In this document: positions 1 to 64,000 of the stretch, one piece after another
Layout: every line of letters begins with the position of its first letter
How positions within the stretch are numbered: position 1 is the first letter of the stretch
Source of the DNA: Chitinophagaceae bacterium IBVUCB2
Lineage (GTDB): Bacteria; Bacteroidota; Bacteroidia; Chitinophagales; Chitinophagaceae
Direction: 5' to 3'
Length of the DNA stretch: 64,000 nt
Assembly (NCBI GenBank): GCA_002127295.1
Contig: NFUV01000002.1
Span: 248,001-312,000 of the forward strand
Notes under the pieces: model-generated
Database searches by the model: none
The model's input: only the letters and a program-made list of their open reading frames with translations
What the model was told of the DNA's origin: nothing
Position numbers and translations under genes: made by a program

Positions 1-1
1 A

Positions 2-1921
2 ATATGGATCCATACAAATCTGCAGGGTCTTTCAAGAAGAGGCATGAACTATTGGGAAAGCAAAAACGGAAAAGATAAACGCCTGGTGTTTACATTGAAT
101 AATTCTCTCCAGGAAATTGATGCCATCACCGGAAAAACGATTACAAGTTTTGGTGATAGTGGCTATGTTGATATGCGGGTCGGACTTGACAGAGACCCTA
201 CATCTATCCGAAGAATGCAGGCAATGACACCGGGAGTTATTTATGATGACCTTATAATAATGGGTTCTGCCCCCGGCGAAGGATACTTTTCAGCACCGGG
301 TTATATAAGAGCATACAATATTGTTACTGGCAAATTGGAATGGACTTTTCACACCATACCTCACCCCGGTGAATTTGGATATGAGACATGGCCCAAAGAT
401 GCATACAAGTATGCAGGGGGTGTAAATGTTTGGAGTGAGATGTCGGTTGATGAGAAAAGAGGTATAGTGTTTTTACCATTGGGTTCTCCAACGTATGATT
501 ATTATGGTGCCGATCGCATAGGCAGTAATCTTTATGGTAATTCATTAGTTGCATTAGATGCCCGTACTGGTAAACACAAATGGCATTTTCAAACAGTACA
601 TCACGACATTTGGGATTATGATCTTTCTGCTGCTCCGCAATTATTAACCATAAACAAGGATGGAAAAAAAATCGATGCAGTAGCAGTTGCTACTAAACAT
701 GGTTTCGTTTTTGTTTTCAACCGCGATAACGGAGAACCAGTATTTCCTATTGAAGAAAAACCTTTTCCTGCGAGTGAAATGCCTGGCGAAAAAGCATGGG
801 TTACACAACCTATTCCATCATTACCGAGTTTTACCCGTCATGAAGTAACAAAGGAAACATTGAACCCATTTTTTCCTGATAGCACAAAACAAAAATGGTT
901 CAAAAGATTGGATGCAGCTAAATCCGGTCTATATGTCCCTCCTTCTGATAAATATGAGACCATTATGATGCCCGGCGCATTGGGCGGTGCAAACTATGGT
1001 AATACAGCGGCTGATCCCAAGAATGGTATACTGTATATTCTTACTCAGGAATATGCATCTGTCTACAAGCTGAGCAAAGTAGAACCTCCAAAAATTGACT
1101 TGTCGGAAAATGATTTGAAAAAAGTAAAAACATTTTATACTGCCAATTGTCAAAGTTGCCACGGTGATAATTTGCAAGGACTGAGCGGACCTTCCCTTGC
1201 AAATATTGGGCAGCGTATATTTTATGATGAATTTAAAAACATAGTGCAGAATGGCCGTGGCCGTATGCCGGCCATACCACATGTGGATGAGCAAACGATG
1301 AGTGCACTGTTTCGCTATATGGGCGGTATTCCCCGAAGTTTTCCGGGAAGAAGAAGTGATAATAAAAAGGCTACAGGTCCTATAGTTGATTCTGGTGGTG
1401 CTCAAATTAAATCAGATGTAAGTAAAGCAACTCCCATGTCAGATTATCCCGAAGGAGTAAGTCATCCTGAAAATCGTTATACAACTGATTACGGTATTGA
1501 ATGGATGGGATTAGCGGCACCACCCTGGTCATCTATTCTTGCTTACGATTTAAATAATGGAACTATTAAATGGAGGATGCCTGTTGGTGAAGACTCTGCT
1601 TATGTAAAAGGAGATAAATCCAAAGGAGCTCCGGCAGGTGTTTTAAGAAAAGGTATGGTCATTACGTCAACAGGAGTTGTTTTTGCAACAGCGAAGGGAG
1701 GTAAACTATATGCATTTGATGCAGCTAATGGAAATATATTATGGGAAACTACTTTAAGTAATGAAGTGCAGGGGCAGCCTACCATGTACACTTACAAGGG
1801 GAAACAATTCTTAGTAGTAAATGCCAGTGCAAACTTTACTCCGGATAGCTATAATCATTCTGTGAAGCCAGATGCATTGAAAAAGGGATATATCGTGTAT
1901 GCTCTTCCGGATCAGAAATAG
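2..1921 (+). CDS. PQQ-dependent sugar dehydrogenase with inserted cytochrome c domain (5' truncated)
   Basis: This is a quinoprotein dehydrogenase of the glucose dehydrogenase type, which oxidizes an aldose to its lactone in the periplasm and passes electrons to the respiratory chain. The frame stays open to the window edge, upstream of the Met codon at 44, so the N-terminus with its signal is missing. PQQ beta-propeller blades are visible before and after a cytochrome c domain. Counting from the Met at 44, the haem motif CQSCH is at residues 369-373 and a Met ligand lies in GRMP. A tryptophan-rich blade (WMGLAAPPWSS) follows the cytochrome, so the cytochrome sits inside the propeller sequence and not at its end. 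The cupin gene follows after 42 bases on the same strand. The fold and cofactor are well supported. The substrate is inferred from the neighbouring lactonase and gluconokinase. Confidence 0.88.
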   Translation: MWIHTNLQGLSRRGMNYWESKNGKDKRLVFTLNNSLQEIDAITGKTITSFGDSGYVDMRVGLDRDPTSIRRMQAMTPGVIYDDLIIMGSAPGEGYFSAPGYIRAYNIVTGKLEWTFHTIPHPGEFGYETWPKDAYKYAGGVNVWSEMSVDEKRGIVFLPLGSPTYDYYGADRIGSNLYGNSLVALDARTGKHKWHFQTVHHDIWDYDLSAAPQLLTINKDGKKIDAVAVATKHGFVFVFNRDNGEPVFPIEEKPFPASEMPGEKAWVTQPIPSLPSFTRHEVTKETLNPFFPDSTKQKWFKRLDAAKSGLYVPPSDKYETIMMPGALGGANYGNTAADPKNGILYILTQEYASVYKLSKVEPPKIDLSENDLKKVKTFYTANCQSCHGDNLQGLSGPSLANIGQRIFYDEFKNIVQNGRGRMPAIPHVDEQTMSALFRYMGGIPRSFPGRRSDNKKATGPIVDSGGAQIKSDVSKATPMSDYPEGVSHPENRYTTDYGIEWMGLAAPPWSSILAYDLNNGTIKWRMPVGEDSAYVKGDKSKGAPAGVLRKGMVITSTGVVFATAKGGKLYAFDAANGNILWETTLSNEVQGQPTMYTYKGKQFLVVNASANFTPDSYNHSVKPDALKKGYIVYALPDQK

Positions 1922-1963
1922 TTGTAAGTTTTTTTTTATGAATTACAAAACCCTCGAATTAAT

Positions 1964-3178
1964 ATGAAAAAATTATTTGCAATACTATTGATGCTTCAGT
2001 CAGTTGTTGCTACAACACAACCAACGAAGGATCGCATTATTCATAACGACCCTACTAAATACAAAACACTAACCGCTGTACATGCCGGAGCAGGTACAAT
2101 GGCATTCACACAATTGATTGGCCGAAATGAATTGGCCACAAACTTTCTTTACTTACATTCAGGAGTTATCAATGCTAAATCGGGAATCGGTCATCACTTT
2201 CATCATACCATTGAAGAAATGTATGTTCTCTTAAGTGGAGAAGCTGAATTTACCATCAACGGTAGAACGTCAAAAATAAAAGCCCCTGCATTGGTTCCCT
2301 GCAAAATGGGTGATTCACATGGCATTTATAATTCGTCTAATGAACCTCTACGCTGGCTCAACTTTGCAGTAAGTAAAACAAAAAGCAGGGCAGATAATTT
2401 TGATCTTTCTGATACCCGTGCAGGTGCAACGATAGATGCTGTTCCAGTATTCGTAGCTGGTCGCTTAGAGCTGAATAATCTTAAACCAGTGAAACAATCT
2501 ACAACAGGGAATAGTTTTTCTTATCGCCGTGTTTTTGGCCCAGATATTTTTAGTACAGATTGGAATCATGTAGATCACTTGCTGATAGCAGCAGATAGTA
2601 CGAGCGGCACACGACAATTGGAAGCCATCGAAGAAGTGTACTATGTAATAAAAGGAGCTGGTACGTTTTCAATTAATAATGAAAAAGTCAATGTTAAAGC
2701 AAATGATGCCTTCTATGGAAAATTGGGAGAAAAAATTACCTTGTCAGGTGATAGCAATGAAGGAATTGAGCTATTAGTGATAGGTGTTGCTCCTTCAAAA
2801 GAAAAAGCATTGGCCATATCAAAACCACTGCTAAAACCAAAAGCAATTGCACTACAAATGGATTTTATTGTTCCAAAAGAAAATGCAGCGGCTTTTGAAA
2901 AAATGTACTATTCTATTTACGTTCCTGCTATGACGGTGCAACAAGGATATCTCAGTTCAAAATTATTAAGGCTTTTTGCTGATGATATGGCTAAAACAAT
3001 ACAAGCAGAGCCAACTACTTACAATTATCAAATTCAGATATCATTTGATACAGAAGAAAACCGTAGAAAATGGGTGGCGAGTGATCAACATAAAATTGCA
3101 TGGCCCGCTGCATTCGGACTCGCAAAGGAATACAAGTGGCGAGGCTATGATGTAATGGGTGATGATGATCAGCGATAA
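1964..3178 (+). CDS. Secreted double-cupin protein with C-terminal ABM-like domain
   Basis: A 404-residue protein with a Sec-type N-terminus (about 20 residues). The first cupin barrel (about residues 45-150) keeps a metal site: HHFHHTIEEM supplies His and Glu, and a later His lies in DSHGIYN. The second barrel (about 165-290) has the cupin shape but lacks these histidines, so it is probably structural. The last 110 residues resemble the small alpha/beta-barrel domain of antibiotic-biosynthesis-monooxygenase-like proteins. It follows the PQQ dehydrogenase and meets the lactonase gene tail to tail. I infer a role in the same periplasmic sugar-acid route, perhaps as an isomerase or accessory enzyme, but no reaction can be named from the sequence. 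Confidence 0.72.
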   Translation: MKKLFAILLMLQSVVATTQPTKDRIIHNDPTKYKTLTAVHAGAGTMAFTQLIGRNELATNFLYLHSGVINAKSGIGHHFHHTIEEMYVLLSGEAEFTINGRTSKIKAPALVPCKMGDSHGIYNSSNEPLRWLNFAVSKTKSRADNFDLSDTRAGATIDAVPVFVAGRLELNNLKPVKQSTTGNSFSYRRVFGPDIFSTDWNHVDHLLIAADSTSGTRQLEAIEEVYYVIKGAGTFSINNEKVNVKANDAFYGKLGEKITLSGDSNEGIELLVIGVAPSKEKALAISKPLLKPKAIALQMDFIVPKENAAAFEKMYYSIYVPAMTVQQGYLSSKLLRLFADDMAKTIQAEPTTYNYQIQISFDTEENRRKWVASDQHKIAWPAAFGLAKEYKWRGYDVMGDDDQR

Positions 3179-3188
3179 AAATTATCGC
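3172..3188. repeat. 17-bp palindrome spanning two convergent stop codons
   Basis: GCGATAA and TTATCGC form perfect 7-bp arms around AAA. The arms contain the stop codons of the convergent cupin and lactonase genes, which are 3 bases apart. It could act as a compact bidirectional terminator or 3'-end stabilizer. There is no long T tract, so this is only a candidate. Confidence 0.4.
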
Positions 3189-4177
3189 ATCTTCACTCTT
3201 AATAAATATTTAGTAGCAGTCAGATAAATTGTTTTCCCATCTGGTGATAATGCACAATTGGCAACACTTGTTCCATTCACTTTTATCTTGCCGATCAATT
3301 TCCCTTCTTTAGTAAATATCCAGACGCCCCCGGGGCCTGTTGCAAATACATTTCCCTTGCTATCTATTTTCAAACCATCACAACCTCCGGCTCCTTTCTC
3401 GTTGCTCACATCAAAAAAAACTCTGGCGTTAGTTAAAGATCCATTTGAAGTAATATCATAAGCGTACCACCTTTTTTTCCGGTTATCTGAATTGGCGACC
3501 AACAATGTTTTTCCATCTGGGAAAATGGCAATACCATTTGGTGCTTCTATTGAATCTACTAGCAATGTTACTTTTCCTGCTTTGTCCATTTTATATACAC
3601 CTTGATAAGCAATTTCTCTTTTAGGATCTTTTGGACCTTTCTCAAAACCATAAGCAGGATCAGTAAAATACAGATTACCACTTGCAGTAAGAAAAAGATC
3701 GTTAGGACTGTTTAGTCTTTTGCCATCGTAATGTCCTGCAGCGGTAATAAATTTTGATTGCGGTGTATTGAGTGGAGCATCCATAATCGCAATTCTTCTA
3801 TCACCGTGCTGGCATACCAATAATTTTTCATCCTGTGAAAGAAGAAGTCCGTTTGGTCCCATAAAACCACCCCGCTTTGCGGTATCTGTGTAGCCAGCAG
3901 GTTTTACATAAACTTCTTTACCAGTAGCTTCTGTCCATTTATAAATTGTGTTGCCGGGAACATCCGACAATAAAAGCATTTGTTCTTTCTCAAGCCATAA
4001 CGGTCCTTCTGTAAACTGAAAGCCATCTGCAAGTATTTCAATCTTCGCATCTTTCTTTATAATTTTTGAAAGTTTTTTTGAAACAAATTCAATAGTGCCT
4101 GTTCCAGGTTTATTTTCTTGCGCATAGCCGGAAAGTAAGGAGGAGAGTAGAATAATGAGTAGCGTAATTTTCTTCAT
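3182..4177 (-). CDS. Exported SMP-30/gluconolactonase family lactonase
   Basis: A 331-residue six-bladed propeller of the SMP-30/gluconolactonase/luciferin-regenerating family, which opens aldonolactones to aldonates using a divalent metal. The first 19 or so residues are a Sec signal ending near GYAQ. The metal-site Glu is in DGFQFTEGPLW (E57). Further family motifs are NSPNDL, a propeller Asn in APNGIA, and CDGLKIDSKG near the C-terminus. It is the last gene of the - strand run that begins at the AraC gene, and a natural partner of the PQQ dehydrogenase, whose product is a lactone. It is clearly related to the lipoprotein lactonase at 57403-58425, less so to the one at 36907-37980. The family is secure; the exact lactone is not known. 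Confidence 0.88.
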   Translation of the reverse strand: MKKITLLIILLSSLLSGYAQENKPGTGTIEFVSKKLSKIIKKDAKIEILADGFQFTEGPLWLEKEQMLLLSDVPGNTIYKWTEATGKEVYVKPAGYTDTAKRGGFMGPNGLLLSQDEKLLVCQHGDRRIAIMDAPLNTPQSKFITAAGHYDGKRLNSPNDLFLTASGNLYFTDPAYGFEKGPKDPKREIAYQGVYKMDKAGKVTLLVDSIEAPNGIAIFPDGKTLLVANSDNRKKRWYAYDITSNGSLTNARVFFDVSNEKGAGGCDGLKIDSKGNVFATGPGGVWIFTKEGKLIGKIKVNGTSVANCALSPDGKTIYLTATKYLLRVKMR

Positions 4178-4289
4178 GGTGCAATGTTTTTCGTGAAAGT
4201 TGATTTCATGATTTCTTTTTGGGTTGCTAATTGCGCAAACAGTTATTTAATCCCGAATGATATTTTTATTTCCGTTAGAATAAATTTTA

Positions 4290-5216
4290 TTACCAGGTTC
4301 TTTTGCTCATCATCTTATCCAGTTCTGCACGGGTCATTGTGCCCAGCTCCGGATGTTTTTCCAGCCATTTTAAAAATGCAGATTTTATTTCATCTGTCCA
4401 CTGGCTGTCAATTTCACCAGTACTGTATTTACCAGCCCTTACCATTTCAAAACCAAATTTATCTTTACGGATAACGAATTCTGAAGTACTCACTACTTGT
4501 TCTGCTAAATGTGCGGGTACAAAAAGCACTCCTTCCTTTTGTGCAATCACCAGATCTCCCGGAAGTACAATTGCATTTCCTATCCGGATCGGCGTATTCA
4601 ATCCCATCAATATCATTTCTTCTGTAAAAGAAGGGTGAAAATCACGAACAAAAGCATTGAAGCCCTTCAGCATTTTTAGTTCCTGTAAATCTCTGGCGGC
4701 GCCATTAAATACAACGCCGTTACCAGACTTGCTGTAAATAGAATTGGCTAAAGTTGCACCCATTATAGAGCCACCGCTGATTTTTCCAAATGCATCAGCA
4801 ATATAAATATCACCTTTTGTAAGAATATCAATGGGCCAGGAGTTGGTATTACCTTTTCTTCCTTGTGTAAATCCCCTGGCTTTAATATTTTTCTCTATAT
4901 CGGGACGACTTGGCAAATACATAGCTGTTAATGCCCGGCCTGTCATGGGTGTATCGTTTACTGTTTTCCAATTGCCGTCAAACTGATTCAGATACCCTTC
5001 ATTTTTTAATACCGTCCATGCATCATCAATCATAATATACTTTGCCCGTTCAAGAAGGCTGTCGCCAATTTTTGGTCTTCCATCCTGAAAACGTTCTCCT
5101 TTCCATTCTGAAGTAAGAAATATCAATTCTTCTTTAGAAATGGTTTGTGAAAATACGGGTAGTCGAAAAATGATAGAGCTTAACAAGAACAACAGAATAA
5201 AAAATTTTTTTTTCAT
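4290..5216 (-). CDS. Exported RraA-fold protein (putative 2-keto acid aldolase), copy 1
   Basis: A 308-residue RraA-like protein with a Sec signal (about residues 1-23). It shares the N-terminal block EWKGERFxDGRPK with the paralogue at 6774-7757. The RraA/HMG-aldolase core is present, with GDIYIADAFG and the Arg-Asp pair R175-D176 in NGAARD. These correspond to the pyruvate-enolate-stabilizing Arg and metal-site Asp of class II HMG/CHA aldolases. Such proteins are often misnamed dimethylmenaquinone methyltransferase or RNase E inhibitor. Neither name fits an exported protein next to a sugar-acid dehydratase. I infer cleavage of a 2-keto-3-deoxy acid to pyruvate and an aldehyde, or a related decarboxylation, in the periplasm. 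Compared with copy 2, the Asp in YDGALRD is Asn here, so the two copies may differ in activity. Confidence 0.75.
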   Translation of the reverse strand: MKKKFFILLFLLSSIIFRLPVFSQTISKEELIFLTSEWKGERFQDGRPKIGDSLLERAKYIMIDDAWTVLKNEGYLNQFDGNWKTVNDTPMTGRALTAMYLPSRPDIEKNIKARGFTQGRKGNTNSWPIDILTKGDIYIADAFGKISGGSIMGATLANSIYSKSGNGVVFNGAARDLQELKMLKGFNAFVRDFHPSFTEEMILMGLNTPIRIGNAIVLPGDLVIAQKEGVLFVPAHLAEQVVSTSEFVIRKDKFGFEMVRAGKYSTGEIDSQWTDEIKSAFLKWLEKHPELGTMTRAELDKMMSKRTW

Positions 5217-5420
5217 GTATGATCAGTATAAGATGATTGTATTAAAAGATTAAAGTCAACAAAAAAGTAAACGAATGTCATAGCTTCCATTACTTTTGCT
5301 GGGTGCTCTTACAAAAGCTATCCAACCTGTTAGTCTTTATGATCTGAGTTTTACTAATACCTTACTTCTATAATTGAAATTACTTTTTGTACGAATTCAA
5401 ACTGATTTGCCAATTACTAA

Positions 5421-6698
5421 TTATTCAAAGAAAGGCACACCAGGTGTTGCATACTTCTTCATGGCCTCCATATTAAGGTCAACGCCAATACCCGGTTTCT
5501 CAGATACTTTAATGAAACTGTCTTTTACCCAATTCTCTTCATCAAATGTTACAATTTCTCTGTACATTTTATTGGTATGGAAATAAGATTGCCATTCCAT
5601 GATATGGAAGTTTGGCACTGTTACACAAACATGGGCACAAGCCATAGCTCCGAGTAATGAAGCCACCATGTGCGGAGCGAAAGGAACATAATAAAGGTTT
5701 GCAAGGTTAGCAATTCGTTGGCCTTCTCCCAAACCGCCGCATTTTTGCAGATCAGGCATTATAAAATCCACCCCGTTATCTAGTAATTGCTTAAAACCAT
5801 GACCAAGGTATACGTTTTCACCTGCTGCGATGGGTGTACTGGTTTCCTCACAAATTGTTTTGAAGGCATCAAAGTTCTCTGCTGGAATTGGTTCTTCTAA
5901 CCATGTAAGGTTTAATGGTTCTACTTTTTTAGCAATTGTTTGTGCAGTTACATGATCGTAGCGTCCGTGCATATCTACGCAAAGATCAATTTTGGGACCT
6001 ACTGCTTCACGTACAGCAGCAAGCTGGTTATACATTCTGGATATTTCACCAGGGCTCGCTGTCCAATTCCATCGATCATATTTATCTGGGTCTGCAACAA
6101 AATCAAGGTCAAATTTCAATGCATTGAAGTTCCAGTTTTTAATAGCTTCTTTAGCTGCATTTGCAAAATCATCTGGAGATGGGAACGTTGAACGGTAAAG
6201 TGCCGTATCGCAATACACTCTTACTTTATCCCGAAATTTGCCACCCAATAATTGATAAACAGGAAGACCCAATGCTTTACCAGTAAGATCCCATAATGCA
6301 GTTTCAATAGCAGATAAAACAGCAACATACATTCCTGATTGTCCACCTCCAAAATGTCCACCTCTGCGCATCTGTTCAAATATCTGATGCATGTTAAATG
6401 GACTACGACCCTTTAATTGTCTTCCCAATCTTTGCACCAGGTGATAGGTTCCACCAATCGCATCTACTCCTTCACCAAGACCGTAAATATCCTGGTCGGA
6501 AAAAATTTTGACAAATAAGCTGCCGCCAATATATCCGCATTTTACATCGGTGATCTTTATGTTGGAGGGTGGTGAAACCATTGGTGTTCTTTCTACAGCT
6601 TCCTCTAATCCTCTGCCAAAGGTTGCCATTGGAGCAAGTGGCGCCAAAGCAGCTGCTAAGGCAGCTTTCGTTATGAATGATCTTCTTGAGTTTGACAT
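5421..6698 (-). CDS. Tat-exported enolase-superfamily acid-sugar dehydratase (GalD-like)
   Basis: A 425-residue protein of the mandelate racemase/muconate lactonizing subgroup. The N-terminus SRRSFITKAALAAALAP is a twin-arginine signal, so the folded Mg2+ enzyme would be exported. The N-terminal capping domain spans about residues 45-160, followed by the barrel. Visible active-site elements are D242 and H244 (VDMHGR), the Glu pair at 268-269 (WLEEP), E294 (AAGEN), H343 (FAPH) and a late Glu in MEWQ. The DxHGR form and catalytic His resemble galactonate dehydratase. Members dehydrate aldonates to 2-keto-3-deoxy acids. It lies between the two exported RraA genes, 75 bases downstream of copy 2 and 204 bases upstream of copy 1. 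The substrate is unknown; gluconate, galactonate or a pentonate are all possible. Confidence 0.85.
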   Translation of the reverse strand: MSNSRRSFITKAALAAALAPLAPMATFGRGLEEAVERTPMVSPPSNIKITDVKCGYIGGSLFVKIFSDQDIYGLGEGVDAIGGTYHLVQRLGRQLKGRSPFNMHQIFEQMRRGGHFGGGQSGMYVAVLSAIETALWDLTGKALGLPVYQLLGGKFRDKVRVYCDTALYRSTFPSPDDFANAAKEAIKNWNFNALKFDLDFVADPDKYDRWNWTASPGEISRMYNQLAAVREAVGPKIDLCVDMHGRYDHVTAQTIAKKVEPLNLTWLEEPIPAENFDAFKTICEETSTPIAAGENVYLGHGFKQLLDNGVDFIMPDLQKCGGLGEGQRIANLANLYYVPFAPHMVASLLGAMACAHVCVTVPNFHIMEWQSYFHTNKMYREIVTFDEENWVKDSFIKVSEKPGIGVDLNMEAMKKYATPGVPFFE

Positions 6699-6773
6699 TG
6701 TAGTAATTTTTTTATTAAAGAATGAATTAATGATAGAGGCTGGAAGGTTGCGGAGCTTTTAAGTTTTTCGTCG

Positions 6774-7757
6774 CTAAAAACTATTAGTTTGCGGTGCACC
6801 ACTTTCTCTTTGTTTTATAATTTCCAATACCTCTTCTCTGCCAACAGGCAATTTGTTTACATTGTCTTTGAGCCATTGCGTAAAATCTTTTTGAATATTA
6901 TCGGCCCATCTTGCATCAATTTGGCCGGCTGTATATTTTCTTTCCCTTATACGGAGTTGTCCGAACATATCTTCTAAACGAACAAGCTCTGAACTTTTTA
7001 CTACTCGTTCTGCTAAATGCGGGGGGATGAAAATAACAACACCCAATTTACCTAACACAACATCACCCGGCATTACTGTTACTGTGCGGATGCGGGTAGG
7101 GCGGTTAATTCCTACAATCATGGTAGTTAAGTCCCTGTTTTGTCCACCTCCGGGATTATGATAAGAAGGATCATAGCTGCTAAAAAAAGAAGTAAAGCCA
7201 CCGAATTCTTTTAATCCTTCCACATCTCTTAACGCACCATCATACACAATTCCATTTCCTGTTTTTGTATAAATGGCAGTACCTACTCTATCACCAATGG
7301 TGGGTCCATTCTTTTTAGCACCAAATTGATCGGCCACATATACATCACCTTTTGATAACTGTTCTACTGCCCAAACATTTTGTGAAAGCCTTCCTTCTTT
7401 CTTTCCCATAGAGTCAATGGCCTTCCATACATCGGGGCGACCTGGCATAAAGGTGGTGGTATAGGCACGGCCCACCAATACACTATCAGGATTGATGATT
7501 TGCCCCCAACCATCTGCAATCTGATACCGGTAACCTGCACCAATTAAAATTGCCCATGCTTCCTCAATTGTAACAGGTTTCATTCTGCGAATAATGTCAT
7601 CCGGCACTTTCGGTCTTCCATCAGGAAAACGTTCGCCTTTCCATTCTGGAGTTAAAGAAATTAATTCTTCCTTGCTTATTTGCACACTTTGGGCATTTGG
7701 TTGCAACCCAAATAAGATTATTGCAATGGTGGATAATAAAAACTTCACTTTTGACAT
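6774..7757 (-). CDS. Exported RraA-fold protein (putative 2-keto acid aldolase), copy 2
   Basis: A 327-residue paralogue of the protein at 4290-5216, also with a Sec signal (about residues 1-23) and the shared LTPEWKGERFPDGRPK block. The RraA core has GDVYVADQFG and YDGALRD with R177-D178, and a C-terminal VMPGDVVLGKLGVV strand-turn motif. The Asp in YDG is kept here, unlike in copy 1. Family knowledge: RraA-fold enzymes with the Arg-Asp pair are divalent-metal aldolases or decarboxylases of 2-keto acids. Context: it is 34 bases downstream of the BASS transporter and 75 bases upstream of the exported dehydratase, so a periplasmic dehydration and cleavage pair is a reasonable inference. Confidence 0.77.
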   Translation of the reverse strand: MSKVKFLLSTIAIILFGLQPNAQSVQISKEELISLTPEWKGERFPDGRPKVPDDIIRRMKPVTIEEAWAILIGAGYRYQIADGWGQIINPDSVLVGRAYTTTFMPGRPDVWKAIDSMGKKEGRLSQNVWAVEQLSKGDVYVADQFGAKKNGPTIGDRVGTAIYTKTGNGIVYDGALRDVEGLKEFGGFTSFFSSYDPSYHNPGGGQNRDLTTMIVGINRPTRIRTVTVMPGDVVLGKLGVVIFIPPHLAERVVKSSELVRLEDMFGQLRIRERKYTAGQIDARWADNIQKDFTQWLKDNVNKLPVGREEVLEIIKQRESGAPQTNSF

Positions 7758-7791
7758 AACAAATAAATTTTAATATTCCAGTTAGTATTAA

Positions 7792-8913
7792 TTAAGGATG
7801 TGATATTTTATTTTTTCTTTTTCTCTGTTGGGCATCCGGATCTTTGTTATGCCACCAGTTGGCAAGTATTGATCCGCTTAGATTCATCATCACTGCGAAT
7901 ACTGCGGGTGCCAAACCTGCAAGTGCCACACCCATTTTGATAGCTAATCCTGCTGCCATGCCAGCATTCTGCATACCGACCTCAAGGGCAATAGTTCTTG
8001 AATCTTTTTCAGGGAATTTAAGTAGTCGGGCCGACCAATAGCCGAGAAAAAATCCGCTAAGATTATGTATAGCAGTCGCTACTATTAAAAGCAATCCTAC
8101 TTGTTTCAACGCTTCACTTTTATCGGCACTTATCACAACTAAGATTACAGCAATGCCAATCATAGATACATAAGGCATTGCCTTATCAAGCCATTTGAAT
8201 TTTCCACGAATGACATAATGAAATATAAGACCGGCAACAATTGGGATAATAACAATCTCTGTAATATGCCATACCATATCCATGATATTAACTTCTATAA
8301 GTTTTCCTCCCAATAACTTCATGAGCAAGGGAGTAAAGATGGGAGCTACTAATGTAGATACTGCAGTTACTGTAACGGAGAGTGCCAAATTAGCTTTTGC
8401 AAGAAAACACATTACATTAGAGGCAAGGCCGCTTGGGCAGCAACCTACCAGAATAATTCCCGCAGCTACTTCATCCGGAAAATTAAATAGCTTGGCAACG
8501 GTAAAACCAACCAGCGGCATAATAGTATAGTGGCAAACGATCCCAATAAATACTGCTTTAGGCATACGAAGTACATCGGCAAAATCCTTAAGACTTAATT
8601 CTGTTCCCATGCCAAACATGATTACCTGCATGGCAGGAATTATCAACGCAGTCGTTTTATATTGGCCCAAGGTTTTAAAATAATGAGGATAATACATCGC
8701 AAGACTCACTACTGCCAGTATAACGACGGTAAAAACAAATCCTTTGAGTAAGGGATGGCCTTTGAAAGCAATGGCAAGACTAAAAAAACACAACGCCAGG
8801 AACCAACCGGCCCAATGATGGAGTTGCTGAAAAGTTGTAAAAGCAAAAGCCAGAAAGAAAATCAGTGCCGCGAAATAAAAGATAGTATAAAACGATTTCT
8901 TTAGAACTGCCAT
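7792..8913 (-). CDS. BASS/SBF family Na+ symporter (candidate 2-keto acid importer)
   Basis: A 373-residue membrane protein of the bile acid:Na+ symporter family. Two extra hydrophobic segments (about residues 10-75) precede the usual repeat-based core. The core shows the family signatures GCCPSGLASNV, the first crossover and sodium site, and EVGMQNAGMAAGLA, the second. Bacterial and plastid members carry pyruvate, ketopantoate or other organic anions as well as bile acids. It sits between the gluconokinase and the exported RraA and dehydratase genes. This suggests uptake of the 2-keto acid or aldonate made in the periplasm. The C-terminus is short and basic. The family call is firm; the substrate is inferred from context only. 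Confidence 0.85.
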   Translation of the reverse strand: MAVLKKSFYTIFYFAALIFFLAFAFTTFQQLHHWAGWFLALCFFSLAIAFKGHPLLKGFVFTVVILAVVSLAMYYPHYFKTLGQYKTTALIIPAMQVIMFGMGTELSLKDFADVLRMPKAVFIGIVCHYTIMPLVGFTVAKLFNFPDEVAAGIILVGCCPSGLASNVMCFLAKANLALSVTVTAVSTLVAPIFTPLLMKLLGGKLIEVNIMDMVWHITEIVIIPIVAGLIFHYVIRGKFKWLDKAMPYVSMIGIAVILVVISADKSEALKQVGLLLIVATAIHNLSGFFLGYWSARLLKFPEKDSRTIALEVGMQNAGMAAGLAIKMGVALAGLAPAVFAVMMNLSGSILANWWHNKDPDAQQRKRKNKISHP

Positions 8914-8973
8914 AAGTCAAATTAGTTTTAAGGAGTTAGTCAAATAAGAATATTGTTGATTGATTTTTTAAGA

Positions 8974-8989
8974 TGCTGTATCAACAGCA
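8974..8989. promoter_or_regulatory. Inverted repeat upstream of the BASS transporter gene
   Basis: TGCTGT and ACAGCA flank a 4-base loop in the 141-base gap between the kinase and transporter genes. On the - strand it is not followed by a T run, so it is less likely a terminator than an operator or an RNA processing hairpin. This is a candidate only. Confidence 0.25.
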
Positions 8990-9054
8990 AAAAAAACACA
9001 TCGTATCTCTCTTAGAATACAGCTTACTTTTCATACTTCAATCGGCTCTAATAG

Positions 9055-10578
9055 TTATTGCAGTTTGACAACATTTTCAAAATCATCTTTCAACTTATTA
9101 CTAAGCTTTTCAAAAATTTCAAAATGCTTCATATAAATACCATGAAGATTTTTTTTAGGAAAATATTGCTCAGGTAGAACAATGCTTTTTGCTGCTTCAT
9201 CAAGATTATGGAAGATGCCCATTTCAGTAGCACTTAGTAAATAAGCACCAATACCTACACTATAATTATGCTGACTGATGCTGACAGGCTTATTAAAAAT
9301 ATCAGCAATGATCTGTGCACAGAGTGGAATAGATGCAAAGCTTCCGTTAATGGATAAGCTATTGAACTTACAATGTTCTTCCAATGTTTTTCCAATACTG
9401 TATATCTCAAATAAAATACCTTCAATTATAGCTCTGATAAAATGTTGTCGCTCATGTTTTATATTAATTCCGAAGTAAACTCCTCTTGCATTGGCGTCCC
9501 ATATTGGTGCCCTTTCTCCCAATAAGTAAGGAAGGAAAATAAGACCATCAGAACCCGCAGAAACTTTAGCTGCTACTGCAATTAGTTCTTTCATTGTGTA
9601 GTCCAGGTCAAACTGATCCTTAAAATCACCAAACTGTTTGGCAAACCATTCGAAAATAACACCACCACTGTTTGTTGGTCCGCCGGATACATAACAATTT
9701 TCGGTAAGCAGATAATTGAAAAAACGTTGCTTCTTATCATTCAGCACTTTTTTCCCAATAACTCTTACAGCACCACTATCTTCTATGGTAATGGTAGCTT
9801 TGCGTCCATCCCATACACCAGCACCAAGGGTTGCCAAACAACCATCACTTGAACCCACAATGATCTTTGTATCCTCATTAATTCCCAATGAATTTTGATA
9901 CGCTTTTTTCAACTTGCCTGCTGATGCAAAAATGGGTACCAGTTCTGCAAGCTTGTCTGTATTAATACCTGCATACAACAATGCTTCAGGTTCCCATTTT
10001 ACTTTATGAATGTTTAGTAACCCTGTAGCAGATGCCAGGCTATAATCGATCAAATATTCACCAGTAAGCTGGTGAATGATGTACGTCTTTAATTGAATGA
10101 ACTTGCTCGCTAGCTTAAATCTTTCTTTATCGTTGTTTTTAAACCAGGCTATTTTAAATAATGGCGACATTGGATGCATGGGAGTTCCTGTAGCTGTATA
10201 AATGATTTTGCTGGCAGGCGAATCTTTCAATTTTTGTGCTTCTTTTTTTGCACGGTTATCTGCCCATATTACCGCATTGCCCAACGGAATTCCACTCTTA
10301 TCGATTGCCAGCACACTATGCATGGAAGCACTGAAACAAATACTCGCCACTTTTATTTTTTGCGGATGAATATGTTCATTCAGCAAATTCTTCAATACAT
10401 ATAACATGGTTATAAAAATCTGTTCCGGATCTTGTTCGCTATAATCTGGCTGAGAATGAAATGTAGGATATGACCCTTTCATGGAGGCAATGGTATTACC
10501 TGCAAGATCAAAAGCAACTACTCTAACAGCATTTGTTCCAATCTCAATAGTAATAATGCAAGTTTTTTTGGCTGGCAT
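9055..10578 (-). CDS. gntK: Gluconokinase (FGGY family)
   Basis: A 507-residue FGGY carbohydrate kinase without a signal peptide, acting in the cytoplasm. The N-terminal domain begins with the phosphate loop IEIGTNAVRVVAF. The stretches SQPDYSEQDPEQIF, GTPMHPMSPLFKIAW and SLASATGLLNIH are typical of the Bacillus gluconate kinase branch and not of xylulokinase or glycerol kinase. The C-terminal domain has LLGERAPIWDANARGVYFG, a branch hallmark. The family reaction is ATP-dependent phosphorylation of gluconate to 6-phosphogluconate. It begins 11 bases after the AraC gene, likely in one transcript, and would use gluconate formed by the dehydrogenase-lactonase pair and taken up by a carrier such as GntP. 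Another aldonate remains possible. Confidence 0.8.
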   Translation of the reverse strand: MPAKKTCIITIEIGTNAVRVVAFDLAGNTIASMKGSYPTFHSQPDYSEQDPEQIFITMLYVLKNLLNEHIHPQKIKVASICFSASMHSVLAIDKSGIPLGNAVIWADNRAKKEAQKLKDSPASKIIYTATGTPMHPMSPLFKIAWFKNNDKERFKLASKFIQLKTYIIHQLTGEYLIDYSLASATGLLNIHKVKWEPEALLYAGINTDKLAELVPIFASAGKLKKAYQNSLGINEDTKIIVGSSDGCLATLGAGVWDGRKATITIEDSGAVRVIGKKVLNDKKQRFFNYLLTENCYVSGGPTNSGGVIFEWFAKQFGDFKDQFDLDYTMKELIAVAAKVSAGSDGLIFLPYLLGERAPIWDANARGVYFGINIKHERQHFIRAIIEGILFEIYSIGKTLEEHCKFNSLSINGSFASIPLCAQIIADIFNKPVSISQHNYSVGIGAYLLSATEMGIFHNLDEAAKSIVLPEQYFPKKNLHGIYMKHFEIFEKLSNKLKDDFENVVKLQ

Positions 10579-10589
10579 AGAAAATGTTT

Positions 10590-11474
10590 TTAAGTATTAT
10601 TCTTTCTAAACTGGCTTGGTGTGTAGCCTGTCAGTTTTTTAAATGTTGTTGCAAAATGCTGTGACGAATAAAATCCCGTATCCAGAGCAATATCTGTTAC
10701 ATTAGCATTTGGCTTTTTTAATAATTTAATTGCTTCTGAAATGCGGATATTAATTAAATAACTCATTGGAGAAAACCCGGTATAGCTTTTTACTTTATCG
10801 CTGAATGCAGTAGTTCCCAAACCACCCAATGCTGCCATTTCTTCCACTGTCCAGTGATGAGATAAATCTTTACGTAACGCCTCCTCCAGATTCAAAAAAG
10901 TTTGTGGAAAGTCCCGCTGAGAAATGTTTTGTTGTGTAAGTTTTCGGGTAATTAAGATCAGCAATTCGTCAAGCAAATGATTTACCCTTGTAACATACCC
11001 TATTTGCTGGTTGAATAATTCATTGCGCAACATCGAAAAAACGGAGCCTGCATCCTGCAATCTTGAAACAACAGGCACCTTGTTGAAAAACAAAATTTTT
11101 TTGATAGAACTAAATTCCGGTGAGGATATGCTACTCCATTTACTAAGAGAGTTTTTATCTTCTTTGCCCTGCAAATTTAAATGCAGGTTCAACCAGTAAA
11201 GAGAGCCAATTTCCAGATAACCTTTCTCAGCATATAGTTCCTGTCCCGGTAGAATAATCGCAAGATCGGCAGGATACAAAGTGTGGTGTTGATTATTGAT
11301 AACCCAATCAAATTTTCCGTCGAGAATATAATAAAAACGCAGGTACTCTGAGCAGGAGTCATTAAACGAGTTCAACCTTATTGAACTATTCTTCGTAAGG
11401 GCAAATTCATTTATTTGTCCAAACTGAAATAACTCAGGAGAATTATCATGTCGTAATAAAAATTGGCTCATCAA
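10590..11474 (-). CDS. AraC-family transcriptional regulator
   Basis: A 294-residue regulator. The N-terminal half is cupin-like and probably senses a sugar (residues about 20-110, with HTLYPADLAIILPG). The last 100 residues hold two helix-turn-helix units: WTVEEMAALGGLGTTAFSDKV, and VTDIALDTGFYSSQHFATTF followed by GYTPSQFRK. It is divergent from the SusC gene with a 188-base gap and is followed after 11 bases by the gluconokinase gene. It is the only dedicated regulator near the polysaccharide locus; no hybrid two-component sensor, ECF sigma or anti-sigma gene is present in the window. I infer control of the sugar-acid operon and perhaps of susC. Confidence 0.88.
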   Translation of the reverse strand: MMSQFLLRHDNSPELFQFGQINEFALTKNSSIRLNSFNDSCSEYLRFYYILDGKFDWVINNQHHTLYPADLAIILPGQELYAEKGYLEIGSLYWLNLHLNLQGKEDKNSLSKWSSISSPEFSSIKKILFFNKVPVVSRLQDAGSVFSMLRNELFNQQIGYVTRVNHLLDELLILITRKLTQQNISQRDFPQTFLNLEEALRKDLSHHWTVEEMAALGGLGTTAFSDKVKSYTGFSPMSYLINIRISEAIKLLKKPNANVTDIALDTGFYSSQHFATTFKKLTGYTPSQFRKNNT

Positions 11475-11547
11475 GCAATCATTTGCTAAATAAATAACAA
11501 AGGCATTATTAACTATAGAACGTAAATATCTATGAATTCAGGTACGC

Positions 11548-11559
11548 TTTTGTACAAAA
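11548..11559. promoter_or_regulatory. Perfect palindrome in the araC-susC divergent promoter region
   Basis: TTTTGTACAAAA is a perfect 12-bp palindrome in the 188-base gap between the divergent AraC and SusC genes. A related string, TTTTTGTACGAA, lies at 5385-5396 in the gap upstream of the first RraA gene. Both are near a GAATTCA. It is a candidate operator. AT-rich DNA makes such palindromes fairly easy by chance. Confidence 0.3.
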
Positions 11560-11662
11560 TCCAACATCTTGATTTATTGGAAGTTTCTATGATTACTAAT
11601 ATAATAATATTGTAATGCCAAAGCCGAATTAGGCTGCTTTATTTACGAAACAACTTGCTAAT

Positions 11663-14600
11663 ATGAAGAAAAAAATGTTGCTGGCATTTTCGCCAAGTTA
11701 TTCCCGTTTTTGTTTTCTGTTTATTTCATTCTTTCTTTTTGCTGTCGGAGCATATGCTCAAACAGTAAAAGGAACGGTAATAGATAATGAAAACAAACCT
11801 GTTGCCGGAGCAACAGTTACAGTAAAAGGAACTTCAAAAGCCACCTCCACAAATTCTACCGGAGAGTTTAGCATTAATGCCTCAGGCAATGATATCATTG
11901 TTGTAAGCTTTATTGGGTTTTCGACAATTGAAGTGCCAGTGAGTGGCAGAACTAATATTTCTGTTAGTATGTTTAGAGGTGACGGAACTGATCTTAATGA
12001 AGTAGTAATAACTGCTCTCGGTATTAGAAAGGAAGCAAAAAAACTGGGGTATTCCACTACAACAGTTAATCCAGAGGACCTAACTAAGAATAGGACCACC
12101 AACGTAGGTGAAGCCCTTGAAGGAAGAGTAGCAGGCTTAAATATTACACCTCCTGCTGCGGGTGCAGGTGCCAGTAACCAAATTCGTATACGAGGGCAAG
12201 TTGGTTTTTCCGGAGCAGATAATTCACCACTCTTAGTAATTAACGGCCTTCCCTTAGACCAGGGAGCCAGGAATGCTGAAGGTGCTGGTCAGCAACGGGA
12301 TCGTGGTGATAATTTGGCAAACATTAACCCGGATGATATTGAAAGTATGACTGTGCTGAAAGGTGCAGCAGCCGCCGCAATTTATGGGTCAAGAGCAGCT
12401 CGTGGTGCGATAATTATTACCACTAAATCAGGCCAAAAAAATCAGGGCATCGGAGTTGATTTTTCTACCAGTTATACTACTTCGAATGCGTTAAATTTTA
12501 TGGATGAGATCGTACAAACAGAATATGGTCAGGGGCAAGGCGGTGCTAAGTTTACAACTGCCGCACAAATTCAAGGTAATGGTCAGTTTGGATGGGGTGC
12601 AAAATTGGATGGTTTACCCACTATTAATTATGATGGGGTTATGAGACCATACTCTGCTAATCCTCACCAGCTTTTCGACTTCTTGCAAACCGGAACAAAT
12701 TTAACCAATACACTTGGCCTCTCAGGTGGTGGAGCAAATGGAAGTTTCAGAGCTTCTATATCTACCACCGATGCTAAAGGAATTGTACCAAGCAATGAAT
12801 ATAAAAGAAGAATTTTCAACGTAGGTATCAATCAAACAATTGCTAAGCAACTTAAATTACTCGTAAACGTAAACTATGCAGATGAGGATTATATTAACCC
12901 TCCGCAAATTGGTACACAGGGTGATGGCGCTGTAAATTTCTTTACCAGGATGCCAATTTCTGTTCCTCTTTCAGCGTACAGGGATCATGCAAAGGATCCT
13001 GCTACAAACGCAGAATGGAGAACCAACGGATTTCAAGGTACAGTTAACAACCCTTACTTCGCTCTGCAAAACGGACAAAAATATAAAGAAGACAGAAATC
13101 GTCTTCTTGGAACGGCTACATTACGTTATGATATTACAAAATGGCTATTTGCGCAGGGTAGGTTCAACTATGATCGTAGCGATAATTTTGCAGAATGGTA
13201 TACGCTGAATGGTACAGGCGCCAATACCGTAGTAGCCACTACTACTCCCACCGTTACTTACAGGGGTGGTTACAATCTAAACCAAACCACAACGACTGAT
13301 ATAAATGCAGATTTCCTTATTGGTACCAGTAATCAATTTGGAAAGATTTCTGTTGATGCCAGTTTTGGCGGAAATACATTGAGATCTGAGTGGAAAAATA
13401 TCGTACAGACTTCAACGAACTTTACTGTTCCTAATCTTTACTCTTATAGAAATGGTACCGTAAAAGGGGCAGGTGATGGCTTTAATTATAGCCAGCAACG
13501 TGTCAATTCCCTCTATGGTGTAGTAGAATTAGGATACAATGGACTTATATTCCTGAATGCTACAGGTAGAAATGATTGGTTTTCTATTCTAGACCCATCT
13601 AATAACAGTAAATTTTATTCTTCCATATCTGGCAGTTTTGTTTTCTCAGAGCTATTAAAGAATTGGGAATGGCTTTCTTTTGGAAAACTAAGAGCATCCT
13701 GGGCGCAAGTAGGTAGTGTAGCTTTAGTAAACCCGTATGATGGTGTGCTTACGTATGGTCTTGGTGCAAACCTATTTAATGGTCAAACTACAGCAAGTGT
13801 TAATGGCACCAATGCCCCTAATCCATTGTTGCAGCCATTTACTGTAACGGAAAAAGAAATAGGAATTGAGTTGAGGTTGTTTAAAAACAAATTGCTGTTT
13901 GACATTGCAGCATTCGACAAAGTAACTACAGAACAAATAATAGATGTAAATCTTTCCACTGCATCCGGCTATGCTACTTCAAAAGAAAATGAGGCTTCTT
14001 TAAAGAACAGTGGTTTGGAAACATTGGTGGAATATAAAGCCGTACAAAACAAAAATTTTAGCTGGACAACTTCCTGGAACAATGCCTTTCTTAAAACAAA
14101 AGTGCTGGATGTAGGTACGCCAAGTGGTACAAGAATGCTGCTATATTTTAACGGCACAGGTAATGAGTTTCTCGGAGAAATAAGGTATACAGAAGGTTTA
14201 GGAATGAACCAACTTTATACGAGAACATATAGGAGAAATGCAAAAGGCGAAATTCTAGTAGGTAATAATGGTTTCCCGCTACCATCAAATACAAACCCGG
14301 CCGGTATTACAGGTGGTTTTAACCCAATTGGAAGTTCTATCCCTAAGTTCACCGGTGGATGGAATAATACAATTACATATAAGAATCTGAGTCTTGGTAT
14401 TCATATTGATTACAAGTTTGGTGGTAAAGTAATGTCTGCTACGCTTTTGAATATGACAAGACAAGGACATAGCAAATTGTCATTGCAGGGCCGTGAAGGT
14501 GGTTATATATTCCCAGGGGTTTATGAAAGTTCAGGATTGCCCAATACTACTGTGATTACGGTTGCAGGTAATGGTTTGCAGACTCTATGGACAAATCACA

Positions 14601-14890
14601 GAAACGACCAGATAGGCGATCCATTTGTATTCAAATCTGATTTTGTAAAACTTAGAAACATTTCTTTAGCGTATAACTTAACGAATATTATAAACAAGGT
14701 TCCCGTACTCAATTTCGTAAAGGGTTTAACATTGTCTGCATCCTGCCGCAATGTTGCAATACTTTATAAAGATTTACCGGGTCTGGATCCTGAAGCTATC
14801 CAATCATCTGGCGATATCAGAGCTGGGTATGAGAATTCTTCATTACCTACTACACGCAATTTCAATCTTACTTTAAATGTTAAATTCTAA
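11663..14890 (+). CDS. susC: SusC/RagA-family TonB-dependent outer-membrane transporter
   Basis: A 1075-residue outer-membrane protein that imports oligosaccharides with its SusD partner, powered by TonB. After a signal peptide (to about residue 33) comes a carboxypeptidase-regulatory-like domain (about 35-110, QTVKGTVIDNENKPVAGATV). Next is the plug (about 120-260) with RIRGQ, PLLVINGLPL, and the SusC-type run GAAAAAIYGSRAARGAIIITTK. The beta barrel fills the rest and ends in a terminal Phe (LTLNVKF), as expected for outer-membrane barrels. The length fits the family. The SusD gene follows after 4 bases. The load is inferred to be xylan oligosaccharides from the downstream hydrolases. Confidence 0.95.
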   Translation: MKKKMLLAFSPSYSRFCFLFISFFLFAVGAYAQTVKGTVIDNENKPVAGATVTVKGTSKATSTNSTGEFSINASGNDIIVVSFIGFSTIEVPVSGRTNISVSMFRGDGTDLNEVVITALGIRKEAKKLGYSTTTVNPEDLTKNRTTNVGEALEGRVAGLNITPPAAGAGASNQIRIRGQVGFSGADNSPLLVINGLPLDQGARNAEGAGQQRDRGDNLANINPDDIESMTVLKGAAAAAIYGSRAARGAIIITTKSGQKNQGIGVDFSTSYTTSNALNFMDEIVQTEYGQGQGGAKFTTAAQIQGNGQFGWGAKLDGLPTINYDGVMRPYSANPHQLFDFLQTGTNLTNTLGLSGGGANGSFRASISTTDAKGIVPSNEYKRRIFNVGINQTIAKQLKLLVNVNYADEDYINPPQIGTQGDGAVNFFTRMPISVPLSAYRDHAKDPATNAEWRTNGFQGTVNNPYFALQNGQKYKEDRNRLLGTATLRYDITKWLFAQGRFNYDRSDNFAEWYTLNGTGANTVVATTTPTVTYRGGYNLNQTTTTDINADFLIGTSNQFGKISVDASFGGNTLRSEWKNIVQTSTNFTVPNLYSYRNGTVKGAGDGFNYSQQRVNSLYGVVELGYNGLIFLNATGRNDWFSILDPSNNSKFYSSISGSFVFSELLKNWEWLSFGKLRASWAQVGSVALVNPYDGVLTYGLGANLFNGQTTASVNGTNAPNPLLQPFTVTEKEIGIELRLFKNKLLFDIAAFDKVTTEQIIDVNLSTASGYATSKENEASLKNSGLETLVEYKAVQNKNFSWTTSWNNAFLKTKVLDVGTPSGTRMLLYFNGTGNEFLGEIRYTEGLGMNQLYTRTYRRNAKGEILVGNNGFPLPSNTNPAGITGGFNPIGSSIPKFTGGWNNTITYKNLSLGIHIDYKFGGKVMSATLLNMTRQGHSKLSLQGREGGYIFPGVYESSGLPNTTVITVAGNGLQTLWTNHRNDQIGDPFVFKSDFVKLRNISLAYNLTNIINKVPVLNFVKGLTLSASCRNVAILYKDLPGLDPEAIQSSGDIRAGYENSSLPTTRNFNLTLNVKF

Positions 14891-14894
14891 CGAC

Positions 14895-16487
14895 ATGATA
14901 AAAATATTTAAACGATTAATTCTTATTATTTGCAGTGGCTGTTTTCTTACAGCATGTGATAAGGATTTTGAAAGAATAAACACTAACCCATATGCGGTAA
15001 CGGACATTGACCCTGCGCTGCTACTGGCAGGAGCTCAACGCACCCATCTCGGCACCTGGAATGCAGAACATATAATTGTTCAGCAATTTGTGGTTCCATA
15101 CAACACGGGGGCTACTCAGGGGTTTAGTTTCAATAAGGATATTGACGGAAATAGTAATCCCAAGTGGGATCAATCATATGCTAACGGATCTAATGGTAAT
15201 GCACCTCCTGTAAAAAACCTTACTCAAGCTTTGAATATGCTGGGAGCTTCTACTACCCGGATTAATCTGCAGAGCATGATACGTATCTGGAAAGCTCAGG
15301 TATTTATGGGGCTGGTTGATAATTACGGGGACATTCCTTATTCAGAGGCGGGCAAAGCGGTTTCAGATGTAATTTTTTACCCAAAATATGATGATGATGC
15401 GGCCATTTATGATGATCTGTATAAAGAGCTGAAAGAATCAGTGGCTGCATTGAGCACCAGTGGTGAATATATTTCTGCTGATCTTTTCTATGGTGCAAAC
15501 GCACAGCCATCAACCAAAACTACTACTGCTGCGGACCAGGCAACTAAATGGAAAAAATTAGGGAATTCATTATTGTTACGATTGGGAATGCGGTACACCA
15601 GGCTTAATCCTGCAAAAGCGCAGAGCATTGTTACAGAAGCATTAGCTGGTGGGGTGATGACTTCAAACGCAGATAATGCATTTGTAAAAAATGATGGAAC
15701 AGCTTTTTCACAACCCGATAATGCGGCACTTAGAAACTTCTCTCAATTTAACTATGCAGCAGAGCCTTTTGTAAATCAATTAAAATTAACCAATGATCCG
15801 CGGGGCAAGTTTCTGATAGCACAATATGCAGATCCCGGTGCTATTGCAAACAATCTTTCTCCTGATATGGTTTTAGCAAATCAATATGGTGTACCCATTG
15901 GAGTTACCAGTGATCAGATTTTAGCCCCCGGCCCTTATAGAGGTGGCAGAGGGTCAGGACTCAACTATTCACAATTCAATGTAAATATAATTGCTGCTCA
16001 GGGAGTTCCTGAATTCTGGGTAACTTATGCGCAAACATCTTTATTGCTGGCTGATGCAGCTAAGAGAGGCTGGATACCAGGTAGCGATGCGCAAGCCAAA
16101 ATATATTATGATAATGCGATTGCAGCAGACATGGCAGCCTATTCTCTTTATACTGGCACCACTCCTATCTCTGGTGGAGAAGTGACTGCTTATATCAATG
16201 ATCCCGCTGTGGCATATACACCTGCCGATGCATTGAGACTGATTAACACCCAGTATTGGATCGTTAATATCAGGAACGGCACGGAAGCATTTGCAAACTT
16301 TAGGAGAAGCGGCTTTCCTGCTTTAACTCCCAATCCTGTTGCCGGAGATCTTGGTAGTGTTGGTTTTGCGAGAAGGCTTTCATATCCTGATCTTGAAGCT
16401 TCTGCAAATACAGCGAATTATAATGCTGCCTCTACAGCCATCGGTGGAGATAAATTATCATCCAGAGTATTTTGGGATAAACCTTAA
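14895..16487 (+). CDS. susD: SusD/RagB-like surface glycan-binding lipoprotein
   Basis: A lipoprotein of about 530 residues that caps the SusC channel and binds glycans at the cell surface. I chose the Met at 14895, not the upstream one at 14877, because it gives a compact signal (MIKIFKRLILIICSG) with lipobox FLTAC and leaves a 4-base gap after susC. The N-terminal INTNPYAVTDIDPALLL, the WKAQVFMGLVDNYGDIPYSEA helix and the C-terminal FWDKP are typical of the SusD-like group 2 family. A hairpin terminator follows at 16656-16690, so susCD may form its own transcript. Confidence 0.92.
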   Translation: MIKIFKRLILIICSGCFLTACDKDFERINTNPYAVTDIDPALLLAGAQRTHLGTWNAEHIIVQQFVVPYNTGATQGFSFNKDIDGNSNPKWDQSYANGSNGNAPPVKNLTQALNMLGASTTRINLQSMIRIWKAQVFMGLVDNYGDIPYSEAGKAVSDVIFYPKYDDDAAIYDDLYKELKESVAALSTSGEYISADLFYGANAQPSTKTTTAADQATKWKKLGNSLLLRLGMRYTRLNPAKAQSIVTEALAGGVMTSNADNAFVKNDGTAFSQPDNAALRNFSQFNYAAEPFVNQLKLTNDPRGKFLIAQYADPGAIANNLSPDMVLANQYGVPIGVTSDQILAPGPYRGGRGSGLNYSQFNVNIIAAQGVPEFWVTYAQTSLLLADAAKRGWIPGSDAQAKIYYDNAIAADMAAYSLYTGTTPISGGEVTAYINDPAVAYTPADALRLINTQYWIVNIRNGTEAFANFRRSGFPALTPNPVAGDLGSVGFARRLSYPDLEASANTANYNAASTAIGGDKLSSRVFWDKP

Positions 16488-16655
16488 TCACATATTTGAC
16501 AACAAAGTCGCTGGACCCAAAAAAGCTAATAACAAATTTGAATATCATGGTTATAAAAGAGAAGCAACTTTTGAAAGATAGGGAATAGATCATCTAGATA
16601 TAAACTTAGGGTATTATAAATTTCTAAACTGTAAGAGCAGTTTCTCATAGGCAAT

Positions 16656-16690
16656 AAAGACCTTTTGTATCTACATCAGGTCTTTTTTTT
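16656..16690 (+). terminator. Rho-independent terminator after susD
   Basis: AAAGACC (16656-16662) pairs with GGTCTTT (16679-16685) across a 16-base loop and runs into a T tract ending at 16690. It lies between susD and the aldehyde dehydrogenase gene, separating the transporter genes from the catabolic genes or attenuating read-through. Confidence 0.7.
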
Positions 16691-16720
16691 AACCAGTTAT
16701 AATAAATAATAAGAAAATAC

Positions 16721-18307
16721 ATGAAACAAGAACAGCAAATTATCGGTTTTGATAATTCTGGTGGCGGAAGTGAAACTTTTTGTTCTTATAACCCTGCCAA
16801 TCAAAGTAATAATGCGTATCAATTTTACAAGGCTACTGCTGATGAAGTAAATCATGCAGTACTAAAAGCAGCAGCTGCATTCCAGGTATATAGAAAAAAA
16901 AGTGGTGTAGATAAAGCAAAATTCTTGACCAGTATTGCTGATGAGTTATTAAATACTGGTGATGAACTGGTAACTGTTTGTTCCAATGAAACTGGCTTAC
17001 CTGCTGCCCGAATTGAAGGAGAAAGAGTTCGAACTGCAAATCAATTAAAAATGTTTGCCACCTTATTAACAGAAGGCTCATGGGTAGATGCAAGAATTGA
17101 TACGGCCATACCCGATAGAACTCCAATCCCAAAACCTGATCTGCGTTTTATACATATCCCTTTAGGCCCGGTAGTTGTTTTTGGGGCAAGTAACTTCCCA
17201 TTAGCATTTTCTGTTGCAGGAGGTGATACTGTTTCTGCATTGGCAGCCGGTTGCCCGGTTATTGTAAAAGCACATCCTGCACATCCGGCAACATCAGCTT
17301 TCATTGGAAAAATTATTCAAAAAGCTGCACAAATAACGGATATGCCCGATGGTGTTTTTTCACTATTGTTTGACAATGGCATTGATGTAGGTCTGCAATT
17401 GGTGAAGCATCCTTTAATAAAAGCAGTTGGATTTACGGGTTCTTTCAAAGCTGGTAAAGCAATATATGATGCTGCGGTAAGCAGACCGGAACCTATTCCT
17501 GTGTATGCAGAAATGGGAAGTACAAATCCTGTTTTTATATTACCGCAAGCCATGAAAGAACGGGGAAGAGAAATAGCAACAGCTTATTCTGCAGCAGTAA
17601 CATTAGGAGTTGGGCAGTTTTGTACTAACCCGGGTATGCTAATTTATCAAAACACCGAACAGGATTTTAATGAATCACTCAAAGCTGCGTTCGAAAAAAC
17701 AAGTGGGGGAGTGATGCTTACGCCAACTATTTTAAATGCATATAAAACTGGTGTGCAACAACACCTCGCTACAGAAGGAGTTGAGCAATTAGCACAGTCT
17801 GGTTTTCAACCTGAAATGGAAGCATCCAATGCAATACCTGTTTTGTTGATAACGAATACCAATGTATTTAATAATACTCCACAACTAAGTGAAGAAATTT
17901 TTGGCCCAACAGGAATTGTTATTTCAACCAGCACAAAAAAAGAAATGCTTTCGATAGCTGAAAATCTTTCCGGGCATCTTACAGCTACGGTGCATGGTGC
18001 AGATGAAGAATTGATGGAGTATAAAGAATTGCTGGATATACTGGAGCAAAGAGCAGGCAGAGTTATTATCAACGGATTTCCTACAGGTGTAGAAGTTTGT
18101 AATTCTATGGTGCATGGCGGGCCCTACCCTTCTACTACCGATAGTAAAACAACTTCAGTAGGTACGGCAGCCATTTTTCGTTTTACAAGACCTGTTTGTT
18201 ACCAGAACGTACCACAGCTATTATTACCAGTAGCATTAAAAAATAAAAACGAACTAAACATTTCCAGGTTAATTAATGGTGTACGAACAACGAAAGACAT
18301 TATTTAG
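16721..18307 (+). CDS. Alpha-ketoglutaric semialdehyde dehydrogenase
   Basis: A 528-residue NAD(P)-dependent aldehyde dehydrogenase with no signal peptide. The catalytic Cys is C301 in GQFCTNPG and the general-base Glu is E264 in YAEMGSTNP. GASNFPLAF and GFTGSFKAGKAI mark the Rossmann domain. The IPVYAEMGSTNPVFILP and LGVGQFCTNPG wording is that of alpha-ketoglutaric semialdehyde dehydrogenases and not of general aldehyde dehydrogenases. The reaction oxidizes 2,5-dioxopentanoate to 2-oxoglutarate, the last step of non-phosphorylative pentose oxidation. The dehydratase and FAH-fold genes follow on the same strand, matching that pathway. It is the only copy in the window although the two upstream steps are duplicated. 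Confidence 0.87.
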   Translation: MKQEQQIIGFDNSGGGSETFCSYNPANQSNNAYQFYKATADEVNHAVLKAAAAFQVYRKKSGVDKAKFLTSIADELLNTGDELVTVCSNETGLPAARIEGERVRTANQLKMFATLLTEGSWVDARIDTAIPDRTPIPKPDLRFIHIPLGPVVVFGASNFPLAFSVAGGDTVSALAAGCPVIVKAHPAHPATSAFIGKIIQKAAQITDMPDGVFSLLFDNGIDVGLQLVKHPLIKAVGFTGSFKAGKAIYDAAVSRPEPIPVYAEMGSTNPVFILPQAMKERGREIATAYSAAVTLGVGQFCTNPGMLIYQNTEQDFNESLKAAFEKTSGGVMLTPTILNAYKTGVQQHLATEGVEQLAQSGFQPEMEASNAIPVLLITNTNVFNNTPQLSEEIFGPTGIVISTSTKKEMLSIAENLSGHLTATVHGADEELMEYKELLDILEQRAGRVIINGFPTGVEVCNSMVHGGPYPSTTDSKTTSVGTAAIFRFTRPVCYQNVPQLLLPVALKNKNELNISRLINGVRTTKDII

Positions 18308-18341
18308 CTTGTGCAATATGTTCCTAATAAATTAATGTAAG

Positions 18342-20057
18342 ATGAAAAAAAAATTAAGAAGCCTCGATTGGTTTGGCAAAGATGATAAGATGGGTTTTGT
18401 GCATCGCTCCTGGTTACGAAACCAGGGATATCCTGATGATTATTTTCGTGGCCGTCCTGTCATTGGCATTTGTAATACCTGGAGCGAACTGACTCCTTGC
18501 AATGGACATCTCCGTGATTTTGCAGAAATCGTAAAAAGGGGTGTAATAGAAGCTGGTGGTTTTCCATTAGAATTTCCTGTTACATCATTGGGTGAAACAA
18601 TAATGAAGCCTACCACCATGCTGTTCAGGAATCTTGCCAGCATGGATACAGAAGAAAGCATCCGTGCCAATCCATTAGACGGTGTGGTGTTACTTACCGG
18701 CTGTGATAAAACAACACCAAGTACTGTAATGGGAGCTTGTAGTGTTGATTTGCCAACCATAGTGGTTCCCGGAGGGCCAATGTTGAATGGAAGATTTAAA
18801 GGTGAATGCTTGGGCTCAGGTTCGTTTAACTGGATGGTGAAAGAAAAAAAACTAAATGAAAATTATACAGCAGAAGATATTTTAGAAGCTGAAATAGGAA
18901 CTGCCAGAAGCCAGGGTCACTGCATGAGTATGGGCACTGCTTCCACTATGGCTTGCATGGTTGAATCGTTAGGATTAACATTGCCTGGTGCAGCTACCAT
19001 TCCAGCGGTAGATGCAAGAAAAAAAGTAATGGCACAATTAAGCGGAAGAAGAATTGTAGAAATGGTAAAAGAAGATTTAAGATTATCAAAAATTCTCACC
19101 CGCAATGCATTTGAAAATTCAATTGTAATCAATGCAGCAGTTGGTGGTTCTACTAATTTTTTAATTCATTTACAAGCTATCGCAGGAAGAATTGGTGTAG
19201 AGTTGAAGCTGGAAGATTTTGATACCATTGGCAGCAAGATACCTTTGCTGGTCAACCTGAAACCTGCTGGCGAGTTTTTAATGGAAGATTTTTATTACGC
19301 TGGTGGTTTGGGCGTAGTTATAAACGAGATGAAAAAACATCTGCACAATGAAATGATCACAGCCAATGGAAAAACAATTGGCGAAAATTATAACAACCCG
19401 ATATGTTATAACAGGAAAGTTATTGCATCAGTAGATGAGCCCTTACAACACAATGCAGGCATTGCAGTACTAAAAGGAAATCTCTGTGTGGATGGTGCCA
19501 TCATCAAACCATCCGCAGCTTCTAAAGAATTAATGAAGCACCGTGGCCGTGCAGTGGTATTTGAAACCATGGAAGATTATCATGCCCGTATTGATGACCC
19601 TGATCTTGACATTGATGAAAACTGTGTGATCGTTTTAAAAACAGTTGGTCCCGTTGGATACCCGGGTATGCCTGAAGTAGGTAATGTTGACCTGCCGGAG
19701 AAATTATTACGCAAAGGTGTAAAAGATATGATACGCATTTCAGATGGAAGAATGAGCGGCACAGCGGCTGGTACTGTTGTTCTCCATGTGTCACCCGAAT
19801 CTGCAATTGGTGGTACGTTAGCATTGGTAAAAAATGGTGATATGATTGAATTGGACGTAGAAAAAAGAAAACTACACCTCGATATCAGTGAGGAAGAATT
19901 GCAAAAAAGAAAAGCAGCCTGGATAGCACCTCCCGCTATGGCAGCAAGAGGGTATGTAAAAATTTATATTAATCATGTACAACAGGCACATTTGGGTGCC
20001 GACCTTGATATTTTGCAAGGGGGATCAGGCGATATAGTAACAAGAGATTTGCATTAG
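18342..20057 (+). CDS. Pentonate dehydratase, IlvD/EDD family (arabonate/xylonate type), copy 1
   Basis: A 571-residue cytoplasmic [2Fe-2S] dehydratase. The three cluster Cys are C53 (LTPCN), C121 (TGCDKTTPS) and C194 (GHCMSMGTAS), spaced as in the L-arabonate dehydratase of Rhizobium. Other landmarks are GGPMLNG, GGSTN, and RISDGRMSGTA near the C-terminus. The opening KLRSLDWFG and NQGYPDDYFRGRPVIGICNTWSELTPC stretches resemble sugar-acid dehydratases and not the amino-acid enzyme IlvD. It converts L-arabonate or D-xylonate to the 2-keto-3-deoxy acid. It starts 34 bases after the semialdehyde dehydrogenase and has a paralogue at 58449-60203. Which pentonate each prefers cannot be read from the sequence. 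Confidence 0.87.
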   Translation: MKKKLRSLDWFGKDDKMGFVHRSWLRNQGYPDDYFRGRPVIGICNTWSELTPCNGHLRDFAEIVKRGVIEAGGFPLEFPVTSLGETIMKPTTMLFRNLASMDTEESIRANPLDGVVLLTGCDKTTPSTVMGACSVDLPTIVVPGGPMLNGRFKGECLGSGSFNWMVKEKKLNENYTAEDILEAEIGTARSQGHCMSMGTASTMACMVESLGLTLPGAATIPAVDARKKVMAQLSGRRIVEMVKEDLRLSKILTRNAFENSIVINAAVGGSTNFLIHLQAIAGRIGVELKLEDFDTIGSKIPLLVNLKPAGEFLMEDFYYAGGLGVVINEMKKHLHNEMITANGKTIGENYNNPICYNRKVIASVDEPLQHNAGIAVLKGNLCVDGAIIKPSAASKELMKHRGRAVVFETMEDYHARIDDPDLDIDENCVIVLKTVGPVGYPGMPEVGNVDLPEKLLRKGVKDMIRISDGRMSGTAAGTVVLHVSPESAIGGTLALVKNGDMIELDVEKRKLHLDISEEELQKRKAAWIAPPAMAARGYVKIYINHVQQAHLGADLDILQGGSGDIVTRDLH

Positions 20058-20108
20058 GCAAGGACTTCTATTGCACCCGTGCTACTGACAGATTAATACT
20101 TGTATAAA

Positions 20109-20975
20109 ATGAAAATTAAATTAGTTGCAATATTATTGTTACTCACTTGTATCAGCTATTCCCAGGATTCTCTTTATAAATTAGGTCCTGATTCTCAGAG
20201 GCAACCTAATGTTCCAAAAGGAACAGTAAATAGGTATGAATGGAAAAGCAAATTGTACAATAATTTCAGAGAATACTATGTGTATGTGCCGGCACAATAT
20301 GATGCTGGTAAACCAGCAGCTCTCATGGTTTTCCAGGATGGACATACCTATGTAAAAGACAGTGGGGATCAACGGGTATGCATTGTGTATGATAACTTAA
20401 TTCATCAAAAAAAACTACCCGTTACTATATGCTTATTTGTAAATCCGGGTAATGCTACGAAAGAGTATCCTGAAAACAGGTTTCGTGTAAGTAACCGTGT
20501 TAATGAGTATGATGTAATGGATGATAAGTATGTTACGATGCTCATTAACGAGATCATTCCTGAAGTAAAAAAGAAACACAACATTAGTGATAAAGCAGCC
20601 ATGCACGGCATCGGTGGACTTTCAAGCGGGGCTATTTGTGCATTTACAGCAGCCTGGGAACGACCGGATTATTTTAGCAAGGTCCTAAGCCATATTGGTA
20701 GCTATACTAATATCCGGGGAGGCAATAATTATCCATCCATTATCAGGAAGAATATAAAAAAGGATATAAAAATATTTATGCAGGATGGAACAAACGATTT
20801 AGATAATGAGCATGGCAACTGGTGGCTGGCCAATCTCGAAATGGAGGCTGCCCTTAAATATAAAAATTATAATTTCAAATTTATAAAAGGCAGTGGTACT
20901 CATAGCGGCAAACATGGTGGAAGCATCTTACCAGAGTCCTTGATATGGCTCTGGAGTGATGTGACAATCGAATAA
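20109..20975 (+). CDS. Secreted esterase-D-like alpha/beta hydrolase
   Basis: A secreted serine esterase of about 288 residues, of the putative-esterase (CE1-like) family. I use the ATG at 20109, since the longer frame begins with TTG. The first 19 residues of MKIKLVAILLLLTCISYSQ form a Sec signal. The nucleophile is in GGLSSGA, an oxyanion-type stretch is in LMVFQDG, and a catalytic-His candidate is in GTHSGKHGG near the C-terminus. In xylan loci such enzymes remove acetyl or feruloyl groups from the backbone or side chains. It lies between dehydratase and FAH genes, an unusual place for an exported enzyme, but all fit one operon. Confidence 0.78.
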   Translation: MKIKLVAILLLLTCISYSQDSLYKLGPDSQRQPNVPKGTVNRYEWKSKLYNNFREYYVYVPAQYDAGKPAALMVFQDGHTYVKDSGDQRVCIVYDNLIHQKKLPVTICLFVNPGNATKEYPENRFRVSNRVNEYDVMDDKYVTMLINEIIPEVKKKHNISDKAAMHGIGGLSSGAICAFTAAWERPDYFSKVLSHIGSYTNIRGGNNYPSIIRKNIKKDIKIFMQDGTNDLDNEHGNWWLANLEMEAALKYKNYNFKFIKGSGTHSGKHGGSILPESLIWLWSDVTIE

Positions 20976-20997
20976 TCATTTACCTAAAATAATAAAA

Positions 20998-21831
20998 GTG
21001 AAACTTTATAAAACGAAGAACGGGGTTATTATTGAGACTGCTAAGGGATACTTTGAAGCACAGCTTCAAGATTGGGATAACTTTATCAATGATGATAATA
21101 TATTAAAAACAATTACGGCTTTATTGTCTTCGGGATTCGGTACTAAAAAAAAGTCTATAGCTGATTCTGCAATATTAGCACCTGTTGGCAAACAGGAATT
21201 ATGGGCTTGCGGTGTTACTTACCTGCGCAGTAAAGTTGGTCGCCAGGAAGAATCAAAATTATCTGGCGGTGCGGATTTTTATGCAAAAGTGTATGAAGCA
21301 GAAAGACCGGAAGTATTTTTTAAAGCTACACCAAACCGTATCGTAGGGCCAGGTGATAAGGTTAATATCCGCAAAGACTCTACCTGGGATGTACCGGAAC
21401 CTGAATTGACATTAGTAGTAACATCATCGGGAAAAATAATTGGCTATACAATCGGCAATGATATGAGCAGCAGAAGTATTGAAGGAGAGAATCCGCTCTA
21501 TCTACCGCAAGCAAAAACGTATGATGCCTGCGCAGCAGTGGGGCCATGCATTTATATTACTGAAGAGCCACTGGATAAAAACACGATGATTCGATTGGAG
21601 ATCATCAGGAATAATACAAGTGCCTTCAGTGATAAGATTGCTATCAGTCAAATGAAACGTACACCACAGGAACTGGTGAGTTATGTTTTTCGTGAATGTT
21701 CATTTCCTGATGGGTGTTTGATAATGACTGGCACAGGCATAGTCCCAGCTAGTGATTTTACGTTGCAATCCGGCGATGAGATTAAAGTTTCTATTGATAA
21801 CATAGGAACATTAATTAATAAAGTAGCGTAA
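20998..21831 (+). CDS. FAH-family 2-keto-3-deoxy-pentonate dehydratase, copy 1
   Basis: A 277-residue protein of the fumarylacetoacetate hydrolase superfamily, with no signal peptide. The apparent start codon is GTG, 22 bases after the esterase gene; no better in-frame ATG is near. The FAH metal-site and lid stretches are present: YEAERPEVFFKA, DVPEPELTLVV (two acidic ligands), IGYTIGNDMSSRSIEG and the late TGTGIVP. Caulobacter XylX, which dehydrates 2-keto-3-deoxy-D-xylonate to the semialdehyde, belongs to this superfamily. Beside a pentonate dehydratase and the semialdehyde dehydrogenase, this is the expected middle enzyme of the Weimberg route. The central block is nearly identical to that of the copy at 56564-57400. 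Confidence 0.82.
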   Translation: MKLYKTKNGVIIETAKGYFEAQLQDWDNFINDDNILKTITALLSSGFGTKKKSIADSAILAPVGKQELWACGVTYLRSKVGRQEESKLSGGADFYAKVYEAERPEVFFKATPNRIVGPGDKVNIRKDSTWDVPEPELTLVVTSSGKIIGYTIGNDMSSRSIEGENPLYLPQAKTYDACAAVGPCIYITEEPLDKNTMIRLEIIRNNTSAFSDKIAISQMKRTPQELVSYVFRECSFPDGCLIMTGTGIVPASDFTLQSGDEIKVSIDNIGTLINKVA

Positions 21832-22012
21832 AATGAAAAAAAATATCCCGTTGAGAGCATAAGTAACATCAAAAAAGGCGGCATGTATTTTTTATAAAAT
21901 TCCTGGAACGAAACGCAATCAACAATACATTTTCAGGGGTAGACTAAAATTCATTATTTGTGCGAAAAAGATAAGGCTGCTATAAAAATAATAAATAAAA
22001 TTTTCAGATCTT

Positions 22013-24625
22013 ATGAAACTGCTATTACGAAATTCTATTTTATTGATTGTGGCCGGTATATTATTAAACAGTGCTTTGCTTGCCCAGCAATTTGCTTTTC
22101 AAAACCCTTCTTTAACTGCTGAAGAGAGAGCCATCGACCTGGTGTCACGTTTAACACTGACAGAGAAAGCATCGCTCATGTTTGATCAATCGCCTGCTAT
22201 TCCGAGGCTGGGTATTAAAAAATTTAATTGGTGGAGTGAAGCCTTGCATGGCCTTGCCAATAACGATAATGTAACTGTGTTTCCAGAGCCGGTTGGAATG
22301 GCTGCCTCCTTTGATGATTCTTTAGTATTTAAAATATTCAATGCTACATCTGATGAAGTGCGGGCCAAATATCATGATGCATTGAGAAGTGGAAAAGAAA
22401 ACAGGCGGTTCTTAAGTCTTTCTGTCTGGACACCGAATATAAATATCTTTCGGGACCCCCGATGGGGGCGGGGACAGGAAACCTATGGCGAAGATCCTTA
22501 TCTCACTTCCCGTATGGGTGTTTCTGTAGTGAAGGGGTTGCAAGGGCCTACTGATGCAAAATATCGTAAACTACTTGCTTGTGCCAAACACTATGCGGTG
22601 CATTCAGGCCCTGAGTGGAGCAGGCATACATTGAATCTGAATAATATTAACCCAAGAGACTTATGGGAAACTTATCTTCCTGCATTTAAATCGCTGGTGC
22701 AGGATGCAGATGTTCGCCAGGTAATGTGTGCCTATCAACGGTTGGATGATGAGCCTTGTTGTGGCAATACCCGTTTACTACAAACAATCCTTCGAAAAGA
22801 ATGGGGGTATAAACATATTGTTGTTGCAGATTGTGGTGCTGTTACCGATTTTTTTACCAGTCATAAAACTTCTTCGGATGCAACACATGCTTCCGCAAAA
22901 GCAGTGTTAGCAGGCACAGATGTGGAATGTGTATGGCAGGGATATGCCTATGAAAAATTACCGGAAGCCGTAGCCAAAGGTTTAATTACAGAAAAAGAAA
23001 TAGATAGTCATTTATTGAAAGTTTTAATAGGTCGTTTTGACTTAGGTGATTTTGATGATAACGCAATTGTCCCCTGGGCTAATATTCCCTTGTCAATTGT
23101 AAACAACGCTGAACACAGGAAACTTGCATTGGATATGGCGCTAGAATCAATGACGTTGCTGCAAAATAAAAACCATGCACTTCCTTTAAAAAAATCAGCA
23201 CAGAAAATAGCGGTTGTTGGCCCCAATGCAGATAATGAACCCATGTTGTGGGGCAATTATAACGGCAGACCTGTAAGAACAATCAGCATTCTCAATGGCA
23301 TTAAATCAAAACTACCTGCAAACAGTGTTGTGTATGATAAGGCATGTGACCTTGTTGAGAATAAAGTAACACAAAGCTATTTTTCAAAAGCCACAGCAGC
23401 GGGTAAGCAAGGTTTTAAAGCAACCTATTGGAATAACCGTGAACGTACAGGCGAAATAGTTACAACCGATCAGATTACCAATCCATTTAAAATTACTACG
23501 GCAGGCGATCATGAATTTGCATCAGGTGTAAAACTGGTTGGCTTCTCTGCCAAATATGAAACCGAATTTATTGCACCCGAAACAGAAGAGATAGCATTTA
23601 AAGTTGGTGCCACAGGCTATTTTGAATTATTTGTAAATGGCAAATCATTGGTACAGTATAACAACTGGCGCACACTGCCATCTAGAATTGCATATAATGT
23701 TGAGAAAGGAAAAACTTATCAGATAGAAATAAGGTATGCACAATTAAATAACTGGCAAGCCAATCTTGAATTTGATTTTGGTAAAGAACTTGATATTAAT
23801 TTCTCTGGGCTCATTAATAAACTCAAAGGAATTGATGAAGTTATTTTTGTTGGCGGGTTGTCAACATTATTAGAAGGCGAAGAAATGCCAGTGAGCTATC
23901 CGGGCTTTAAAGGTGGCGACCGTACTGATATTGAATTACCCCTGGTGCAGCGCAATTGTTTAAAGGCTTTGAAAGCAGCCGGGAAAAAAATAATTTTTGT
24001 AAACTGCTCCGGCTCTGCCATTGGCATGGTTCCTGAAACGCAAAGCTGCGATGCAATTTTACAGGCATGGTATGGCGGCGAATCGGGTGGCCAGGCTGTT
24101 GCCGATGTTTTGTTTGGAGATTACAATCCTTCCGGAAAACTTCCCATTACTTTTTACAAAGACACAACGCAGTTGGCAGATTTTGAAGATTACTCCATGA
24201 AAGGAAGAACATACAGGTACATGACTGCCGAACCGCTTTTTCCATTCGGTTATGGCTTAAGCTATACCAGCTTTACTATTGGAAATGCGCAGTTGAATAA
24301 AACACAAATCAAAAAAGATGAAAGCTTTTCAATTACAATTCCTGTTACCAATACCGGTAAAAGAAACGGAATAGAAATAGTACAGTTGTATGTTAAAAAA
24401 CTAAACGACAATACCGGCACCATAAAAACATTAAGGGGTTTTAAAAGAACAGAAGTTGCTGCGGGAAAAACGGTGAATGCGGTTATTGATCTGCATCCAT
24501 CCGCTTTTGAGTTTTACAATGAAAAAACTTTAAAGATGGATGTAACAGCAGGCGAATATGAATTGTGGTACGGCAATAGTTCTACAGCTAAAGATTTGAA
24601 AATGGTAAAGCTGAATATTCAATAA
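22013..24625 (+). CDS. GH3 glycosidase with PA14 insert (probable beta-xylosidase)
   Basis: An 870-residue exported GH3 enzyme with a signal peptide (to about residue 25). The nucleophile Asp is D273 in VADCGAV. The Cys after it and SVWTPNINIFRDPRWGRGQETYGEDP are common in the xylosidase branch of GH3. A PA14 domain is inserted at about residues 455-605 (FKATYWNN start, LEFDFG end). A fibronectin-III-like domain closes the protein. It removes terminal xylose (or possibly glucose or arabinose) from oligosaccharides in the periplasm. It heads the hydrolase run, after a 181-base gap that may hold its promoter. Confidence 0.9.
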   Translation: MKLLLRNSILLIVAGILLNSALLAQQFAFQNPSLTAEERAIDLVSRLTLTEKASLMFDQSPAIPRLGIKKFNWWSEALHGLANNDNVTVFPEPVGMAASFDDSLVFKIFNATSDEVRAKYHDALRSGKENRRFLSLSVWTPNINIFRDPRWGRGQETYGEDPYLTSRMGVSVVKGLQGPTDAKYRKLLACAKHYAVHSGPEWSRHTLNLNNINPRDLWETYLPAFKSLVQDADVRQVMCAYQRLDDEPCCGNTRLLQTILRKEWGYKHIVVADCGAVTDFFTSHKTSSDATHASAKAVLAGTDVECVWQGYAYEKLPEAVAKGLITEKEIDSHLLKVLIGRFDLGDFDDNAIVPWANIPLSIVNNAEHRKLALDMALESMTLLQNKNHALPLKKSAQKIAVVGPNADNEPMLWGNYNGRPVRTISILNGIKSKLPANSVVYDKACDLVENKVTQSYFSKATAAGKQGFKATYWNNRERTGEIVTTDQITNPFKITTAGDHEFASGVKLVGFSAKYETEFIAPETEEIAFKVGATGYFELFVNGKSLVQYNNWRTLPSRIAYNVEKGKTYQIEIRYAQLNNWQANLEFDFGKELDINFSGLINKLKGIDEVIFVGGLSTLLEGEEMPVSYPGFKGGDRTDIELPLVQRNCLKALKAAGKKIIFVNCSGSAIGMVPETQSCDAILQAWYGGESGGQAVADVLFGDYNPSGKLPITFYKDTTQLADFEDYSMKGRTYRYMTAEPLFPFGYGLSYTSFTIGNAQLNKTQIKKDESFSITIPVTNTGKRNGIEIVQLYVKKLNDNTGTIKTLRGFKRTEVAAGKTVNAVIDLHPSAFEFYNEKTLKMDVTAGEYELWYGNSSTAKDLKMVKLNIQ

Positions 24626-24650
24626 ATAAGCCGGCCGGCTGTAATAAAAT

Positions 24651-27074
24651 ATGATGATGAGACGAATTTTAATAGTGACCTGTTTGATGTTAGCTATATG
24701 CACTATAGGTAAAACCCAAACATGGCAAAAGAATAATTCCGGTATAAAAACAATCATCAATAAAACCGCTATTGAAATTCAGTTTTACACAGCCACAACA
24801 GTAAGAATAATAAAATCTCCTGAAGGAACTGCTTTAGATAAAAAAAGTCTTTCCGTTATTAAATCACCGGAAAAAATAAACCTGGATATAAAGCAACAGG
24901 CTGCTTTAGTTGTATTGCAAAGTGAAAGTCTAACAGTAAAACTTAATCTTAACTCAGGTATGCTGAGTTTTTATACTAAGGCAGGCACCGCACTTTTAAA
25001 TGAAAAGGAAAATAGTACATTATTCATACCTTTTAATGATGCTGGCATCAACACATATAATATTGAACAAGCCTATATATTGGATAAAGAGGAGGCCATC
25101 TATGGTTTAGGGCAGCAGCAGCAGGGTAAGATGGTTCAACGAAATCTTACACTGAATATGGTACAGAATAACACCCATGATTATGTTCCATTCTTTCAAT
25201 CTGTAAAAGGCTATGGTTTGTTCTGGGATAATTATTCGCCAACAATTTTTACCGATAATACAGAAAGCACTTCCTTTAGATCTGAAGTAGGAGATTGCAT
25301 TGATTATTATTTTATGTACGGCGGTAGTGCCGATGGGGTGATTGCAAAAATGCGTGACCTCACAGGGCAGGCACCAATGCTCCCGTTATGGACGTTTGGT
25401 TACTTCCAGAGTAAAGAACGTTATAAAAGTCAGGATGAAACAATAGATGTGATAAAGAAATATCGGGAGTTAAAAGTTCCGCTTGATGGTGTTATTCAGG
25501 ACTGGCAATATTGGGGTAATAATTATTTATGGAATGCAATGGAATTTCTGAATGTAGATTTTCCCAACCCGCAGAAATTTGTTGATGATGTACATAAATT
25601 GAACGCACATTTAACCATTTCTATCTGGAATTCATTTGGTCCTAAAACCAAACAATACCGTGAATTGGACAGCATTGACGCATTGATGAATTTTACTACC
25701 TGGCCACAATCAGGTTCAGAAAAATGGCCGCCTCTCCGTGATTATCCTTCCGGTGTAAGAGTGTATGATCCTTACAATCCTGCAGCCCGTGATATTTTCT
25801 GGAAGTATTTGAATAAAGGATTATTCAGTCTTGGTATGGATGGCTGGTGGTTGGATTCATCGGAACCTGACCACCTCGATTTCAAACCGTCCGATATGGA
25901 CAACAAAACTTTTTTGGGTTCTTTCCGCAAAGTCCGTAATGCTTTTCCTTTAATGACGGTAGGTGGTGTGTATGATCACCAGCGATCCGTATCTGATAGC
26001 AAAAGAGTTTTTATTCTTACCCGTTCTGCATTTGCGGGACAGCAACGTTACGGTGCCCATACATGGTCTGGCGATGTAAACTCATCATGGATTGCATTGA
26101 GAAACCAAATCTCTGCAGGATTAAATTTTTCTCTAACCGGTATACCTTACTGGAATAGCGATATTGGTGGTTTCTTCCTATGGAATTTTAAAAAGAAATT
26201 GGAAGATCCCGAATACCGGGAACTATATGTCCGCTGGTTAGAGTTTGGAGCTTTCTGTCCCATGATGCGTTCGCATGGTGAGGGTGCTCCGAGAGAAATT
26301 TACCAGTTTGGTCAGAAAGGAACTAAGTACTATGATGCTATTGAAAAATACATCAACCTGCGTTACCGTTTGTTGCCTTATATTTATTCCACTTCTTGGG
26401 ATGTCACGGCCAATCAATCAAGTATGATGCGGGCATTGGTGATGGACTTTGCTTCGGATAAAAATGCATTGGATATTAACGACCAGTTTATGTTGGGTAA
26501 ATCAATGATGGTGAGCCCGGTTACCAATGCGATGTATATAAAACCTGTTATTACCGGAAGAGATACATTGTTAGTTGAAGATTTCAGCTCAATCAAAATA
26601 AAAGAAACCTACCTGCCAGCAGGTTCAAACTGGTATGACTTCTGGACCGGAGAAAAATTAAATGGTGGAAAAAAAGTAAAAAGAGAAACTCCCTTGGATA
26701 TTATTCCGCTCTACATAAAAGCAGGAAGCATTCTCCCCATTGGTCCTGCAGTGCAATACGCTGAAGAAAAAAAATGGGATCACCTGGAAATACGTATCTA
26801 TCCCGGAGCAAATGGAAAATTTGTGTTGTATGAGGATGAGAATGATAATTACAATTATGAAAAGGGAGTTTATGCTACCATCACTTTCGATTGGGATGAT
26901 AAAAAAAAATCACTAACTATAAGCGATAGAACTGGCAATTTTCCCGGGATACTGCTAAGCAGAAATTTTAATATTGTAACGGTAAGTAATAATAAAGCTG
27001 TTGGAGAAAATACAGCAGTTACTGCAGATAAAGTTGTCACATATACAGGAAAAAAAATAATAGTAAAATTTTAA
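24651..27074 (+). CDS. GH31 alpha-glycosidase (probable alpha-xylosidase)
   Basis: An 807-residue exported enzyme with an N-terminal signal (about 22 residues). The GH31 nucleophile is D402 in WWLDSSEPD and the acid/base is D475 in WSGDV. DGVIQDWQYWG and FGAFCPMMRSHG are family landmarks. The barrel is flanked by an N-terminal galactose-mutarotase-like domain and C-terminal beta domains. In complex xylan loci of Bacteroides ovatus, GH31 members remove alpha-xylose side groups, and this role fits the neighbours here. Alpha-glucosidase activity cannot be excluded. The gap to the GH3 gene is 25 bases and to the next gene 18 bases, so co-transcription is likely. Confidence 0.9.
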   Translation: MMMRRILIVTCLMLAICTIGKTQTWQKNNSGIKTIINKTAIEIQFYTATTVRIIKSPEGTALDKKSLSVIKSPEKINLDIKQQAALVVLQSESLTVKLNLNSGMLSFYTKAGTALLNEKENSTLFIPFNDAGINTYNIEQAYILDKEEAIYGLGQQQQGKMVQRNLTLNMVQNNTHDYVPFFQSVKGYGLFWDNYSPTIFTDNTESTSFRSEVGDCIDYYFMYGGSADGVIAKMRDLTGQAPMLPLWTFGYFQSKERYKSQDETIDVIKKYRELKVPLDGVIQDWQYWGNNYLWNAMEFLNVDFPNPQKFVDDVHKLNAHLTISIWNSFGPKTKQYRELDSIDALMNFTTWPQSGSEKWPPLRDYPSGVRVYDPYNPAARDIFWKYLNKGLFSLGMDGWWLDSSEPDHLDFKPSDMDNKTFLGSFRKVRNAFPLMTVGGVYDHQRSVSDSKRVFILTRSAFAGQQRYGAHTWSGDVNSSWIALRNQISAGLNFSLTGIPYWNSDIGGFFLWNFKKKLEDPEYRELYVRWLEFGAFCPMMRSHGEGAPREIYQFGQKGTKYYDAIEKYINLRYRLLPYIYSTSWDVTANQSSMMRALVMDFASDKNALDINDQFMLGKSMMVSPVTNAMYIKPVITGRDTLLVEDFSSIKIKETYLPAGSNWYDFWTGEKLNGGKKVKRETPLDIIPLYIKAGSILPIGPAVQYAEEKKWDHLEIRIYPGANGKFVLYEDENDNYNYEKGVYATITFDWDDKKKSLTISDRTGNFPGILLSRNFNIVTVSNNKAVGENTAVTADKVVTYTGKKIIVKF

Positions 27075-27092
27075 ATAGCTGTCAAAATATAA

Positions 27093-29480
27093 ATGATAAA
27101 AAATAATACGATTCTATATATAGTTACTTGTCTTTCACTGTATGTCAGTTCTATTCATGCACAGGATAAATTATATCCCAACGAATTCCCCTTGCAGGAT
27201 GTTAAATTACTCGCTGGCCCTTTTCAACATGCCCGTGATATAAACATTAAAGTTCTTTTAGAATATGATGTTGACCGTTTACTGGCTGGTTACAGAAAAG
27301 AAGCTGGGCTACCTGAAAAAGCAAAAATATTTTCTAACTGGGCTGGATTGGATGGCCATGTGGGCGGACATTATTTATCTGCTCTTGCTATAAATTATGC
27401 TGCTACTGGTAATGCTGAATGTAAAAAACGAATGGACTATATACTTGCAGAAGTAAAAGCCTGCCAGGAAGCAAACGGTATTAATAATCCTGAATGGGCC
27501 AAAGGCTATGTGGGAGCGGTGCCTAACGGGAAAAAAATATGGAGCAGTTTACAAAAAGGTGATTTTGCAGCTTACAAAGCTGCATGGGTACCCTGGTATA
27601 ATGTTCATAAAATGTATGCTGGCTTACGGGATGCATGGATGTACACCGGTAATAAAGATGCTAAAGAAATCTTTCTGAAATTTTGCGATTGGGGAATAAA
27701 CATCACCACTTCATTAACCGACGCACAAATGGAATCCATGCTGGATATGGAGCATGGCGGCATGAATGAAATTCTTGCTGATGCATACCAAATGACAGGC
27801 GATAAAAAATATTTAACCGCAGCAAAAAGATTTTCGCATAAAATGCTGTTAGATGCTATGACTGCACAAAAAGATAATCTTGATAATAAACATGCCAACA
27901 CACAGGTACCAAAAGCCATAGGCTTTGAACGCATTGGCGAATTAGCAAACGATGGCGGATACAAAACAGCAGGAGATTTTTTCTGGGAAACAGTAACTAC
28001 AAAACGAAGCCTCGCATTTGGCGGCAACAGCAGAAGGGAGTTTTTCCCAACGGTAACTGCTTCAACAGATTTTATTAATGATGTGGAAGGACCTGAATCC
28101 TGCAATTCGTATAACATGCTTAGGCTAACCGAAAATTTATTCAGAGTTAAACCCCTGGCAAAATATGCTGATTATTATGAAAGAACATTGTATAATCATA
28201 TACTGTCAACACAGCATCCGGAGCATGGCGGATATGTATATTTTACACCTGCCCGCCCCCGTCATTACAGGGTTTATTCTACTCCCAACGAAGGGATGTG
28301 GTGCTGCGTAGGTAGCGGCATGGAAAACCATGGCAAGTACAGCCAGTTTATTTACACCCATGAAAAAAATGCATTGTACGTAAATCTGTTTGTTGCTTCG
28401 GAATTAAACTGGAGAGAAAGGAAAATTAAAATTAAACAGCAAACAACTTTTCCTGAAGAAGAAAAAACAAAAATTACGGTTACGGAAGGCTCTTCCCTTT
28501 TTTCATTGATGATACGTTATCCTTCATGGGTAAAAGATGGTGCTTTAAAAGTGATGGTTAATGGCAAAACCATTTCATTTACTAATCATCCTTCATCTTA
28601 TATAGCGATTAAACGTTTATGGAAAAAAGGAGATGTTGTTACTATAAGACTACCGATGCAAAACAGCATTGAGCAAATGCCGAATGTATCCAATTATATG
28701 GCTATTATGCATGGCCCCATTCTGCTGGCTGCAAAAACCGGAACAGAAGATTTAAAAGGGTTAGTGGCTGATGATGGAAGATGGTCACATATAGCAGGTG
28801 GCACAAAACTCCCTGTTGACAAAGCACCGATAATTATTGAAGACAATATCAATGCGATTACCAGCAAACTTAATCCGGTAGCAGGAAAACCTTTAACTTT
28901 TACTGCCGCCGCCGTTAAAATGATCAATCCGGCCAATATTGTTTTTGAACCGTTTTATAAAATTCATGATGCCCGGTATATGATGTACTGGATTGCATTA
29001 AGCAATGCCGGTTTATGCACTTATCTTGATTCAATTGCCCTCACAGAAAAACAAAAACTGGATTTACAAAAACGTACTGTTGATTTTGTAGCACCCGGTG
29101 AGCAACAACCAGAAGCAGACCATTTCATCCAAAAACAAAATTCAAACACAGGAAACCAGCATGATGAATTTTGGCGTGATGCCCGTGGCGACGGTTATTT
29201 CAGCTACCAGCTTTCTACCAACAACGAAACAGAATTATCGCTGCTTGTTAAATATTGGGGAGCAGAATGGGGCAACAGGAAGTTTGACATTTACATTGAT
29301 GATGAAAAACTGGTTTCAGAAGATAACACCGGGAAATGGAATCAATCAAAGTTTTATGATATAGCATACACAATACCTGATACAATGATCAAAGGGAAAG
29401 AAAAAGTAAGAGTAAAATTTCAGGCATTGCCGGGCAACACAGCCGGAGCGGCGTATTACATACGTTTAATAAGGAAATAA
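27093..29480 (+). CDS. GH127/GH146-type beta-L-arabinofuranosidase
   Basis: A 795-residue exported member of the former DUF1680 family. After a signal peptide (to about residue 23) the (alpha/alpha)6 barrel runs to about residue 430. The zinc/thiolate centre is visible as C337 in ESCN and C404-C405 in WCCVGSG; one Cys of the WCC pair is the nucleophile in characterized members. GGHYLSALA and MEHGGMNE are further signatures. C-terminal beta domains follow, of the DUF4986 type at about residues 530-620 and DUF6805 type at about 690-795. It removes beta-L-arabinofuranose units. It is embedded in the tight hydrolase run. I cannot decide between GH127 and GH146 by eye. Confidence 0.88.
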   Translation: MIKNNTILYIVTCLSLYVSSIHAQDKLYPNEFPLQDVKLLAGPFQHARDINIKVLLEYDVDRLLAGYRKEAGLPEKAKIFSNWAGLDGHVGGHYLSALAINYAATGNAECKKRMDYILAEVKACQEANGINNPEWAKGYVGAVPNGKKIWSSLQKGDFAAYKAAWVPWYNVHKMYAGLRDAWMYTGNKDAKEIFLKFCDWGINITTSLTDAQMESMLDMEHGGMNEILADAYQMTGDKKYLTAAKRFSHKMLLDAMTAQKDNLDNKHANTQVPKAIGFERIGELANDGGYKTAGDFFWETVTTKRSLAFGGNSRREFFPTVTASTDFINDVEGPESCNSYNMLRLTENLFRVKPLAKYADYYERTLYNHILSTQHPEHGGYVYFTPARPRHYRVYSTPNEGMWCCVGSGMENHGKYSQFIYTHEKNALYVNLFVASELNWRERKIKIKQQTTFPEEEKTKITVTEGSSLFSLMIRYPSWVKDGALKVMVNGKTISFTNHPSSYIAIKRLWKKGDVVTIRLPMQNSIEQMPNVSNYMAIMHGPILLAAKTGTEDLKGLVADDGRWSHIAGGTKLPVDKAPIIIEDNINAITSKLNPVAGKPLTFTAAAVKMINPANIVFEPFYKIHDARYMMYWIALSNAGLCTYLDSIALTEKQKLDLQKRTVDFVAPGEQQPEADHFIQKQNSNTGNQHDEFWRDARGDGYFSYQLSTNNETELSLLVKYWGAEWGNRKFDIYIDDEKLVSEDNTGKWNQSKFYDIAYTIPDTMIKGKEKVRVKFQALPGNTAGAAYYIRLIRK

Positions 29481-29487
29481 AAAGACA

Positions 29488-31974
29488 ATGGAGGTGAAAT
29501 TAAAAATAGTCCGGCTTGTATGTGCACTTTTGCTTTCATTCGTTTTATCAGCAACAGATATTCAGGCGCAAAATTATGCAGCATTAAAATTGTGGTATAA
29601 CAAACCTTCAGGAAAGGTTTGGGAAAATGCATTGCCTATTGGCAACGGAAGATTAGGTGCAATGATCTATGGGAATGTAGAAAAAGAAACCATCCAGTTG
29701 AACGAACATACCTTATGGAGTGGTGGCCCTAACCGAAACGATAATCCGTTAGCATTGGATTCATTGGCCGAAATACGAAAATTAATTCTCGAAGGAAAAC
29801 AAAAACAGGCGGAACAACTGGCTAACAGGGTTATCATCAGTAAAAAATCGCATGGCCAAATGTTTGAGCCTGCCGGAGAACTTCATCTTGCCTTTAACGG
29901 TCACGGAAATTATACAAACTATTACAGGGAACTGGATATTGAAAAAGCTATCACTAAAACTTCTTATACAGTTGCTGGTGTAACTTATACAAGAGAAGCC
30001 ATTGCTTCATTACCCGATCGTATGGTAGTAGTTCATTTAACAGCGAGTAAACCCAACAGTATTTCTTTCACTGCTTTTTATACCAGCCCACAGCCAAAGG
30101 TTGAGGTAAAAACAATACAATCAAGACAATTAACTTTTGCCGGAACAACAATAGATCATGAAACTGTAAAAGGAATGGTTCGGTATAAAGGAATTGTTGA
30201 GATAAAAAACACTGGCGGCTCTCTTTCTTCTTCTGACACATCTGTCATTGTAAAAAATGCCAATGAAGTAACCATTTACATTTCTATTGCTACCAACTTT
30301 AATAATTACCTGGATGTAAGCGGTAACGAAAATGAAAGAGCCGCTTCCTGGCTTAACAAAGCAATTGCAAAATCTTTTAAGACTATTTCAAAAGATCATG
30401 TTGTTGCTTATCAAAAACATTTTAACCGGGTTAAACTTGATTTGGGAATTACCGATGCAGCAAAATTTCCTACTGATGAACGGCTAAAGAGTTTTAGCAC
30501 AACCAATGACCCGCAGTTTGCCGCTCTTTATTTTCAATATGGCCGCTATTTATTGATATCTTCTTCGCAACCCGGCGGACAACCTGCAAACTTGCAGGGA
30601 ATTTGGAATAATAAATTACGTCCGGCATGGGACAGCAAGTACACCATTAACATTAATGCAGAAATGAATTACTGGCCGGCAGAAAAAACAAATCTTTCAG
30701 AACTGCATGAACCTTTTTTGCAGATGGTAAAAGAGATGTCGGTAGCAGGAGAAAAAACTGCCAGGGATATGTATGGGGCAAGAGGATGGATGGCTCACCA
30801 TAATACAGATATATGGCGGGCAACAGGAGCTGTTGATGGAGCCTTTTGGGGTGCATGGCACCAGGGTGGTGGTTGGGCAAGTCAGCATCTTTGGGATCAT
30901 TATTTATACAGCGGCGATAGAAAATTTCTTGCAACGGCATATCCTGTTTTAAAAGGTGCTGCAACTTTTTATGTAGATTTTTTAGTAGAACATCCTGTTA
31001 AACACTGGTTGGTAATTAATCCGGATCAGTCGCCGGAAAATGCACCTGCTGCTCACCAGGGTTCTTCACTGGATATTGGTACCACTATGAGCAATCAAAT
31101 TGTATTTGATGTTTTCAGTTCAACTATCAGAGCTGCAGAAATTTTGAAAAAAGATGCTGTATTTATTGATACACTAAAGCAAATGCGTAGCCGTCTAGCT
31201 CCTATGCAAATAGGTCAGCATGGTCAGTTACAGGAATGGTTAGACGATATTGATGACCCGAAAGATAATCATCGCCATGTTTCACATTTATATGGTTTAT
31301 TTCCTTCTAATCAAATATCAGCTTACCGTACACCAGCTTTATTTAATGCAGCAAGAACAACACTGATACATCGTGGTGATGTATCTACCGGATGGAGTAT
31401 GGGTTGGAAAGTAAACTGGTGGGCAAGAATGCAGGATGGTAACCATGCGTATAAATTAATTCAAAACCAATTAACTCCATTGGGTGTAAACCCAGGTGGT
31501 GGTGGCACTTACAATAACTTATTTGATGCTCACCCACCTTTTCAGATTGATGGCAACTTTGGTTGTACGTCAGGTATTGCAGAAATGCTAATGCAAAGTG
31601 CAGATGGTTCAGTCCACCTATTACCTGCATTGCCAGATGCATGGCAAAAAGAAGGAAACATTACAGGGCTCAAAGCAATTGGCGGTTTTGAAATTGTACA
31701 AATGCAATGGAAAGATGCAAAAGTGATAAAGCTTATAATTAAATCAAACCTTGGCGGTAATCTCCGGTTAAGAATACCCAATGCACTTAAACTAACCAAT
31801 GGTATTTTGATAGATGCTACGGGTGAAAATAAAAACCCATTTTACCAAATAACAGCAATACCTGATCCAATTATTTCATCAAAAGCAACATCATCAAAAC
31901 CTGAGTTGAAAAAAACCATTATGGTTGATTTATCAACAATAGCTGGAAAAACGTACACTCTAGTATCTAAGTAA
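29488..31974 (+). CDS. GH95 alpha-L-fucosidase/alpha-L-galactosidase
   Basis: An 828-residue exported GH95 enzyme with a signal peptide (to about residue 28). The N-terminal beta domain starts LKLWYNKPSGKVWENALPIG and contains LNEHTLWSGGP. The (alpha/alpha)6 barrel has LQGIWNN, NINAEMNYWP with the catalytic-site Asn residues, and FQIDGNFG (about residues 686-693) with the catalytic Asp. Known GH95 enzymes release alpha-1,2-L-fucose, or alpha-L-galactose from corn-type arabinoxylan. Beside GH31, GH43 and GH3, the galactosidase role is attractive but unproven. It starts 7 bases after the GH127 gene and ends 2 bases before the next. Confidence 0.9.
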   Translation: MEVKLKIVRLVCALLLSFVLSATDIQAQNYAALKLWYNKPSGKVWENALPIGNGRLGAMIYGNVEKETIQLNEHTLWSGGPNRNDNPLALDSLAEIRKLILEGKQKQAEQLANRVIISKKSHGQMFEPAGELHLAFNGHGNYTNYYRELDIEKAITKTSYTVAGVTYTREAIASLPDRMVVVHLTASKPNSISFTAFYTSPQPKVEVKTIQSRQLTFAGTTIDHETVKGMVRYKGIVEIKNTGGSLSSSDTSVIVKNANEVTIYISIATNFNNYLDVSGNENERAASWLNKAIAKSFKTISKDHVVAYQKHFNRVKLDLGITDAAKFPTDERLKSFSTTNDPQFAALYFQYGRYLLISSSQPGGQPANLQGIWNNKLRPAWDSKYTININAEMNYWPAEKTNLSELHEPFLQMVKEMSVAGEKTARDMYGARGWMAHHNTDIWRATGAVDGAFWGAWHQGGGWASQHLWDHYLYSGDRKFLATAYPVLKGAATFYVDFLVEHPVKHWLVINPDQSPENAPAAHQGSSLDIGTTMSNQIVFDVFSSTIRAAEILKKDAVFIDTLKQMRSRLAPMQIGQHGQLQEWLDDIDDPKDNHRHVSHLYGLFPSNQISAYRTPALFNAARTTLIHRGDVSTGWSMGWKVNWWARMQDGNHAYKLIQNQLTPLGVNPGGGGTYNNLFDAHPPFQIDGNFGCTSGIAEMLMQSADGSVHLLPALPDAWQKEGNITGLKAIGGFEIVQMQWKDAKVIKLIIKSNLGGNLRLRIPNALKLTNGILIDATGENKNPFYQITAIPDPIISSKATSSKPELKKTIMVDLSTIAGKTYTLVSK

Positions 31975-31976
31975 AA

Positions 31977-33563
31977 ATGAAAAAAAATATTATAGAATTT
32001 ATAATAATTGTTGCTGCGTTTTTCGCAAGCCCTGTTCAGGGTCAGCAAAATAAGCAAGCGAAAAATCCGGTAATTTTTGCTGATGTTCCCGATATGGCTA
32101 TGATCCGTGTGGGCAATACTTATTACATGAGCAGTACCACCATGCACATGAGTCCGGGTGTACCCATTATGAAGTCAACCGATTTAGTAAACTGGAAACT
32201 GGTTGGCTATGCTTACGATACATTGGTTGCTAATGACGCCATGAATCTTACCAATGGGAAGAGTACGTATGGCAGAGGTTCATGGGCAAGTTGCATACGT
32301 TATCATAAAGGCATTTTCTATGTTAGTACGTTTGCCCAAACTTCCGGCAAAACCCATATCTATACTACAGAAAATATTGAGAAAGGACCCTGGAAAGAAG
32401 TTTCGTTTGCACCATCTTATCATGATCATTCTATATTTTTTGACGATGATGGCCGTGTTTATTTGATCTATGGTGTAGGTAAACTTAAGTTAGTCGAACT
32501 AACTGAAGATGCTACCAAAGTAAAACCGGGCACAACAGAGCAAACTATTATTGAGAATGCAAGTGCACCTGCTGGCAATAATATTAATCTTCAGGCAGAG
32601 GGCTCACAGCTTTTTAAAATCAATGGCAAATATTATTTATTTAATATCACATGGCCCCGTGGCGGTATGCGAACTGTCGTCATTCACCGTTCGGATAAAA
32701 TTACCGGGCCGTGGGAAGGCAAATTGGGTCTTCAGGATTTGGGGGTTGCACAAGGCGGGTTAATTGATATGCCTGATGGCAAATGGTACTCTTATCTTTT
32801 CCGTGATTATGGCTCAGTTGGCCGCATTCCCTATTTAGTGCCTGTTAAGTGGGAAGATGGCTGGCCAGTGTTAGGTGCAAATGGAAAAGTGCCTGAAACT
32901 CTCGATCTGCCTGCCAATAAAAGTTTAATTCCTGGTATTGTAAACTCTGATGAATTTACCCGTAAGAAAAAACAAGCGGCATTGCCGTTAGTTTGGCAAT
33001 GGAATCATAGTCCTGATAATAATTTATGGTCGCTGAAAGAAAGAAAAGGATTTCTTAGGTTAAAAACAGGAAGACTTGACACTTCGTTTTTATTTGCCAG
33101 GAACTCGTTAACACAACGTACCATCGGACCTTTGTGTAGCGGTTCTACTTCATTAGAAGTATCCAATATGAAAGATGGTGATATTGCAGGATTGGGTTTG
33201 TTGCAAAAAAATTATGGATTGGCTGCTGTAAAAGTAATAGGAGATAAAAAGATAATTGTGATGATTAATGCCAGTACGGGCAAGGCGGAAGAAGTGGCTG
33301 CTATTCCGTTAAATCAAAACACCGTTTTCTTTAAAGCAGAATGCAATTTCACCAATAAAAAGGATACAGCTAATTTCTTTTACAGCTTAGATGGCAACAA
33401 CTGGACAACATTAGGTACACCCTTAAAGATGGCTTATACCATTCCGCAGTTTATCGGCTATCGTTTTGCATTATTCAATTATGCCACTAAAAACACAGGA
33501 GGCTTTGCTGATTTTGATTATTTCAGGATCACAGAAACGATTTCAACGCCTAAACAAAATTAG
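31977..33563 (+). CDS. GH43 glycosidase with C-terminal beta-sandwich (beta-xylosidase/arabinofuranosidase)
   Basis: A 528-residue exported enzyme with a signal to about residue 22. The five-bladed propeller carries the base Asp in ADVPDM (D39), the pKa-tuning Asp in YHDHSIFFDDDG, and the acid Glu in LQAEGSQLFK. A C-terminal concanavalin-like domain (about residues 325-525, beginning near LPLVWQWNHSPDNNLW) is of the beta-xylosidase C2 type and often closes the active site. The VPDMAMIRVGNTYYMSSTT opening is typical of a GH43 subgroup found with xylan loci. It is translationally close to GH95 (2-base gap). Confidence 0.87.
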   Translation: MKKNIIEFIIIVAAFFASPVQGQQNKQAKNPVIFADVPDMAMIRVGNTYYMSSTTMHMSPGVPIMKSTDLVNWKLVGYAYDTLVANDAMNLTNGKSTYGRGSWASCIRYHKGIFYVSTFAQTSGKTHIYTTENIEKGPWKEVSFAPSYHDHSIFFDDDGRVYLIYGVGKLKLVELTEDATKVKPGTTEQTIIENASAPAGNNINLQAEGSQLFKINGKYYLFNITWPRGGMRTVVIHRSDKITGPWEGKLGLQDLGVAQGGLIDMPDGKWYSYLFRDYGSVGRIPYLVPVKWEDGWPVLGANGKVPETLDLPANKSLIPGIVNSDEFTRKKKQAALPLVWQWNHSPDNNLWSLKERKGFLRLKTGRLDTSFLFARNSLTQRTIGPLCSGSTSLEVSNMKDGDIAGLGLLQKNYGLAAVKVIGDKKIIVMINASTGKAEEVAAIPLNQNTVFFKAECNFTNKKDTANFFYSLDGNNWTTLGTPLKMAYTIPQFIGYRFALFNYATKNTGGFADFDYFRITETISTPKQN

Positions 33564-33602
33564 TAACGTAGAAAAATAACAGACAATAAAACTTAATTGT
33601 GT

Positions 33603-34952
33603 ATGAAAAAAAACCTGCTCCAATATCTGTCTGCAGTATTAGTTGTTTTATTAGCCGTGAAGGCAGAAGCACAAAATCCTATTATAAGAAACCAATTCAC
33701 TGCTGATCCTTCTGCCAGGGTATTTGGAGACAGGGTATATGTATATCCATCACATGATATTCTTGCTACAGAAGGCAAAGGTCGTGTAGGTTGGTTCTGT
33801 ATGGAAGATTATCATGTCTTTTCATCTTCCAATCTTTCCGACTGGACAGATCATGGAATGATCGTTACTCAAAACAAAGTGCAATGGGTAAGACCAGATA
33901 GCTATAGCATGTGGGCACCAGATTGCATTGAGCGGAACGGTAAGTACTATTTCTATTTTCCTACTGCTGCAAAAGATACTGTTGCTCACGGTCGTGGGTT
34001 TACTATTGGAGTTGCAGTTGCAGATAAACCAGAAGGACCTTTTATTCCGGAAGCAACACCCATTAAAGGCATTCGTGGTATTGACCCGAATGTTTTCATT
34101 GATAAAGATGGCCAGGCATATATCTATTGGTCGGCAGGAAATATTTATGGAGCAAAATTAAAAGCCAATATGCTGGAATTGGATTCAAAAATAGATACAC
34201 TTGGTGAGCTTCCAACAAAAGGATTGAAAGAAGGACCATATATGTTCGAAAGAAAGGGGATCTATTATTTAACCTACCCGCATGTAGAAAATAAAATTGA
34301 AAGGCTGGAATATGCCATCGGTGATAATCCGCTTGGCCCGTTTAAATTTACCGGTGTTATTATGGATGAATCAGCATCCGGTTGCTGGACCAATCACCAG
34401 TCAATAATGCAATTCAAAAAACAATGGTATCTTTTTTACCACGACAGAGATTATTCTCCCCGGTTTGATAAAGCCCGTTCGATACGGATCGACAGTTTGT
34501 TTTTTAACGATGACGGCACGATAAAAAAAGTAACTCCAACGCTAAGAGGTGTAGGATTAACCAATGCCAATCAGAAAATACAAATTGACCGGTACACACA
34601 ATTAAGTGGATCAGGTGTTGCTATTGATTTTTTAGATACACTGGATCGGTTTAAAGGATGGAAAACTACATTCACATCATCAGGTGCATGGGCTCAGTAT
34701 AATAGTGTTGATTTTGGAAAGAAGTCAGCAAAAGCTGTTACAATCAATGCCCAGTCGGAAAAAGGTGGAATCATACAGCTTCGTGTTAACAGTGTAAACG
34801 GACCTTTACTTGCAGAGGTAAAAATTGCAGGAGGGAATAATTGGATAACAACTAAAAAGACAATTTCAAAATCTCAAAATGGAGTGCAACATCTTTTTGT
34901 TGTATCAAAAACTGATTCACCGGTTGCAATTGACTGGGTGAGCTTTGAATAA
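33603..34952 (+). CDS. GH43 arabinofuranosidase-like enzyme with C-terminal CBM6-like domain
   Basis: A 449-residue exported enzyme. I use the ATG at 33603; the longer frame starts with TTG at 33597. The signal runs to about residue 23. The propeller has base D35 (TADPSARV), the second Asp in GIDPNVFID and the acid Glu in LKEGPYMFERKG. The last 130 residues form a carbohydrate-binding module of the CBM6 type (GAWAQYNSVDFG, ending VAIDWVSFE). This architecture is common in arabinoxylan- and arabinan-acting GH43 enzymes. The substrate is inferred from context. Confidence 0.86.
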   Translation: MKKNLLQYLSAVLVVLLAVKAEAQNPIIRNQFTADPSARVFGDRVYVYPSHDILATEGKGRVGWFCMEDYHVFSSSNLSDWTDHGMIVTQNKVQWVRPDSYSMWAPDCIERNGKYYFYFPTAAKDTVAHGRGFTIGVAVADKPEGPFIPEATPIKGIRGIDPNVFIDKDGQAYIYWSAGNIYGAKLKANMLELDSKIDTLGELPTKGLKEGPYMFERKGIYYLTYPHVENKIERLEYAIGDNPLGPFKFTGVIMDESASGCWTNHQSIMQFKKQWYLFYHDRDYSPRFDKARSIRIDSLFFNDDGTIKKVTPTLRGVGLTNANQKIQIDRYTQLSGSGVAIDFLDTLDRFKGWKTTFTSSGAWAQYNSVDFGKKSAKAVTINAQSEKGGIIQLRVNSVNGPLLAEVKIAGGNNWITTKKTISKSQNGVQHLFVVSKTDSPVAIDWVSFE

Positions 34953-35002
34953 TAATTTAGCAAAACAATCAATCTTTATAAATTCATCTAATTTAAATAA
35001 CA

Positions 35003-36673
35003 ATGACCAGAAAGTTTTTACTATCTGCTATATTCAGCGTTTCGCTGTTAGTAACAAAAGCACAGACGTATAACAATCCTATATTGGCAGGATTTTATCC
35101 TGATCCAAGTATATGTAGAGTAGGCAATGACTATTACATTACCACTTCCACTTTTGCTTATTTTCCGGGCCTGCCTATTTTTCATAGCACAGATCTGGTT
35201 AACTGGAAACAGATCGGAAATGCAATGGATAGACAAGAGCAATTAGACCAAACGAATGCAGGAGTATCAAGAGGTTTATTTGCTCCTACCATTCGTTATA
35301 ATAAAGGGACTTTTTATATCCTGTGTACTTTAATAGACAAGAAAGGTAATTTCATTATTACTGCCAAAGATCCGAAAGGGCCGTGGAGTAATCCAATCTG
35401 GCTCCCGGAAGTAAAAGGAATAGATCCTTCTATCGATTTTGTTGATGATAAAGCGTATGTGGTATATAACAATGATGCACCTGATAATAAGCCCTTATAC
35501 AGCGGCCATCGCACCATTCGTATGTATGAGTTTGACATCAACGCAATGAAAGTGGTAGGGAAAGAAATATTGCTGGTGAATGGTGGTACTGATCTATCTA
35601 AAAAACCAATATGGATAGAGGCTCCACACCTTTTTAAAAAAGATGGCTGGTTTTATCTTATCTGTGCAGAAGGTGGCACAGGATACAATCATTCAGAAGT
35701 TGTTTTCAGAAGTAAATCAGTAGACGGACCTTATATTCCTTATGAAAAGAATCCGATACTTACACAACGTCACCTGGATAAACAACGAAAAAATCCGGTT
35801 ACTACAACTGGCCATGCTGATTTTGTAGAAACGCCTGATGGTAAATGGTATGCGGTTTTTCTTGCCTGCCGTCCTTATGGAGATGATATTTATAATACAG
35901 GAAGAGAAACATTTCTTTTACCAGTGGAATGGAAAGATGGCTGGCCGCATATATTAGAAGGAAACGAGGAAGTGCCTTACACATTGCCGGTGCCTTTGCC
36001 TGCTTTAACGAAAAAGGTAAACAACCCCTTTGGTGGTAATGTATCATTTAAAGATGATTTCAACAGTAAGAAATTTGACGATCGTTATCTATTTCTTAGA
36101 AATCCTGAAATGGATGCGTATAGCTTAACGGCAAAAAGTGGTTTTCTTCAATTATCGCTTCGGCCACAAACTGCAACTGAAAGAAAAAGTCCTTCCTTCC
36201 TTGGATCCCGTCAACATAATTTAAAAGGATATGCTGCAACCAGTATGCACTTTACACCCGCCTCCGAAAAAGAGAAAGCAGGGTTAATGATCTTTCAAAG
36301 CGAAAACAATTATTACTTTTTATGCAAATCCATAGAGAATGGTAGCCCCGTAGTTCAATTATATAGATCGCCTTCAAAAGGGAAAAAAGATGGGGAATTA
36401 TTAGCAAGCCAGCCACTTACTTCATCAAAATCATTGTACTTAAAGATTGAAGCTAAAGCATCAACTTATGCATTCTATTTTGCGGAGAAGAATAATAAAT
36501 GGAAACTTTTGAAGGATGGAGTGGATGCATCCTTCCTTAGTACAAAAGTAGCAGGAGGATTTGTAGGAAGCTTATTTGCTCTTTATGGCACGTCTAATGG
36601 GGAACCTACAACATCTGTTGCAACCTATGATTGGTTTCAATATAAAGGAAATGATGACGGGCTTAAAAAATAA
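35003..36673 (+). CDS. GH43 beta-xylosidase with C-terminal beta-sandwich
   Basis: A 556-residue exported enzyme with a signal to about residue 20. Motifs are base D34 in FYPDPSI, pKa Asp in GIDPSIDFVDD, and acid Glu in IEAPHLFKKDG. The STFAYFPGLPIFHSTDLVNW stretch is typical of beta-xylosidases of the XynB type. A C-terminal domain (about residues 350-550) of the beta-xylosidase C2 type follows. It closes the seven-gene hydrolase run. It probably releases xylose from xylo-oligosaccharides in the periplasm, though bifunctional arabinofuranosidase activity is common in the family. Confidence 0.88.
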   Translation: MTRKFLLSAIFSVSLLVTKAQTYNNPILAGFYPDPSICRVGNDYYITTSTFAYFPGLPIFHSTDLVNWKQIGNAMDRQEQLDQTNAGVSRGLFAPTIRYNKGTFYILCTLIDKKGNFIITAKDPKGPWSNPIWLPEVKGIDPSIDFVDDKAYVVYNNDAPDNKPLYSGHRTIRMYEFDINAMKVVGKEILLVNGGTDLSKKPIWIEAPHLFKKDGWFYLICAEGGTGYNHSEVVFRSKSVDGPYIPYEKNPILTQRHLDKQRKNPVTTTGHADFVETPDGKWYAVFLACRPYGDDIYNTGRETFLLPVEWKDGWPHILEGNEEVPYTLPVPLPALTKKVNNPFGGNVSFKDDFNSKKFDDRYLFLRNPEMDAYSLTAKSGFLQLSLRPQTATERKSPSFLGSRQHNLKGYAATSMHFTPASEKEKAGLMIFQSENNYYFLCKSIENGSPVVQLYRSPSKGKKDGELLASQPLTSSKSLYLKIEAKASTYAFYFAEKNNKWKLLKDGVDASFLSTKVAGGFVGSLFALYGTSNGEPTTSVATYDWFQYKGNDDGLKK

Positions 36674-36906
36674 ACAACCAGTCGTTTGTATAAGATTTCC
36701 AATGACAGATTAAATTCTGTACTCCAATTTGGATGTTCTGAAATGGGAAAAAATCCGTTTTCTTATAAGTAACATTGTTTAAAATTCTTCAGCGGCATCT
36801 GTTGGTAGTTTTTACTTGCAATATTAAATAGCTTTCCTGTACTGCAGTATTCTGCACATCTTAACGATTGTCACTGTTTTACTTTAACCTTAAAACTATT
36901 GCCGGT

Positions 36907-37980
36907 ATGAAAAAGAAAATTATTTTTTCCCTTGGTTTGGTATGCGCCATCGGGCTTTCTTCCTGTAAGAAAAGTATGCTTCGGCCCGAAAACGACAACC
37001 TTAATGAATTAGCAACTGAAACAGCATCTGCTAATAAGCATGTATCAGGCAGCACTTTTTTTGATCCTTTGGGTCTTGTTTCAGCAAGCCAGCACGGAGT
37101 ACTAGATACTATTCAAAAAGGGTTTGGCTTTACAGAAGGACCGGCTGTTGACAAACACGGTAATGTATTTTTTACTGACCAGCCCAACGATAAAATCTAT
37201 AAGTGGACAGCTTCCACCGGGCAGATCACTACATTCTTAACCGGTACTGGCCGTTCCAATGGAATGGCGTTTGATAAAGATGGTTATCTCATTGCCTGCG
37301 CAGATATGCATGGAGAACTTTGGAAGATAGCTCCTGATGGCAGCCATACTGTATTGGTAAATAATTACAATGGCAAACTGCTAAATGGCCCCAATGATGT
37401 TTGGATCAATCCAAAAAATGGAGGTATTTATATTACTGATCCTATATTTCCAAGAGATTATTGGGATGCAACTGATCCCCGCAAACAAAATTGGGAACCC
37501 ACACACTCTGAGCAGGCTGCAACTGGTAAAGGTGGCCATGTATATTATTTAGCACCGGGAGCTACCTCTCTTGTCAGGGTTACTACTATGGCCGGATGGA
37601 ATGCTGATATATGGCCAAACGGTATTACAGGAACTCCTGATGGCAAAAAATTGTACGTAAACAATTGGACATACGATGGTACGGGTCAAATCAAGGTTTT
37701 TGCTATTAATGCCGATGGCACCCTGTCCAATATGCAGACGTTTGTTAATAATCTGAATTTCTGCGATGGCATGTCGATGGATGAAAAAGGGAATGTTTAT
37801 GTTAGCGGCGGTGTAGGAGTAAATGCCTATGATAAAAATGGAAACAAAATACTAACAATCCCAGGCGGCGGCAGCACCAACAATGTTTTTGCAGGCGCAA
37901 ATAATAAAATATTATTTATGACAAGTCCTGACAGGGTTACTTCGGTAAAGATGAATGTTAAAGGTGTAGAAAAATTTTAA
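36907..37980 (+). CDS. SMP-30-family lipoprotein lactonase
   Basis: A lipoprotein of 357 residues. The start at 36907 is chosen because it gives a clean lipoprotein signal (MKKKIIFSLGLVCAIG) with lipobox LSSC; the longer frame has an implausible N-terminal extension. The SMP-30 propeller has the metal Glu in FGFTEGPAVD, Asn in LLNGPNDVW, NGITGTPDG, and Asp in FCDGMSMDEKGN. It is more divergent from the other two lactonases in the window than they are from each other. It follows the hydrolase genes after 233 bases and probably opens aldonolactones in the periplasm, upstream of the pentonate dehydratase. Confidence 0.82.
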   Translation: MKKKIIFSLGLVCAIGLSSCKKSMLRPENDNLNELATETASANKHVSGSTFFDPLGLVSASQHGVLDTIQKGFGFTEGPAVDKHGNVFFTDQPNDKIYKWTASTGQITTFLTGTGRSNGMAFDKDGYLIACADMHGELWKIAPDGSHTVLVNNYNGKLLNGPNDVWINPKNGGIYITDPIFPRDYWDATDPRKQNWEPTHSEQAATGKGGHVYYLAPGATSLVRVTTMAGWNADIWPNGITGTPDGKKLYVNNWTYDGTGQIKVFAINADGTLSNMQTFVNNLNFCDGMSMDEKGNVYVSGGVGVNAYDKNGNKILTIPGGGSTNNVFAGANNKILFMTSPDRVTSVKMNVKGVEKF

Positions 37981-38068
37981 CCTTGCATTACTGATAAAGT
38001 ATTAGCACAAAAATTTTGACAACATTCAGATTAATTTACAAATTTTTGTCACATTAAAAACATGTTAT

Positions 38069-38404
38069 ATGAAATACGTTTTTAGTTTATTGCTCGTCCT
38101 TGGATGTTATACAGCTTTTGCACAAAATCCTATTGATGGGAACTGGAAAGGAACCCGGGAAACACCCAATGGCACTTTTGAAGTCAATTACACTTTTAAA
38201 GTTGAAGGAGATGTAGTTACCGGTATTTGGAAAACTCAATTCGGTGAAACTAAGTTAGAAGATGGGAAAATAGATGGAAAAAAGTTTTCGTACAGCATTT
38301 CCTTTAACGATACCAAAATGAGTAGTACTGCAGAATTGATAAGTGAAAATGAGATTCTTGTTAAGAATGAAAGAGGTGAAATGAAACTTACAAGAGTTAA
38401 ATAG
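38069..38404 (+). CDS. Small secreted beta-rich protein of unknown function
   Basis: A 111-residue protein with a clear Sec signal (to about residue 19, YTAFAQ). The mature part, beginning NPIDGNWKGTRETPNGTFEV, is rich in alternating strands and looks like a small lipocalin-like or calycin-like barrel. Short domains of this kind are common as secreted proteins or appended to glycosidases in Bacteroidota. I see no catalytic motif and do not name a function. Confidence 0.65.
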   Translation: MKYVFSLLLVLGCYTAFAQNPIDGNWKGTRETPNGTFEVNYTFKVEGDVVTGIWKTQFGETKLEDGKIDGKKFSYSISFNDTKMSSTAELISENEILVKNERGEMKLTRVK

Positions 38405-38499
38405 GTTGTAGTAAGATGGACTTTATTGTTTCCTTTTCTAAAAAAGGATTGAAAAAAGAAGAAAAGTTATTATTATACTTGCTTAAACAGGCATAAGCT

Positions 38500-39012
38500 T
38501 CATTGTAATAGATAAAATAAACCGGTATGCTTTATACATACCGGTTCGAGAATTGTATTATTATGATACAGGTTGTGTATCTCGTAGAATTTTAATTCTA
38601 TCATGTGATGCTTTGAGAGAGATTTTTTGTTTTTCAATAAGTGCTTTACTTCTGGTTTAAGATCATTGTCTTCCAGGGCAGTGGCATAAGCCCGTTGAGC
38701 AGCGTCCTCTCCAAATTCGCAAGAGCTTAAGGTCGCTTTTCGATCTTTACCAGTAAAAACTGCTTTTACATCCATCCATACCCGGTATATCTTTCCCCGG
38801 TTAGTTGTGCCTTCAGCAGGATCATTTCCTTCGCTGAAAACATGCTTTTTAAGTTCTACTGAAAACCGCTGGCTTTGTGCAACCATATCACTGAAAACTT
38901 CTTTAAGATCGCTGTCTTCATCTTTTATTTGAGTAATGGCTTTTTCATAACCTTCTACTCTGTCGTTGTTGATCTCAATAAGATCATTTAGTGTTGTTGT
39001 GTTTTCCATCAT
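38500..39012 (-). CDS. DUF2383 (PA2169-type) four-helix protein with frameshifted 3' end
   Basis: The 170-residue frame starts as a typical DUF2383 ferritin-like helical protein (LNDLIEINNDRVEGYEKA, FGEDAAQRAY, LKPEVK). After the Val-Lys at about 38645 the family pattern is lost. Adding one A to the AAA run there (mRNA sense) restores the expected ending, ALIEKQKISLKASHDRIK then ILRDTQPVS, and a stop codon at 38561-38563. Perfect terminator-like arms at 38520-38546 would then lie just after the gene; in the given frame they lie inside the coding region. So the last 40 or so residues of the open frame are probably not native. Either a sequencing indel in a homopolymer or a real mutation explains this. 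The function of the family is unclear; stress or metal roles have been suggested. Confidence 0.72.
   Translation of the reverse strand: MMENTTTLNDLIEINNDRVEGYEKAITQIKDEDSDLKEVFSDMVAQSQRFSVELKKHVFSEGNDPAEGTTNRGKIYRVWMDVKAVFTGKDRKATLSSCEFGEDAAQRAYATALEDNDLKPEVKHLLKNKKSLSKHHMIELKFYEIHNLYHNNTILEPVCIKHTGLFYLLQ
38511..38546 (-). terminator. Hairpin terminator of the DUF2383 gene
   Basis: AACCGGTATG (38520-38529) and CATACCGGTT (38537-38546) are perfect 10-bp arms with a 7-base loop. On the - strand they are followed by a T-rich TTATTTTATC. The hairpin lies downstream of the frame-restored stop at 38561. Confidence 0.65.
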
Positions 39013-39573
39013 TCTCGGTTTTAAAAGTGATCAATTAATTTAATTGAATTAGAAATCATTAAATTAATTCAAAGTATATGCCATTGCTGATAGAACGTAG
39101 ATGATTTTATGAAATACCCAGTATGGGTAATTATGAGGAGCAAATGAGGAATTTAATACTGCTTACTTTAAGACAACTTTTTTTTGTTGTATGTCTTGAC
39201 TGCAAATATTTTTTTTGTTGCACAAGATCAGATATGCATAGTGATCATGTATCCTAATTGGATCGTAATCCTAAAATGGAAATCAATAATGTTAAACTCG
39301 CCTAACTTTTTTGATTAGCTGTGGAATGGAATTCTTGTAAGTAATAAAGATCGACCAGTAAATTGTAAGGCGTGATTGTATAAACATGAGTAGTATCATA
39401 GGAAAAAAGGTTTTAGCAAAGTTGCATTTTTACCCCGTAGAGGGAAACTTATTCCACTTTTTTTAGGTATACGTTAACGTAAAAAGTAAATCTTTAAAAG
39501 AGAATTAAGAATTGGCATTATTTTTTCAATTTTTATATATCCACCGTATCATATAACCAAAAAAATAGTTTTT
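39013..39573. other. 561-bp AT-rich divergent intergenic region
   Basis: The region lies between two divergent genes and should contain both promoters. The only clear structure is an inverted repeat with perfect 12-bp arms, AATTAATTTAAT at 39033-39044 and ATTAAATTAATT at 39058-39069, just upstream of the DUF2383 gene. Its composition is almost pure AT, so it may be an operator, a cruciform-prone site or chance. I see no RNA gene or convincing small ORF here. Confidence 0.4.
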
Positions 39574-40317
39574 ATGAAAACAAAAATCTTCAATCGTTTT
39601 GTATTTGGTATTAGTATGATCGCCAGTCTGTTTGTTCTATCCTGTAATAAGAATGATAATGATGATACTCCTATAGAAGGAGCAGGGCTAATGGCAGTGA
39701 ATCTTGCGCCTGAAACATCAGCAAGTTTAACTATTTCAGGAAATGTTATAGCTTCTTCTCTCCCTTATAATAGTTACACAGGTGGATATTATTCTATTTT
39801 TCCAGGAACAAGAGTAGTGGATGCTTATAATTTTGCGGGGCTTGCAGCCAGTAATAATGTAAACTTTCAAAGTGGTAAATATTATTCTTTGTTTTTGGTA
39901 GATACCGGTATGGCATTACAGCAAATAATTGTGGAAGACGGGGTTGATACATTAGCTACAACAACGCAAAGTTATATACGCTATATAAATGCAATTCAGA
40001 GCACAGGGGCCTCTCCAACGGTTACAATAGCTGCAGAGGGTGTTAATGTTATAAATGAAAGTGCAAGCTTTACTTCGGTTTCTGATTTTAAAACTATCAA
40101 TGCCGGATCAATAAATATTACTGTCACTAATGGAGGATCTCTAAATGTTTCCCGCACTATCACTGTAGAGAGTGGTAAAATTTATACTATTTTGTTATCA
40201 GGTGTTTCAGGAGAAACCGGAGATAAAGCGCCTCAAATAAAATTTATTGTAAATGGAACTGCAGACGGAACTGATGAAAGACCTTCAAACACTGCTGTAG
40301 TTACTTCCAATAAGTAG
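39574..40317 (+). CDS. DUF4397 domain lipoprotein
   Basis: A 247-residue protein with a lipoprotein signal and Cys in LFVLSCNKNDND, followed by an acidic linker. The rest has two repeats of the DUF4397 beta-sandwich type (about residues 38-120 and 130-235; for example AGLMAVNLAPETSASLTISG and SYIRYINAIQSTG). Such proteins are frequent surface or periplasmic lipoproteins in Bacteroidota. No enzymatic motif is visible. It appears to be monocistronic, with 561 bases upstream and a small hydrophilic protein gene downstream. Confidence 0.82.
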   Translation: MKTKIFNRFVFGISMIASLFVLSCNKNDNDDTPIEGAGLMAVNLAPETSASLTISGNVIASSLPYNSYTGGYYSIFPGTRVVDAYNFAGLAASNNVNFQSGKYYSLFLVDTGMALQQIIVEDGVDTLATTTQSYIRYINAIQSTGASPTVTIAAEGVNVINESASFTSVSDFKTINAGSINITVTNGGSLNVSRTITVESGKIYTILLSGVSGETGDKAPQIKFIVNGTADGTDERPSNTAVVTSNK

Positions 40318-40357
40318 CAGAAAATTTTCGAAGTTACATTTGTTTTTAAACAGTAAA

Positions 40358-40567
40358 ATGAAAATTATGTCAGACAAAAACAAAAATCAGACGGCTGGGG
40401 AAAGGTCCATTCAGCAACCAGGCGAAAGAACAAATAAGGGCACTACTCAACATAATGAGCAGATGAACAATCCTCGTCAAAGAAATGAGGATACTGATAA
40501 TCGCCATCGAAAGGAAGGTGGAACTGATTCAAACCGCAGGCAAAACCAGGGTGGTGGTGAAGAATAA
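40358..40567 (+). CDS. Small highly hydrophilic, probably disordered protein
   Basis: A protein of about 69 residues made almost wholly of Asn, Gln, Gly, Arg, Lys, Glu and Asp (for example AGERSIQQPGERTNKG), with no hydrophobic core and no Cys. Starts at 40358 or 40367 are both possible; the first has the AT-rich leader usual here. A strong terminator follows within 10 bases, which supports a real transcript. It recalls stress-related intrinsically disordered proteins, but I do not recognise a family. Confidence 0.55.
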   Translation: MKIMSDKNKNQTAGERSIQQPGERTNKGTTQHNEQMNNPRQRNEDTDNRHRKEGGTDSNRRQNQGGGEE

Positions 40568-40575
40568 AATAGTTT

Positions 40576-40604
40576 AAAGCCTCTTGTTTACAGGAGGCTT
40601 TTTT
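40576..40604. terminator. Bidirectional rho-independent terminator
   Basis: AAAGCCTC and GAGGCTTTT pair across a 10-base loop and are flanked by A and T runs on either side. It serves the small hydrophilic gene on the + strand and overlaps the end of the convergent HD-domain gene on the - strand. Confidence 0.75.
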
Positions 40605-41172
40605 GGCTACTAATCATTCGTAATTCTTCCATCACAACCTTTCGGGCATGGTAATATAATTCTTGATTACCTGTTTGCATTTTGTCGAGGAGCTGGTTAC
40701 ATTCACTAAGAAATTTTGGACCAAAATCCGGATCATGTTTGCTGATCTCTTTGCAATTGTCAATTATATCAGCATACTTGATCGTTTGAGCAGCAGCACT
40801 TGTACTTCCCAGTCGATGTGATTCTTTATCTCTTCTTTTTTGACGATTCCATCCAGGATAATGAGCTTTGGTATAAATATCTGTCAATTCAACAACAAGT
40901 CCGAATGTACGAACAGCTTCAGCAGGTAAAAGGACCGAATGCAGGAATAATTCCAACTGCTCGGAGGTAACAGTTGTGTCTTCCAATACATCATGAAGCA
41001 AGGCAGCATACTGTATGCATGTTTCATTTGTATGAGCAGCGCAAAGTTTCATTACCCGAATAGGGTGTATAATGTAAGGTTCAGGGGTGTAACGTCTTTG
41101 TTGTCCTTGATGCGCTACTTCTGCGAAATGCTCTATGGCGGCTAATGTATTTTTCATATAAGAGCTTTTCAA
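40588..41172 (-). CDS. HD-domain phosphohydrolase, small alarmone hydrolase-like
   Basis: A 194-residue single-domain HD protein. The order of motifs matches the hydrolase half of RelA/SpoT and Mesh1-type enzymes: HQGQQRRYTPEPYIIHPIRV, then AALLHDVLEDT (HD with the ED pair), then IKYADIIDN (last metal Asp). No synthetase, TGS or ACT domain is present. Such enzymes remove the 3'-pyrophosphate of (p)ppGpp. It ends within the bidirectional terminator at 40576-40604. The family is likely; nucleotide specificity is not visible and other HD phosphohydrolases remain possible. Confidence 0.72.
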   Translation of the reverse strand: MKSSYMKNTLAAIEHFAEVAHQGQQRRYTPEPYIIHPIRVMKLCAAHTNETCIQYAALLHDVLEDTTVTSEQLELFLHSVLLPAEAVRTFGLVVELTDIYTKAHYPGWNRQKRRDKESHRLGSTSAAAQTIKYADIIDNCKEISKHDPDFGPKFLSECNQLLDKMQTGNQELYYHARKVVMEELRMISSQKSLL

Positions 41173-41364
41173 GCTTCGGAGATACCCATGTAAGAAGCTG
41201 TTTAAGTAATAATTTCAATTATTAGCCTAAATTTTCATGCCATTAGGAAATTTATTTTACCCATTCTATAATAAAGTTCAATAATTTCTATTTATTTATA
41301 GAGCAAAGAATGAAGGGTGGAATTTGTAGAACTATTGCCCCAATCGAAATTAGTCCAATTAAAT

Positions 41365-41393
41365 AAAAACCACCCGCAAAGCGAATGGTTTTT
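41365..41393. terminator. Hairpin with T tracts on both strands in a gene-free stretch
   Basis: AAAAACCA (41365-41372) and TGGTTTTT (41386-41393) pair, with an inner CGC/GCG. It looks like a bidirectional terminator, but no gene lies directly upstream on the + strand, and on the - strand only tiny candidate peptides precede it. Confidence 0.5.
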
Positions 41394-41583
41394 TCCGGTT
41401 ACAACCGGGACAGATTATTTCGGACCAGTCCGGCGACTAAAAAGTGGCCGGAGGTGCCCATGTCATATCTGTTGATATCATGAATACCTCCTTTTTTTTG
41501 ATGAGGTATAAATTTAAATAAAACTGGCTTACCATAAGCAGGATTTTTAATTTAACAAGTTATGCTATCAACTTGTGTTTTTT
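41394..41583. other. Structured non-coding stretch upstream of the M23 gene
   Basis: This part of the 462-base gene-free interval holds several consecutive inverted repeats: CCGGTT/AACCGG (41395-41408), CGGAC/GTCCG (41421-41432), CCGGCGAC/GTGGCCGG (41430-41451, one mismatch), ATACCTC/GAGGTAT (41484-41509) and ACAAGTT/AACTTGT followed by six T (41555-41583, terminator-like on +). It is much more GC-rich in places than its surroundings. On the - strand an ideal AAAGGAGGT precedes an ATG at 41481 that opens a 14-codon frame, and an ATG at 41461 opens a 20-codon frame. It could be a small RNA, a leader or attenuator, or the remnant of a transposon end. I assign no identity. The rest of the interval (41173-41364) shows nothing clear. 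Confidence 0.4.
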
Positions 41584-41634
41584 CTTAATAAATCATTCAC
41601 TTTTTTCGGTGCTTTTTTTGCCTAAAGGGGTTTC

Positions 41635-42708
41635 ATGAAGTTATTGGTTTTCGCATCTTTGTTCCTACTCACTTTAATGTCCTGCAGCAACCCTATTAGT
41701 AAAATTTTGGGCAATAATACTCCGCATGAAGGTTATGCCAGAAAAATGGAAAAGACTACCGGAGGTAATTATTGGATAACAGTATCCGAAAATTCTTTGC
41801 TTGCACCGCATTCCATTAAACTTCCATACCGGCAGCTGGGCTATTTCCCAAAGGACAAGGCAAGAGCTCTTTCACTGCAATTCAATGTAAGAAGAGGAGA
41901 GAAGCTTTCCATTGAACTTAATTCAACCGATAGTCTGCAGATCTTTGCAGATGTATTCAAACAAGAAGGAGCAGGCATTAATCATTTGATTGCTCTCGGA
42001 AAAGATGACAGTGTTATCTCATTTGATGCAGAGGAAACGGGATCTTATATTTTGCGCCTGCAACCTCCGCTTGAAAGTAGTGGTAGGTATGATCTGGCTA
42101 TAAAATTATTCCCATCACTGGAATTTCCAGTCGCTGGTAAGAAAGCAAGGGTTGGCAGTGTATGGGGTGACCCGAGGGATAATGGTTTGCGAAGCCATGA
42201 AGGCATTGATATCTTCGCCCCAAAATTAACACCTGTTATTGCTGCTGCTGACGGAACGATCTCCAGTGTAAAAGATGGCGGCCTGGGCGGTAAGACAGTA
42301 AACCTGAAAGTGAGTGGCCGTAACCTGAGTTTATATTATGCACATCTTGATCAGCAACTTGTACAATCGGGGCAATCTGTAAAGAAAGGGGATACGATCG
42401 GGTTAGTGGGAAATACCGGAAACGCCCAAACAACACCGCCACATTTGCATTTTGGCATTTATAGTTATGGTGGTGCCATTGATCCATTACCCTTTGTGGA
42501 TAAGACAAGTGATCCAATTCCTGCTGTTGCAAATAAGGATATCATTTATCCATTGCAATTAACAAAGGAGATATTATTAAAGGATAAATCAACAATCAAA
42601 GCAAAAACTAAATTATTGCCACTGGCTGTCACAGTATCTGGTTACCTGGCAGAATTGGAAAGTGGAAAATTAATCGAAGTGAGATTTAACCAGGTGAAGA
42701 AAGCTTAA
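41635..42708 (+). CDS. M23-family lipoprotein peptidase
   Basis: A 357-residue lipoprotein with signal MKLLVFASLFLLTLMSC. The LytM/M23 domain spans about residues 160-300. The zinc ligands are seen in RSHEGIDIFAP (His and Asp) and PPHLHFGIY, with the GNTGNAQTTPPHLHFG context of the family. The N-terminal 120 residues form a beta-rich domain without a known motif. Members cleave peptidoglycan cross-bridges or stem peptides, or act as regulators of amidases. The full metal site suggests an active peptidase. It stands alone after the structured intergenic stretch. Confidence 0.87.
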   Translation: MKLLVFASLFLLTLMSCSNPISKILGNNTPHEGYARKMEKTTGGNYWITVSENSLLAPHSIKLPYRQLGYFPKDKARALSLQFNVRRGEKLSIELNSTDSLQIFADVFKQEGAGINHLIALGKDDSVISFDAEETGSYILRLQPPLESSGRYDLAIKLFPSLEFPVAGKKARVGSVWGDPRDNGLRSHEGIDIFAPKLTPVIAAADGTISSVKDGGLGGKTVNLKVSGRNLSLYYAHLDQQLVQSGQSVKKGDTIGLVGNTGNAQTTPPHLHFGIYSYGGAIDPLPFVDKTSDPIPAVANKDIIYPLQLTKEILLKDKSTIKAKTKLLPLAVTVSGYLAELESGKLIEVRFNQVKKA

Positions 42709-42747
42709 ATTGATAATTAGATCGTTGTGAAATCAACGAAAACGAAT

Positions 42748-43041
42748 TTATGGTTTCTTCAAATTATAATGGGTGAAAATATGTTTGATGATCAACTTGC
42801 AGTTGTCACCCAATTCTTCCAGTGAGCAACGAATAAGTCTCATGTTTACAGGGAGGGTTCCTTTTTTTTCCATCAATTCCAGCAATAGAATATTGGCATC
42901 ATCAAAATCCTCGTCTCCTTTTAAAGTACTGAACAAGTCTGTTACAGATTCTTTATCGTCGCCAATAAAAAATTGGCTGATCTTTTCAAAGCCGGAAGCT
43001 GTTTTAATACTGATAACAATATAAAATACTGTTTCTTTCAT
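42748..43041 (-). CDS. Small conserved-looking protein of unknown function
   Basis: A 97-residue soluble protein with alternating strands and helices (FYIVISIKTASGFEKISQFFIG, then DDANILLLELMEKKGTLP). No signal peptide, transmembrane segment or catalytic motif is visible. The composition and codon use look like real coding sequence. It converges with the M23 gene with a 39-base gap. I do not recognise a function. Confidence 0.6.
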   Translation of the reverse strand: MKETVFYIVISIKTASGFEKISQFFIGDDKESVTDLFSTLKGDEDFDDANILLLELMEKKGTLPVNMRLIRCSLEELGDNCKLIIKHIFTHYNLKKP

Positions 43042-43080
43042 GGATTAAGCAAAAGCAACTAAAATGCCAGAAGTACTTAT

Positions 43081-43117
43081 AAAAATAAGAAGGCTACCTT
43101 TCGGTAACCTTCTTATT
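43081..43117 (-). terminator. Strong hairpin terminator after the T9SS cargo gene
   Basis: AATAAGAAGG (43084-43093) and CCTTCTTATT (43108-43117) pair; the stem continues with TACC/GGTA after one mismatch. On the - strand the stem is followed by a T run (AAAAA at 43081-43085 on +). It lies 26 bases beyond the stop codon at 43143. Confidence 0.75.
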
Positions 43118-43142
43118 TGTTGACTCTACAGGTACTATTGTC

Positions 43143-44597
43143 TTAATTCACTACAATTTTCTGAACTGCTACCTGTCCTGTTTCTTTCTCCGTTACCCGG
43201 AGCATATACAAGCCTGCTACTAAATTTTCTACTGTTAAGGTATTCGAGGTGATATTGTTCCATTGCTTAACAATACGGCCATTCATATCCGTTAATATAA
43301 TATTACGGGTACTCCTTTTATCTTCCAGAACAATATTGACACGACCATTTAAGGCTGGGTTAGGATAAACGATAATCTTATCTTTTTGGTCATCTCCACG
43401 GACGGCTCTTATCTCACTTAATTTAAATGTTCCATCCAAATCGATTTGTTTAATACGGTATTGCGAAACGCCGGTATTTGAATTATCGTCCATGAAATTG
43501 TATCTCAAGATCGAATTGCTGGTTCCGGCTGCGGCCTGTGAAGGGATAAAATGTATCGTAACCCATCCAGCACCGTTATTTCTTTCTATACTAAATCCAT
43601 TATTATTAATCTCTGTAGATGTTTCCCATTTTAAAAGTACATTCGAACGGCTGCTGCGGGTAGCTGTAAATGAACTGAAAGTTACCGGTAATGGATTAAG
43701 GATACATAAGGTAGAACGAAATAAATTCACTCTCGATGCTCCTGTTGCTTCACCTGAAGTTTGGGTCACTACAATAAACACATTCTGGTTAATATTGGCC
43801 GAAGGAACAGGGCCACTTATACTTACTGAACCCATGGCAGGTGCAGTAAAGTTGGTATTAGTTTGAATCAGGGTATCAGTTGAAGGAGTAAAATAACCAT
43901 CTCTATTTACATCGGCATAAACCCGGTAGTATCCATTAATTGGGTTAGTCGTGTTATTGGTAATTGAACCATTGTAGGTAAGGGAGACACAGTTTACAAA
44001 ACCGGCCGTTGAAAGATAGCCTCCTGAAGTTCTTATACCGCAGTTCACACAATGTGCCCGTTGCCCGCTGGAAGACTGGCTTGACCACAGATCCGCAACG
44101 ATTACCACAGGAGTCGTACATGAAACAGGGCTTGTTCCCAATACTCCATATAATGTAATGTTAGCGGAGCCATCTGGCAATATTGTTTTCCTGGTAGAAT
44201 CAATTGCTGCCAAGGGTACAGTAGGATCTGGCGGATAAGTAGTGAGGATCAGCGGGGTTGTACCATTATTATCTAAGCCGATATTAAGGAATGAATTACC
44301 TAGATCGGCCGCTTCAGGTGCTGCAATTGAACCATTAAGGGTTGTTTGCCCATTTACACACTGGAAATAATCCGGATAATCCTGTTGTAACCAGGCATGA
44401 ATGAAGATCATTTTATTTCCATTGTTATCCTGGATATTAAATGTGACATCAAATTTAAAAGTACAGGATGTGGGAGTAGATGCAATGCCTATTACATTTT
44501 GAATAACGATGTCAGATACTGTGCATTGTGCTTTTGATTTTGTTGCCCCAAATAACACAAAAGCGGCCATTAACGAAATACGTAGAACTGTTTTCAT
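43143..44597 (-). CDS. Secreted protein with type IX secretion C-terminal sorting domain
   Basis: A 484-residue protein with a Sec signal (to about residue 24, TKSKAQ). The last 80 residues form a type A T9SS sorting domain: IIVYPNPALNGRVNI, ITDMNGR-like ILTDMNGRIVKQW, and LVAGLYMLRV, ending in a Lys-Ile-Val-Val-Asn tail. The preceding part (about 300-400) has the fibronectin-like WETSTEINNNGFSIER module that is common next to such domains. The N-terminal 290 residues are beta-rich without a known catalytic motif. The protein should be exported and anchored to, or released from, the cell surface. Its presence implies a T9SS elsewhere in the genome. Confidence 0.85.
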   Translation of the reverse strand: MKTVLRISLMAAFVLFGATKSKAQCTVSDIVIQNVIGIASTPTSCTFKFDVTFNIQDNNGNKMIFIHAWLQQDYPDYFQCVNGQTTLNGSIAAPEAADLGNSFLNIGLDNNGTTPLILTTYPPDPTVPLAAIDSTRKTILPDGSANITLYGVLGTSPVSCTTPVVIVADLWSSQSSSGQRAHCVNCGIRTSGGYLSTAGFVNCVSLTYNGSITNNTTNPINGYYRVYADVNRDGYFTPSTDTLIQTNTNFTAPAMGSVSISGPVPSANINQNVFIVVTQTSGEATGASRVNLFRSTLCILNPLPVTFSSFTATRSSRSNVLLKWETSTEINNNGFSIERNNGAGWVTIHFIPSQAAAGTSNSILRYNFMDDNSNTGVSQYRIKQIDLDGTFKLSEIRAVRGDDQKDKIIVYPNPALNGRVNIVLEDKRSTRNIILTDMNGRIVKQWNNITSNTLTVENLVAGLYMLRVTEKETGQVAVQKIVVN

Positions 44598-45142
44598 AAA
44601 AAGTTTTTAAAGTGACTGAATGAATATGTTCTTCGGAGGGTTGGGGATTAGATACAGCAATACTTATTGCTGGCTTGAACGGGATAACGACTCAGGTCAA
44701 ATCTTAAGCCGTTATTAAATTTATTTGTAGTGACAGAGAGGGAAGTAGTAGGGAATTTTTTTTTGATGATCTGCTTTAGTTTCTATTTACAGGGGGAAAA
44801 TCAAAAATAATGTGAGTAAGGAGTGAGTTTACAACTACTAAAAATTTCTATCGAAAAATATTCTGCAAAAATTTTGGTTAGAGAAATAGGATACACTGGG
44901 ATATTTTATACCCGAATTAAATTTTATTACATGTATTTTTTTTCTCAATATTCCACACTGCTTTAGGTGTCAGTGAAAGGCTAAAATAATGATGCATGGG
45001 AATCGAATGTGGGAGGAAGCTGAAATTCAAAAGTATAAGTAAATAAAAATATATGATATAAGGTGGGATTAGTAATGATTCTTGAAGTGAGGTATTACAA
45101 AGAGTCTAAGGAATAACTTTTAAGGGAACATATTAGTTATAA
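44598..45142. other. 545-bp intergenic region upstream of the T9SS cargo gene
   Basis: It should hold the promoter of the gene at 43143-44597. A perfect hairpin-like repeat, CAGCAAT/ATTGCTG with a 4-base loop, lies at 44655-44672, about 60 bases before the start codon. The remainder is AT-rich and I see no RNA gene or credible ORF in it. Confidence 0.35.
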
Positions 45143-45259
45143 TTATACGTTCCTGTATAGCAGCAAAGCCAATATTAATAGTACGATGGAAAATAGCAGG
45201 AGTTCTCTATCCACTAAAGCTTTATTTCTCTTAGTTCTTTTTTTAAAACTTATATTCAT
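45143..45259 (-). CDS. 38-residue single-span membrane protein
   Basis: The frame starts with a strongly basic segment (SFKKRTKRNK), followed by one hydrophobic span (LLLFSIVLLILALLLY) and a short tail. Its ATG overlaps the stop codon of the upstream 49-codon frame as ATGA, the usual sign of translational coupling. The positive-inside rule places the N-terminus in the cytoplasm. I recognise no family; the tiny size makes this a prediction from layout and composition. Confidence 0.45.
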   Translation of the reverse strand: MNISFKKRTKRNKALVDRELLLFSIVLLILALLLYRNV

Positions 45260-45405
45260 AACAATATATTTACCAGGCTATCCATAATGGAATATGTAAC
45301 ACCGAATACTATCCCTGCAATAACTATTCCGAACCAGGTCGGTTGTTGTTCCGCCCAATACTCAATGAAGGAAAGAATTGAATTATCCGGTCTTTCGTTT
45401 TTCAT
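45256..45405 (-). CDS. 49-residue small membrane protein
   Basis: The frame MKNERPDNSILSFIEYWAEQ continues with a hydrophobic span WFGIVIAGIVFGVTY and a short C-terminal amphipathic stretch. The leader is AT-rich, as is usual here. The stop codon overlaps the start of the next 38-codon frame. The pair may be a two-component membrane peptide system, for example a membrane stress, holin-like or toxin-type pair, but no known family is evident. Confidence 0.5.
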   Translation of the reverse strand: MKNERPDNSILSFIEYWAEQQPTWFGIVIAGIVFGVTYSIMDSLVNILL

Positions 45406-45556
45406 GTGTGATTTTTCTAATTAAATATCAAAAAACGTCCCAATTATTTTAGCCTGTATTACCGGGTTATTGTTATTTGAAATATAAGGCGAAGTGAACC
45501 AAATTGATATTGAATTCCTACAACATGGAAAAAAATACACAGTCTGTGTAATCGTA

Positions 45557-46060
45557 CTAGGACTCTATAGCCTGAAGTTCCGATATTTTATTGCCAGTTA
45601 CAGGTTGGTACACATCTTCAAATAGCATTGCCAATTCTTTAGCCTTTTCAATTAAATCATCTGGCACATTCTCTACCTCGTAAGTATGGGATCCCGGTTT
45701 TATGAATGTTATTTTCAGTTTGCCCTCATGCATATTTATTTCATTAATAATTGGTTTTAAACAACCTGTTATATCCTTCAGTATTGTGTTTTCCCCTTGA
45801 ATATCTTTTTTTGTACCGGATCTATAAACAAACTCTACTGTATCAAACATTTCAACAGAGGTCTCCTCATAATAACTATTGGCTACTTTGAAGACCCTCT
45901 CCTGGTCATGCTGGCTTATTTTAAACATGGGGCTAACACCTATTCCGCCGTCTTTACTGCATGGGAGGCAAATATTTCTACCGAATTTCTTATGTAGGGC
46001 CGGGTGATACTTTTTAAACCAATCCATAAATTGATGGTACTCGTCATACAGTTCACTCAT
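45557..46060 (-). CDS. Protein of unknown function with two Cys in a CLPC motif
   Basis: A 167-residue soluble protein. The N-terminal half has NICLPCSKDGGIGVSPMFKI; the C-terminal half is mixed alpha/beta (EGKLKITFIKPGSHTYEVENVP, LIEKAKELAMLFEDVYQPV). The single Cys pair could bind a metal or form a disulfide. There is no signal peptide or membrane span. It appears to be transcribed alone, upstream of the tiny membrane protein genes on the same strand. I do not recognise it. Confidence 0.6.
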   Translation of the reverse strand: MSELYDEYHQFMDWFKKYHPALHKKFGRNICLPCSKDGGIGVSPMFKISQHDQERVFKVANSYYEETSVEMFDTVEFVYRSGTKKDIQGENTILKDITGCLKPIINEINMHEGKLKITFIKPGSHTYEVENVPDDLIEKAKELAMLFEDVYQPVTGNKISELQAIES

Positions 46061-46253
46061 AGTCTTTTTTTTATTGCACTAACGTTTATATAGCTGCCAA
46101 TTACAATATCAACCAGCGTACCAAAAATTTTACAACAATGTGCCAGAGCGAAAAGAAATTATGAAATCCCTGGCGATAGTATTTAAAAGGGGTAGTGATC
46201 TGCAATCAGGTATGTTTTCCGGGACGAAAAATGAAAGTTGGGCACCTACTCCT

Positions 46254-48761
46254 TTATTGAGTTGTAATTTTTTCTAAGTTTACCCCTTTACCCAGTACTC
46301 CCTTAAAAATATCACCTTCTTTTTTTATTCTTTCTACTGCATTCTCTATCGTAAAATCGTCCATTCTTAAACCTTTCTTCACTTCTTCCCAATGCAAAGG
46401 CATCGACACTGTAGCACCCGGTTTTGGCCGTAATGAATAAGGAGCAGCTAATGTTGCTTTGGGTCGATTTTGTAAATAATCAAGATAGAGTTTTCCTTTT
46501 CGTTTTTTTATTATCCTTTCAACACTTGTCAGTTCGGGTAAGAGCTCATTCACCCGGGTAGCTATTATCTTTCCCAGAAGTTGAGATTGATCATAGGTAT
46601 ATTTTGCTCCGAGTGGGATATAAATATGTAAGCCCGTAGAGCCAGAAGTTTTTACATAGCACTTGATTTTTAAGTTATCAATCACCTCTTTGGTAACTAA
46701 TGCAGTTTCAATCACATCATCAAATGTGTTCTTAGCAGAAGGATCAAGATCAATAAGGCACCAATCGGGATAATCTTCTTTATGAATCGTAGAACTCCAG
46801 GGATTCATTTCTATTGCCCCGAGATTAGCCATATATAACAGGGCGGCTTCGTTTTCGGGTACAAGAAAATTTTTATGCTCGCCTTTTCCGGTAGTATAAG
46901 GCTCTTGCTTTACCCAATCCGGTGCTGAGCCAGTTATATCTTTATGATAAAAGCTTTTACCTGCAATACCATTCGGATAACGATTCAACGATTGTGGACG
47001 ATCTTTCAGGTAGGGCAATATATAGGGCGCAACTTCATGATAATAATTTAGCATGTCCCTTTTAGTAAATTTTTCTTTTGGCCAGTATATCTTGCTTAGG
47101 TTGGTAAATTTTAATTCATGTCCATTAATTTCTTTTACCTGTATTTCATCCTTTACATTTAATAATTTGCTGTCTTTTAAAACACCTGTTTTTTTATTTT
47201 TTTTTGGAAATCCTTTTTCTTTTACAACTTCTTTTGCCTTCTTATCTGTACGGAGTCCTTCAAAAGACGGATGCCGCATCACTCCGTCATTCGTAATTTC
47301 TGTATAGCTTACTTCGCAAACCAATTGAGGTTTTACCCATGTTACTTTTGCTTTGGGAGGAGTTGGACGGAAACGGGATGGCTTGTTTACGTCAGGCAAT
47401 TCCGAAAAAGGAACCTTGGAAACAACTAGTTCTTTCATTTTGCTAAGGATATCTCTCTGTGTCCGCATGCTAAATCCGGTGCCGATCTTTCCCGTATAAT
47501 GCAATTTGCCTCTATCGTACACTCCTACCAGTAGTGAGCTGAATGGTTTTGATGAATCCTCATTCTGTGTAAAACCACCGATTACCACTTCATGTCTTTT
47601 ATTCAACTTAATTTTTAACCAGTTGGCTGATCGTTCGCCTTCATTATAAATACTATCGGCTCTTTTAGCTATGATGCCCTCCATGCCCATTTTTGATGCA
47701 ACCGATAAGAATTCTGTTGCTGTAGTTTCAAAGGTTTCACTTAACCTGATGCTATGGTTAGCAGGTAAATTATCCTGTAATATTTTCCTTCGTTGCGAAA
47801 GAGGCAATGCTTTCAAATCATATCCCTCAAGCCAGGTAATATCAAAAACATAATAAATCAACTCCCCGTCTTCTTCACTTCGCCAATTTTGCAGTGCACC
47901 GAAATTGGCGACACCTTTATCATTCAATACAACTACCTCACCATCCAGAATTGCATTCATTTTAAATTCGCTAAGAGCTTTTGTAACGGGATAAAATTTT
48001 TGGTTGAATGACTTATTATTCCTGGAAAATAAATTGACTTTTCCTTTGTTCAATAAAGCAATAGCCCGGTATCCATCCCATTTAATTTCATATAGCCAAC
48101 CCTTTTCATCAGGTGCATTTTCAACTAATGTGGCCAGCATTGGATTCAACTTTTTAGGAAATGACGATTTTCTTCCTTCAGCTTTGTCTTTTGTAGGGGT
48201 TATTTTTTCAATGCTCTTCCCGGAAATAACTGATTTATCTTTCTTTGTAATGTCGGTTAGTGTTGCATATTTATCCCGGTGTTTAATTAGTAACCAGGCA
48301 TTGTCATCTTTCCCTTTTAATTTCACCATCGCAAATTCACCTTTCAATTTTGTTCCATTGAGGCGAAATTTCAGCGAACCTTCTTTTAATTGTTTCAACA
48401 ATAATTTTTCCTGTTTTTTTTTAGTACCCGGTTCTAAAGATTCATAAGTTCCTTCATCCCACACTATCACAGTTCCTGCGCCATAATTACCAGCAGGAAT
48501 AATCCCTTCAAAGTTTCGGTAATCATAAGGGTGGTCTTCTACGGCTACCGCTAATCTTTTATCATCCGGATTCATGGATGGTCCTTTTGGAACGGCCCAA
48601 CTTTTTAAAACTCCTTCCATCTCCAACCGCAGATCATAATGCAAACGACTGGCGGCATGCTTTTGAATTACAAAACGCAAACCGGAGAGCTGACCTTTAC
48701 CTCCGGTTGGTTCGGGTGTATTACTAAAGGATCGTTTTTTTTTATAAGAGGCGAGGCTCAT
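46254..48761 (-). CDS. ligD: ATP-dependent DNA ligase D (phosphoesterase-ligase-polymerase)
   Basis: An 835-residue three-domain ligase for non-homologous end joining. The 3'-phosphoesterase domain (about residues 30-165) has KHAASRLHYDLRLE and the EDHPYDYRNFEG motif. The ligase domain (about 205-520) has the adenylated lysine K227 in EIKWDGYR, followed by an OB fold. The polymerase/primase domain (about 545-835) has the DxD metal motif in LIDLDPS and a GSTGLHIYIPLG loop. The order is PE-LIG-POL, as in Pseudomonas LigD. It starts 6 bases after the Ku gene, so both are one transcript. It repairs double-strand breaks, especially in non-growing cells. Confidence 0.95.
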   Translation of the reverse strand: MSLASYKKKRSFSNTPEPTGGKGQLSGLRFVIQKHAASRLHYDLRLEMEGVLKSWAVPKGPSMNPDDKRLAVAVEDHPYDYRNFEGIIPAGNYGAGTVIVWDEGTYESLEPGTKKKQEKLLLKQLKEGSLKFRLNGTKLKGEFAMVKLKGKDDNAWLLIKHRDKYATLTDITKKDKSVISGKSIEKITPTKDKAEGRKSSFPKKLNPMLATLVENAPDEKGWLYEIKWDGYRAIALLNKGKVNLFSRNNKSFNQKFYPVTKALSEFKMNAILDGEVVVLNDKGVANFGALQNWRSEEDGELIYYVFDITWLEGYDLKALPLSQRRKILQDNLPANHSIRLSETFETTATEFLSVASKMGMEGIIAKRADSIYNEGERSANWLKIKLNKRHEVVIGGFTQNEDSSKPFSSLLVGVYDRGKLHYTGKIGTGFSMRTQRDILSKMKELVVSKVPFSELPDVNKPSRFRPTPPKAKVTWVKPQLVCEVSYTEITNDGVMRHPSFEGLRTDKKAKEVVKEKGFPKKNKKTGVLKDSKLLNVKDEIQVKEINGHELKFTNLSKIYWPKEKFTKRDMLNYYHEVAPYILPYLKDRPQSLNRYPNGIAGKSFYHKDITGSAPDWVKQEPYTTGKGEHKNFLVPENEAALLYMANLGAIEMNPWSSTIHKEDYPDWCLIDLDPSAKNTFDDVIETALVTKEVIDNLKIKCYVKTSGSTGLHIYIPLGAKYTYDQSQLLGKIIATRVNELLPELTSVERIIKKRKGKLYLDYLQNRPKATLAAPYSLRPKPGATVSMPLHWEEVKKGLRMDDFTIENAVERIKKEGDIFKGVLGKGVNLEKITTQ

Positions 48762-48767
48762 ATCTTA

Positions 48768-49544
48768 TCAGGAGGCTTTTTTTCGGGGAGAAAGACTTGC
48801 CTTTAATTGCTCCATCAAATCTTTAGTATTAGAATGAACAACTTTCATTGGTTTATATTCAACCGCTTTGCCTTTTGATTTAGCAGCTATAATTTTCATC
48901 AGCTTAGCTGTATAATCGTCTTTATATTTTTTTATATCAAATTTACTGCTTAGCTGGTTGATAAGGTTGACAGCCATTTTAACTTCAGCCGGTTTGCTTT
49001 TTGTTGTAGGTATCTTTAAATCTTTAGGGGAACGTATTTCCTGTGCAAACCGAATCCTGTTCAGTACAATAACATCTCCTAATACTTTTATGATGCACAC
49101 ATGTTCCCGGTTATGCATAACAAATAATCCTACTCCTGCCTTGCCGGTTTTTTTGAGTGCATCCCGCAATAAACAGTAAGCTCTTATTCCCGTTTTGTCA
49201 GGGGATAAATAATAGGGAGCTTCAAAATAAGTACTGTCGATTTCGGTTTCCTCTACGAATTGAGCTATCTCAATATGTTTAGTTTTCTCTGGACTTGCTT
49301 TTTCAAAATCAACTTTATCCAGTACTACATATTTATTTTTAGCTTTTACAAAATAGCCTCTTACTATATTTTCCCAGCTTACCTCTTTCCCGGTATTTTC
49401 GTTTACTCTTTTAAATTTTATATTGGCCAGACCTTTCTTATCCAGCATATCGAGATCAAGTGTGCTGTCTTCAACCGCACTATACATTTTAATGGGGATG
49501 TTAACCAGTCCGAATCCAATAGAACCTGTCCAAACTGCTTTCAT
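48768..49544 (-). CDS. ku: Ku protein for non-homologous end joining
   Basis: A 258-residue bacterial Ku homodimer subunit, which binds DNA ends and recruits LigD. The opening MKAVWTGSIGFGLVNIPIKMYSA is the classic start, and the core includes KFKRVNENTGKEV, YYLSPDK and MVINLINQL-like MAVNLINQLSSKFD. The C-terminus is short and basic (LSPRKKAS), usual for a minimal Ku. A near-palindrome, GGGGAAAATATTCCC, at 49585-49599 just upstream is a candidate operator. Confidence 0.95.
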   Translation of the reverse strand: MKAVWTGSIGFGLVNIPIKMYSAVEDSTLDLDMLDKKGLANIKFKRVNENTGKEVSWENIVRGYFVKAKNKYVVLDKVDFEKASPEKTKHIEIAQFVEETEIDSTYFEAPYYLSPDKTGIRAYCLLRDALKKTGKAGVGLFVMHNREHVCIIKVLGDVIVLNRIRFAQEIRSPKDLKIPTTKSKPAEVKMAVNLINQLSSKFDIKKYKDDYTAKLMKIIAAKSKGKAVEYKPMKVVHSNTKDLMEQLKASLSPRKKAS

Positions 49545-49584
49545 AATTTATAGTTTAGTATTCGGTTTAAAAAATATCCAACCT

Positions 49585-49599
49585 GGGGAAAATATTCCC
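49585..49599. promoter_or_regulatory. Inverted repeat upstream of the Ku-LigD operon
   Basis: GGGAA and TTCCC flank a 4-base spacer within GGGGAAAATATTCCC, 41 bases upstream of the Ku start codon. A related TTGGGGAAAATTTT occurs at 51017-51030 upstream of the catalase cluster. It may be a shared stress-response site; this is weak evidence. Confidence 0.25.
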
Positions 49600-49602
49600 T
49601 AA

Positions 49603-49854
49603 TTAATAATCATATACTGCTTCAATATTAATAGAGGATAGGTAGGGCTGTAAAAATTCAAGGGAATCAAAGCAAAATAGTTCCCGAATGAATTTACATT
49701 GGTGGTGATATGTTATTTCTGCATAGAAACCATCCACCTGGAATAGAACGCTGCTGTATTGTTTGTTTTCCCGTTGCGCAATAATAACTCCACGGCACCA
49801 GACAATTAGCTCTTTTTCTATCTTACTTAAATTTTTAAATTCAGCGTATGTCAT
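49603..49854 (-). CDS. Small protein of unknown function
   Basis: An 83-residue soluble protein, MTYAEFKNLSKIEKELIVWC at the start, with mixed strands and helices and three Cys. There is no signal, span or catalytic motif. The 32-base gap to the gene at 49887 and shared strand suggest co-transcription with the following Ku-LigD genes or with the upstream small genes. I do not recognise a function. Confidence 0.55.
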   Translation of the reverse strand: MTYAEFKNLSKIEKELIVWCRGVIIAQRENKQYSSVLFQVDGFYAEITYHHQCKFIRELFCFDSLEFLQPYLSSINIEAVYDY

Positions 49855-49886
49855 ATGTTAGGTCTTGCAAATGCTGTGCAATTTTT

Positions 49887-50213
49887 TTATTTCTTTTCAA
49901 TTTCAGTAACATGGTCCATAAATGCAGTGATCAAAGGATTTGCATAAGGGCCGTATGCATCAGTCAGAGTACCCTTTTTACCATCGCTGGTTTCCAGTAA
50001 ATAAAGGATAGCATTTTCTGACGGATCGCTGGCCCCTTCAAAGCGATAGAAATTATTGACCTTTATTTTCTCCGGACTATACATATTTTCAGTATCCGGA
50101 AATGTCAATCCTGTTTTTGTAATGGTAAAATCAAGAACAAATCCATCTTCTCTTGCTTTTTCCAGGCAAGCCATAAGGGTTGTCATATCATCTGGTAATT
50201 GATTCTTATTCAT
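49887..50213 (-). CDS. Small conserved protein (YRFEG/DAYG family), function unknown
   Basis: A protein of about 108 residues starting at MNKNQLPDD; a start 18 bases upstream at 50231, overlapping the previous stop, is also possible. The core, VNNFYRFEGASDPSENAILYLL and GTLTDAYGPYANP, matches a small Bacteroidota protein family that databases often label phosphoribosylpyrophosphate synthetase without good reason; no such enzyme domain is present. It lies 10 bases after the hydrophilic protein gene. The longer open frame to 50396 overlaps that gene and is not credible in its first 55 codons. Confidence 0.6.
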   Translation of the reverse strand: MNKNQLPDDMTTLMACLEKAREDGFVLDFTITKTGLTFPDTENMYSPEKIKVNNFYRFEGASDPSENAILYLLETSDGKKGTLTDAYGPYANPLITAFMDHVTEIEKK

Positions 50214-50223
50214 TGTTAGGATT

Positions 50224-50424
50224 TTATTCATTTCCCCCAGCGTTATTTTTCCCAATATTTCCATCCTTGGGGTTTCCCTTTTTTTTACCCGGTGAATCTG
50301 AATGTCCGGTCTTCTTTTCTTCATCCGAAACTTTAGTGCCATCATTGTAATCAGCATCCTGTTCACTTCCCTGGTTGAAATCCGCACTGCCGGCATTTGG
50401 CTTTTTTTTATCTGGTGTAGCCAT
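50224..50424 (-). CDS. Small Lys/Gly/Asn/Asp-rich disordered protein
   Basis: A 66-residue, almost fully polar protein (ATPDKKKPNAGSADFNQGSE), starting at the Met at 50424; the longer frame adds an unrelated hydrophobic leader from 50502. Its composition resembles the protein at 40358-40567, with no obvious homology. It may be an intrinsically disordered stress protein. It is probably co-transcribed with the gene at 49887-50213. Confidence 0.5.
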   Translation of the reverse strand: MATPDKKKPNAGSADFNQGSEQDADYNDGTKVSDEEKKTGHSDSPGKKKGNPKDGNIGKNNAGGNE

Positions 50425-50511
50425 AGTTTTAAAGTTTATGTTATAAAGAGTTATTAAAAAGAGTGCCAGAAAGCTATAGATACATGGCATTATCTTAGTC
50501 ATTAGTGAAAC

Positions 50512-50967
50512 ATGAAAAGAAAAGAACCAGCTTCAATTAGAAATTTTGAACGGGTGGCGAAACTGATGGATTCTCAATTTAAAATTCCGGGAACCAATAT
50601 CCGGTTTGGTCTGGATGCTATAATTGGCCTTGTACCCGGCGCAGGAGATATTACCAGCTTTATTATTTCAGGAGCTATGCTCTTTACACTAGCAAAAAAT
50701 GGAGCCAGTAGTTTTTTGCTGGCGAGAATGGGCCTGAATTTAATAGTGGATGCAGCTATAGGATCGATCCCGTTGCTGGGGGATTTATTCGATGTTGCAT
50801 TCAGAGCCAATGAACGGAATCTGAAACTTATGCGGGAACATTATACACATGGAAAGCATAATGGTAGTGCAATGAAAATTGTTATTCCGTTAATAATTTT
50901 ATTGCTAGGAATCATCGGATTTATAATTTGGCTTATTTATAAATTGATCGACTGGCTTATATTTTAA
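50512..50967 (+). CDS. DUF4112 membrane protein
   Basis: A 151-residue protein of the DUF4112 family. The family signature is seen in FGLDAIIGLVPGAGDITSF and DAAIGSIPLLGDLFDVAFRAN, which form paired glycine/proline-rich membrane hairpins. A further hydrophobic span, IVIPLIILLLGIIGFIIWLI, sits at the C-terminus. The function is unknown. It is divergent from the small hydrophilic gene and stands alone. Confidence 0.82.
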   Translation: MKRKEPASIRNFERVAKLMDSQFKIPGTNIRFGLDAIIGLVPGAGDITSFIISGAMLFTLAKNGASSFLLARMGLNLIVDAAIGSIPLLGDLFDVAFRANERNLKLMREHYTHGKHNGSAMKIVIPLIILLLGIIGFIIWLIYKLIDWLIF

Positions 50968-51308
50968 TACTAAGCCCATATGAATTTTATTCATCCTAAT
51001 TAATAAATACTACAAGTTGGGGAAAATTTTGCCACAATATTCTTTTTGTGATGGTGTGGATAGAATAAAAAACGGACCCCGAATTTAATTTTGTTGCCTA
51101 TTTCATCGTAAAATCTATTTAGAAAGTATTTGTAGATGTTTTTCTACCTCTACTTGATCAATACTTTATCAAGCTGAAACTTCTATGTGGAGTATTTAAT
51201 TAGTTTGATTGGTTCCTAAAACTTGAGAGTGAATAAGCGAATGCCTCGCAGTCAAAATTTTCATTTTACTGGCAGGGCTTTTGTAAATCATTGAGAAAAC
51301 ATATATAT
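50968..51308. other. 341-bp intergenic region before the catalase cluster
   Basis: It presumably contains the promoter of the small membrane protein-catalase-SemiSWEET unit. Apart from TTGGGGAAAATTTT at 51017-51030 I see no clear motif, hairpin or ORF. Confidence 0.3.
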
Positions 51309-51554
51309 ATGGAAACTCTACATGAAAGAAAAGAAGGTAAAGTTGCAAAAGCAATAGAAACACAAACCTCTAAAATTCCGTCTGATATTTTTCTTTGGTC
51401 AGCAATGGGTGCAGCTGCCATAGCTACCAGTTTACATTGTACCGGGAAAAAGAAGGATGGTTTGTTTATAGGATTACTCGTAGCACCTATTTTAATTGTA
51501 GGACTTTACAATAAACTGGTGAAAGTTGAAGGACATGATAAGAATGATAAGTAA
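51309..51554 (+). CDS. Small membrane protein upstream of the catalase
   Basis: An 81-residue protein starting METLHERKEGKVAKAIETQT (the ATG at 51309). Two hydrophobic spans follow, FLWSAMGAAAIATSL and GLFIGLLVAPILIVGLY, separated by a CTGKKKDG loop. The catalase gene starts 15 bases downstream, so a joint transcript is likely. The function is unknown; a link to oxidative or envelope stress is inferred only from position. Confidence 0.6.
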   Translation: METLHERKEGKVAKAIETQTSKIPSDIFLWSAMGAAAIATSLHCTGKKKDGLFIGLLVAPILIVGLYNKLVKVEGHDKNDK

Positions 51555-51569
51555 GTAAAAACTAATTAT

Positions 51570-53732
51570 ATGGCCACCAAAAAAAAATCAGCTGCCGCAG
51601 TCAATGCCAAGCAAACCGACCTTTCTGCCAATAAAGAAACTGGACTTAACGAATTTATGACTACCGACCAGGGGTTAAAAATAAATGATGATCAGAATTC
51701 TTTAAAAGCTGGTGAGCGGGGTGCTACATTACTGGAAGATTTTATTCTACGGGAAAAAATCACTCATTTCGATCATGAACGTATTCCGGAAAGAATTGTA
51801 CATGCCAGGGGTGCAGCAGCACATGGATATTTCCAGGTTTATGAGCCAATGGCAAAGTACACTAAAGCTGGTTTTTTAAATGATCCAAAAAAGAAGACGC
51901 CGGTTTTTGTACGCTTTTCAACTGTAGCAGGATCCCGGGGATCTACAGATCTTGCCCGTGACGTAAGAGGGTTTTCTGTAAAGTTTTATACCGAAGAAGG
52001 TAATTATGACCTTGTGGGAAATAATATACCGGTCTTTTTTATCCAGGATGCTATGAAATTTCCTGACCTCGTTCATGCTGTTAAGCCTGAGCCTAATAAC
52101 GAAATTCCTCAAGCGGCTTCGGCGCATGATACATTCTGGGATTTTATTTCATTGATGCCAGAGTCCATGCACATGATCATGTGGGCTATGAGTGATAGGG
52201 CTATACCACGGAGCTACCGTATGATGGAAGGGTTTGGTGTTCACACTTTCCGATTTATAAATGACCAGGGTAAATCCTTTTTTGTAAAATTTCATTGGAA
52301 GCCTTTGCTCGGTGTTCACTCAGTTGCCTGGGATGAAGCCACTATTATTTCAGGCAAAGACCCCGACTTTCATCGCCGGGATCTTTTTGATGCTATTGAA
52401 GCAGGTGCTTTTCCTGAATGGGAGTTTGGTGTACAAATAATAGATGAAAAGGATGAGCATAAATTTCCATTTGATCTATTGGATCCTACTAAATTAATTC
52501 CTGAAGAACTGGTGCCTGTCCAGCGGATTGGGAAAATGGTATTAAATCGTAATCCTGATAATTATTTTGCAGAGACAGAACAGGTAGCTTTTCATCCGGG
52601 TCATTTAGTTCCCGGTATTGATTTTAGTAATGACCCATTATTGCAAGGCAGGTTATTTTCTTACACAGATACACAATTATCAAGGTTGGGAAGCCCGAAT
52701 TTTCATGAAATACCTATTAACAGGTCTTTAAATACTGTTCATAATAATCAGCGGGACGGACACATGCGGCAACAAATAAATGTAGATCGAACAAGTTATT
52801 CACCCAATACGCTTGGTGGAGGATGCCCTTTCCAGGCAAAAGCTGCAGAAGGAGGATTTACTTCACATGCAGAACGGATTGATGCAAAAAAAATAAGGGC
52901 AAGAAGCCAGAGTTTTTTTGATCATTTTAGCCAGGCTACATTATTTTATAATAGCCAGTCTGAAGCCGAAAAAAACCATTTAACAGATGCATTGCGCTTT
53001 GAATTGAGTAAGGTAGAAACAGTTTCTATCCGGGTAAGAATGCTTGGACTTTTAAACCAGGTGGATAAAACGTTGGCAAAAAATGTGGCAGATGAATTAG
53101 GATTACCTGTTCCCAATAAACCGGAGCAACCCATTAATCATAGTATTCCTGCAGATGGTAATCCTGCTAAGTTTCAACCTAAGTTAGTTGACCAGGGTAT
53201 TGAAAGTTCAGCAGCATTAAGTATGGCTAACACCAATAAAGATTCGATTCAAACAAGAAAAATTGCTGTGCTGACTGCAGATGGTGTAAATGGAAATTCA
53301 ATTCAACAAATGAAGAAAGCATTAACGGAAAAGGGTGCCGTTGTTGAAATCATTGCTCCCCGGCTCGGAGAAATAAAAAATGATAAAGGCGCAGCCATAA
53401 AAGTGGATAAAAATTTACGTACCGTTGCTTCTGTACTTTATGATGCAGTATATGTCCCTGGAGGAAAGAAAAGTGTTGCTGCATTAATGAATGAAGCCGA
53501 TGCCATCCATTTTGTAGATCAGGCTTACAAACATTGTAAGGCTATTGCTGTAGATATTGATGCGGAGAATTTTATGGCTAAAACAAGTGTAGGTCAATTA
53601 CTGGAAGAGAAAAAAGAATTACCCGGGTTAGTTTATCCTAAAAAGAATAAATCTCTGGCCGGTGATTTTATCAAAGCAATTGCACAGCATCGTTTCTGGG
53701 AAAGAGAAACACAGGAAAAAGTTCCGGCATAA
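51570..53732 (+). CDS. katE: Large-subunit catalase (KatE/HPII type)
   Basis: A 720-residue haem catalase that breaks down hydrogen peroxide in the cytoplasm. The essential His is H85 in HARGAAAHG, the distal Asn is in LVGNNIPVFFIQD, and the haem-ligand Tyr is in RLFSYTDTQLSRLG. The C-terminal 170 residues (from about IQTRKIAVLTADG) form the DJ-1/PfpI-like domain that defines large catalases. The length fits the HPII branch. The SemiSWEET gene follows after 3 bases. Confidence 0.94.
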   Translation: MATKKKSAAAVNAKQTDLSANKETGLNEFMTTDQGLKINDDQNSLKAGERGATLLEDFILREKITHFDHERIPERIVHARGAAAHGYFQVYEPMAKYTKAGFLNDPKKKTPVFVRFSTVAGSRGSTDLARDVRGFSVKFYTEEGNYDLVGNNIPVFFIQDAMKFPDLVHAVKPEPNNEIPQAASAHDTFWDFISLMPESMHMIMWAMSDRAIPRSYRMMEGFGVHTFRFINDQGKSFFVKFHWKPLLGVHSVAWDEATIISGKDPDFHRRDLFDAIEAGAFPEWEFGVQIIDEKDEHKFPFDLLDPTKLIPEELVPVQRIGKMVLNRNPDNYFAETEQVAFHPGHLVPGIDFSNDPLLQGRLFSYTDTQLSRLGSPNFHEIPINRSLNTVHNNQRDGHMRQQINVDRTSYSPNTLGGGCPFQAKAAEGGFTSHAERIDAKKIRARSQSFFDHFSQATLFYNSQSEAEKNHLTDALRFELSKVETVSIRVRMLGLLNQVDKTLAKNVADELGLPVPNKPEQPINHSIPADGNPAKFQPKLVDQGIESSAALSMANTNKDSIQTRKIAVLTADGVNGNSIQQMKKALTEKGAVVEIIAPRLGEIKNDKGAAIKVDKNLRTVASVLYDAVYVPGGKKSVAALMNEADAIHFVDQAYKHCKAIAVDIDAENFMAKTSVGQLLEEKKELPGLVYPKKNKSLAGDFIKAIAQHRFWERETQEKVPA

Positions 53733-53735
53733 AGA

Positions 53736-53993
53736 ATGGGTAATCTCAGCGAGTATGTAGGAATTGGGGCAGGTATCCTGACTGCATGCTCGCTGTTACC
53801 TCAACTTTTCAAAATAGTAAAAGAGAAGGAAGCTGGTGATATTTCTTATTTCATGCTTTTTATTTTATTGACAGGAATTGGTGGTTGGATATGGTATGGT
53901 ATATTAAAAGACGATTGGCCTATTATCTTAACCAACAGTTTTTCATTTCTGGTTAATCTTGTAATTATTTTTTTCTCGATTCGATATAAATAG
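53736..53993 (+). CDS. SemiSWEET sugar transporter
   Basis: An 85-residue membrane protein with three helices of the MtN3/PQ-loop fold. The PQ motif is in CSLLPQLFKI. The rest, GDISYFMLFILLTGIGGWIW and NSFSFLVNLVIIFF, matches SemiSWEETs, which dimerize and pass mono- or disaccharides down their gradient. Its 3-base gap to the catalase gene implies co-transcription. It converges with the GntP gene. Confidence 0.86.
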   Translation: MGNLSEYVGIGAGILTACSLLPQLFKIVKEKEAGDISYFMLFILLTGIGGWIWYGILKDDWPIILTNSFSFLVNLVIIFFSIRYK

Positions 53994-54027
53994 AAAGAAT
54001 AATAAATGTCTTTTAAAAGAGTTCAAA

Positions 54028-55338
54028 CTACAAAAACAGATCAAGGAGCAGCACTCCAATAAGCCCAAGAATTGAAATTAGCGTTTCCATTACTGTCCAG
54101 GAAAGAAAAGTTTGTTTGAGGGAAAGATTAAAAAACTCTTTGAACATCCAGAACCCGGAATCATTCACATGCGACCCAAAAACACTACCTGTTCCAACGG
54201 CCAATACCATTAATTCCGGTGAAACAACACCTGATGCTACTAAGGGAGTGACAACACCTGCTGCTGTAATACCTGCTACGGTGGCAGAGCCGATCGCCAC
54301 CCTTAATAAAGCAGTAATGACCCAACCAAAAATCAATGGGGGCATCTGCCATTTACCGCTGAAGGAAGCTATGTATTTATCGGTACCACTATCCTGCAAT
54401 ACTTGTTTGAAAACACCACCAGCAGTAATAATCAATAAAATAACAGCGATACCAGCAATGGCATCATTGAGCCACTTCATTGTTGTTTCCATACTGTTGC
54501 CTGCACGGATACCGAAGTACCACATGGCGATAAAAACGGAAAGCAATAGTGCAATGGTAGGGTCGCCGATAAATAAAATAATTTTTTTAAGCAACTGGTC
54601 AGGCAGAAAATTATCGGCAATTACTGCCAGTGTAATTAATATAACAGGAAGTAATCCGATTAAAAAACTGGGAAAAGTTGCAGGTAAGACTCTGTCAGCT
54701 TTTTCATCTGTTGAAAGAAAGGCTGATTTTATCTTTACTTCAACATTCTTCATCAAGCGACCTAAAAAAGGACCTGCAATAATTACAACAGGTATGGTAA
54801 TGATCAATCCATAGATCAATGTTTTACCCATATTGGCATTGAATGCATTTACTAAAAAAACCGGACTGGGGTGGGGTGGCAAAAAACAATGAGTAGTGGA
54901 TAATGATGCCGCCATAGGAATGGCAACATATAGCAAAGGCAATTTTGCTTTACTTGCTATGGAAAAAACAAGCGGTACTAATATTACAAAGCCTGCATTA
55001 TAATATAATGGGATACCAATCAAAAATCCAGTAAGTAATACAGCCCATTGAATATTTTTTTGTCCGAATCCATTAATGAGAGTAGAGGAAATTTTTTCAG
55101 CAGCACCACCTGCATCTAATATCTTACCTAATATGGCACCCAAACAAATGATCAAAGCCAATCCTCCTAAAGTGTTGCCAACTCCTTTTTCAATTGACTT
55201 AACGATCTGTATGGGTTCCATGCCCAGGAATATACCGGAAAGAATAGCTACAATTAATAAGGATAAAAAAGGACTGAGCTTTTTATACGTTAAAAATATC
55301 TGCAGGCAGATGGCAAGAAATATGACAAGTAGCTCCAT
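54028..55338 (-). CDS. gntP: GntP-family gluconate/aldonate symporter
   Basis: A 436-residue integral membrane protein with about 12 hydrophobic segments. The family features are GNTLGGLALIICLGAILGKIL, STTHCFLPPHPSPVFLVNAF and GSHVNDSGFWMFKEF. GntP members are H+ symporters for gluconate and related sugar acids. It is the last gene of the - strand run that begins with GH51, only 27 bases after GH10. This suggests import of xylonate, arabonate or gluconate made in the periplasm by the GFOR-like enzyme and the lactonase. The gluconokinase at 9055-10578 could also use its product. Confidence 0.88.
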   Translation of the reverse strand: MELLVIFLAICLQIFLTYKKLSPFLSLLIVAILSGIFLGMEPIQIVKSIEKGVGNTLGGLALIICLGAILGKILDAGGAAEKISSTLINGFGQKNIQWAVLLTGFLIGIPLYYNAGFVILVPLVFSIASKAKLPLLYVAIPMAASLSTTHCFLPPHPSPVFLVNAFNANMGKTLIYGLIITIPVVIIAGPFLGRLMKNVEVKIKSAFLSTDEKADRVLPATFPSFLIGLLPVILITLAVIADNFLPDQLLKKIILFIGDPTIALLLSVFIAMWYFGIRAGNSMETTMKWLNDAIAGIAVILLIITAGGVFKQVLQDSGTDKYIASFSGKWQMPPLIFGWVITALLRVAIGSATVAGITAAGVVTPLVASGVVSPELMVLAVGTGSVFGSHVNDSGFWMFKEFFNLSLKQTFLSWTVMETLISILGLIGVLLLDLFL

Positions 55339-55365
55339 GTTTATTTATTAATGTGCTAGTTAATT

Positions 55366-56541
55366 TTATTTCAGTTTTTTCGGAACATTTAATACGGCAT
55401 TCAATGCAGGTTTGGGTTTTCGATTTCTATCCCATAGCAAAGGATAATTGGTACGATCGGGAATTGGATACCCATTCTTCCAGCTCATACCATCCTGCAC
55501 TCCCCACAATGTTACCCTATCAATTTTTTCTTTTTTCGTATAGAAGATGCTAAATAGCTCCTCGTAGCGGTTGGTCAATAATGTTTGAATACTATCCGGC
55601 AATCCTTTAGAATATGGATCTAAAAATGTTTTAAATTCTTCCAGTTGAAATTGTTTATCACTCATTCCCTGCCCGATGATCTGCCCTTCTTTTGTCAACG
55701 GTAACACATCTACATCAAGTTCTGTGATCATTACTTTAACTCCACAGGCTGCATACGCATCAATAGCTGCTTCAATATATTCTGTTTTAGGATAGTTTAA
55801 CCCCCAATGACCTTGTATGCCTACTCCATCAATACGGATGCCTTCTTGCTGCAACATTTTTACCATGCGAACTATGCCATCTCTTTTTGAAGGGCGCCAC
55901 GCATTAAAATCATTGTAGTATAATTCTGTATTGGGAGCAAATTCACTGGCAAACTTAAAAGCATACTTCACTAATGTATCACCATTTCCAATTGCATTTA
56001 CCCAGGTGGTAGGACGGTAGCTACCATCGTTATCAATTACTTCATTCACCACATCCCATGCATGTACTTTACCTGCATACCTTCCCGCAACGTTTTTAAT
56101 ATGATTACGAAGTCTTTCGATCTGTTCTTCTTTTGTATTTGGTTTTCCGCCGGCATTGGTAAAGAACCATGCAGGTACCTGGTTGTGCCAAACCAATGTA
56201 TGACCAATGATGAACATTTTGTGTTTTTCACCAAAGGCAACAAATGCATCGGCTGGACCAAAATTAAAAACGCCGGGTTCTGGGTTTAGCAAAGCCGCTT
56301 TCATACTGTTCTCCAGTGTAATTGTATTGAACTGGCGAATGACAATATCCTGCGAAGCCTTATCAGCACCGGAAACGATCTCGTCATTAACTGCAGTGCC
56401 CATTAAAAAAGCATCTTTGTAAACATCTTTTAGTGCTGATGTATTTTTTTCATCCAATGGTTTGTTTGTTGTTTCGTTACAATTTTCAAAGCCCAGGATA
56501 ATAAAGCCCAATAAAATTATTCTTACAAGATTTGCTTTCAT
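55366..56541 (-). CDS. GH10 endo-beta-1,4-xylanase
   Basis: A 391-residue exported GH10 enzyme. I choose the internal ATG at 56541; the longer frame from 56601 would overlap the FAH gene and lacks a signal, whereas here the N-terminus is MKANLVRIILLGFIILGF with a possible lipoprotein Cys after FEN. The acid/base Glu is E167 in WDVVNEV and the nucleophile is E274 in MITELDVD. HTLVWHNQVPAWF is the family signature. There is no binding module. It cuts the xylan backbone, supplying oligosaccharides to the GH43 and GH3 enzymes. Confidence 0.92.
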   Translation of the reverse strand: MKANLVRIILLGFIILGFENCNETTNKPLDEKNTSALKDVYKDAFLMGTAVNDEIVSGADKASQDIVIRQFNTITLENSMKAALLNPEPGVFNFGPADAFVAFGEKHKMFIIGHTLVWHNQVPAWFFTNAGGKPNTKEEQIERLRNHIKNVAGRYAGKVHAWDVVNEVIDNDGSYRPTTWVNAIGNGDTLVKYAFKFASEFAPNTELYYNDFNAWRPSKRDGIVRMVKMLQQEGIRIDGVGIQGHWGLNYPKTEYIEAAIDAYAACGVKVMITELDVDVLPLTKEGQIIGQGMSDKQFQLEEFKTFLDPYSKGLPDSIQTLLTNRYEELFSIFYTKKEKIDRVTLWGVQDGMSWKNGYPIPDRTNYPLLWDRNRKPKPALNAVLNVPKKLK

Positions 56542-56563
56542 GCCGCTGAATTTTATCAATTTT

Positions 56564-57400
56564 TTACGCCACCGTATTGATGAGTTCTCCAATGCTATCA
56601 ATTCGAATTCTTATTTCGTCGCCCGATTTTAACGTAAAATCATTGGGCGGAACAATTCCTGTACCTGTCATAATAAGACAACCGCCCGGAAAAGAACATT
56701 CCCGATAAACATAACTGACTAATTCTTCCGGAGTTCTTTTCATTTGATCCAATGCAACAGTTCCTTCAAATACTTTATTTTCTTGCCGGAAAATATCAAG
56801 TGAGATGAGTGAGCTTTTATCCAGCGGCTTATCGGTAATAAAAATGCAGGGGCCCAATGCAGCACATTGGTCATATGTTTTTGCTTGTGGAAGATAAAGT
56901 GGATTTTCGCCTTCAATACTGCGGCTGCTCATATCGTTACCAATAGTGTATCCGATTATTTTCCCGGATGATGTTACAACCAATGTAAGTTCTGGTTCGG
57001 GTACATCCCAGGTACTATCTTTTCTGATCTTTACTTTTTGCCGATGCCCTACTATTCTGTTAGGGGTGGCTTTAAAAAAAACTTCCGGTCTTTCTGCTTC
57101 ATACACTTTTGCATAAAAATCTGCACCACCGGATAATTTGGATTCTTCCTGTCGTCCAACTTTGCTTCGCAAATAAGTAACACCGCATGCCCATAGTTCC
57201 TGTTGGGTGCCGATAGGAGCTAATATGTCTGCTTCATTAATGCTATTTATTTTTGTGGCTTTCCCTGATTCCAAAAAATCAGTAAGCTTTAAAAAAATAG
57301 TATCATCGTTAATCAAATTATCCCAATCGGAAATGGGAACCGTATAATACTGATTATTGTGATCAATTAAAACGCCGGAGTTCAGTTTGAATATTCTCAT
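56564..57400 (-). CDS. FAH-family 2-keto-3-deoxy-pentonate dehydratase, copy 2
   Basis: A 278-residue cytoplasmic FAH-superfamily protein, paralogous to that at 20998-21831. From QELWACG to QAKTYD the two proteins are identical except at four consecutive-region positions, while the N-terminal 60 residues differ widely. Metal-site and lid motifs are as in copy 1 (DVPEPELTLVV, IGNDMSSRSIEG, TGTGIVPP). It starts 2 bases after the lipoprotein lactonase gene and lies in the same run as a second pentonate dehydratase. It probably performs the step from 2-keto-3-deoxy-pentonate to alpha-ketoglutaric semialdehyde. Confidence 0.82.
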   Translation of the reverse strand: MRIFKLNSGVLIDHNNQYYTVPISDWDNLINDDTIFLKLTDFLESGKATKINSINEADILAPIGTQQELWACGVTYLRSKVGRQEESKLSGGADFYAKVYEAERPEVFFKATPNRIVGHRQKVKIRKDSTWDVPEPELTLVVTSSGKIIGYTIGNDMSSRSIEGENPLYLPQAKTYDQCAALGPCIFITDKPLDKSSLISLDIFRQENKVFEGTVALDQMKRTPEELVSYVYRECSFPGGCLIMTGTGIVPPNDFTLKSGDEIRIRIDSIGELINTVA

Positions 57401-57402
57401 TA

Positions 57403-58425
57403 TTAGTTTCTTAGTTTAATGCGTAATACTTGCATATCATTGGTGACATAAATAGTTTTTTCATCGGCTGATAAAGCCACATTGGAGGCAGCTTCTTCTA
57501 GTTTTATTTTACCTAATAGTTTTGCGTCGCTGTTGAAAATCCAAATGCCGCCCGGGCCGCTGGCAAAAACAGTTCCCTTGCTGTCTATTTTTAAACCATC
57601 GGGTAGTCCTTTTAGCCCTTCTTTTTCATGGAGAGTGCTATAGAAAATCCTTCCGTTAGTTAATGAATCTCCTGCTACATCATATATATACCAATTTGGT
57701 TTTTCCGGATCAGAACATGAAATGATCAATTGTTTTTCACCGGGAAGAAATGCTATACCGTTGGGACGGGGAATACTGTCAACCAGCAATACAACTTCAC
57801 CATTGGTTTTTACTTTATAAACGCCGTTCCAGGCAATTTCTTTTTTGGGATCATTATCAGTTTGTGTTTCTAAACCATAGGGAGGGTCGGTAAAGTATAA
57901 TTCACCAGCAGTATTATAGGTTGCATCATTAGGACTGCTAAACCGTTTGTTGTTATAACGTCCTGCCAGTGAAATATAGTTTGGTGCAGGTTTATCCAAT
58001 GGCGCATCCATTCTTGCCATTTGGCGATTACCGCATTGGCATAAAACAAAATTGCCTTTCGCATCTAATAGCAACCCATTCGATCCCATTTCACCACCTC
58101 TTGGCACAGTATCAGTATAACCAGAGGGAGTGAGGTACACTTCTTTACCTTTCTCTTCTGTCCATTTATAAACAGTATCTCTCGGAACATCGGAGAAGAG
58201 TAACATATTGTGTTTTTCAATCCACAACGGACCTTCGCACCATTGAAAGCCTTCTGCAATGATCTCTGCTTTTGCATTGCTGTCAATTATGGCATCTAAA
58301 GCAGTATCTATTCGTTCAATGCTGCCGGTTGTTTTATAGATTGATTGTTCCACTTCCTTTTGTTTATCATTATTATTGCATGCTACGATACTGACTACTG
58401 CAGTCACAACAAGTAGTTGTTTCAT
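57403..58425 (-). CDS. SMP-30-family lipoprotein lactonase, copy in the aldonate operon
   Basis: A 340-residue lipoprotein: MKQLLVVTAVVSIVAC is a lipoprotein signal with the Cys at residue 16. The SMP-30 propeller has the metal Glu in FQWCEGPLWIE, Asn in FSSPNDATY and RPNGIAFLPG, and Asp in LPDGLKIDSKG. It aligns along its length with the exported lactonase at 3182-4177. It sits between the IlvD-type dehydratase and the FAH gene and should open pentono- or hexonolactones in the periplasm, facing the Tat-exported oxidoreductase of the same operon. Confidence 0.86.
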   Translation of the reverse strand: MKQLLVVTAVVSIVACNNNDKQKEVEQSIYKTTGSIERIDTALDAIIDSNAKAEIIAEGFQWCEGPLWIEKHNMLLFSDVPRDTVYKWTEEKGKEVYLTPSGYTDTVPRGGEMGSNGLLLDAKGNFVLCQCGNRQMARMDAPLDKPAPNYISLAGRYNNKRFSSPNDATYNTAGELYFTDPPYGLETQTDNDPKKEIAWNGVYKVKTNGEVVLLVDSIPRPNGIAFLPGEKQLIISCSDPEKPNWYIYDVAGDSLTNGRIFYSTLHEKEGLKGLPDGLKIDSKGTVFASGPGGIWIFNSDAKLLGKIKLEEAASNVALSADEKTIYVTNDMQVLRIKLRN

Positions 58426-58448
58426 GTTGACTATTTATGCTTGTTTAA

Positions 58449-60203
58449 TTAATGTGAATCCCTTGTAACAACAGAACCCGAACTTCCCTGTAAGAAATCA
58501 AGATCTGCTCCTTTATCAGCCCCCATTACATGTTTGATATACATACTCACATAACCTCTTTCTGCAGCAGGTTTTGGTGCCAGCCATTGTGCTTTTCGTT
58601 TTGCTAACTCTTCATCACTTACATGCAAGTGCAATAAGCGTTGCTCTACATCCAGTTCAATCATATCGCCATTTTGTACCAAAGCAAGATTACCCCCGAT
58701 AGCTGACTCCGGCGATACATGCAGTACTGCTGTGCCGTAGGCGGTGCCACTCATTCGTCCATCAGAAATGCGAATCATATCCTTAATTCCTTTCTCCAAT
58801 ATTTTTTTGGGCAACGCCATATTTCCTACTTCAGGCATACCGGGATAACCAACAGGCCCAACATATTTCAGTACCATCACACAGGTTTCATCAATATCCA
58901 GGTTTGGATCATCCACTCTTTCATTATAATCTTCTATACTTTCAAACACAACTGCACGGCCAGTATGTTTCATTAGGGAAGGCGTAGCAGCTGATGGTTT
59001 TATTACGGCACCATTGATTGCTAAATTTCCTTTAACTACTACGCAACCAGCTTCCGGTTTTATGGGAGCATTATATTTTGCAATTACATCTTCATTATAA
59101 CATTCAGTACTATCTACAATATTATCATGATGATTTTTGCCGGTAACAGTGATTACATTTTTATGCAATTCTTTTTTTAACTCATTTAGTATAACAGGGA
59201 GGCCACCGGCATAATAAAAATCCTCCATCAAATATTTTCCGGAAGGCATCAGGTTCAACAGCAATGGAATTTTGCTACCGAGTGTATCAAAATCCTCTAA
59301 ATTCAATTCAACACCAATTCTCCCTGCAATAGCAGTAAGATGAATAATAAAATTGGACGAACCTCCTACTGCTGCATTTACTTTAATGGCATTTTCAAAT
59401 GCTTCTCTTGTTAGTATTTTATCGAGTGTCAAATTTTCTTTCACCATTTCTACAATACGGCGACCGCTTAATTGGGCCATCACTTTTTTTCTGCTATCAG
59501 CAGCGGGTATTGCAGATGCACCACTTAATGTTAAGCCTAATGATTCTACCATTACAGCCATTGTGCTTGCAGTGCCCATCGTCATACAATGTCCGATGCT
59601 GCGGCTCATACAACTTTCAGCAAATTCACAATCTTCCTGTGTCATCTTTCCGGTTTTCATGTCTTCATCAAATTTCCATACATGAGTGCCGCTGCCAATT
59701 GTTTGACCTTTGTAACGTCCATTTAACATTGGCCCACCCGGAACAACAATAGTAGGCAGCCCAACACTGGCCGCACCCATTACTGTTGAAGGTGTTGTTT
59801 TATCGCAACCTGTTAATAATACAACTCCATCAATAGGATTACCACGAATGGATTCTTCTGCATCCATGCTTGCTAAATTGCGAAACAACATCGCTGTTGG
59901 TTTCAACAATGTTTCACCCAAACTCATAATAGGAAATTCTAAGGGGAAGCCACCTGCTTCCAACACACCTTTCTTTACTGCTTCAGCATGGTCACGAAAA
60001 TGTGCATTACAGGGAGTCAGTTCACTGAATGTATTGCAAATACCGATCACCGGTCGGCCATCAAACATATCGGTAGGCATGCCCTGGTTTTTCATCCAAC
60101 TGCGATAAATGATTCCATCTTTATTTTTTTTGCCAAACCAATCGTGGCTACGAAGTTTACCCCCAGCCCCTAAAGGGGAGTTATCATCTTTTTCCTGTTT
60201 CAT
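58449..60203 (-). CDS. Pentonate dehydratase, IlvD/EDD family (arabonate/xylonate type), copy 2
   Basis: A 584-residue [2Fe-2S] dehydratase with cluster Cys C65, C133 and C206, the same spacing (68 and 73) as copy 1. KLRSHDWFGKKN, GSGTHVWKFDEDMKTGKMTQ and SRSIGHCMTMGTASTMA are especially close to L-arabonate dehydratase of Rhizobium, closer in the 165-200 region than copy 1. The substrate may therefore be L-arabonate, with copy 1 acting on D-xylonate, or both may be promiscuous. It has no signal peptide. It starts 15 bases after the GFOR-like oxidoreductase gene. Confidence 0.87.
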   Translation of the reverse strand: MKQEKDDNSPLGAGGKLRSHDWFGKKNKDGIIYRSWMKNQGMPTDMFDGRPVIGICNTFSELTPCNAHFRDHAEAVKKGVLEAGGFPLEFPIMSLGETLLKPTAMLFRNLASMDAEESIRGNPIDGVVLLTGCDKTTPSTVMGAASVGLPTIVVPGGPMLNGRYKGQTIGSGTHVWKFDEDMKTGKMTQEDCEFAESCMSRSIGHCMTMGTASTMAVMVESLGLTLSGASAIPAADSRKKVMAQLSGRRIVEMVKENLTLDKILTREAFENAIKVNAAVGGSSNFIIHLTAIAGRIGVELNLEDFDTLGSKIPLLLNLMPSGKYLMEDFYYAGGLPVILNELKKELHKNVITVTGKNHHDNIVDSTECYNEDVIAKYNAPIKPEAGCVVVKGNLAINGAVIKPSAATPSLMKHTGRAVVFESIEDYNERVDDPNLDIDETCVMVLKYVGPVGYPGMPEVGNMALPKKILEKGIKDMIRISDGRMSGTAYGTAVLHVSPESAIGGNLALVQNGDMIELDVEQRLLHLHVSDEELAKRKAQWLAPKPAAERGYVSMYIKHVMGADKGADLDFLQGSSGSVVTRDSH

Positions 60204-60218
60204 TATAAATGGAATTAT

Positions 60219-61346
60219 TTATTTTATTTCAATTCTTTTTCCCGTTCGCATGGCTTCATACACAGCCTGTAAATATTTTACATCCCGTTTTCCCATTTCT
60301 CCCGGTACAATACTTTTTTTATTATTTTTTACAGACAGTGCAAACGCATCCATTTGCCGTGCCTGCTGATTTACTGTTGAAAAATTCATTGGGCCCTCCG
60401 GTGTATTACCTTTTTGCCCATTATAATTATAGGCAGATGTTAATTCAAATGTGCCTTTATCGGCTTCTGCTTTTAAAAAATTCATATTGTCTGCATAGCT
60501 TGTAATTCCTTCACCTATCAATCCGCCGGGAAATTCAAACTGCCAGGTCAATGATTGTTCTACTTCTTTAAATTTCTCTAAATCTGTTTTTACACCCTCC
60601 ACGGCTGTTACTGCAATAGGTTCCATGCCGGAAGTATAACACATGCCTTGAATAACATAAATACCTACATCCATCAACGGGCCGCCACCTGCATATTTTT
60701 GTGTCAGTCTCCATTGGGAAGGGCCAGCCCTAAAACCAAACCCACCGCTTATCTTTTTTAGATTGCCATACATTTTCTGTGTACCCAAGCGAACCATTTC
60801 AAGATTGTAAGGTTCAAAGTGTAAACGATAACCTATCGAAAGAAGTTTATTTGCTTTTTTACTTGCTGCAAGCATTTTATCACAATCTTCTACTGTAATA
60901 GCCATCGGCTTTTCACATATCACATGTTTACCTGCTTCAAAACCACGGATGGTATATTCTGCATGCATATTATTGGGAAGCACTACATAAATAATATCAA
61001 TATCAGGGTTGTCTTTTATAGAATCATAATTATCGTAACTGTAAATATTTTTATCAGGTATATTATATTTTTCTTTCCAGGTTACTGCTTTGGAAGGAGT
61101 ACCGGTAACAATTCCTGCGAGATAGCAATGTTCGGTTTGCAATAGGGCAGGAGCTAATTGTCCTCCGGCATAACCACCGAGGCCAACCAATGCAATACCC
61201 AGTTTTCCATTTTTAGCAGACATGGTTTTTTGTTTTTTAGTTTCTTCATTACAATTACCAACCGCGGATATGAATGGGATACTTAAACCTGCAAGTCCTA
61301 TATCATGCAGGAACTTTCTTCGGGATTTATCATATTTACTTTTCAT
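60219..61346 (-). CDS. Tat-exported Gfo/Idh/MocA oxidoreductase (GFOR-like)
   Basis: A 375-residue NAD(P)-dependent oxidoreductase. The N-terminus carries a twin-arginine signal, KSRRKFLHDIGLAGLSIPF, as in Zymomonas glucose-fructose oxidoreductase and the Caulobacter periplasmic aldose-aldose oxidoreductase, which hold their NADP tightly. The Rossmann motif is VGLGGYAGG (about residues 54-62) and the catalytic-site Lys is K146 in CEKPMA. The C-terminal half is the usual mixed sheet domain. In this operon it is best read as the periplasmic aldose-to-lactone step that feeds the lipoprotein lactonase and GntP. Because NADP would have to be recycled on the protein, a second sugar may serve as acceptor. 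This activity is inferred. Confidence 0.83.
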   Translation of the reverse strand: MKSKYDKSRRKFLHDIGLAGLSIPFISAVGNCNEETKKQKTMSAKNGKLGIALVGLGGYAGGQLAPALLQTEHCYLAGIVTGTPSKAVTWKEKYNIPDKNIYSYDNYDSIKDNPDIDIIYVVLPNNMHAEYTIRGFEAGKHVICEKPMAITVEDCDKMLAASKKANKLLSIGYRLHFEPYNLEMVRLGTQKMYGNLKKISGGFGFRAGPSQWRLTQKYAGGGPLMDVGIYVIQGMCYTSGMEPIAVTAVEGVKTDLEKFKEVEQSLTWQFEFPGGLIGEGITSYADNMNFLKAEADKGTFELTSAYNYNGQKGNTPEGPMNFSTVNQQARQMDAFALSVKNNKKSIVPGEMGKRDVKYLQAVYEAMRTGKRIEIK

Positions 61347-61355
61347 AACATCAAT

Positions 61356-63428
61356 TTATCTGTTAAAATATCTTGCTGCAAATTGAATAAAGTAGGGCCA
61401 ATTAGGGCCGGTGGTATGTCCACCTTCATGTTGACGAAAAGCGATCTCTCCATCCATTAACGCTGTTTGCTCTGCCGGATATTCCATAGTGCCGAGATCT
61501 TTTTTGCCCAGTAGTTTGTAAACAGGACCTGCATGCACTCCTCCCAAAAACATTCCTTTTGCATCCACCCATCTTCCTTCTACATTGGGAGATCCTGAAC
61601 TGATGAATACGGGACGAGGTGCACATAAAGCAACTAACTGATGAGCCTCTACAGGCAAATCATTTTGTGTTAATGGATCGGCAGCATATTTAATAAAATT
61701 GCCGGCAAACCAGTGGTATTCTCCTGATGAAGCAAGGTTCTCTACTTGTTCACCATAGATGCGTCGTAAAATTTTTACACCACCTGCACCAGATGAACCA
61801 ATAAAGCCAATGGCAATACGTGGCTCATAAGCCATTGCTACAATTGCAGCTTTGCCATATCTTGATAGTCCTTCAATGCCAATTTGTTTTGCATCTATAG
61901 TTTTATCTGTTTCAAAATAATCGATTGCACGGCTGGCACCCCATGCCCATGCACGGAGTGTACCCCAATCATCCGGTTTGCGATGTTGCCCTTTATTGCA
62001 TAAGCCGATTATTCCCTGTGTTAGGCCTGCACCATTATCAGCCTGGTAACTTGTGGGAACGATAATGGCAAAACCCCAACCTTGTTCAAGCAGTTGTTCC
62101 TGCCAGCTTTTTTGTGGTGCTGCGTTATTGTTTTGCGGACGAAAGCCTGCCGGAAAAATAAAACCAAACTCCATTATCAGCGGAACAGGTTTGTTTACTT
62201 CTTTTAGAGTGGTGACTGATAGTTGTATATCCACATTGATTTGAGGATACGATGAATTGTCAACATGACCACGCAGATTTTTGGTAATTGCTTTTTGATT
62301 GCCGAATACTGTATCTGTTATGCTGATGACTTCCCATCTCACTTTCGGAGTGTTTGTTGGCACACGGCCATACATTTCTTTATCAAAGAGCTCAACAATT
62401 TCAGGTCGTCTTTTGTTCCACCATGTTTTTGCATCGGTAACTTTTTTTCCATTTTTTAATAAGAATGGATCAGGTAGAGAAGTATAAGGCGATGCTTTTG
62501 ATTCATCAACATTAGCAGCATTCGATGCTGATGGATTACCGGAAGGGCCGGGCCTTGTTGATTCGATCTTCAATTTCGCCAACATGTTTTTATAATCTAT
62601 CTGTGTGGCCTGCTGCTGTGCTTTTATTTGTTTATCTCTTGCCTGCCATTCTTTGATATGTTCGGCCACTGTCCGCATTGGTGCTATCATTAAATCTTTT
62701 TCCTGCAGCTTGATATAAGAAAGAATTTTTCTGTGATTGTCAATGGAGACATTTAATCCATTACCACCACCCACACCGTGAAATAAAATTACCAGCAATG
62801 AGTTTGTTTGAACAGCTTTGTCCACCCATACTTTCATGTCTTCAAAACTGTGGTTATTTACCATATAGCAATCCACATTGTATAAATCAACCTCATTGAT
62901 CTTGTGCATTTCATTTCTTACGGCTCTTGCAGCAATAAAATCGTTTTTCATTCCGCCGATAAAGGAAGAGTCTGAGATCTTCATATCGCCGCAGGTAAAG
63001 GCAAATGTTCTCTTATTTTTCCCATCCAAAGAATGTAAAAAAAGATTGGTCATTCTTGTTTCATCCACCATTCGTTGCACACTGTAATTATTTAAATCAT
63101 ATTCAGGTTTTACCCATTCTCTACCTTTTCCACCTATACAGGGATGAAATAATGTATGATTGCCAAGTTCATGACCAGTAGCAGATATTTTTTTCCATTC
63201 ATTCATCCGGGTTTGTACTGAATTAGAAAAAGCTGTCACATAGAATGTAGCCTTCAATCCAAGCGAATCAAGTACTGGAATTGCATTATCCAAATGTTCA
63301 TTGATCGCATCATCGTACGTAATGACCACTGCACATTTTTTTCCCTGCCAGGCTGGGTTGAATTGTGCAATGGCGGCTGTTGCCAGCAACAATTGAAACA
63401 ATACAGTTATTGCTATTCCTCTTTTCAT
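61356..63428 (-). CDS. Bifunctional polysaccharide deacetylase-CE15 glucuronoyl esterase fusion
   Basis: A 690-residue exported protein with a signal to about residue 21. The N-terminal NodB/CE4-like domain (about 28-255) has VVITYDDA and NHTLFHP, the metal-binding Asp and His pair. A linker of about 60 residues follows. The C-terminal domain (about 330-690) is CE15-like: the nucleophile S522 is in GLSRYGK, with SSGEYHWFAGNF and HEGGHTTGP supplying the glucuronate-binding and catalytic His residues. CE15 enzymes cleave the ester between 4-O-methylglucuronate of xylan and lignin alcohols. Deacetylation plus glucuronoyl ester cleavage on one chain would suit acetylated glucuronoxylan. It begins 4 bases after the GH51 gene. 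Confidence 0.85.
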   Translation of the reverse strand: MKRGIAITVLFQLLLATAAIAQFNPAWQGKKCAVVITYDDAINEHLDNAIPVLDSLGLKATFYVTAFSNSVQTRMNEWKKISATGHELGNHTLFHPCIGGKGREWVKPEYDLNNYSVQRMVDETRMTNLFLHSLDGKNKRTFAFTCGDMKISDSSFIGGMKNDFIAARAVRNEMHKINEVDLYNVDCYMVNNHSFEDMKVWVDKAVQTNSLLVILFHGVGGGNGLNVSIDNHRKILSYIKLQEKDLMIAPMRTVAEHIKEWQARDKQIKAQQQATQIDYKNMLAKLKIESTRPGPSGNPSASNAANVDESKASPYTSLPDPFLLKNGKKVTDAKTWWNKRRPEIVELFDKEMYGRVPTNTPKVRWEVISITDTVFGNQKAITKNLRGHVDNSSYPQINVDIQLSVTTLKEVNKPVPLIMEFGFIFPAGFRPQNNNAAPQKSWQEQLLEQGWGFAIIVPTSYQADNGAGLTQGIIGLCNKGQHRKPDDWGTLRAWAWGASRAIDYFETDKTIDAKQIGIEGLSRYGKAAIVAMAYEPRIAIGFIGSSGAGGVKILRRIYGEQVENLASSGEYHWFAGNFIKYAADPLTQNDLPVEAHQLVALCAPRPVFISSGSPNVEGRWVDAKGMFLGGVHAGPVYKLLGKKDLGTMEYPAEQTALMDGEIAFRQHEGGHTTGPNWPYFIQFAARYFNR

Positions 63429-63432
63429 TTTT

Positions 63433-63999
63433 TTATTTCAATGCCAATACCACAACGGAAAACGGTGGAAGTTTAACAGAAAGATTGTTTCCATTCATCG
63501 TTGCTCCATTAAATACTGCAGGTTTTATCTTATCAGAATTTTCGAATGTATTATAGTCTTGTATTTTTCCTGATTGAAGAATTCTGCCGGTTAGAGATCT
63601 TGCGGATAAACCCCCAAGATCAATTTTCATTTCCTGTGCATTATTAGCATCCATGTTCACTAATGATATATGTATTATTCCGTTTTTGTCTTTCGATGCG
63701 GAAGCGGAAACAGCTTGTATCTTTTTATCTCCCAGCGCATAATCTTTACTCGTTATAGCCAGTGGTATCATCAAAGCATCCTGGTGCACATTGTACATCT
63801 CCATTACATGATAGGTAGGAGTAAGTACTATTTTTTCTTCTTTAGTGAGAATAACGGCTTGTAAAACATTTACGATTTGTGCAAGGTTCGCCATTCTCAC
63901 CCGGTCGCAATGATTATTAAAAATGTTCAACGACAAGCCTGCAATCATCGCATCCCGCATTGTATTTTGCTGGTAAAGGAATGCACCATTAGTGCCCGG
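63433..63999 (-). CDS. GH51 alpha-L-arabinofuranosidase (5' part outside window)
   Basis: Only the last 189 or so residues are inside the window; the frame stays open to the edge beyond the Met at 63960. The visible part shows the end of the catalytic barrel (QNTMRDAMIAG, DRVRMANLAQIVNVLQAV) and the C-terminal beta domain (ending LPPFSVVVLALK). These are hallmarks of GH51. The catalytic Glu residues lie upstream of the edge. It removes alpha-L-arabinofuranose from arabinoxylan and heads the tight - strand operon. Confidence 0.88.
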   Translation of the reverse strand, partial: PGTNGAFLYQQNTMRDAMIAGLSLNIFNNHCDRVRMANLAQIVNVLQAVILTKEEKIVLTPTYHVMEMYNVHQDALMIPLAITSKDYALGDKKIQAVSASASKDKNGIIHISLVNMDANNAQEMKIDLGGLSARSLTGRILQSGKIQDYNTFENSDKIKPAVFNGATMNGNNLSVKLPPFSVVVLALK

Positions 64000-64000
64000 T

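Follow-up and report, generated by a model that had tools for sequence, protein, structure and literature searches.

Does this locus of Chitinophagaceae bacterium IBVUCB2 encode a sugar-acid pathway that operates outside the inner membrane? A sequence-only reading of the window (the whole stretch of 64,000 nucleotides analysed here) proposed that six genes oxidize a sugar, open the lactone, dehydrate the aldonate and cleave the product in the periplasm before import. The genes named in it were all found where it had placed them, in the families it had assigned; the features relevant to the question are as follows.

1..1921, + strand: PQQ-propeller dehydrogenase with an inserted cytochrome c domain, an optional partner
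1964..3178, + strand: predicted exported double-cupin protein that accompanies the PQQ dehydrogenase
3182..4177, - strand: predicted exported SMP-30/gluconolactonase-type lactonase
4290..5216, - strand: RraAa, predicted Sec-exported RraA-fold protein with the motif A-X20-R-D-X2-E
5421..6698, - strand: Dht1, predicted Tat-exported MR/MLE enolase-superfamily sugar-acid dehydratase, by family and motif
6774..7757, - strand: RraAb, predicted Sec-exported RraA-fold protein with the motif D-X20-R-D, constant neighbour of Dht1
7792..8913, - strand: PanS-like BASS-family transporter
9055..10578, - strand: gluconokinase-like FGGY carbohydrate kinase
10590..11474, - strand: AraC-family regulator, adjoining the FGGY kinase
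11663..16487, + strand: SusC/SusD-like outer-membrane uptake pair (11663-14890 and 14877-16487)
16721..18307, + strand: aldehyde dehydrogenase (ALDH) without a signal, by NCBIfam
18342..20057, + strand: IlvD/Edd sugar-acid dehydratase without a signal, L-arabinonate dehydratase-like (830.1 bits, cut-off 882)
20998..21831, + strand: FAH-family protein without a signal, candidate 2-keto-3-deoxy-pentonate dehydratase
54028..60203, - strand: second acid-sugar cluster (GntP permease, GH10, FAH, lipoprotein-type SMP-30, IlvD)
60219..61346, - strand: Gfo/Idh/MocA oxidoreductase bearing the twin-arginine motif RRKF; it may serve the second cluster as a periplasmic sugar dehydrogenase

The genes from the SMP-30 lactonase to the FGGY kinase all lie on the - strand, and the PQQ dehydrogenase and cupin genes, which form a different strand run, converge on them. 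A scan for promoters and terminators returned sites no more numerous than in shuffled sequence.

Linkage of Dht1 and RraAb

Related loci were collected with an RraA query, and the best-scoring 80 of at least 589 form the comparison set; RraA is constant across them because the loci were picked by that query, close relatives are over-represented, and the counts treat kin as independent. For a genome-level test, 295 genomes of the class were searched separately with RraAb and with Dht1. RraAb and Dht1 share a strand run in 67 of 67 suitable loci (at least 12 kb long with RraAb called; shorter loci were left out), and a dehydratase directly adjoins 74 of 79 RraAb genes. The five exceptions comprise three contig ends, one locus with the PanS gene in between and one interrupted gene. 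Both proteins occur in the same 6 of the 295 genomes and are adjacent in all six. Fisher tests treat genomes and loci as independent, so significance is overstated. The sequence-only reading had named consistent unlinking in other genomes as a point against itself; the core pair is linked in every one of these suitable loci and genomes. Dht1 and its RraA-fold partner, as judged from their sequences, are a conserved exported pair in many Bacteroidota.

Three entries were handled differently from the rest. L093 falls outside the RraAb counts, having been passed over by the ORF caller, and its ORF list, in which RraAb, Dht1 (Tat-type), PanS and RraAa share a run, agrees with the other loci. L054_2, truncated at the end of its contig, is of the Dht1 type but is tallied under the class of the second dehydratase, Dht2, and the fusion remnant L021:12053-12715 was excluded from one alignment. 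A second pair, RraAa with Dht2, shares the run together with one transporter gene in 24 of 67 loci.

The six-gene set did not hold as a conserved unit and was rejected as such, since the partner genes vary: within about 10 kb of the pair, PanS occurs in 40 of the 80 loci, the FGGY kinase in 15, the PQQ dehydrogenase in 4 and SMP-30 (at least 50% identity) in 2, all lower bounds given that some loci are shorter. Relatives of the SusC/SusD-like pair, so named from its sequence features, are present in 39 and 33 loci. The PQQ dehydrogenase and the SMP-30 lactonase are optional partners. Beside the pair, the dehydrogenase orthologue is followed by the cupin gene in all four of its loci. The window holds this gene from base 2 onward, and the full 747-aa ORF begins upstream (L003:13678-15921); its N-terminus ends in LSCN and looks lipoprotein-like by eye, while our classifier labels it Sec/SPI. 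The part within the window scores 291.3 bits against the membrane PQQ glucose dehydrogenase model TIGR03074 (PQQ_membr_DH; cut-off 832.65). In the genome, a pqqE match lies far below the cut-off, with all 14 control genomes matching likewise, and pqqC gave no match in a search whose controls were equally silent. Because PQQ synthesis was not found in these searches, the first step may depend on PQQ from other sources or be inactive.

The FGGY kinase scores 438.1 bits against the gluconokinase model TIGR01314 (cut-off 648.55). The transporter exceeds the cut-off of Pfam SBF (144.9 versus 24.3) and stays below that of PanS (NF047939; 249.6 versus 400). It is found in five of the six genomes with the Dht1-RraAb pair and is a probable importer of a 2-keto acid or sugar acid. 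Since PanS accompanies IlvD in three genomes that lack Dht1 (G095, G127 and G278), its cargo may be an aldonate.

Export signals and catalytic residues

Export was called with our own N-terminal classifier, which was tested on neighbour proteins and was positive in 0 of 67 cytoplasmic-type and 95 of 103 exported-type controls. Dht1 begins with SRRSFITKAA followed by a hydrophobic stretch, and TatC is present in the genome. In the related loci, RRx[FLWIVM] occurs within the first 75 residues of 111 of 112 dehydratase ORFs versus 40 of 673 other ORFs of at least 200 aa. RraAa, RraAb and SMP-30 carry Sec signals followed by Q, which matches the Q-rule described at signal peptides of Bacteroidetes (PMC5837995). 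The 116 RraA ORFs were labelled Sec (102), lipoprotein-like (6), TMH-type (3) or none (5), giving an export-type N-terminus in 111 of 116 versus 0 of 67 cytoplasmic-type controls; two of the unlabelled ORFs are truncated, and two have a signal visible by eye that the classifier missed. A strict small-x-small-Q pattern is found in 104 of 116 RraA ORFs versus 11 of 67 cytoplasmic-type controls, and a loose one in 113 of 116 versus 20 of 67 cytoplasmic-type and 41 of 66 exported-type controls. The N-termini and the controlled classifier thus bear out the twin-arginine signal proposed for the dehydratase and the Sec signals proposed for both RraA proteins and SMP-30.

The export calls rest on predicted N-termini, and the signals might be misread, with both enzymes residing in the cytoplasm. 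Given the near-universal RR motif, the Sec and Q-rule N-termini and the clean controls, we regard this as extremely improbable, and a cytoplasmic location of the pair was rejected. Moreover, four alphaproteobacterial RraA relatives start where the Bacteroidota extension ends and are labelled none (three) or TMH-type (one). Of the two MR/MLE proteins encoded beside them, one shows a loose match to RRxI and no hydrophobic stretch.

In Dht1, D242, H244, E268 and E294 are kept in 80 of 80 sequences, and D316 and H343 in all 79 that cover those positions. We take these residues to be three acidic metal ligands and a His-Asp dyad, and Dht1 has the putative catalytic set of an enolase-superfamily acid-sugar dehydratase.

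RraA-fold class II pyruvate aldolases carry the motif D-X20-R-D or G-X20-R-D-X2-E/D. RraAa and RraAb both score above the cut-off of Pfam PF03737, and R-D is present in 118 of 118 RraA sequences. D-X20-R-D occurs in 106 of these, RraAb of the window included; A/S-X20-R-D-X2-E occurs in 8, among them RraAa of the window, which has A at the position where the motif has G, and S without the E occurs in 4. A structure alignment was built with 47 RraA sequences (the two of the window, 41 of the 116 from the 80 loci and four others). The R-D aligns with that of the HMG/CHA aldolase 3noj, in which Arg-123 stabilises the pyruvate enolate (PMC5065237). The structure model of RraAb (pLDDT 90.5) has a predicted RraA fold, with a TM-score by target length of 0.89 to 5x15; globally, it superimposes poorly on 3noj (rmsd 11, TM 0.69 by target length). 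The RNase E regulator RraA is a cytoplasmic protein that acts on RNase E and the degradosome. The export signals and the NCBIfam RraA equivalog scores (25.6 bits for RraAa, cut-off 136; for RraAb none among the matches listed) rule against that identity, and the exported partner is probably an aldolase-type enzyme despite its resemblance to an "RNase regulator".

Retro-aldol cleavage to pyruvate is plausible and not more than that, because FlDet, an RraA-family enzyme of Flavobacterium sp. UMI-01, instead converts 2-keto-3-deoxy-D-glucarate to alpha-ketoglutaric semialdehyde (PMC8563752). By analogy, RraAb and RraAa could dehydrate 2-keto-3-deoxy-pentonate to this semialdehyde, with import by PanS and oxidation by the cytoplasmic ALDH. 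The best NCBIfam model of the ALDH is indeed alpha-ketoglutaric semialdehyde dehydrogenase, far below the cut-off (128 bits versus 770), and ALDH relatives occur in 12 of 80 loci. However, the FlDet substrate is a C6 diacid that loses a carboxyl group, whereas a pentonate need lose none, a separate FAH-family candidate exists for the second dehydration, and FlDet is likened here by description, its sequence lying outside the compared set. We consider this Weimberg-like variant unlikely.

Candidate pentonate genes and the nature of the acid

The window holds candidate genes for every Weimberg/Dahms step: an aldonate dehydratase, a 2-keto-3-deoxy-pentonate dehydratase or aldolase, and a semialdehyde dehydrogenase. 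The second cluster matches the first at 73% (FAH) and 71% (IlvD). All 6 genomes that hold the pair also have the cytoplasmic L-arabinonate-dehydratase-like IlvD, versus 5 of the 289 others, and this search of 295 genomes is the unbiased test. Orthologues with 63-86% identity were also found in 11 of 11 genomes checked, a non-random set in which eight were picked for FAH and/or ALDH without a nearby IlvD and L040, L044 and L088 served as positives. An exported dehydratase that substitutes for the cytoplasmic one was rejected on this result.

FAH and ALDH lie in the run of the pair in L040 and L082, and L041 and L052 have FAH there without ALDH, an arrangement suggestive of 2-keto-3-deoxy acid entering the cytoplasm intact. 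The Dht1 product might then enter through PanS or GntP (a gluconate-type permease family that replaces PanS in L033 and L035) and be finished by FAH and ALDH, with RraA in an auxiliary role such as a tautomerase-, lactone- or oxaloacetate-type activity. The adjacency of RraAb to Dht1 in all six genomes and the complete R-D motif across the RraA set argue against an auxiliary role, and the IlvD of all 11 genomes explains FAH and ALDH without a periplasmic 2-keto-3-deoxy acid; this route appears decidedly unlikely.

Among alphaproteobacterial RraA relatives, araD lies within one gene in three of the four plasmid loci opened, and an MR/MLE gene adjoins in two of four. For the "Entner-Doudoroff-like bypass" of the sequence-only reading, the sugar-acid setting stands and the label is too general, as the IlvD, FAH and ALDH genes and the araD contexts point to pentonates. 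Its functional pairing of the dehydratase with RraA and its acid importer are likewise supported. We read the pair as a partly exported non-phosphorylative pentonate route of the Weimberg/Dahms type, a pathway that ordinarily operates within the cell. XylA and AraA are also encoded in the genome, so the pair module is not required for pentose growth as such.

The acid might also be a hexonate, or uronate- or aromatic-derived, with an incidental pentose setting and a mechanism that overlaps the one we prefer. In loci mostly of Spirosoma, the pair lies near an MFS carrier (7 loci), UxuA (7) and GH67 (6), which could point to a substrate of the uronate or hexonate type. The best dehydratase model for Dht1 is galactonate dehydratase (PRK14017 equivalog; 239.2 bits, cut-off 311), and a Dyadobacter genome paper places an RraA family protein in benzoate degradation as an annotation only (PMC12584681). 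On the other side stand the IlvD of every genome with the pair, the arabinose genes of L027 and the araD genes near the alphaproteobacterial relatives, and we consider a different acid unlikely.

With somewhat more confidence than doubt, we favor a two-enzyme exported module in which Dht1 dehydrates an aldonate in the periplasm and RraAb then acts on the 2-keto-3-deoxy acid. Dht1 would be exported folded through Tat, and its substrate would most likely be a pentonate (for example L-arabinonate or D-xylonate) or else a homologous hexonate. RraAb would be exported through Sec. With the metal and Arg-Asp machinery of class II pyruvate lyases of the RraA type, it would most likely cleave the 2-keto-3-deoxy acid into pyruvate and a short aldehyde, which for a pentonate would be glycolaldehyde. 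RraAa would be a second such enzyme, elsewhere usually accompanied by its own Tat dehydratase Dht2, and perhaps acts on acids of other stereochemistry. The aldonate could come from SusC/D uptake; some genomes would also generate it through oxidation in the periplasm by a PQQ or Gfo/Idh dehydrogenase, with the SMP-30 lactonase acting next. The PanS-like or GntP-like carrier would move an acid across the inner membrane, and acid imported intact would enter the cytoplasmic IlvD-FAH-ALDH route. Gene content, linkage, export-type N-termini and catalytic residues are read from sequence and the fold from prediction, from which we infer the substrate, the step order, the retro-aldol chemistry and the transporter cargo. 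One genome, G278, has an RraAa-type protein and no Dht1-type match, which counts against this explanation. A broader proposal, that stereoisomeric aldonates each have a Tat dehydratase and a Sec RraA lyase and converge on pyruvate and one PanS-like carrier in an extracytoplasmic route across the phylum, is tentative, and we lean slightly against it.

Comparison with known systems

If the preferred explanation is true, the dehydration and probably the aldol cleavage of sugar acids are run in the periplasm by Bacteroidota of several families, and a large set of exported RraA-fold proteins receives a corrected reading. It would also account for aldonate use in cases overlooked by pathway predictors that assume cytoplasmic enzymes, and would provide directly testable enzymes for pentonate conversion. 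No exported version of such sugar-acid enzymes was found among the literature matches listed.

RraAa and RraAb have the fold and the R-D motif in common with the HMG/CHA aldolase 3noj (16% identity to RraAb in the Foldseek alignment) and E. coli RraA; the known members of that group are cytoplasmic. The plasmid araD-RraA-MR/MLE clusters of Rhizobium and Sulfitobacter likewise have an aldonate dehydratase gene close to that of an RraA relative, some with ALDH and KDG-dehydratase-type genes; their proteins share 24-29% identity and lack the Bacteroidota-type Tat/Sec N-terminal extension. FlDet, the KDGR dehydratase/decarboxylase of Flavobacterium, likewise belongs to the RraA family, comes from a member of the Bacteroidota and has a 2-keto-3-deoxy sugar acid as substrate, but it is about 27 kDa, its substrate derives from alginate, and the main text of its paper contains neither "periplasm" nor "signal peptide". 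In the 3-keto-glycoside pathway (LacABC/DUF1080), proposed for Bacteroidetes too (PMC9007349), sugar chemistry also takes place in the periplasm, but it comprises oxidation and hydrolysis of glycosides without C-C cleavage or aldonate dehydration. A parallel in chemistry is offered by the non-phosphorylative L-arabinose and D-xylose pathways (Weimberg route II and Dahms route I), in which an aldonate is likewise converted to 2-keto-3-deoxy-pentonate and then processed by an aldolase or a dehydratase (PMC6336799, PMC7374468), and IlvD, FAH and ALDH relatives lie in this window. In contrast to these pathways, the pair described here combines an enolase-superfamily dehydratase, not IlvD, with an RraA-fold enzyme, both with predicted export signals.

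Gene content and predicted export of the acid-sugar locus

Every gene that the sequence-only reading had assigned to a periplasmic sugar-acid pathway (PQQ dehydrogenase, SMP-30 lactonase, Tat dehydratase, RraA aldolases and 2-keto acid importer) was found in the window. The genome comprises 4.0 Mb in 3 contigs, and the two RraA-fold proteins, RraAa and RraAb, are its only PF03737 matches. The relevant features are as follows.

Minus strand, in reading order, with intergenic gaps of 11 to 204 bases: AraC regulator, FGGY kinase, PanS-like BASS-family transporter, RraAb, the enolase-superfamily (MR/MLE) dehydratase Dht1, RraAa, SMP-30 lactonase
Convergent toward this series: PQQ/cytochrome c protein (start upstream of the window) and double-cupin protein
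Divergent from the AraC gene: SusC/SusD-like locus with aldehyde dehydrogenase, IlvD/Edd dehydratase, esterase, FAH-family protein and glycoside hydrolases (GH3, GH31, GH95 and three GH43)
54028-63999: second acid-sugar cluster with GntP permease, GH10, FAH, lipoprotein-type SMP-30, IlvD, Tat-type Gfo/Idh oxidoreductase, glucuronoyl-esterase/deacetylase protein and arabinofuranosidase C-terminus

Four consecutive exported esterase-like ORFs, named by sequence, precede the PQQ dehydrogenase immediately upstream of the window (L003:8053-13576), and similar-looking ORFs also lie ahead of its orthologue in locus L026.

Dht1 starts with MSNSRRSFITKAALAAALAP, which is Tat-type, and TatC is encoded in the genome. 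RraAa and RraAb carry Sec signals, each with a terminal small residue followed by Q; according to PMC5837995, most signal peptidase I substrates of the Bacteroidetes expose an N-terminal Q (the Q-rule). An RraA profile was used to collect 80 related loci from public genomes (the best 80 of at least 589 relatives). RRx[FLWIVM] is present within the first 75 residues of 111 of the 112 called dehydratase ORFs, the exception being a fragment of an interrupted gene, compared with 40/673 other ORFs of at least 200 aa and 2/67 cytoplasmic-type neighbours. A home-made classifier, not SignalP, assigned a signal or N-terminal hydrophobic label to 111/116 RraA ORFs, 95/103 exported-type controls and 0/67 cytoplasmic-type controls. 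A strict small-x-small-Q pattern occurs in 104/116 RraA ORFs versus 11/67 controls, and a looser form in 113/116 versus 20/67 cytoplasmic-type and 41/66 exported-type controls.

Linkage and distribution of the Dht1-RraAb pair

A dehydratase gene directly adjoins RraAb on the same strand in 74 of 79 cases; the remaining five comprise three contig ends, one intervening transporter and one interrupted gene. Dht1 and RraAb share one strand run in all 67 loci of at least 12 kb with RraAb called, and locus L093, passed over by ORF calling, has the same gene order. Separate searches of a 295-genome class sample (RraAb at least 60% identity, Dht1 at least 65%) returned the identical six genomes, with the genes adjacent in all six. 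Beyond these, the next dehydratase match falls to 36% identity, and genome G278 contains an RraAa-type protein with no Dht1-type match. The 80 loci are labelled as coming from taxa including Chitinophagaceae, Mucilaginibacter, Spirosoma, Runella, Algoriphagus, Cyclobacterium, Pontibacter, Pricia, Allomuricauda and Lewinella. The only same-genus genome in the sample (G254) gave no match for RraAb, Dht1, IlvD or PanS under the thresholds applied, which indicates that the module is accessory.

Two individual loci stand apart. A contig labelled Williamsia, an actinobacterium, bears a typical Bacteroidota SusCD-IlvD-RraAb-Dht1 locus (L029) and is probably a mis-binned MAG contig. At L027:10117-11045 (G014), RraAb is broken up into two matches and contains a single stop codon, and this interrupted copy adjoins an intact-looking Dht1.

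Active-site residues and the second module

R-D is present in all 118 RraA sequences. Of the 118, 106 show D-X20-R-D, 8 have A/S at that Asp position together with E three residues past R-D, and 4 have S without E. The matching Arg-123 of HMG/CHA aldolase is required for stabilising the pyruvate enolate, and most homologues carry either of two motifs that serve in metal binding and catalysis (PMC5065237). The structure model of RraAb (pLDDT 90.5) adopts the RraA fold and fits 5x15 well (TM 0.89 by target length), while 3noj ranks fifth with a poor overall superposition (rmsd 11). The top Foldseek match, PDB 5ir2, is titled 'novel cellulases from microbes associated with the gut ecosystem' yet matches the RraA fold; this entry may be misnamed, or it may point to another secreted RraA-type protein. 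In Dht1, D242, H244, E268 and E294 are conserved in 80/80 sequences and D316 and H343 in the 79/79 covering them, the set expected for a galactonate-dehydratase-type enzyme.

The usual partner of RraAa is Dht2, a Tat dehydratase 28 to 32% identical to Dht1. Both occur in 28 of 67 loci, RraAa alone in 3 and Dht2 alone in none, and in 24 of the 67 a single run holds both dehydratase-RraA pairs together with a transporter gene. Dht2 retains the metal ligands and the His-Asp dyad, and the position of H244 is occupied by Tyr (24) or Phe (7) in 31 of the 32 sequences covering it. We infer that the two modules handle two acids of different stereochemistry that feed one carrier. The window's genome encodes RraAa, but apart from Dht1 only two of its MR/MLE proteins score above the cut-off; of these, the one examined for a Tat signal has none. 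In G267, an ORF (L021:12053-12715) fuses an RraAa-type N-terminal half to an apparent enolase-superfamily dehydratase end, which looks like the remnant of a deletion between neighbouring genes.

Substrate, import and relation to known routes

The pathway setting points to pentonates, because an IlvD orthologue accompanies the pair, araD lies near plasmid relatives, and arabinose genes or isomerase-like ORFs occur in some loci. The IlvD orthologue is present in 6/6 genomes with the pair versus 5/289 without, and in 11/11 further genomes picked non-randomly. RraAb relatives on plasmids of other phyla share 24-29% identity (280 records); in the four loci examined, taken from eight listed, the L-arabinonate dehydratase gene araD adjoins or is one gene from RraA in three, and an MR/MLE gene lies beside it in two. 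In L027, only a few kb separate the pair from genes for L-arabinose isomerase, ribulokinase and epimerase; L042, L048 and L082 contain ORFs named as isomerase-like from their sequence. The IlvD protein of the SusC/SusD-like locus reaches 830.1 bits against the model for L-arabinonate dehydratase (cut-off 882), and the best model for the aldehyde dehydrogenase of that locus is alpha-ketoglutaric semialdehyde dehydrogenase, with a score far under the cut-off. A Rhizobium L-arabinonate dehydratase favours 4S acids (D-fuconate, D-galactonate, L-arabinonate) over D-xylonate and D-gluconate (PMC11316719). Against pentonates, an MFS carrier (7 loci), UxuA (7) and GH67 (6), families assigned from one representative each, occur near the pair, mostly in Spirosoma loci.

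PanS is found in 5/6 genomes with the pair versus 4/289 others. PanS may carry an aldonate or a 2-keto-3-deoxy acid instead of pyruvate, since three of the four PanS genomes without the pair (G278, G095, G127) contain IlvD and no Dht1, and GntP replaces PanS in L033 and L035. FAH and aldehyde dehydrogenase genes in one run with the pair (L040, L082) are consistent with import of the intact acid. The RraA step could be a dehydration instead of an aldol cleavage, a live rival because FlDet, a Flavobacterium RraA-family enzyme, converts 2-keto-3-deoxy-D-glucarate to alpha-ketoglutaric semialdehyde (PMC8563752). The C-terminal part of NCBIfam NF009399 (PRK12764; 501 positions, named after FAH) is matched by RraA; natural FAH-RraA fusions therefore seem to exist, which seems another tie of RraA to keto-acid pathways.

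The PQQ dehydrogenase does not hold as a fixed pathway member. It occurs together with the cupin in 4/80 loci, and in G215 (L026) both are ~28 kb away from RraAb but near RraAa and SMP-30; the dehydrogenase and the cupin are optional suppliers. The 54028-63999 cluster, whose IlvD is 71% identical to the first in the window, suggests oxidation in the periplasm, uptake through GntP and then a Weimberg-type route in the cytoplasm.

Among the matches listed from the open-access literature, we recognised no exported RraA enzyme, exported aldonate dehydratase or periplasmic Entner-Doudoroff-type route. The chemistry of the dehydratase/RraA route is already known in the cytoplasm.
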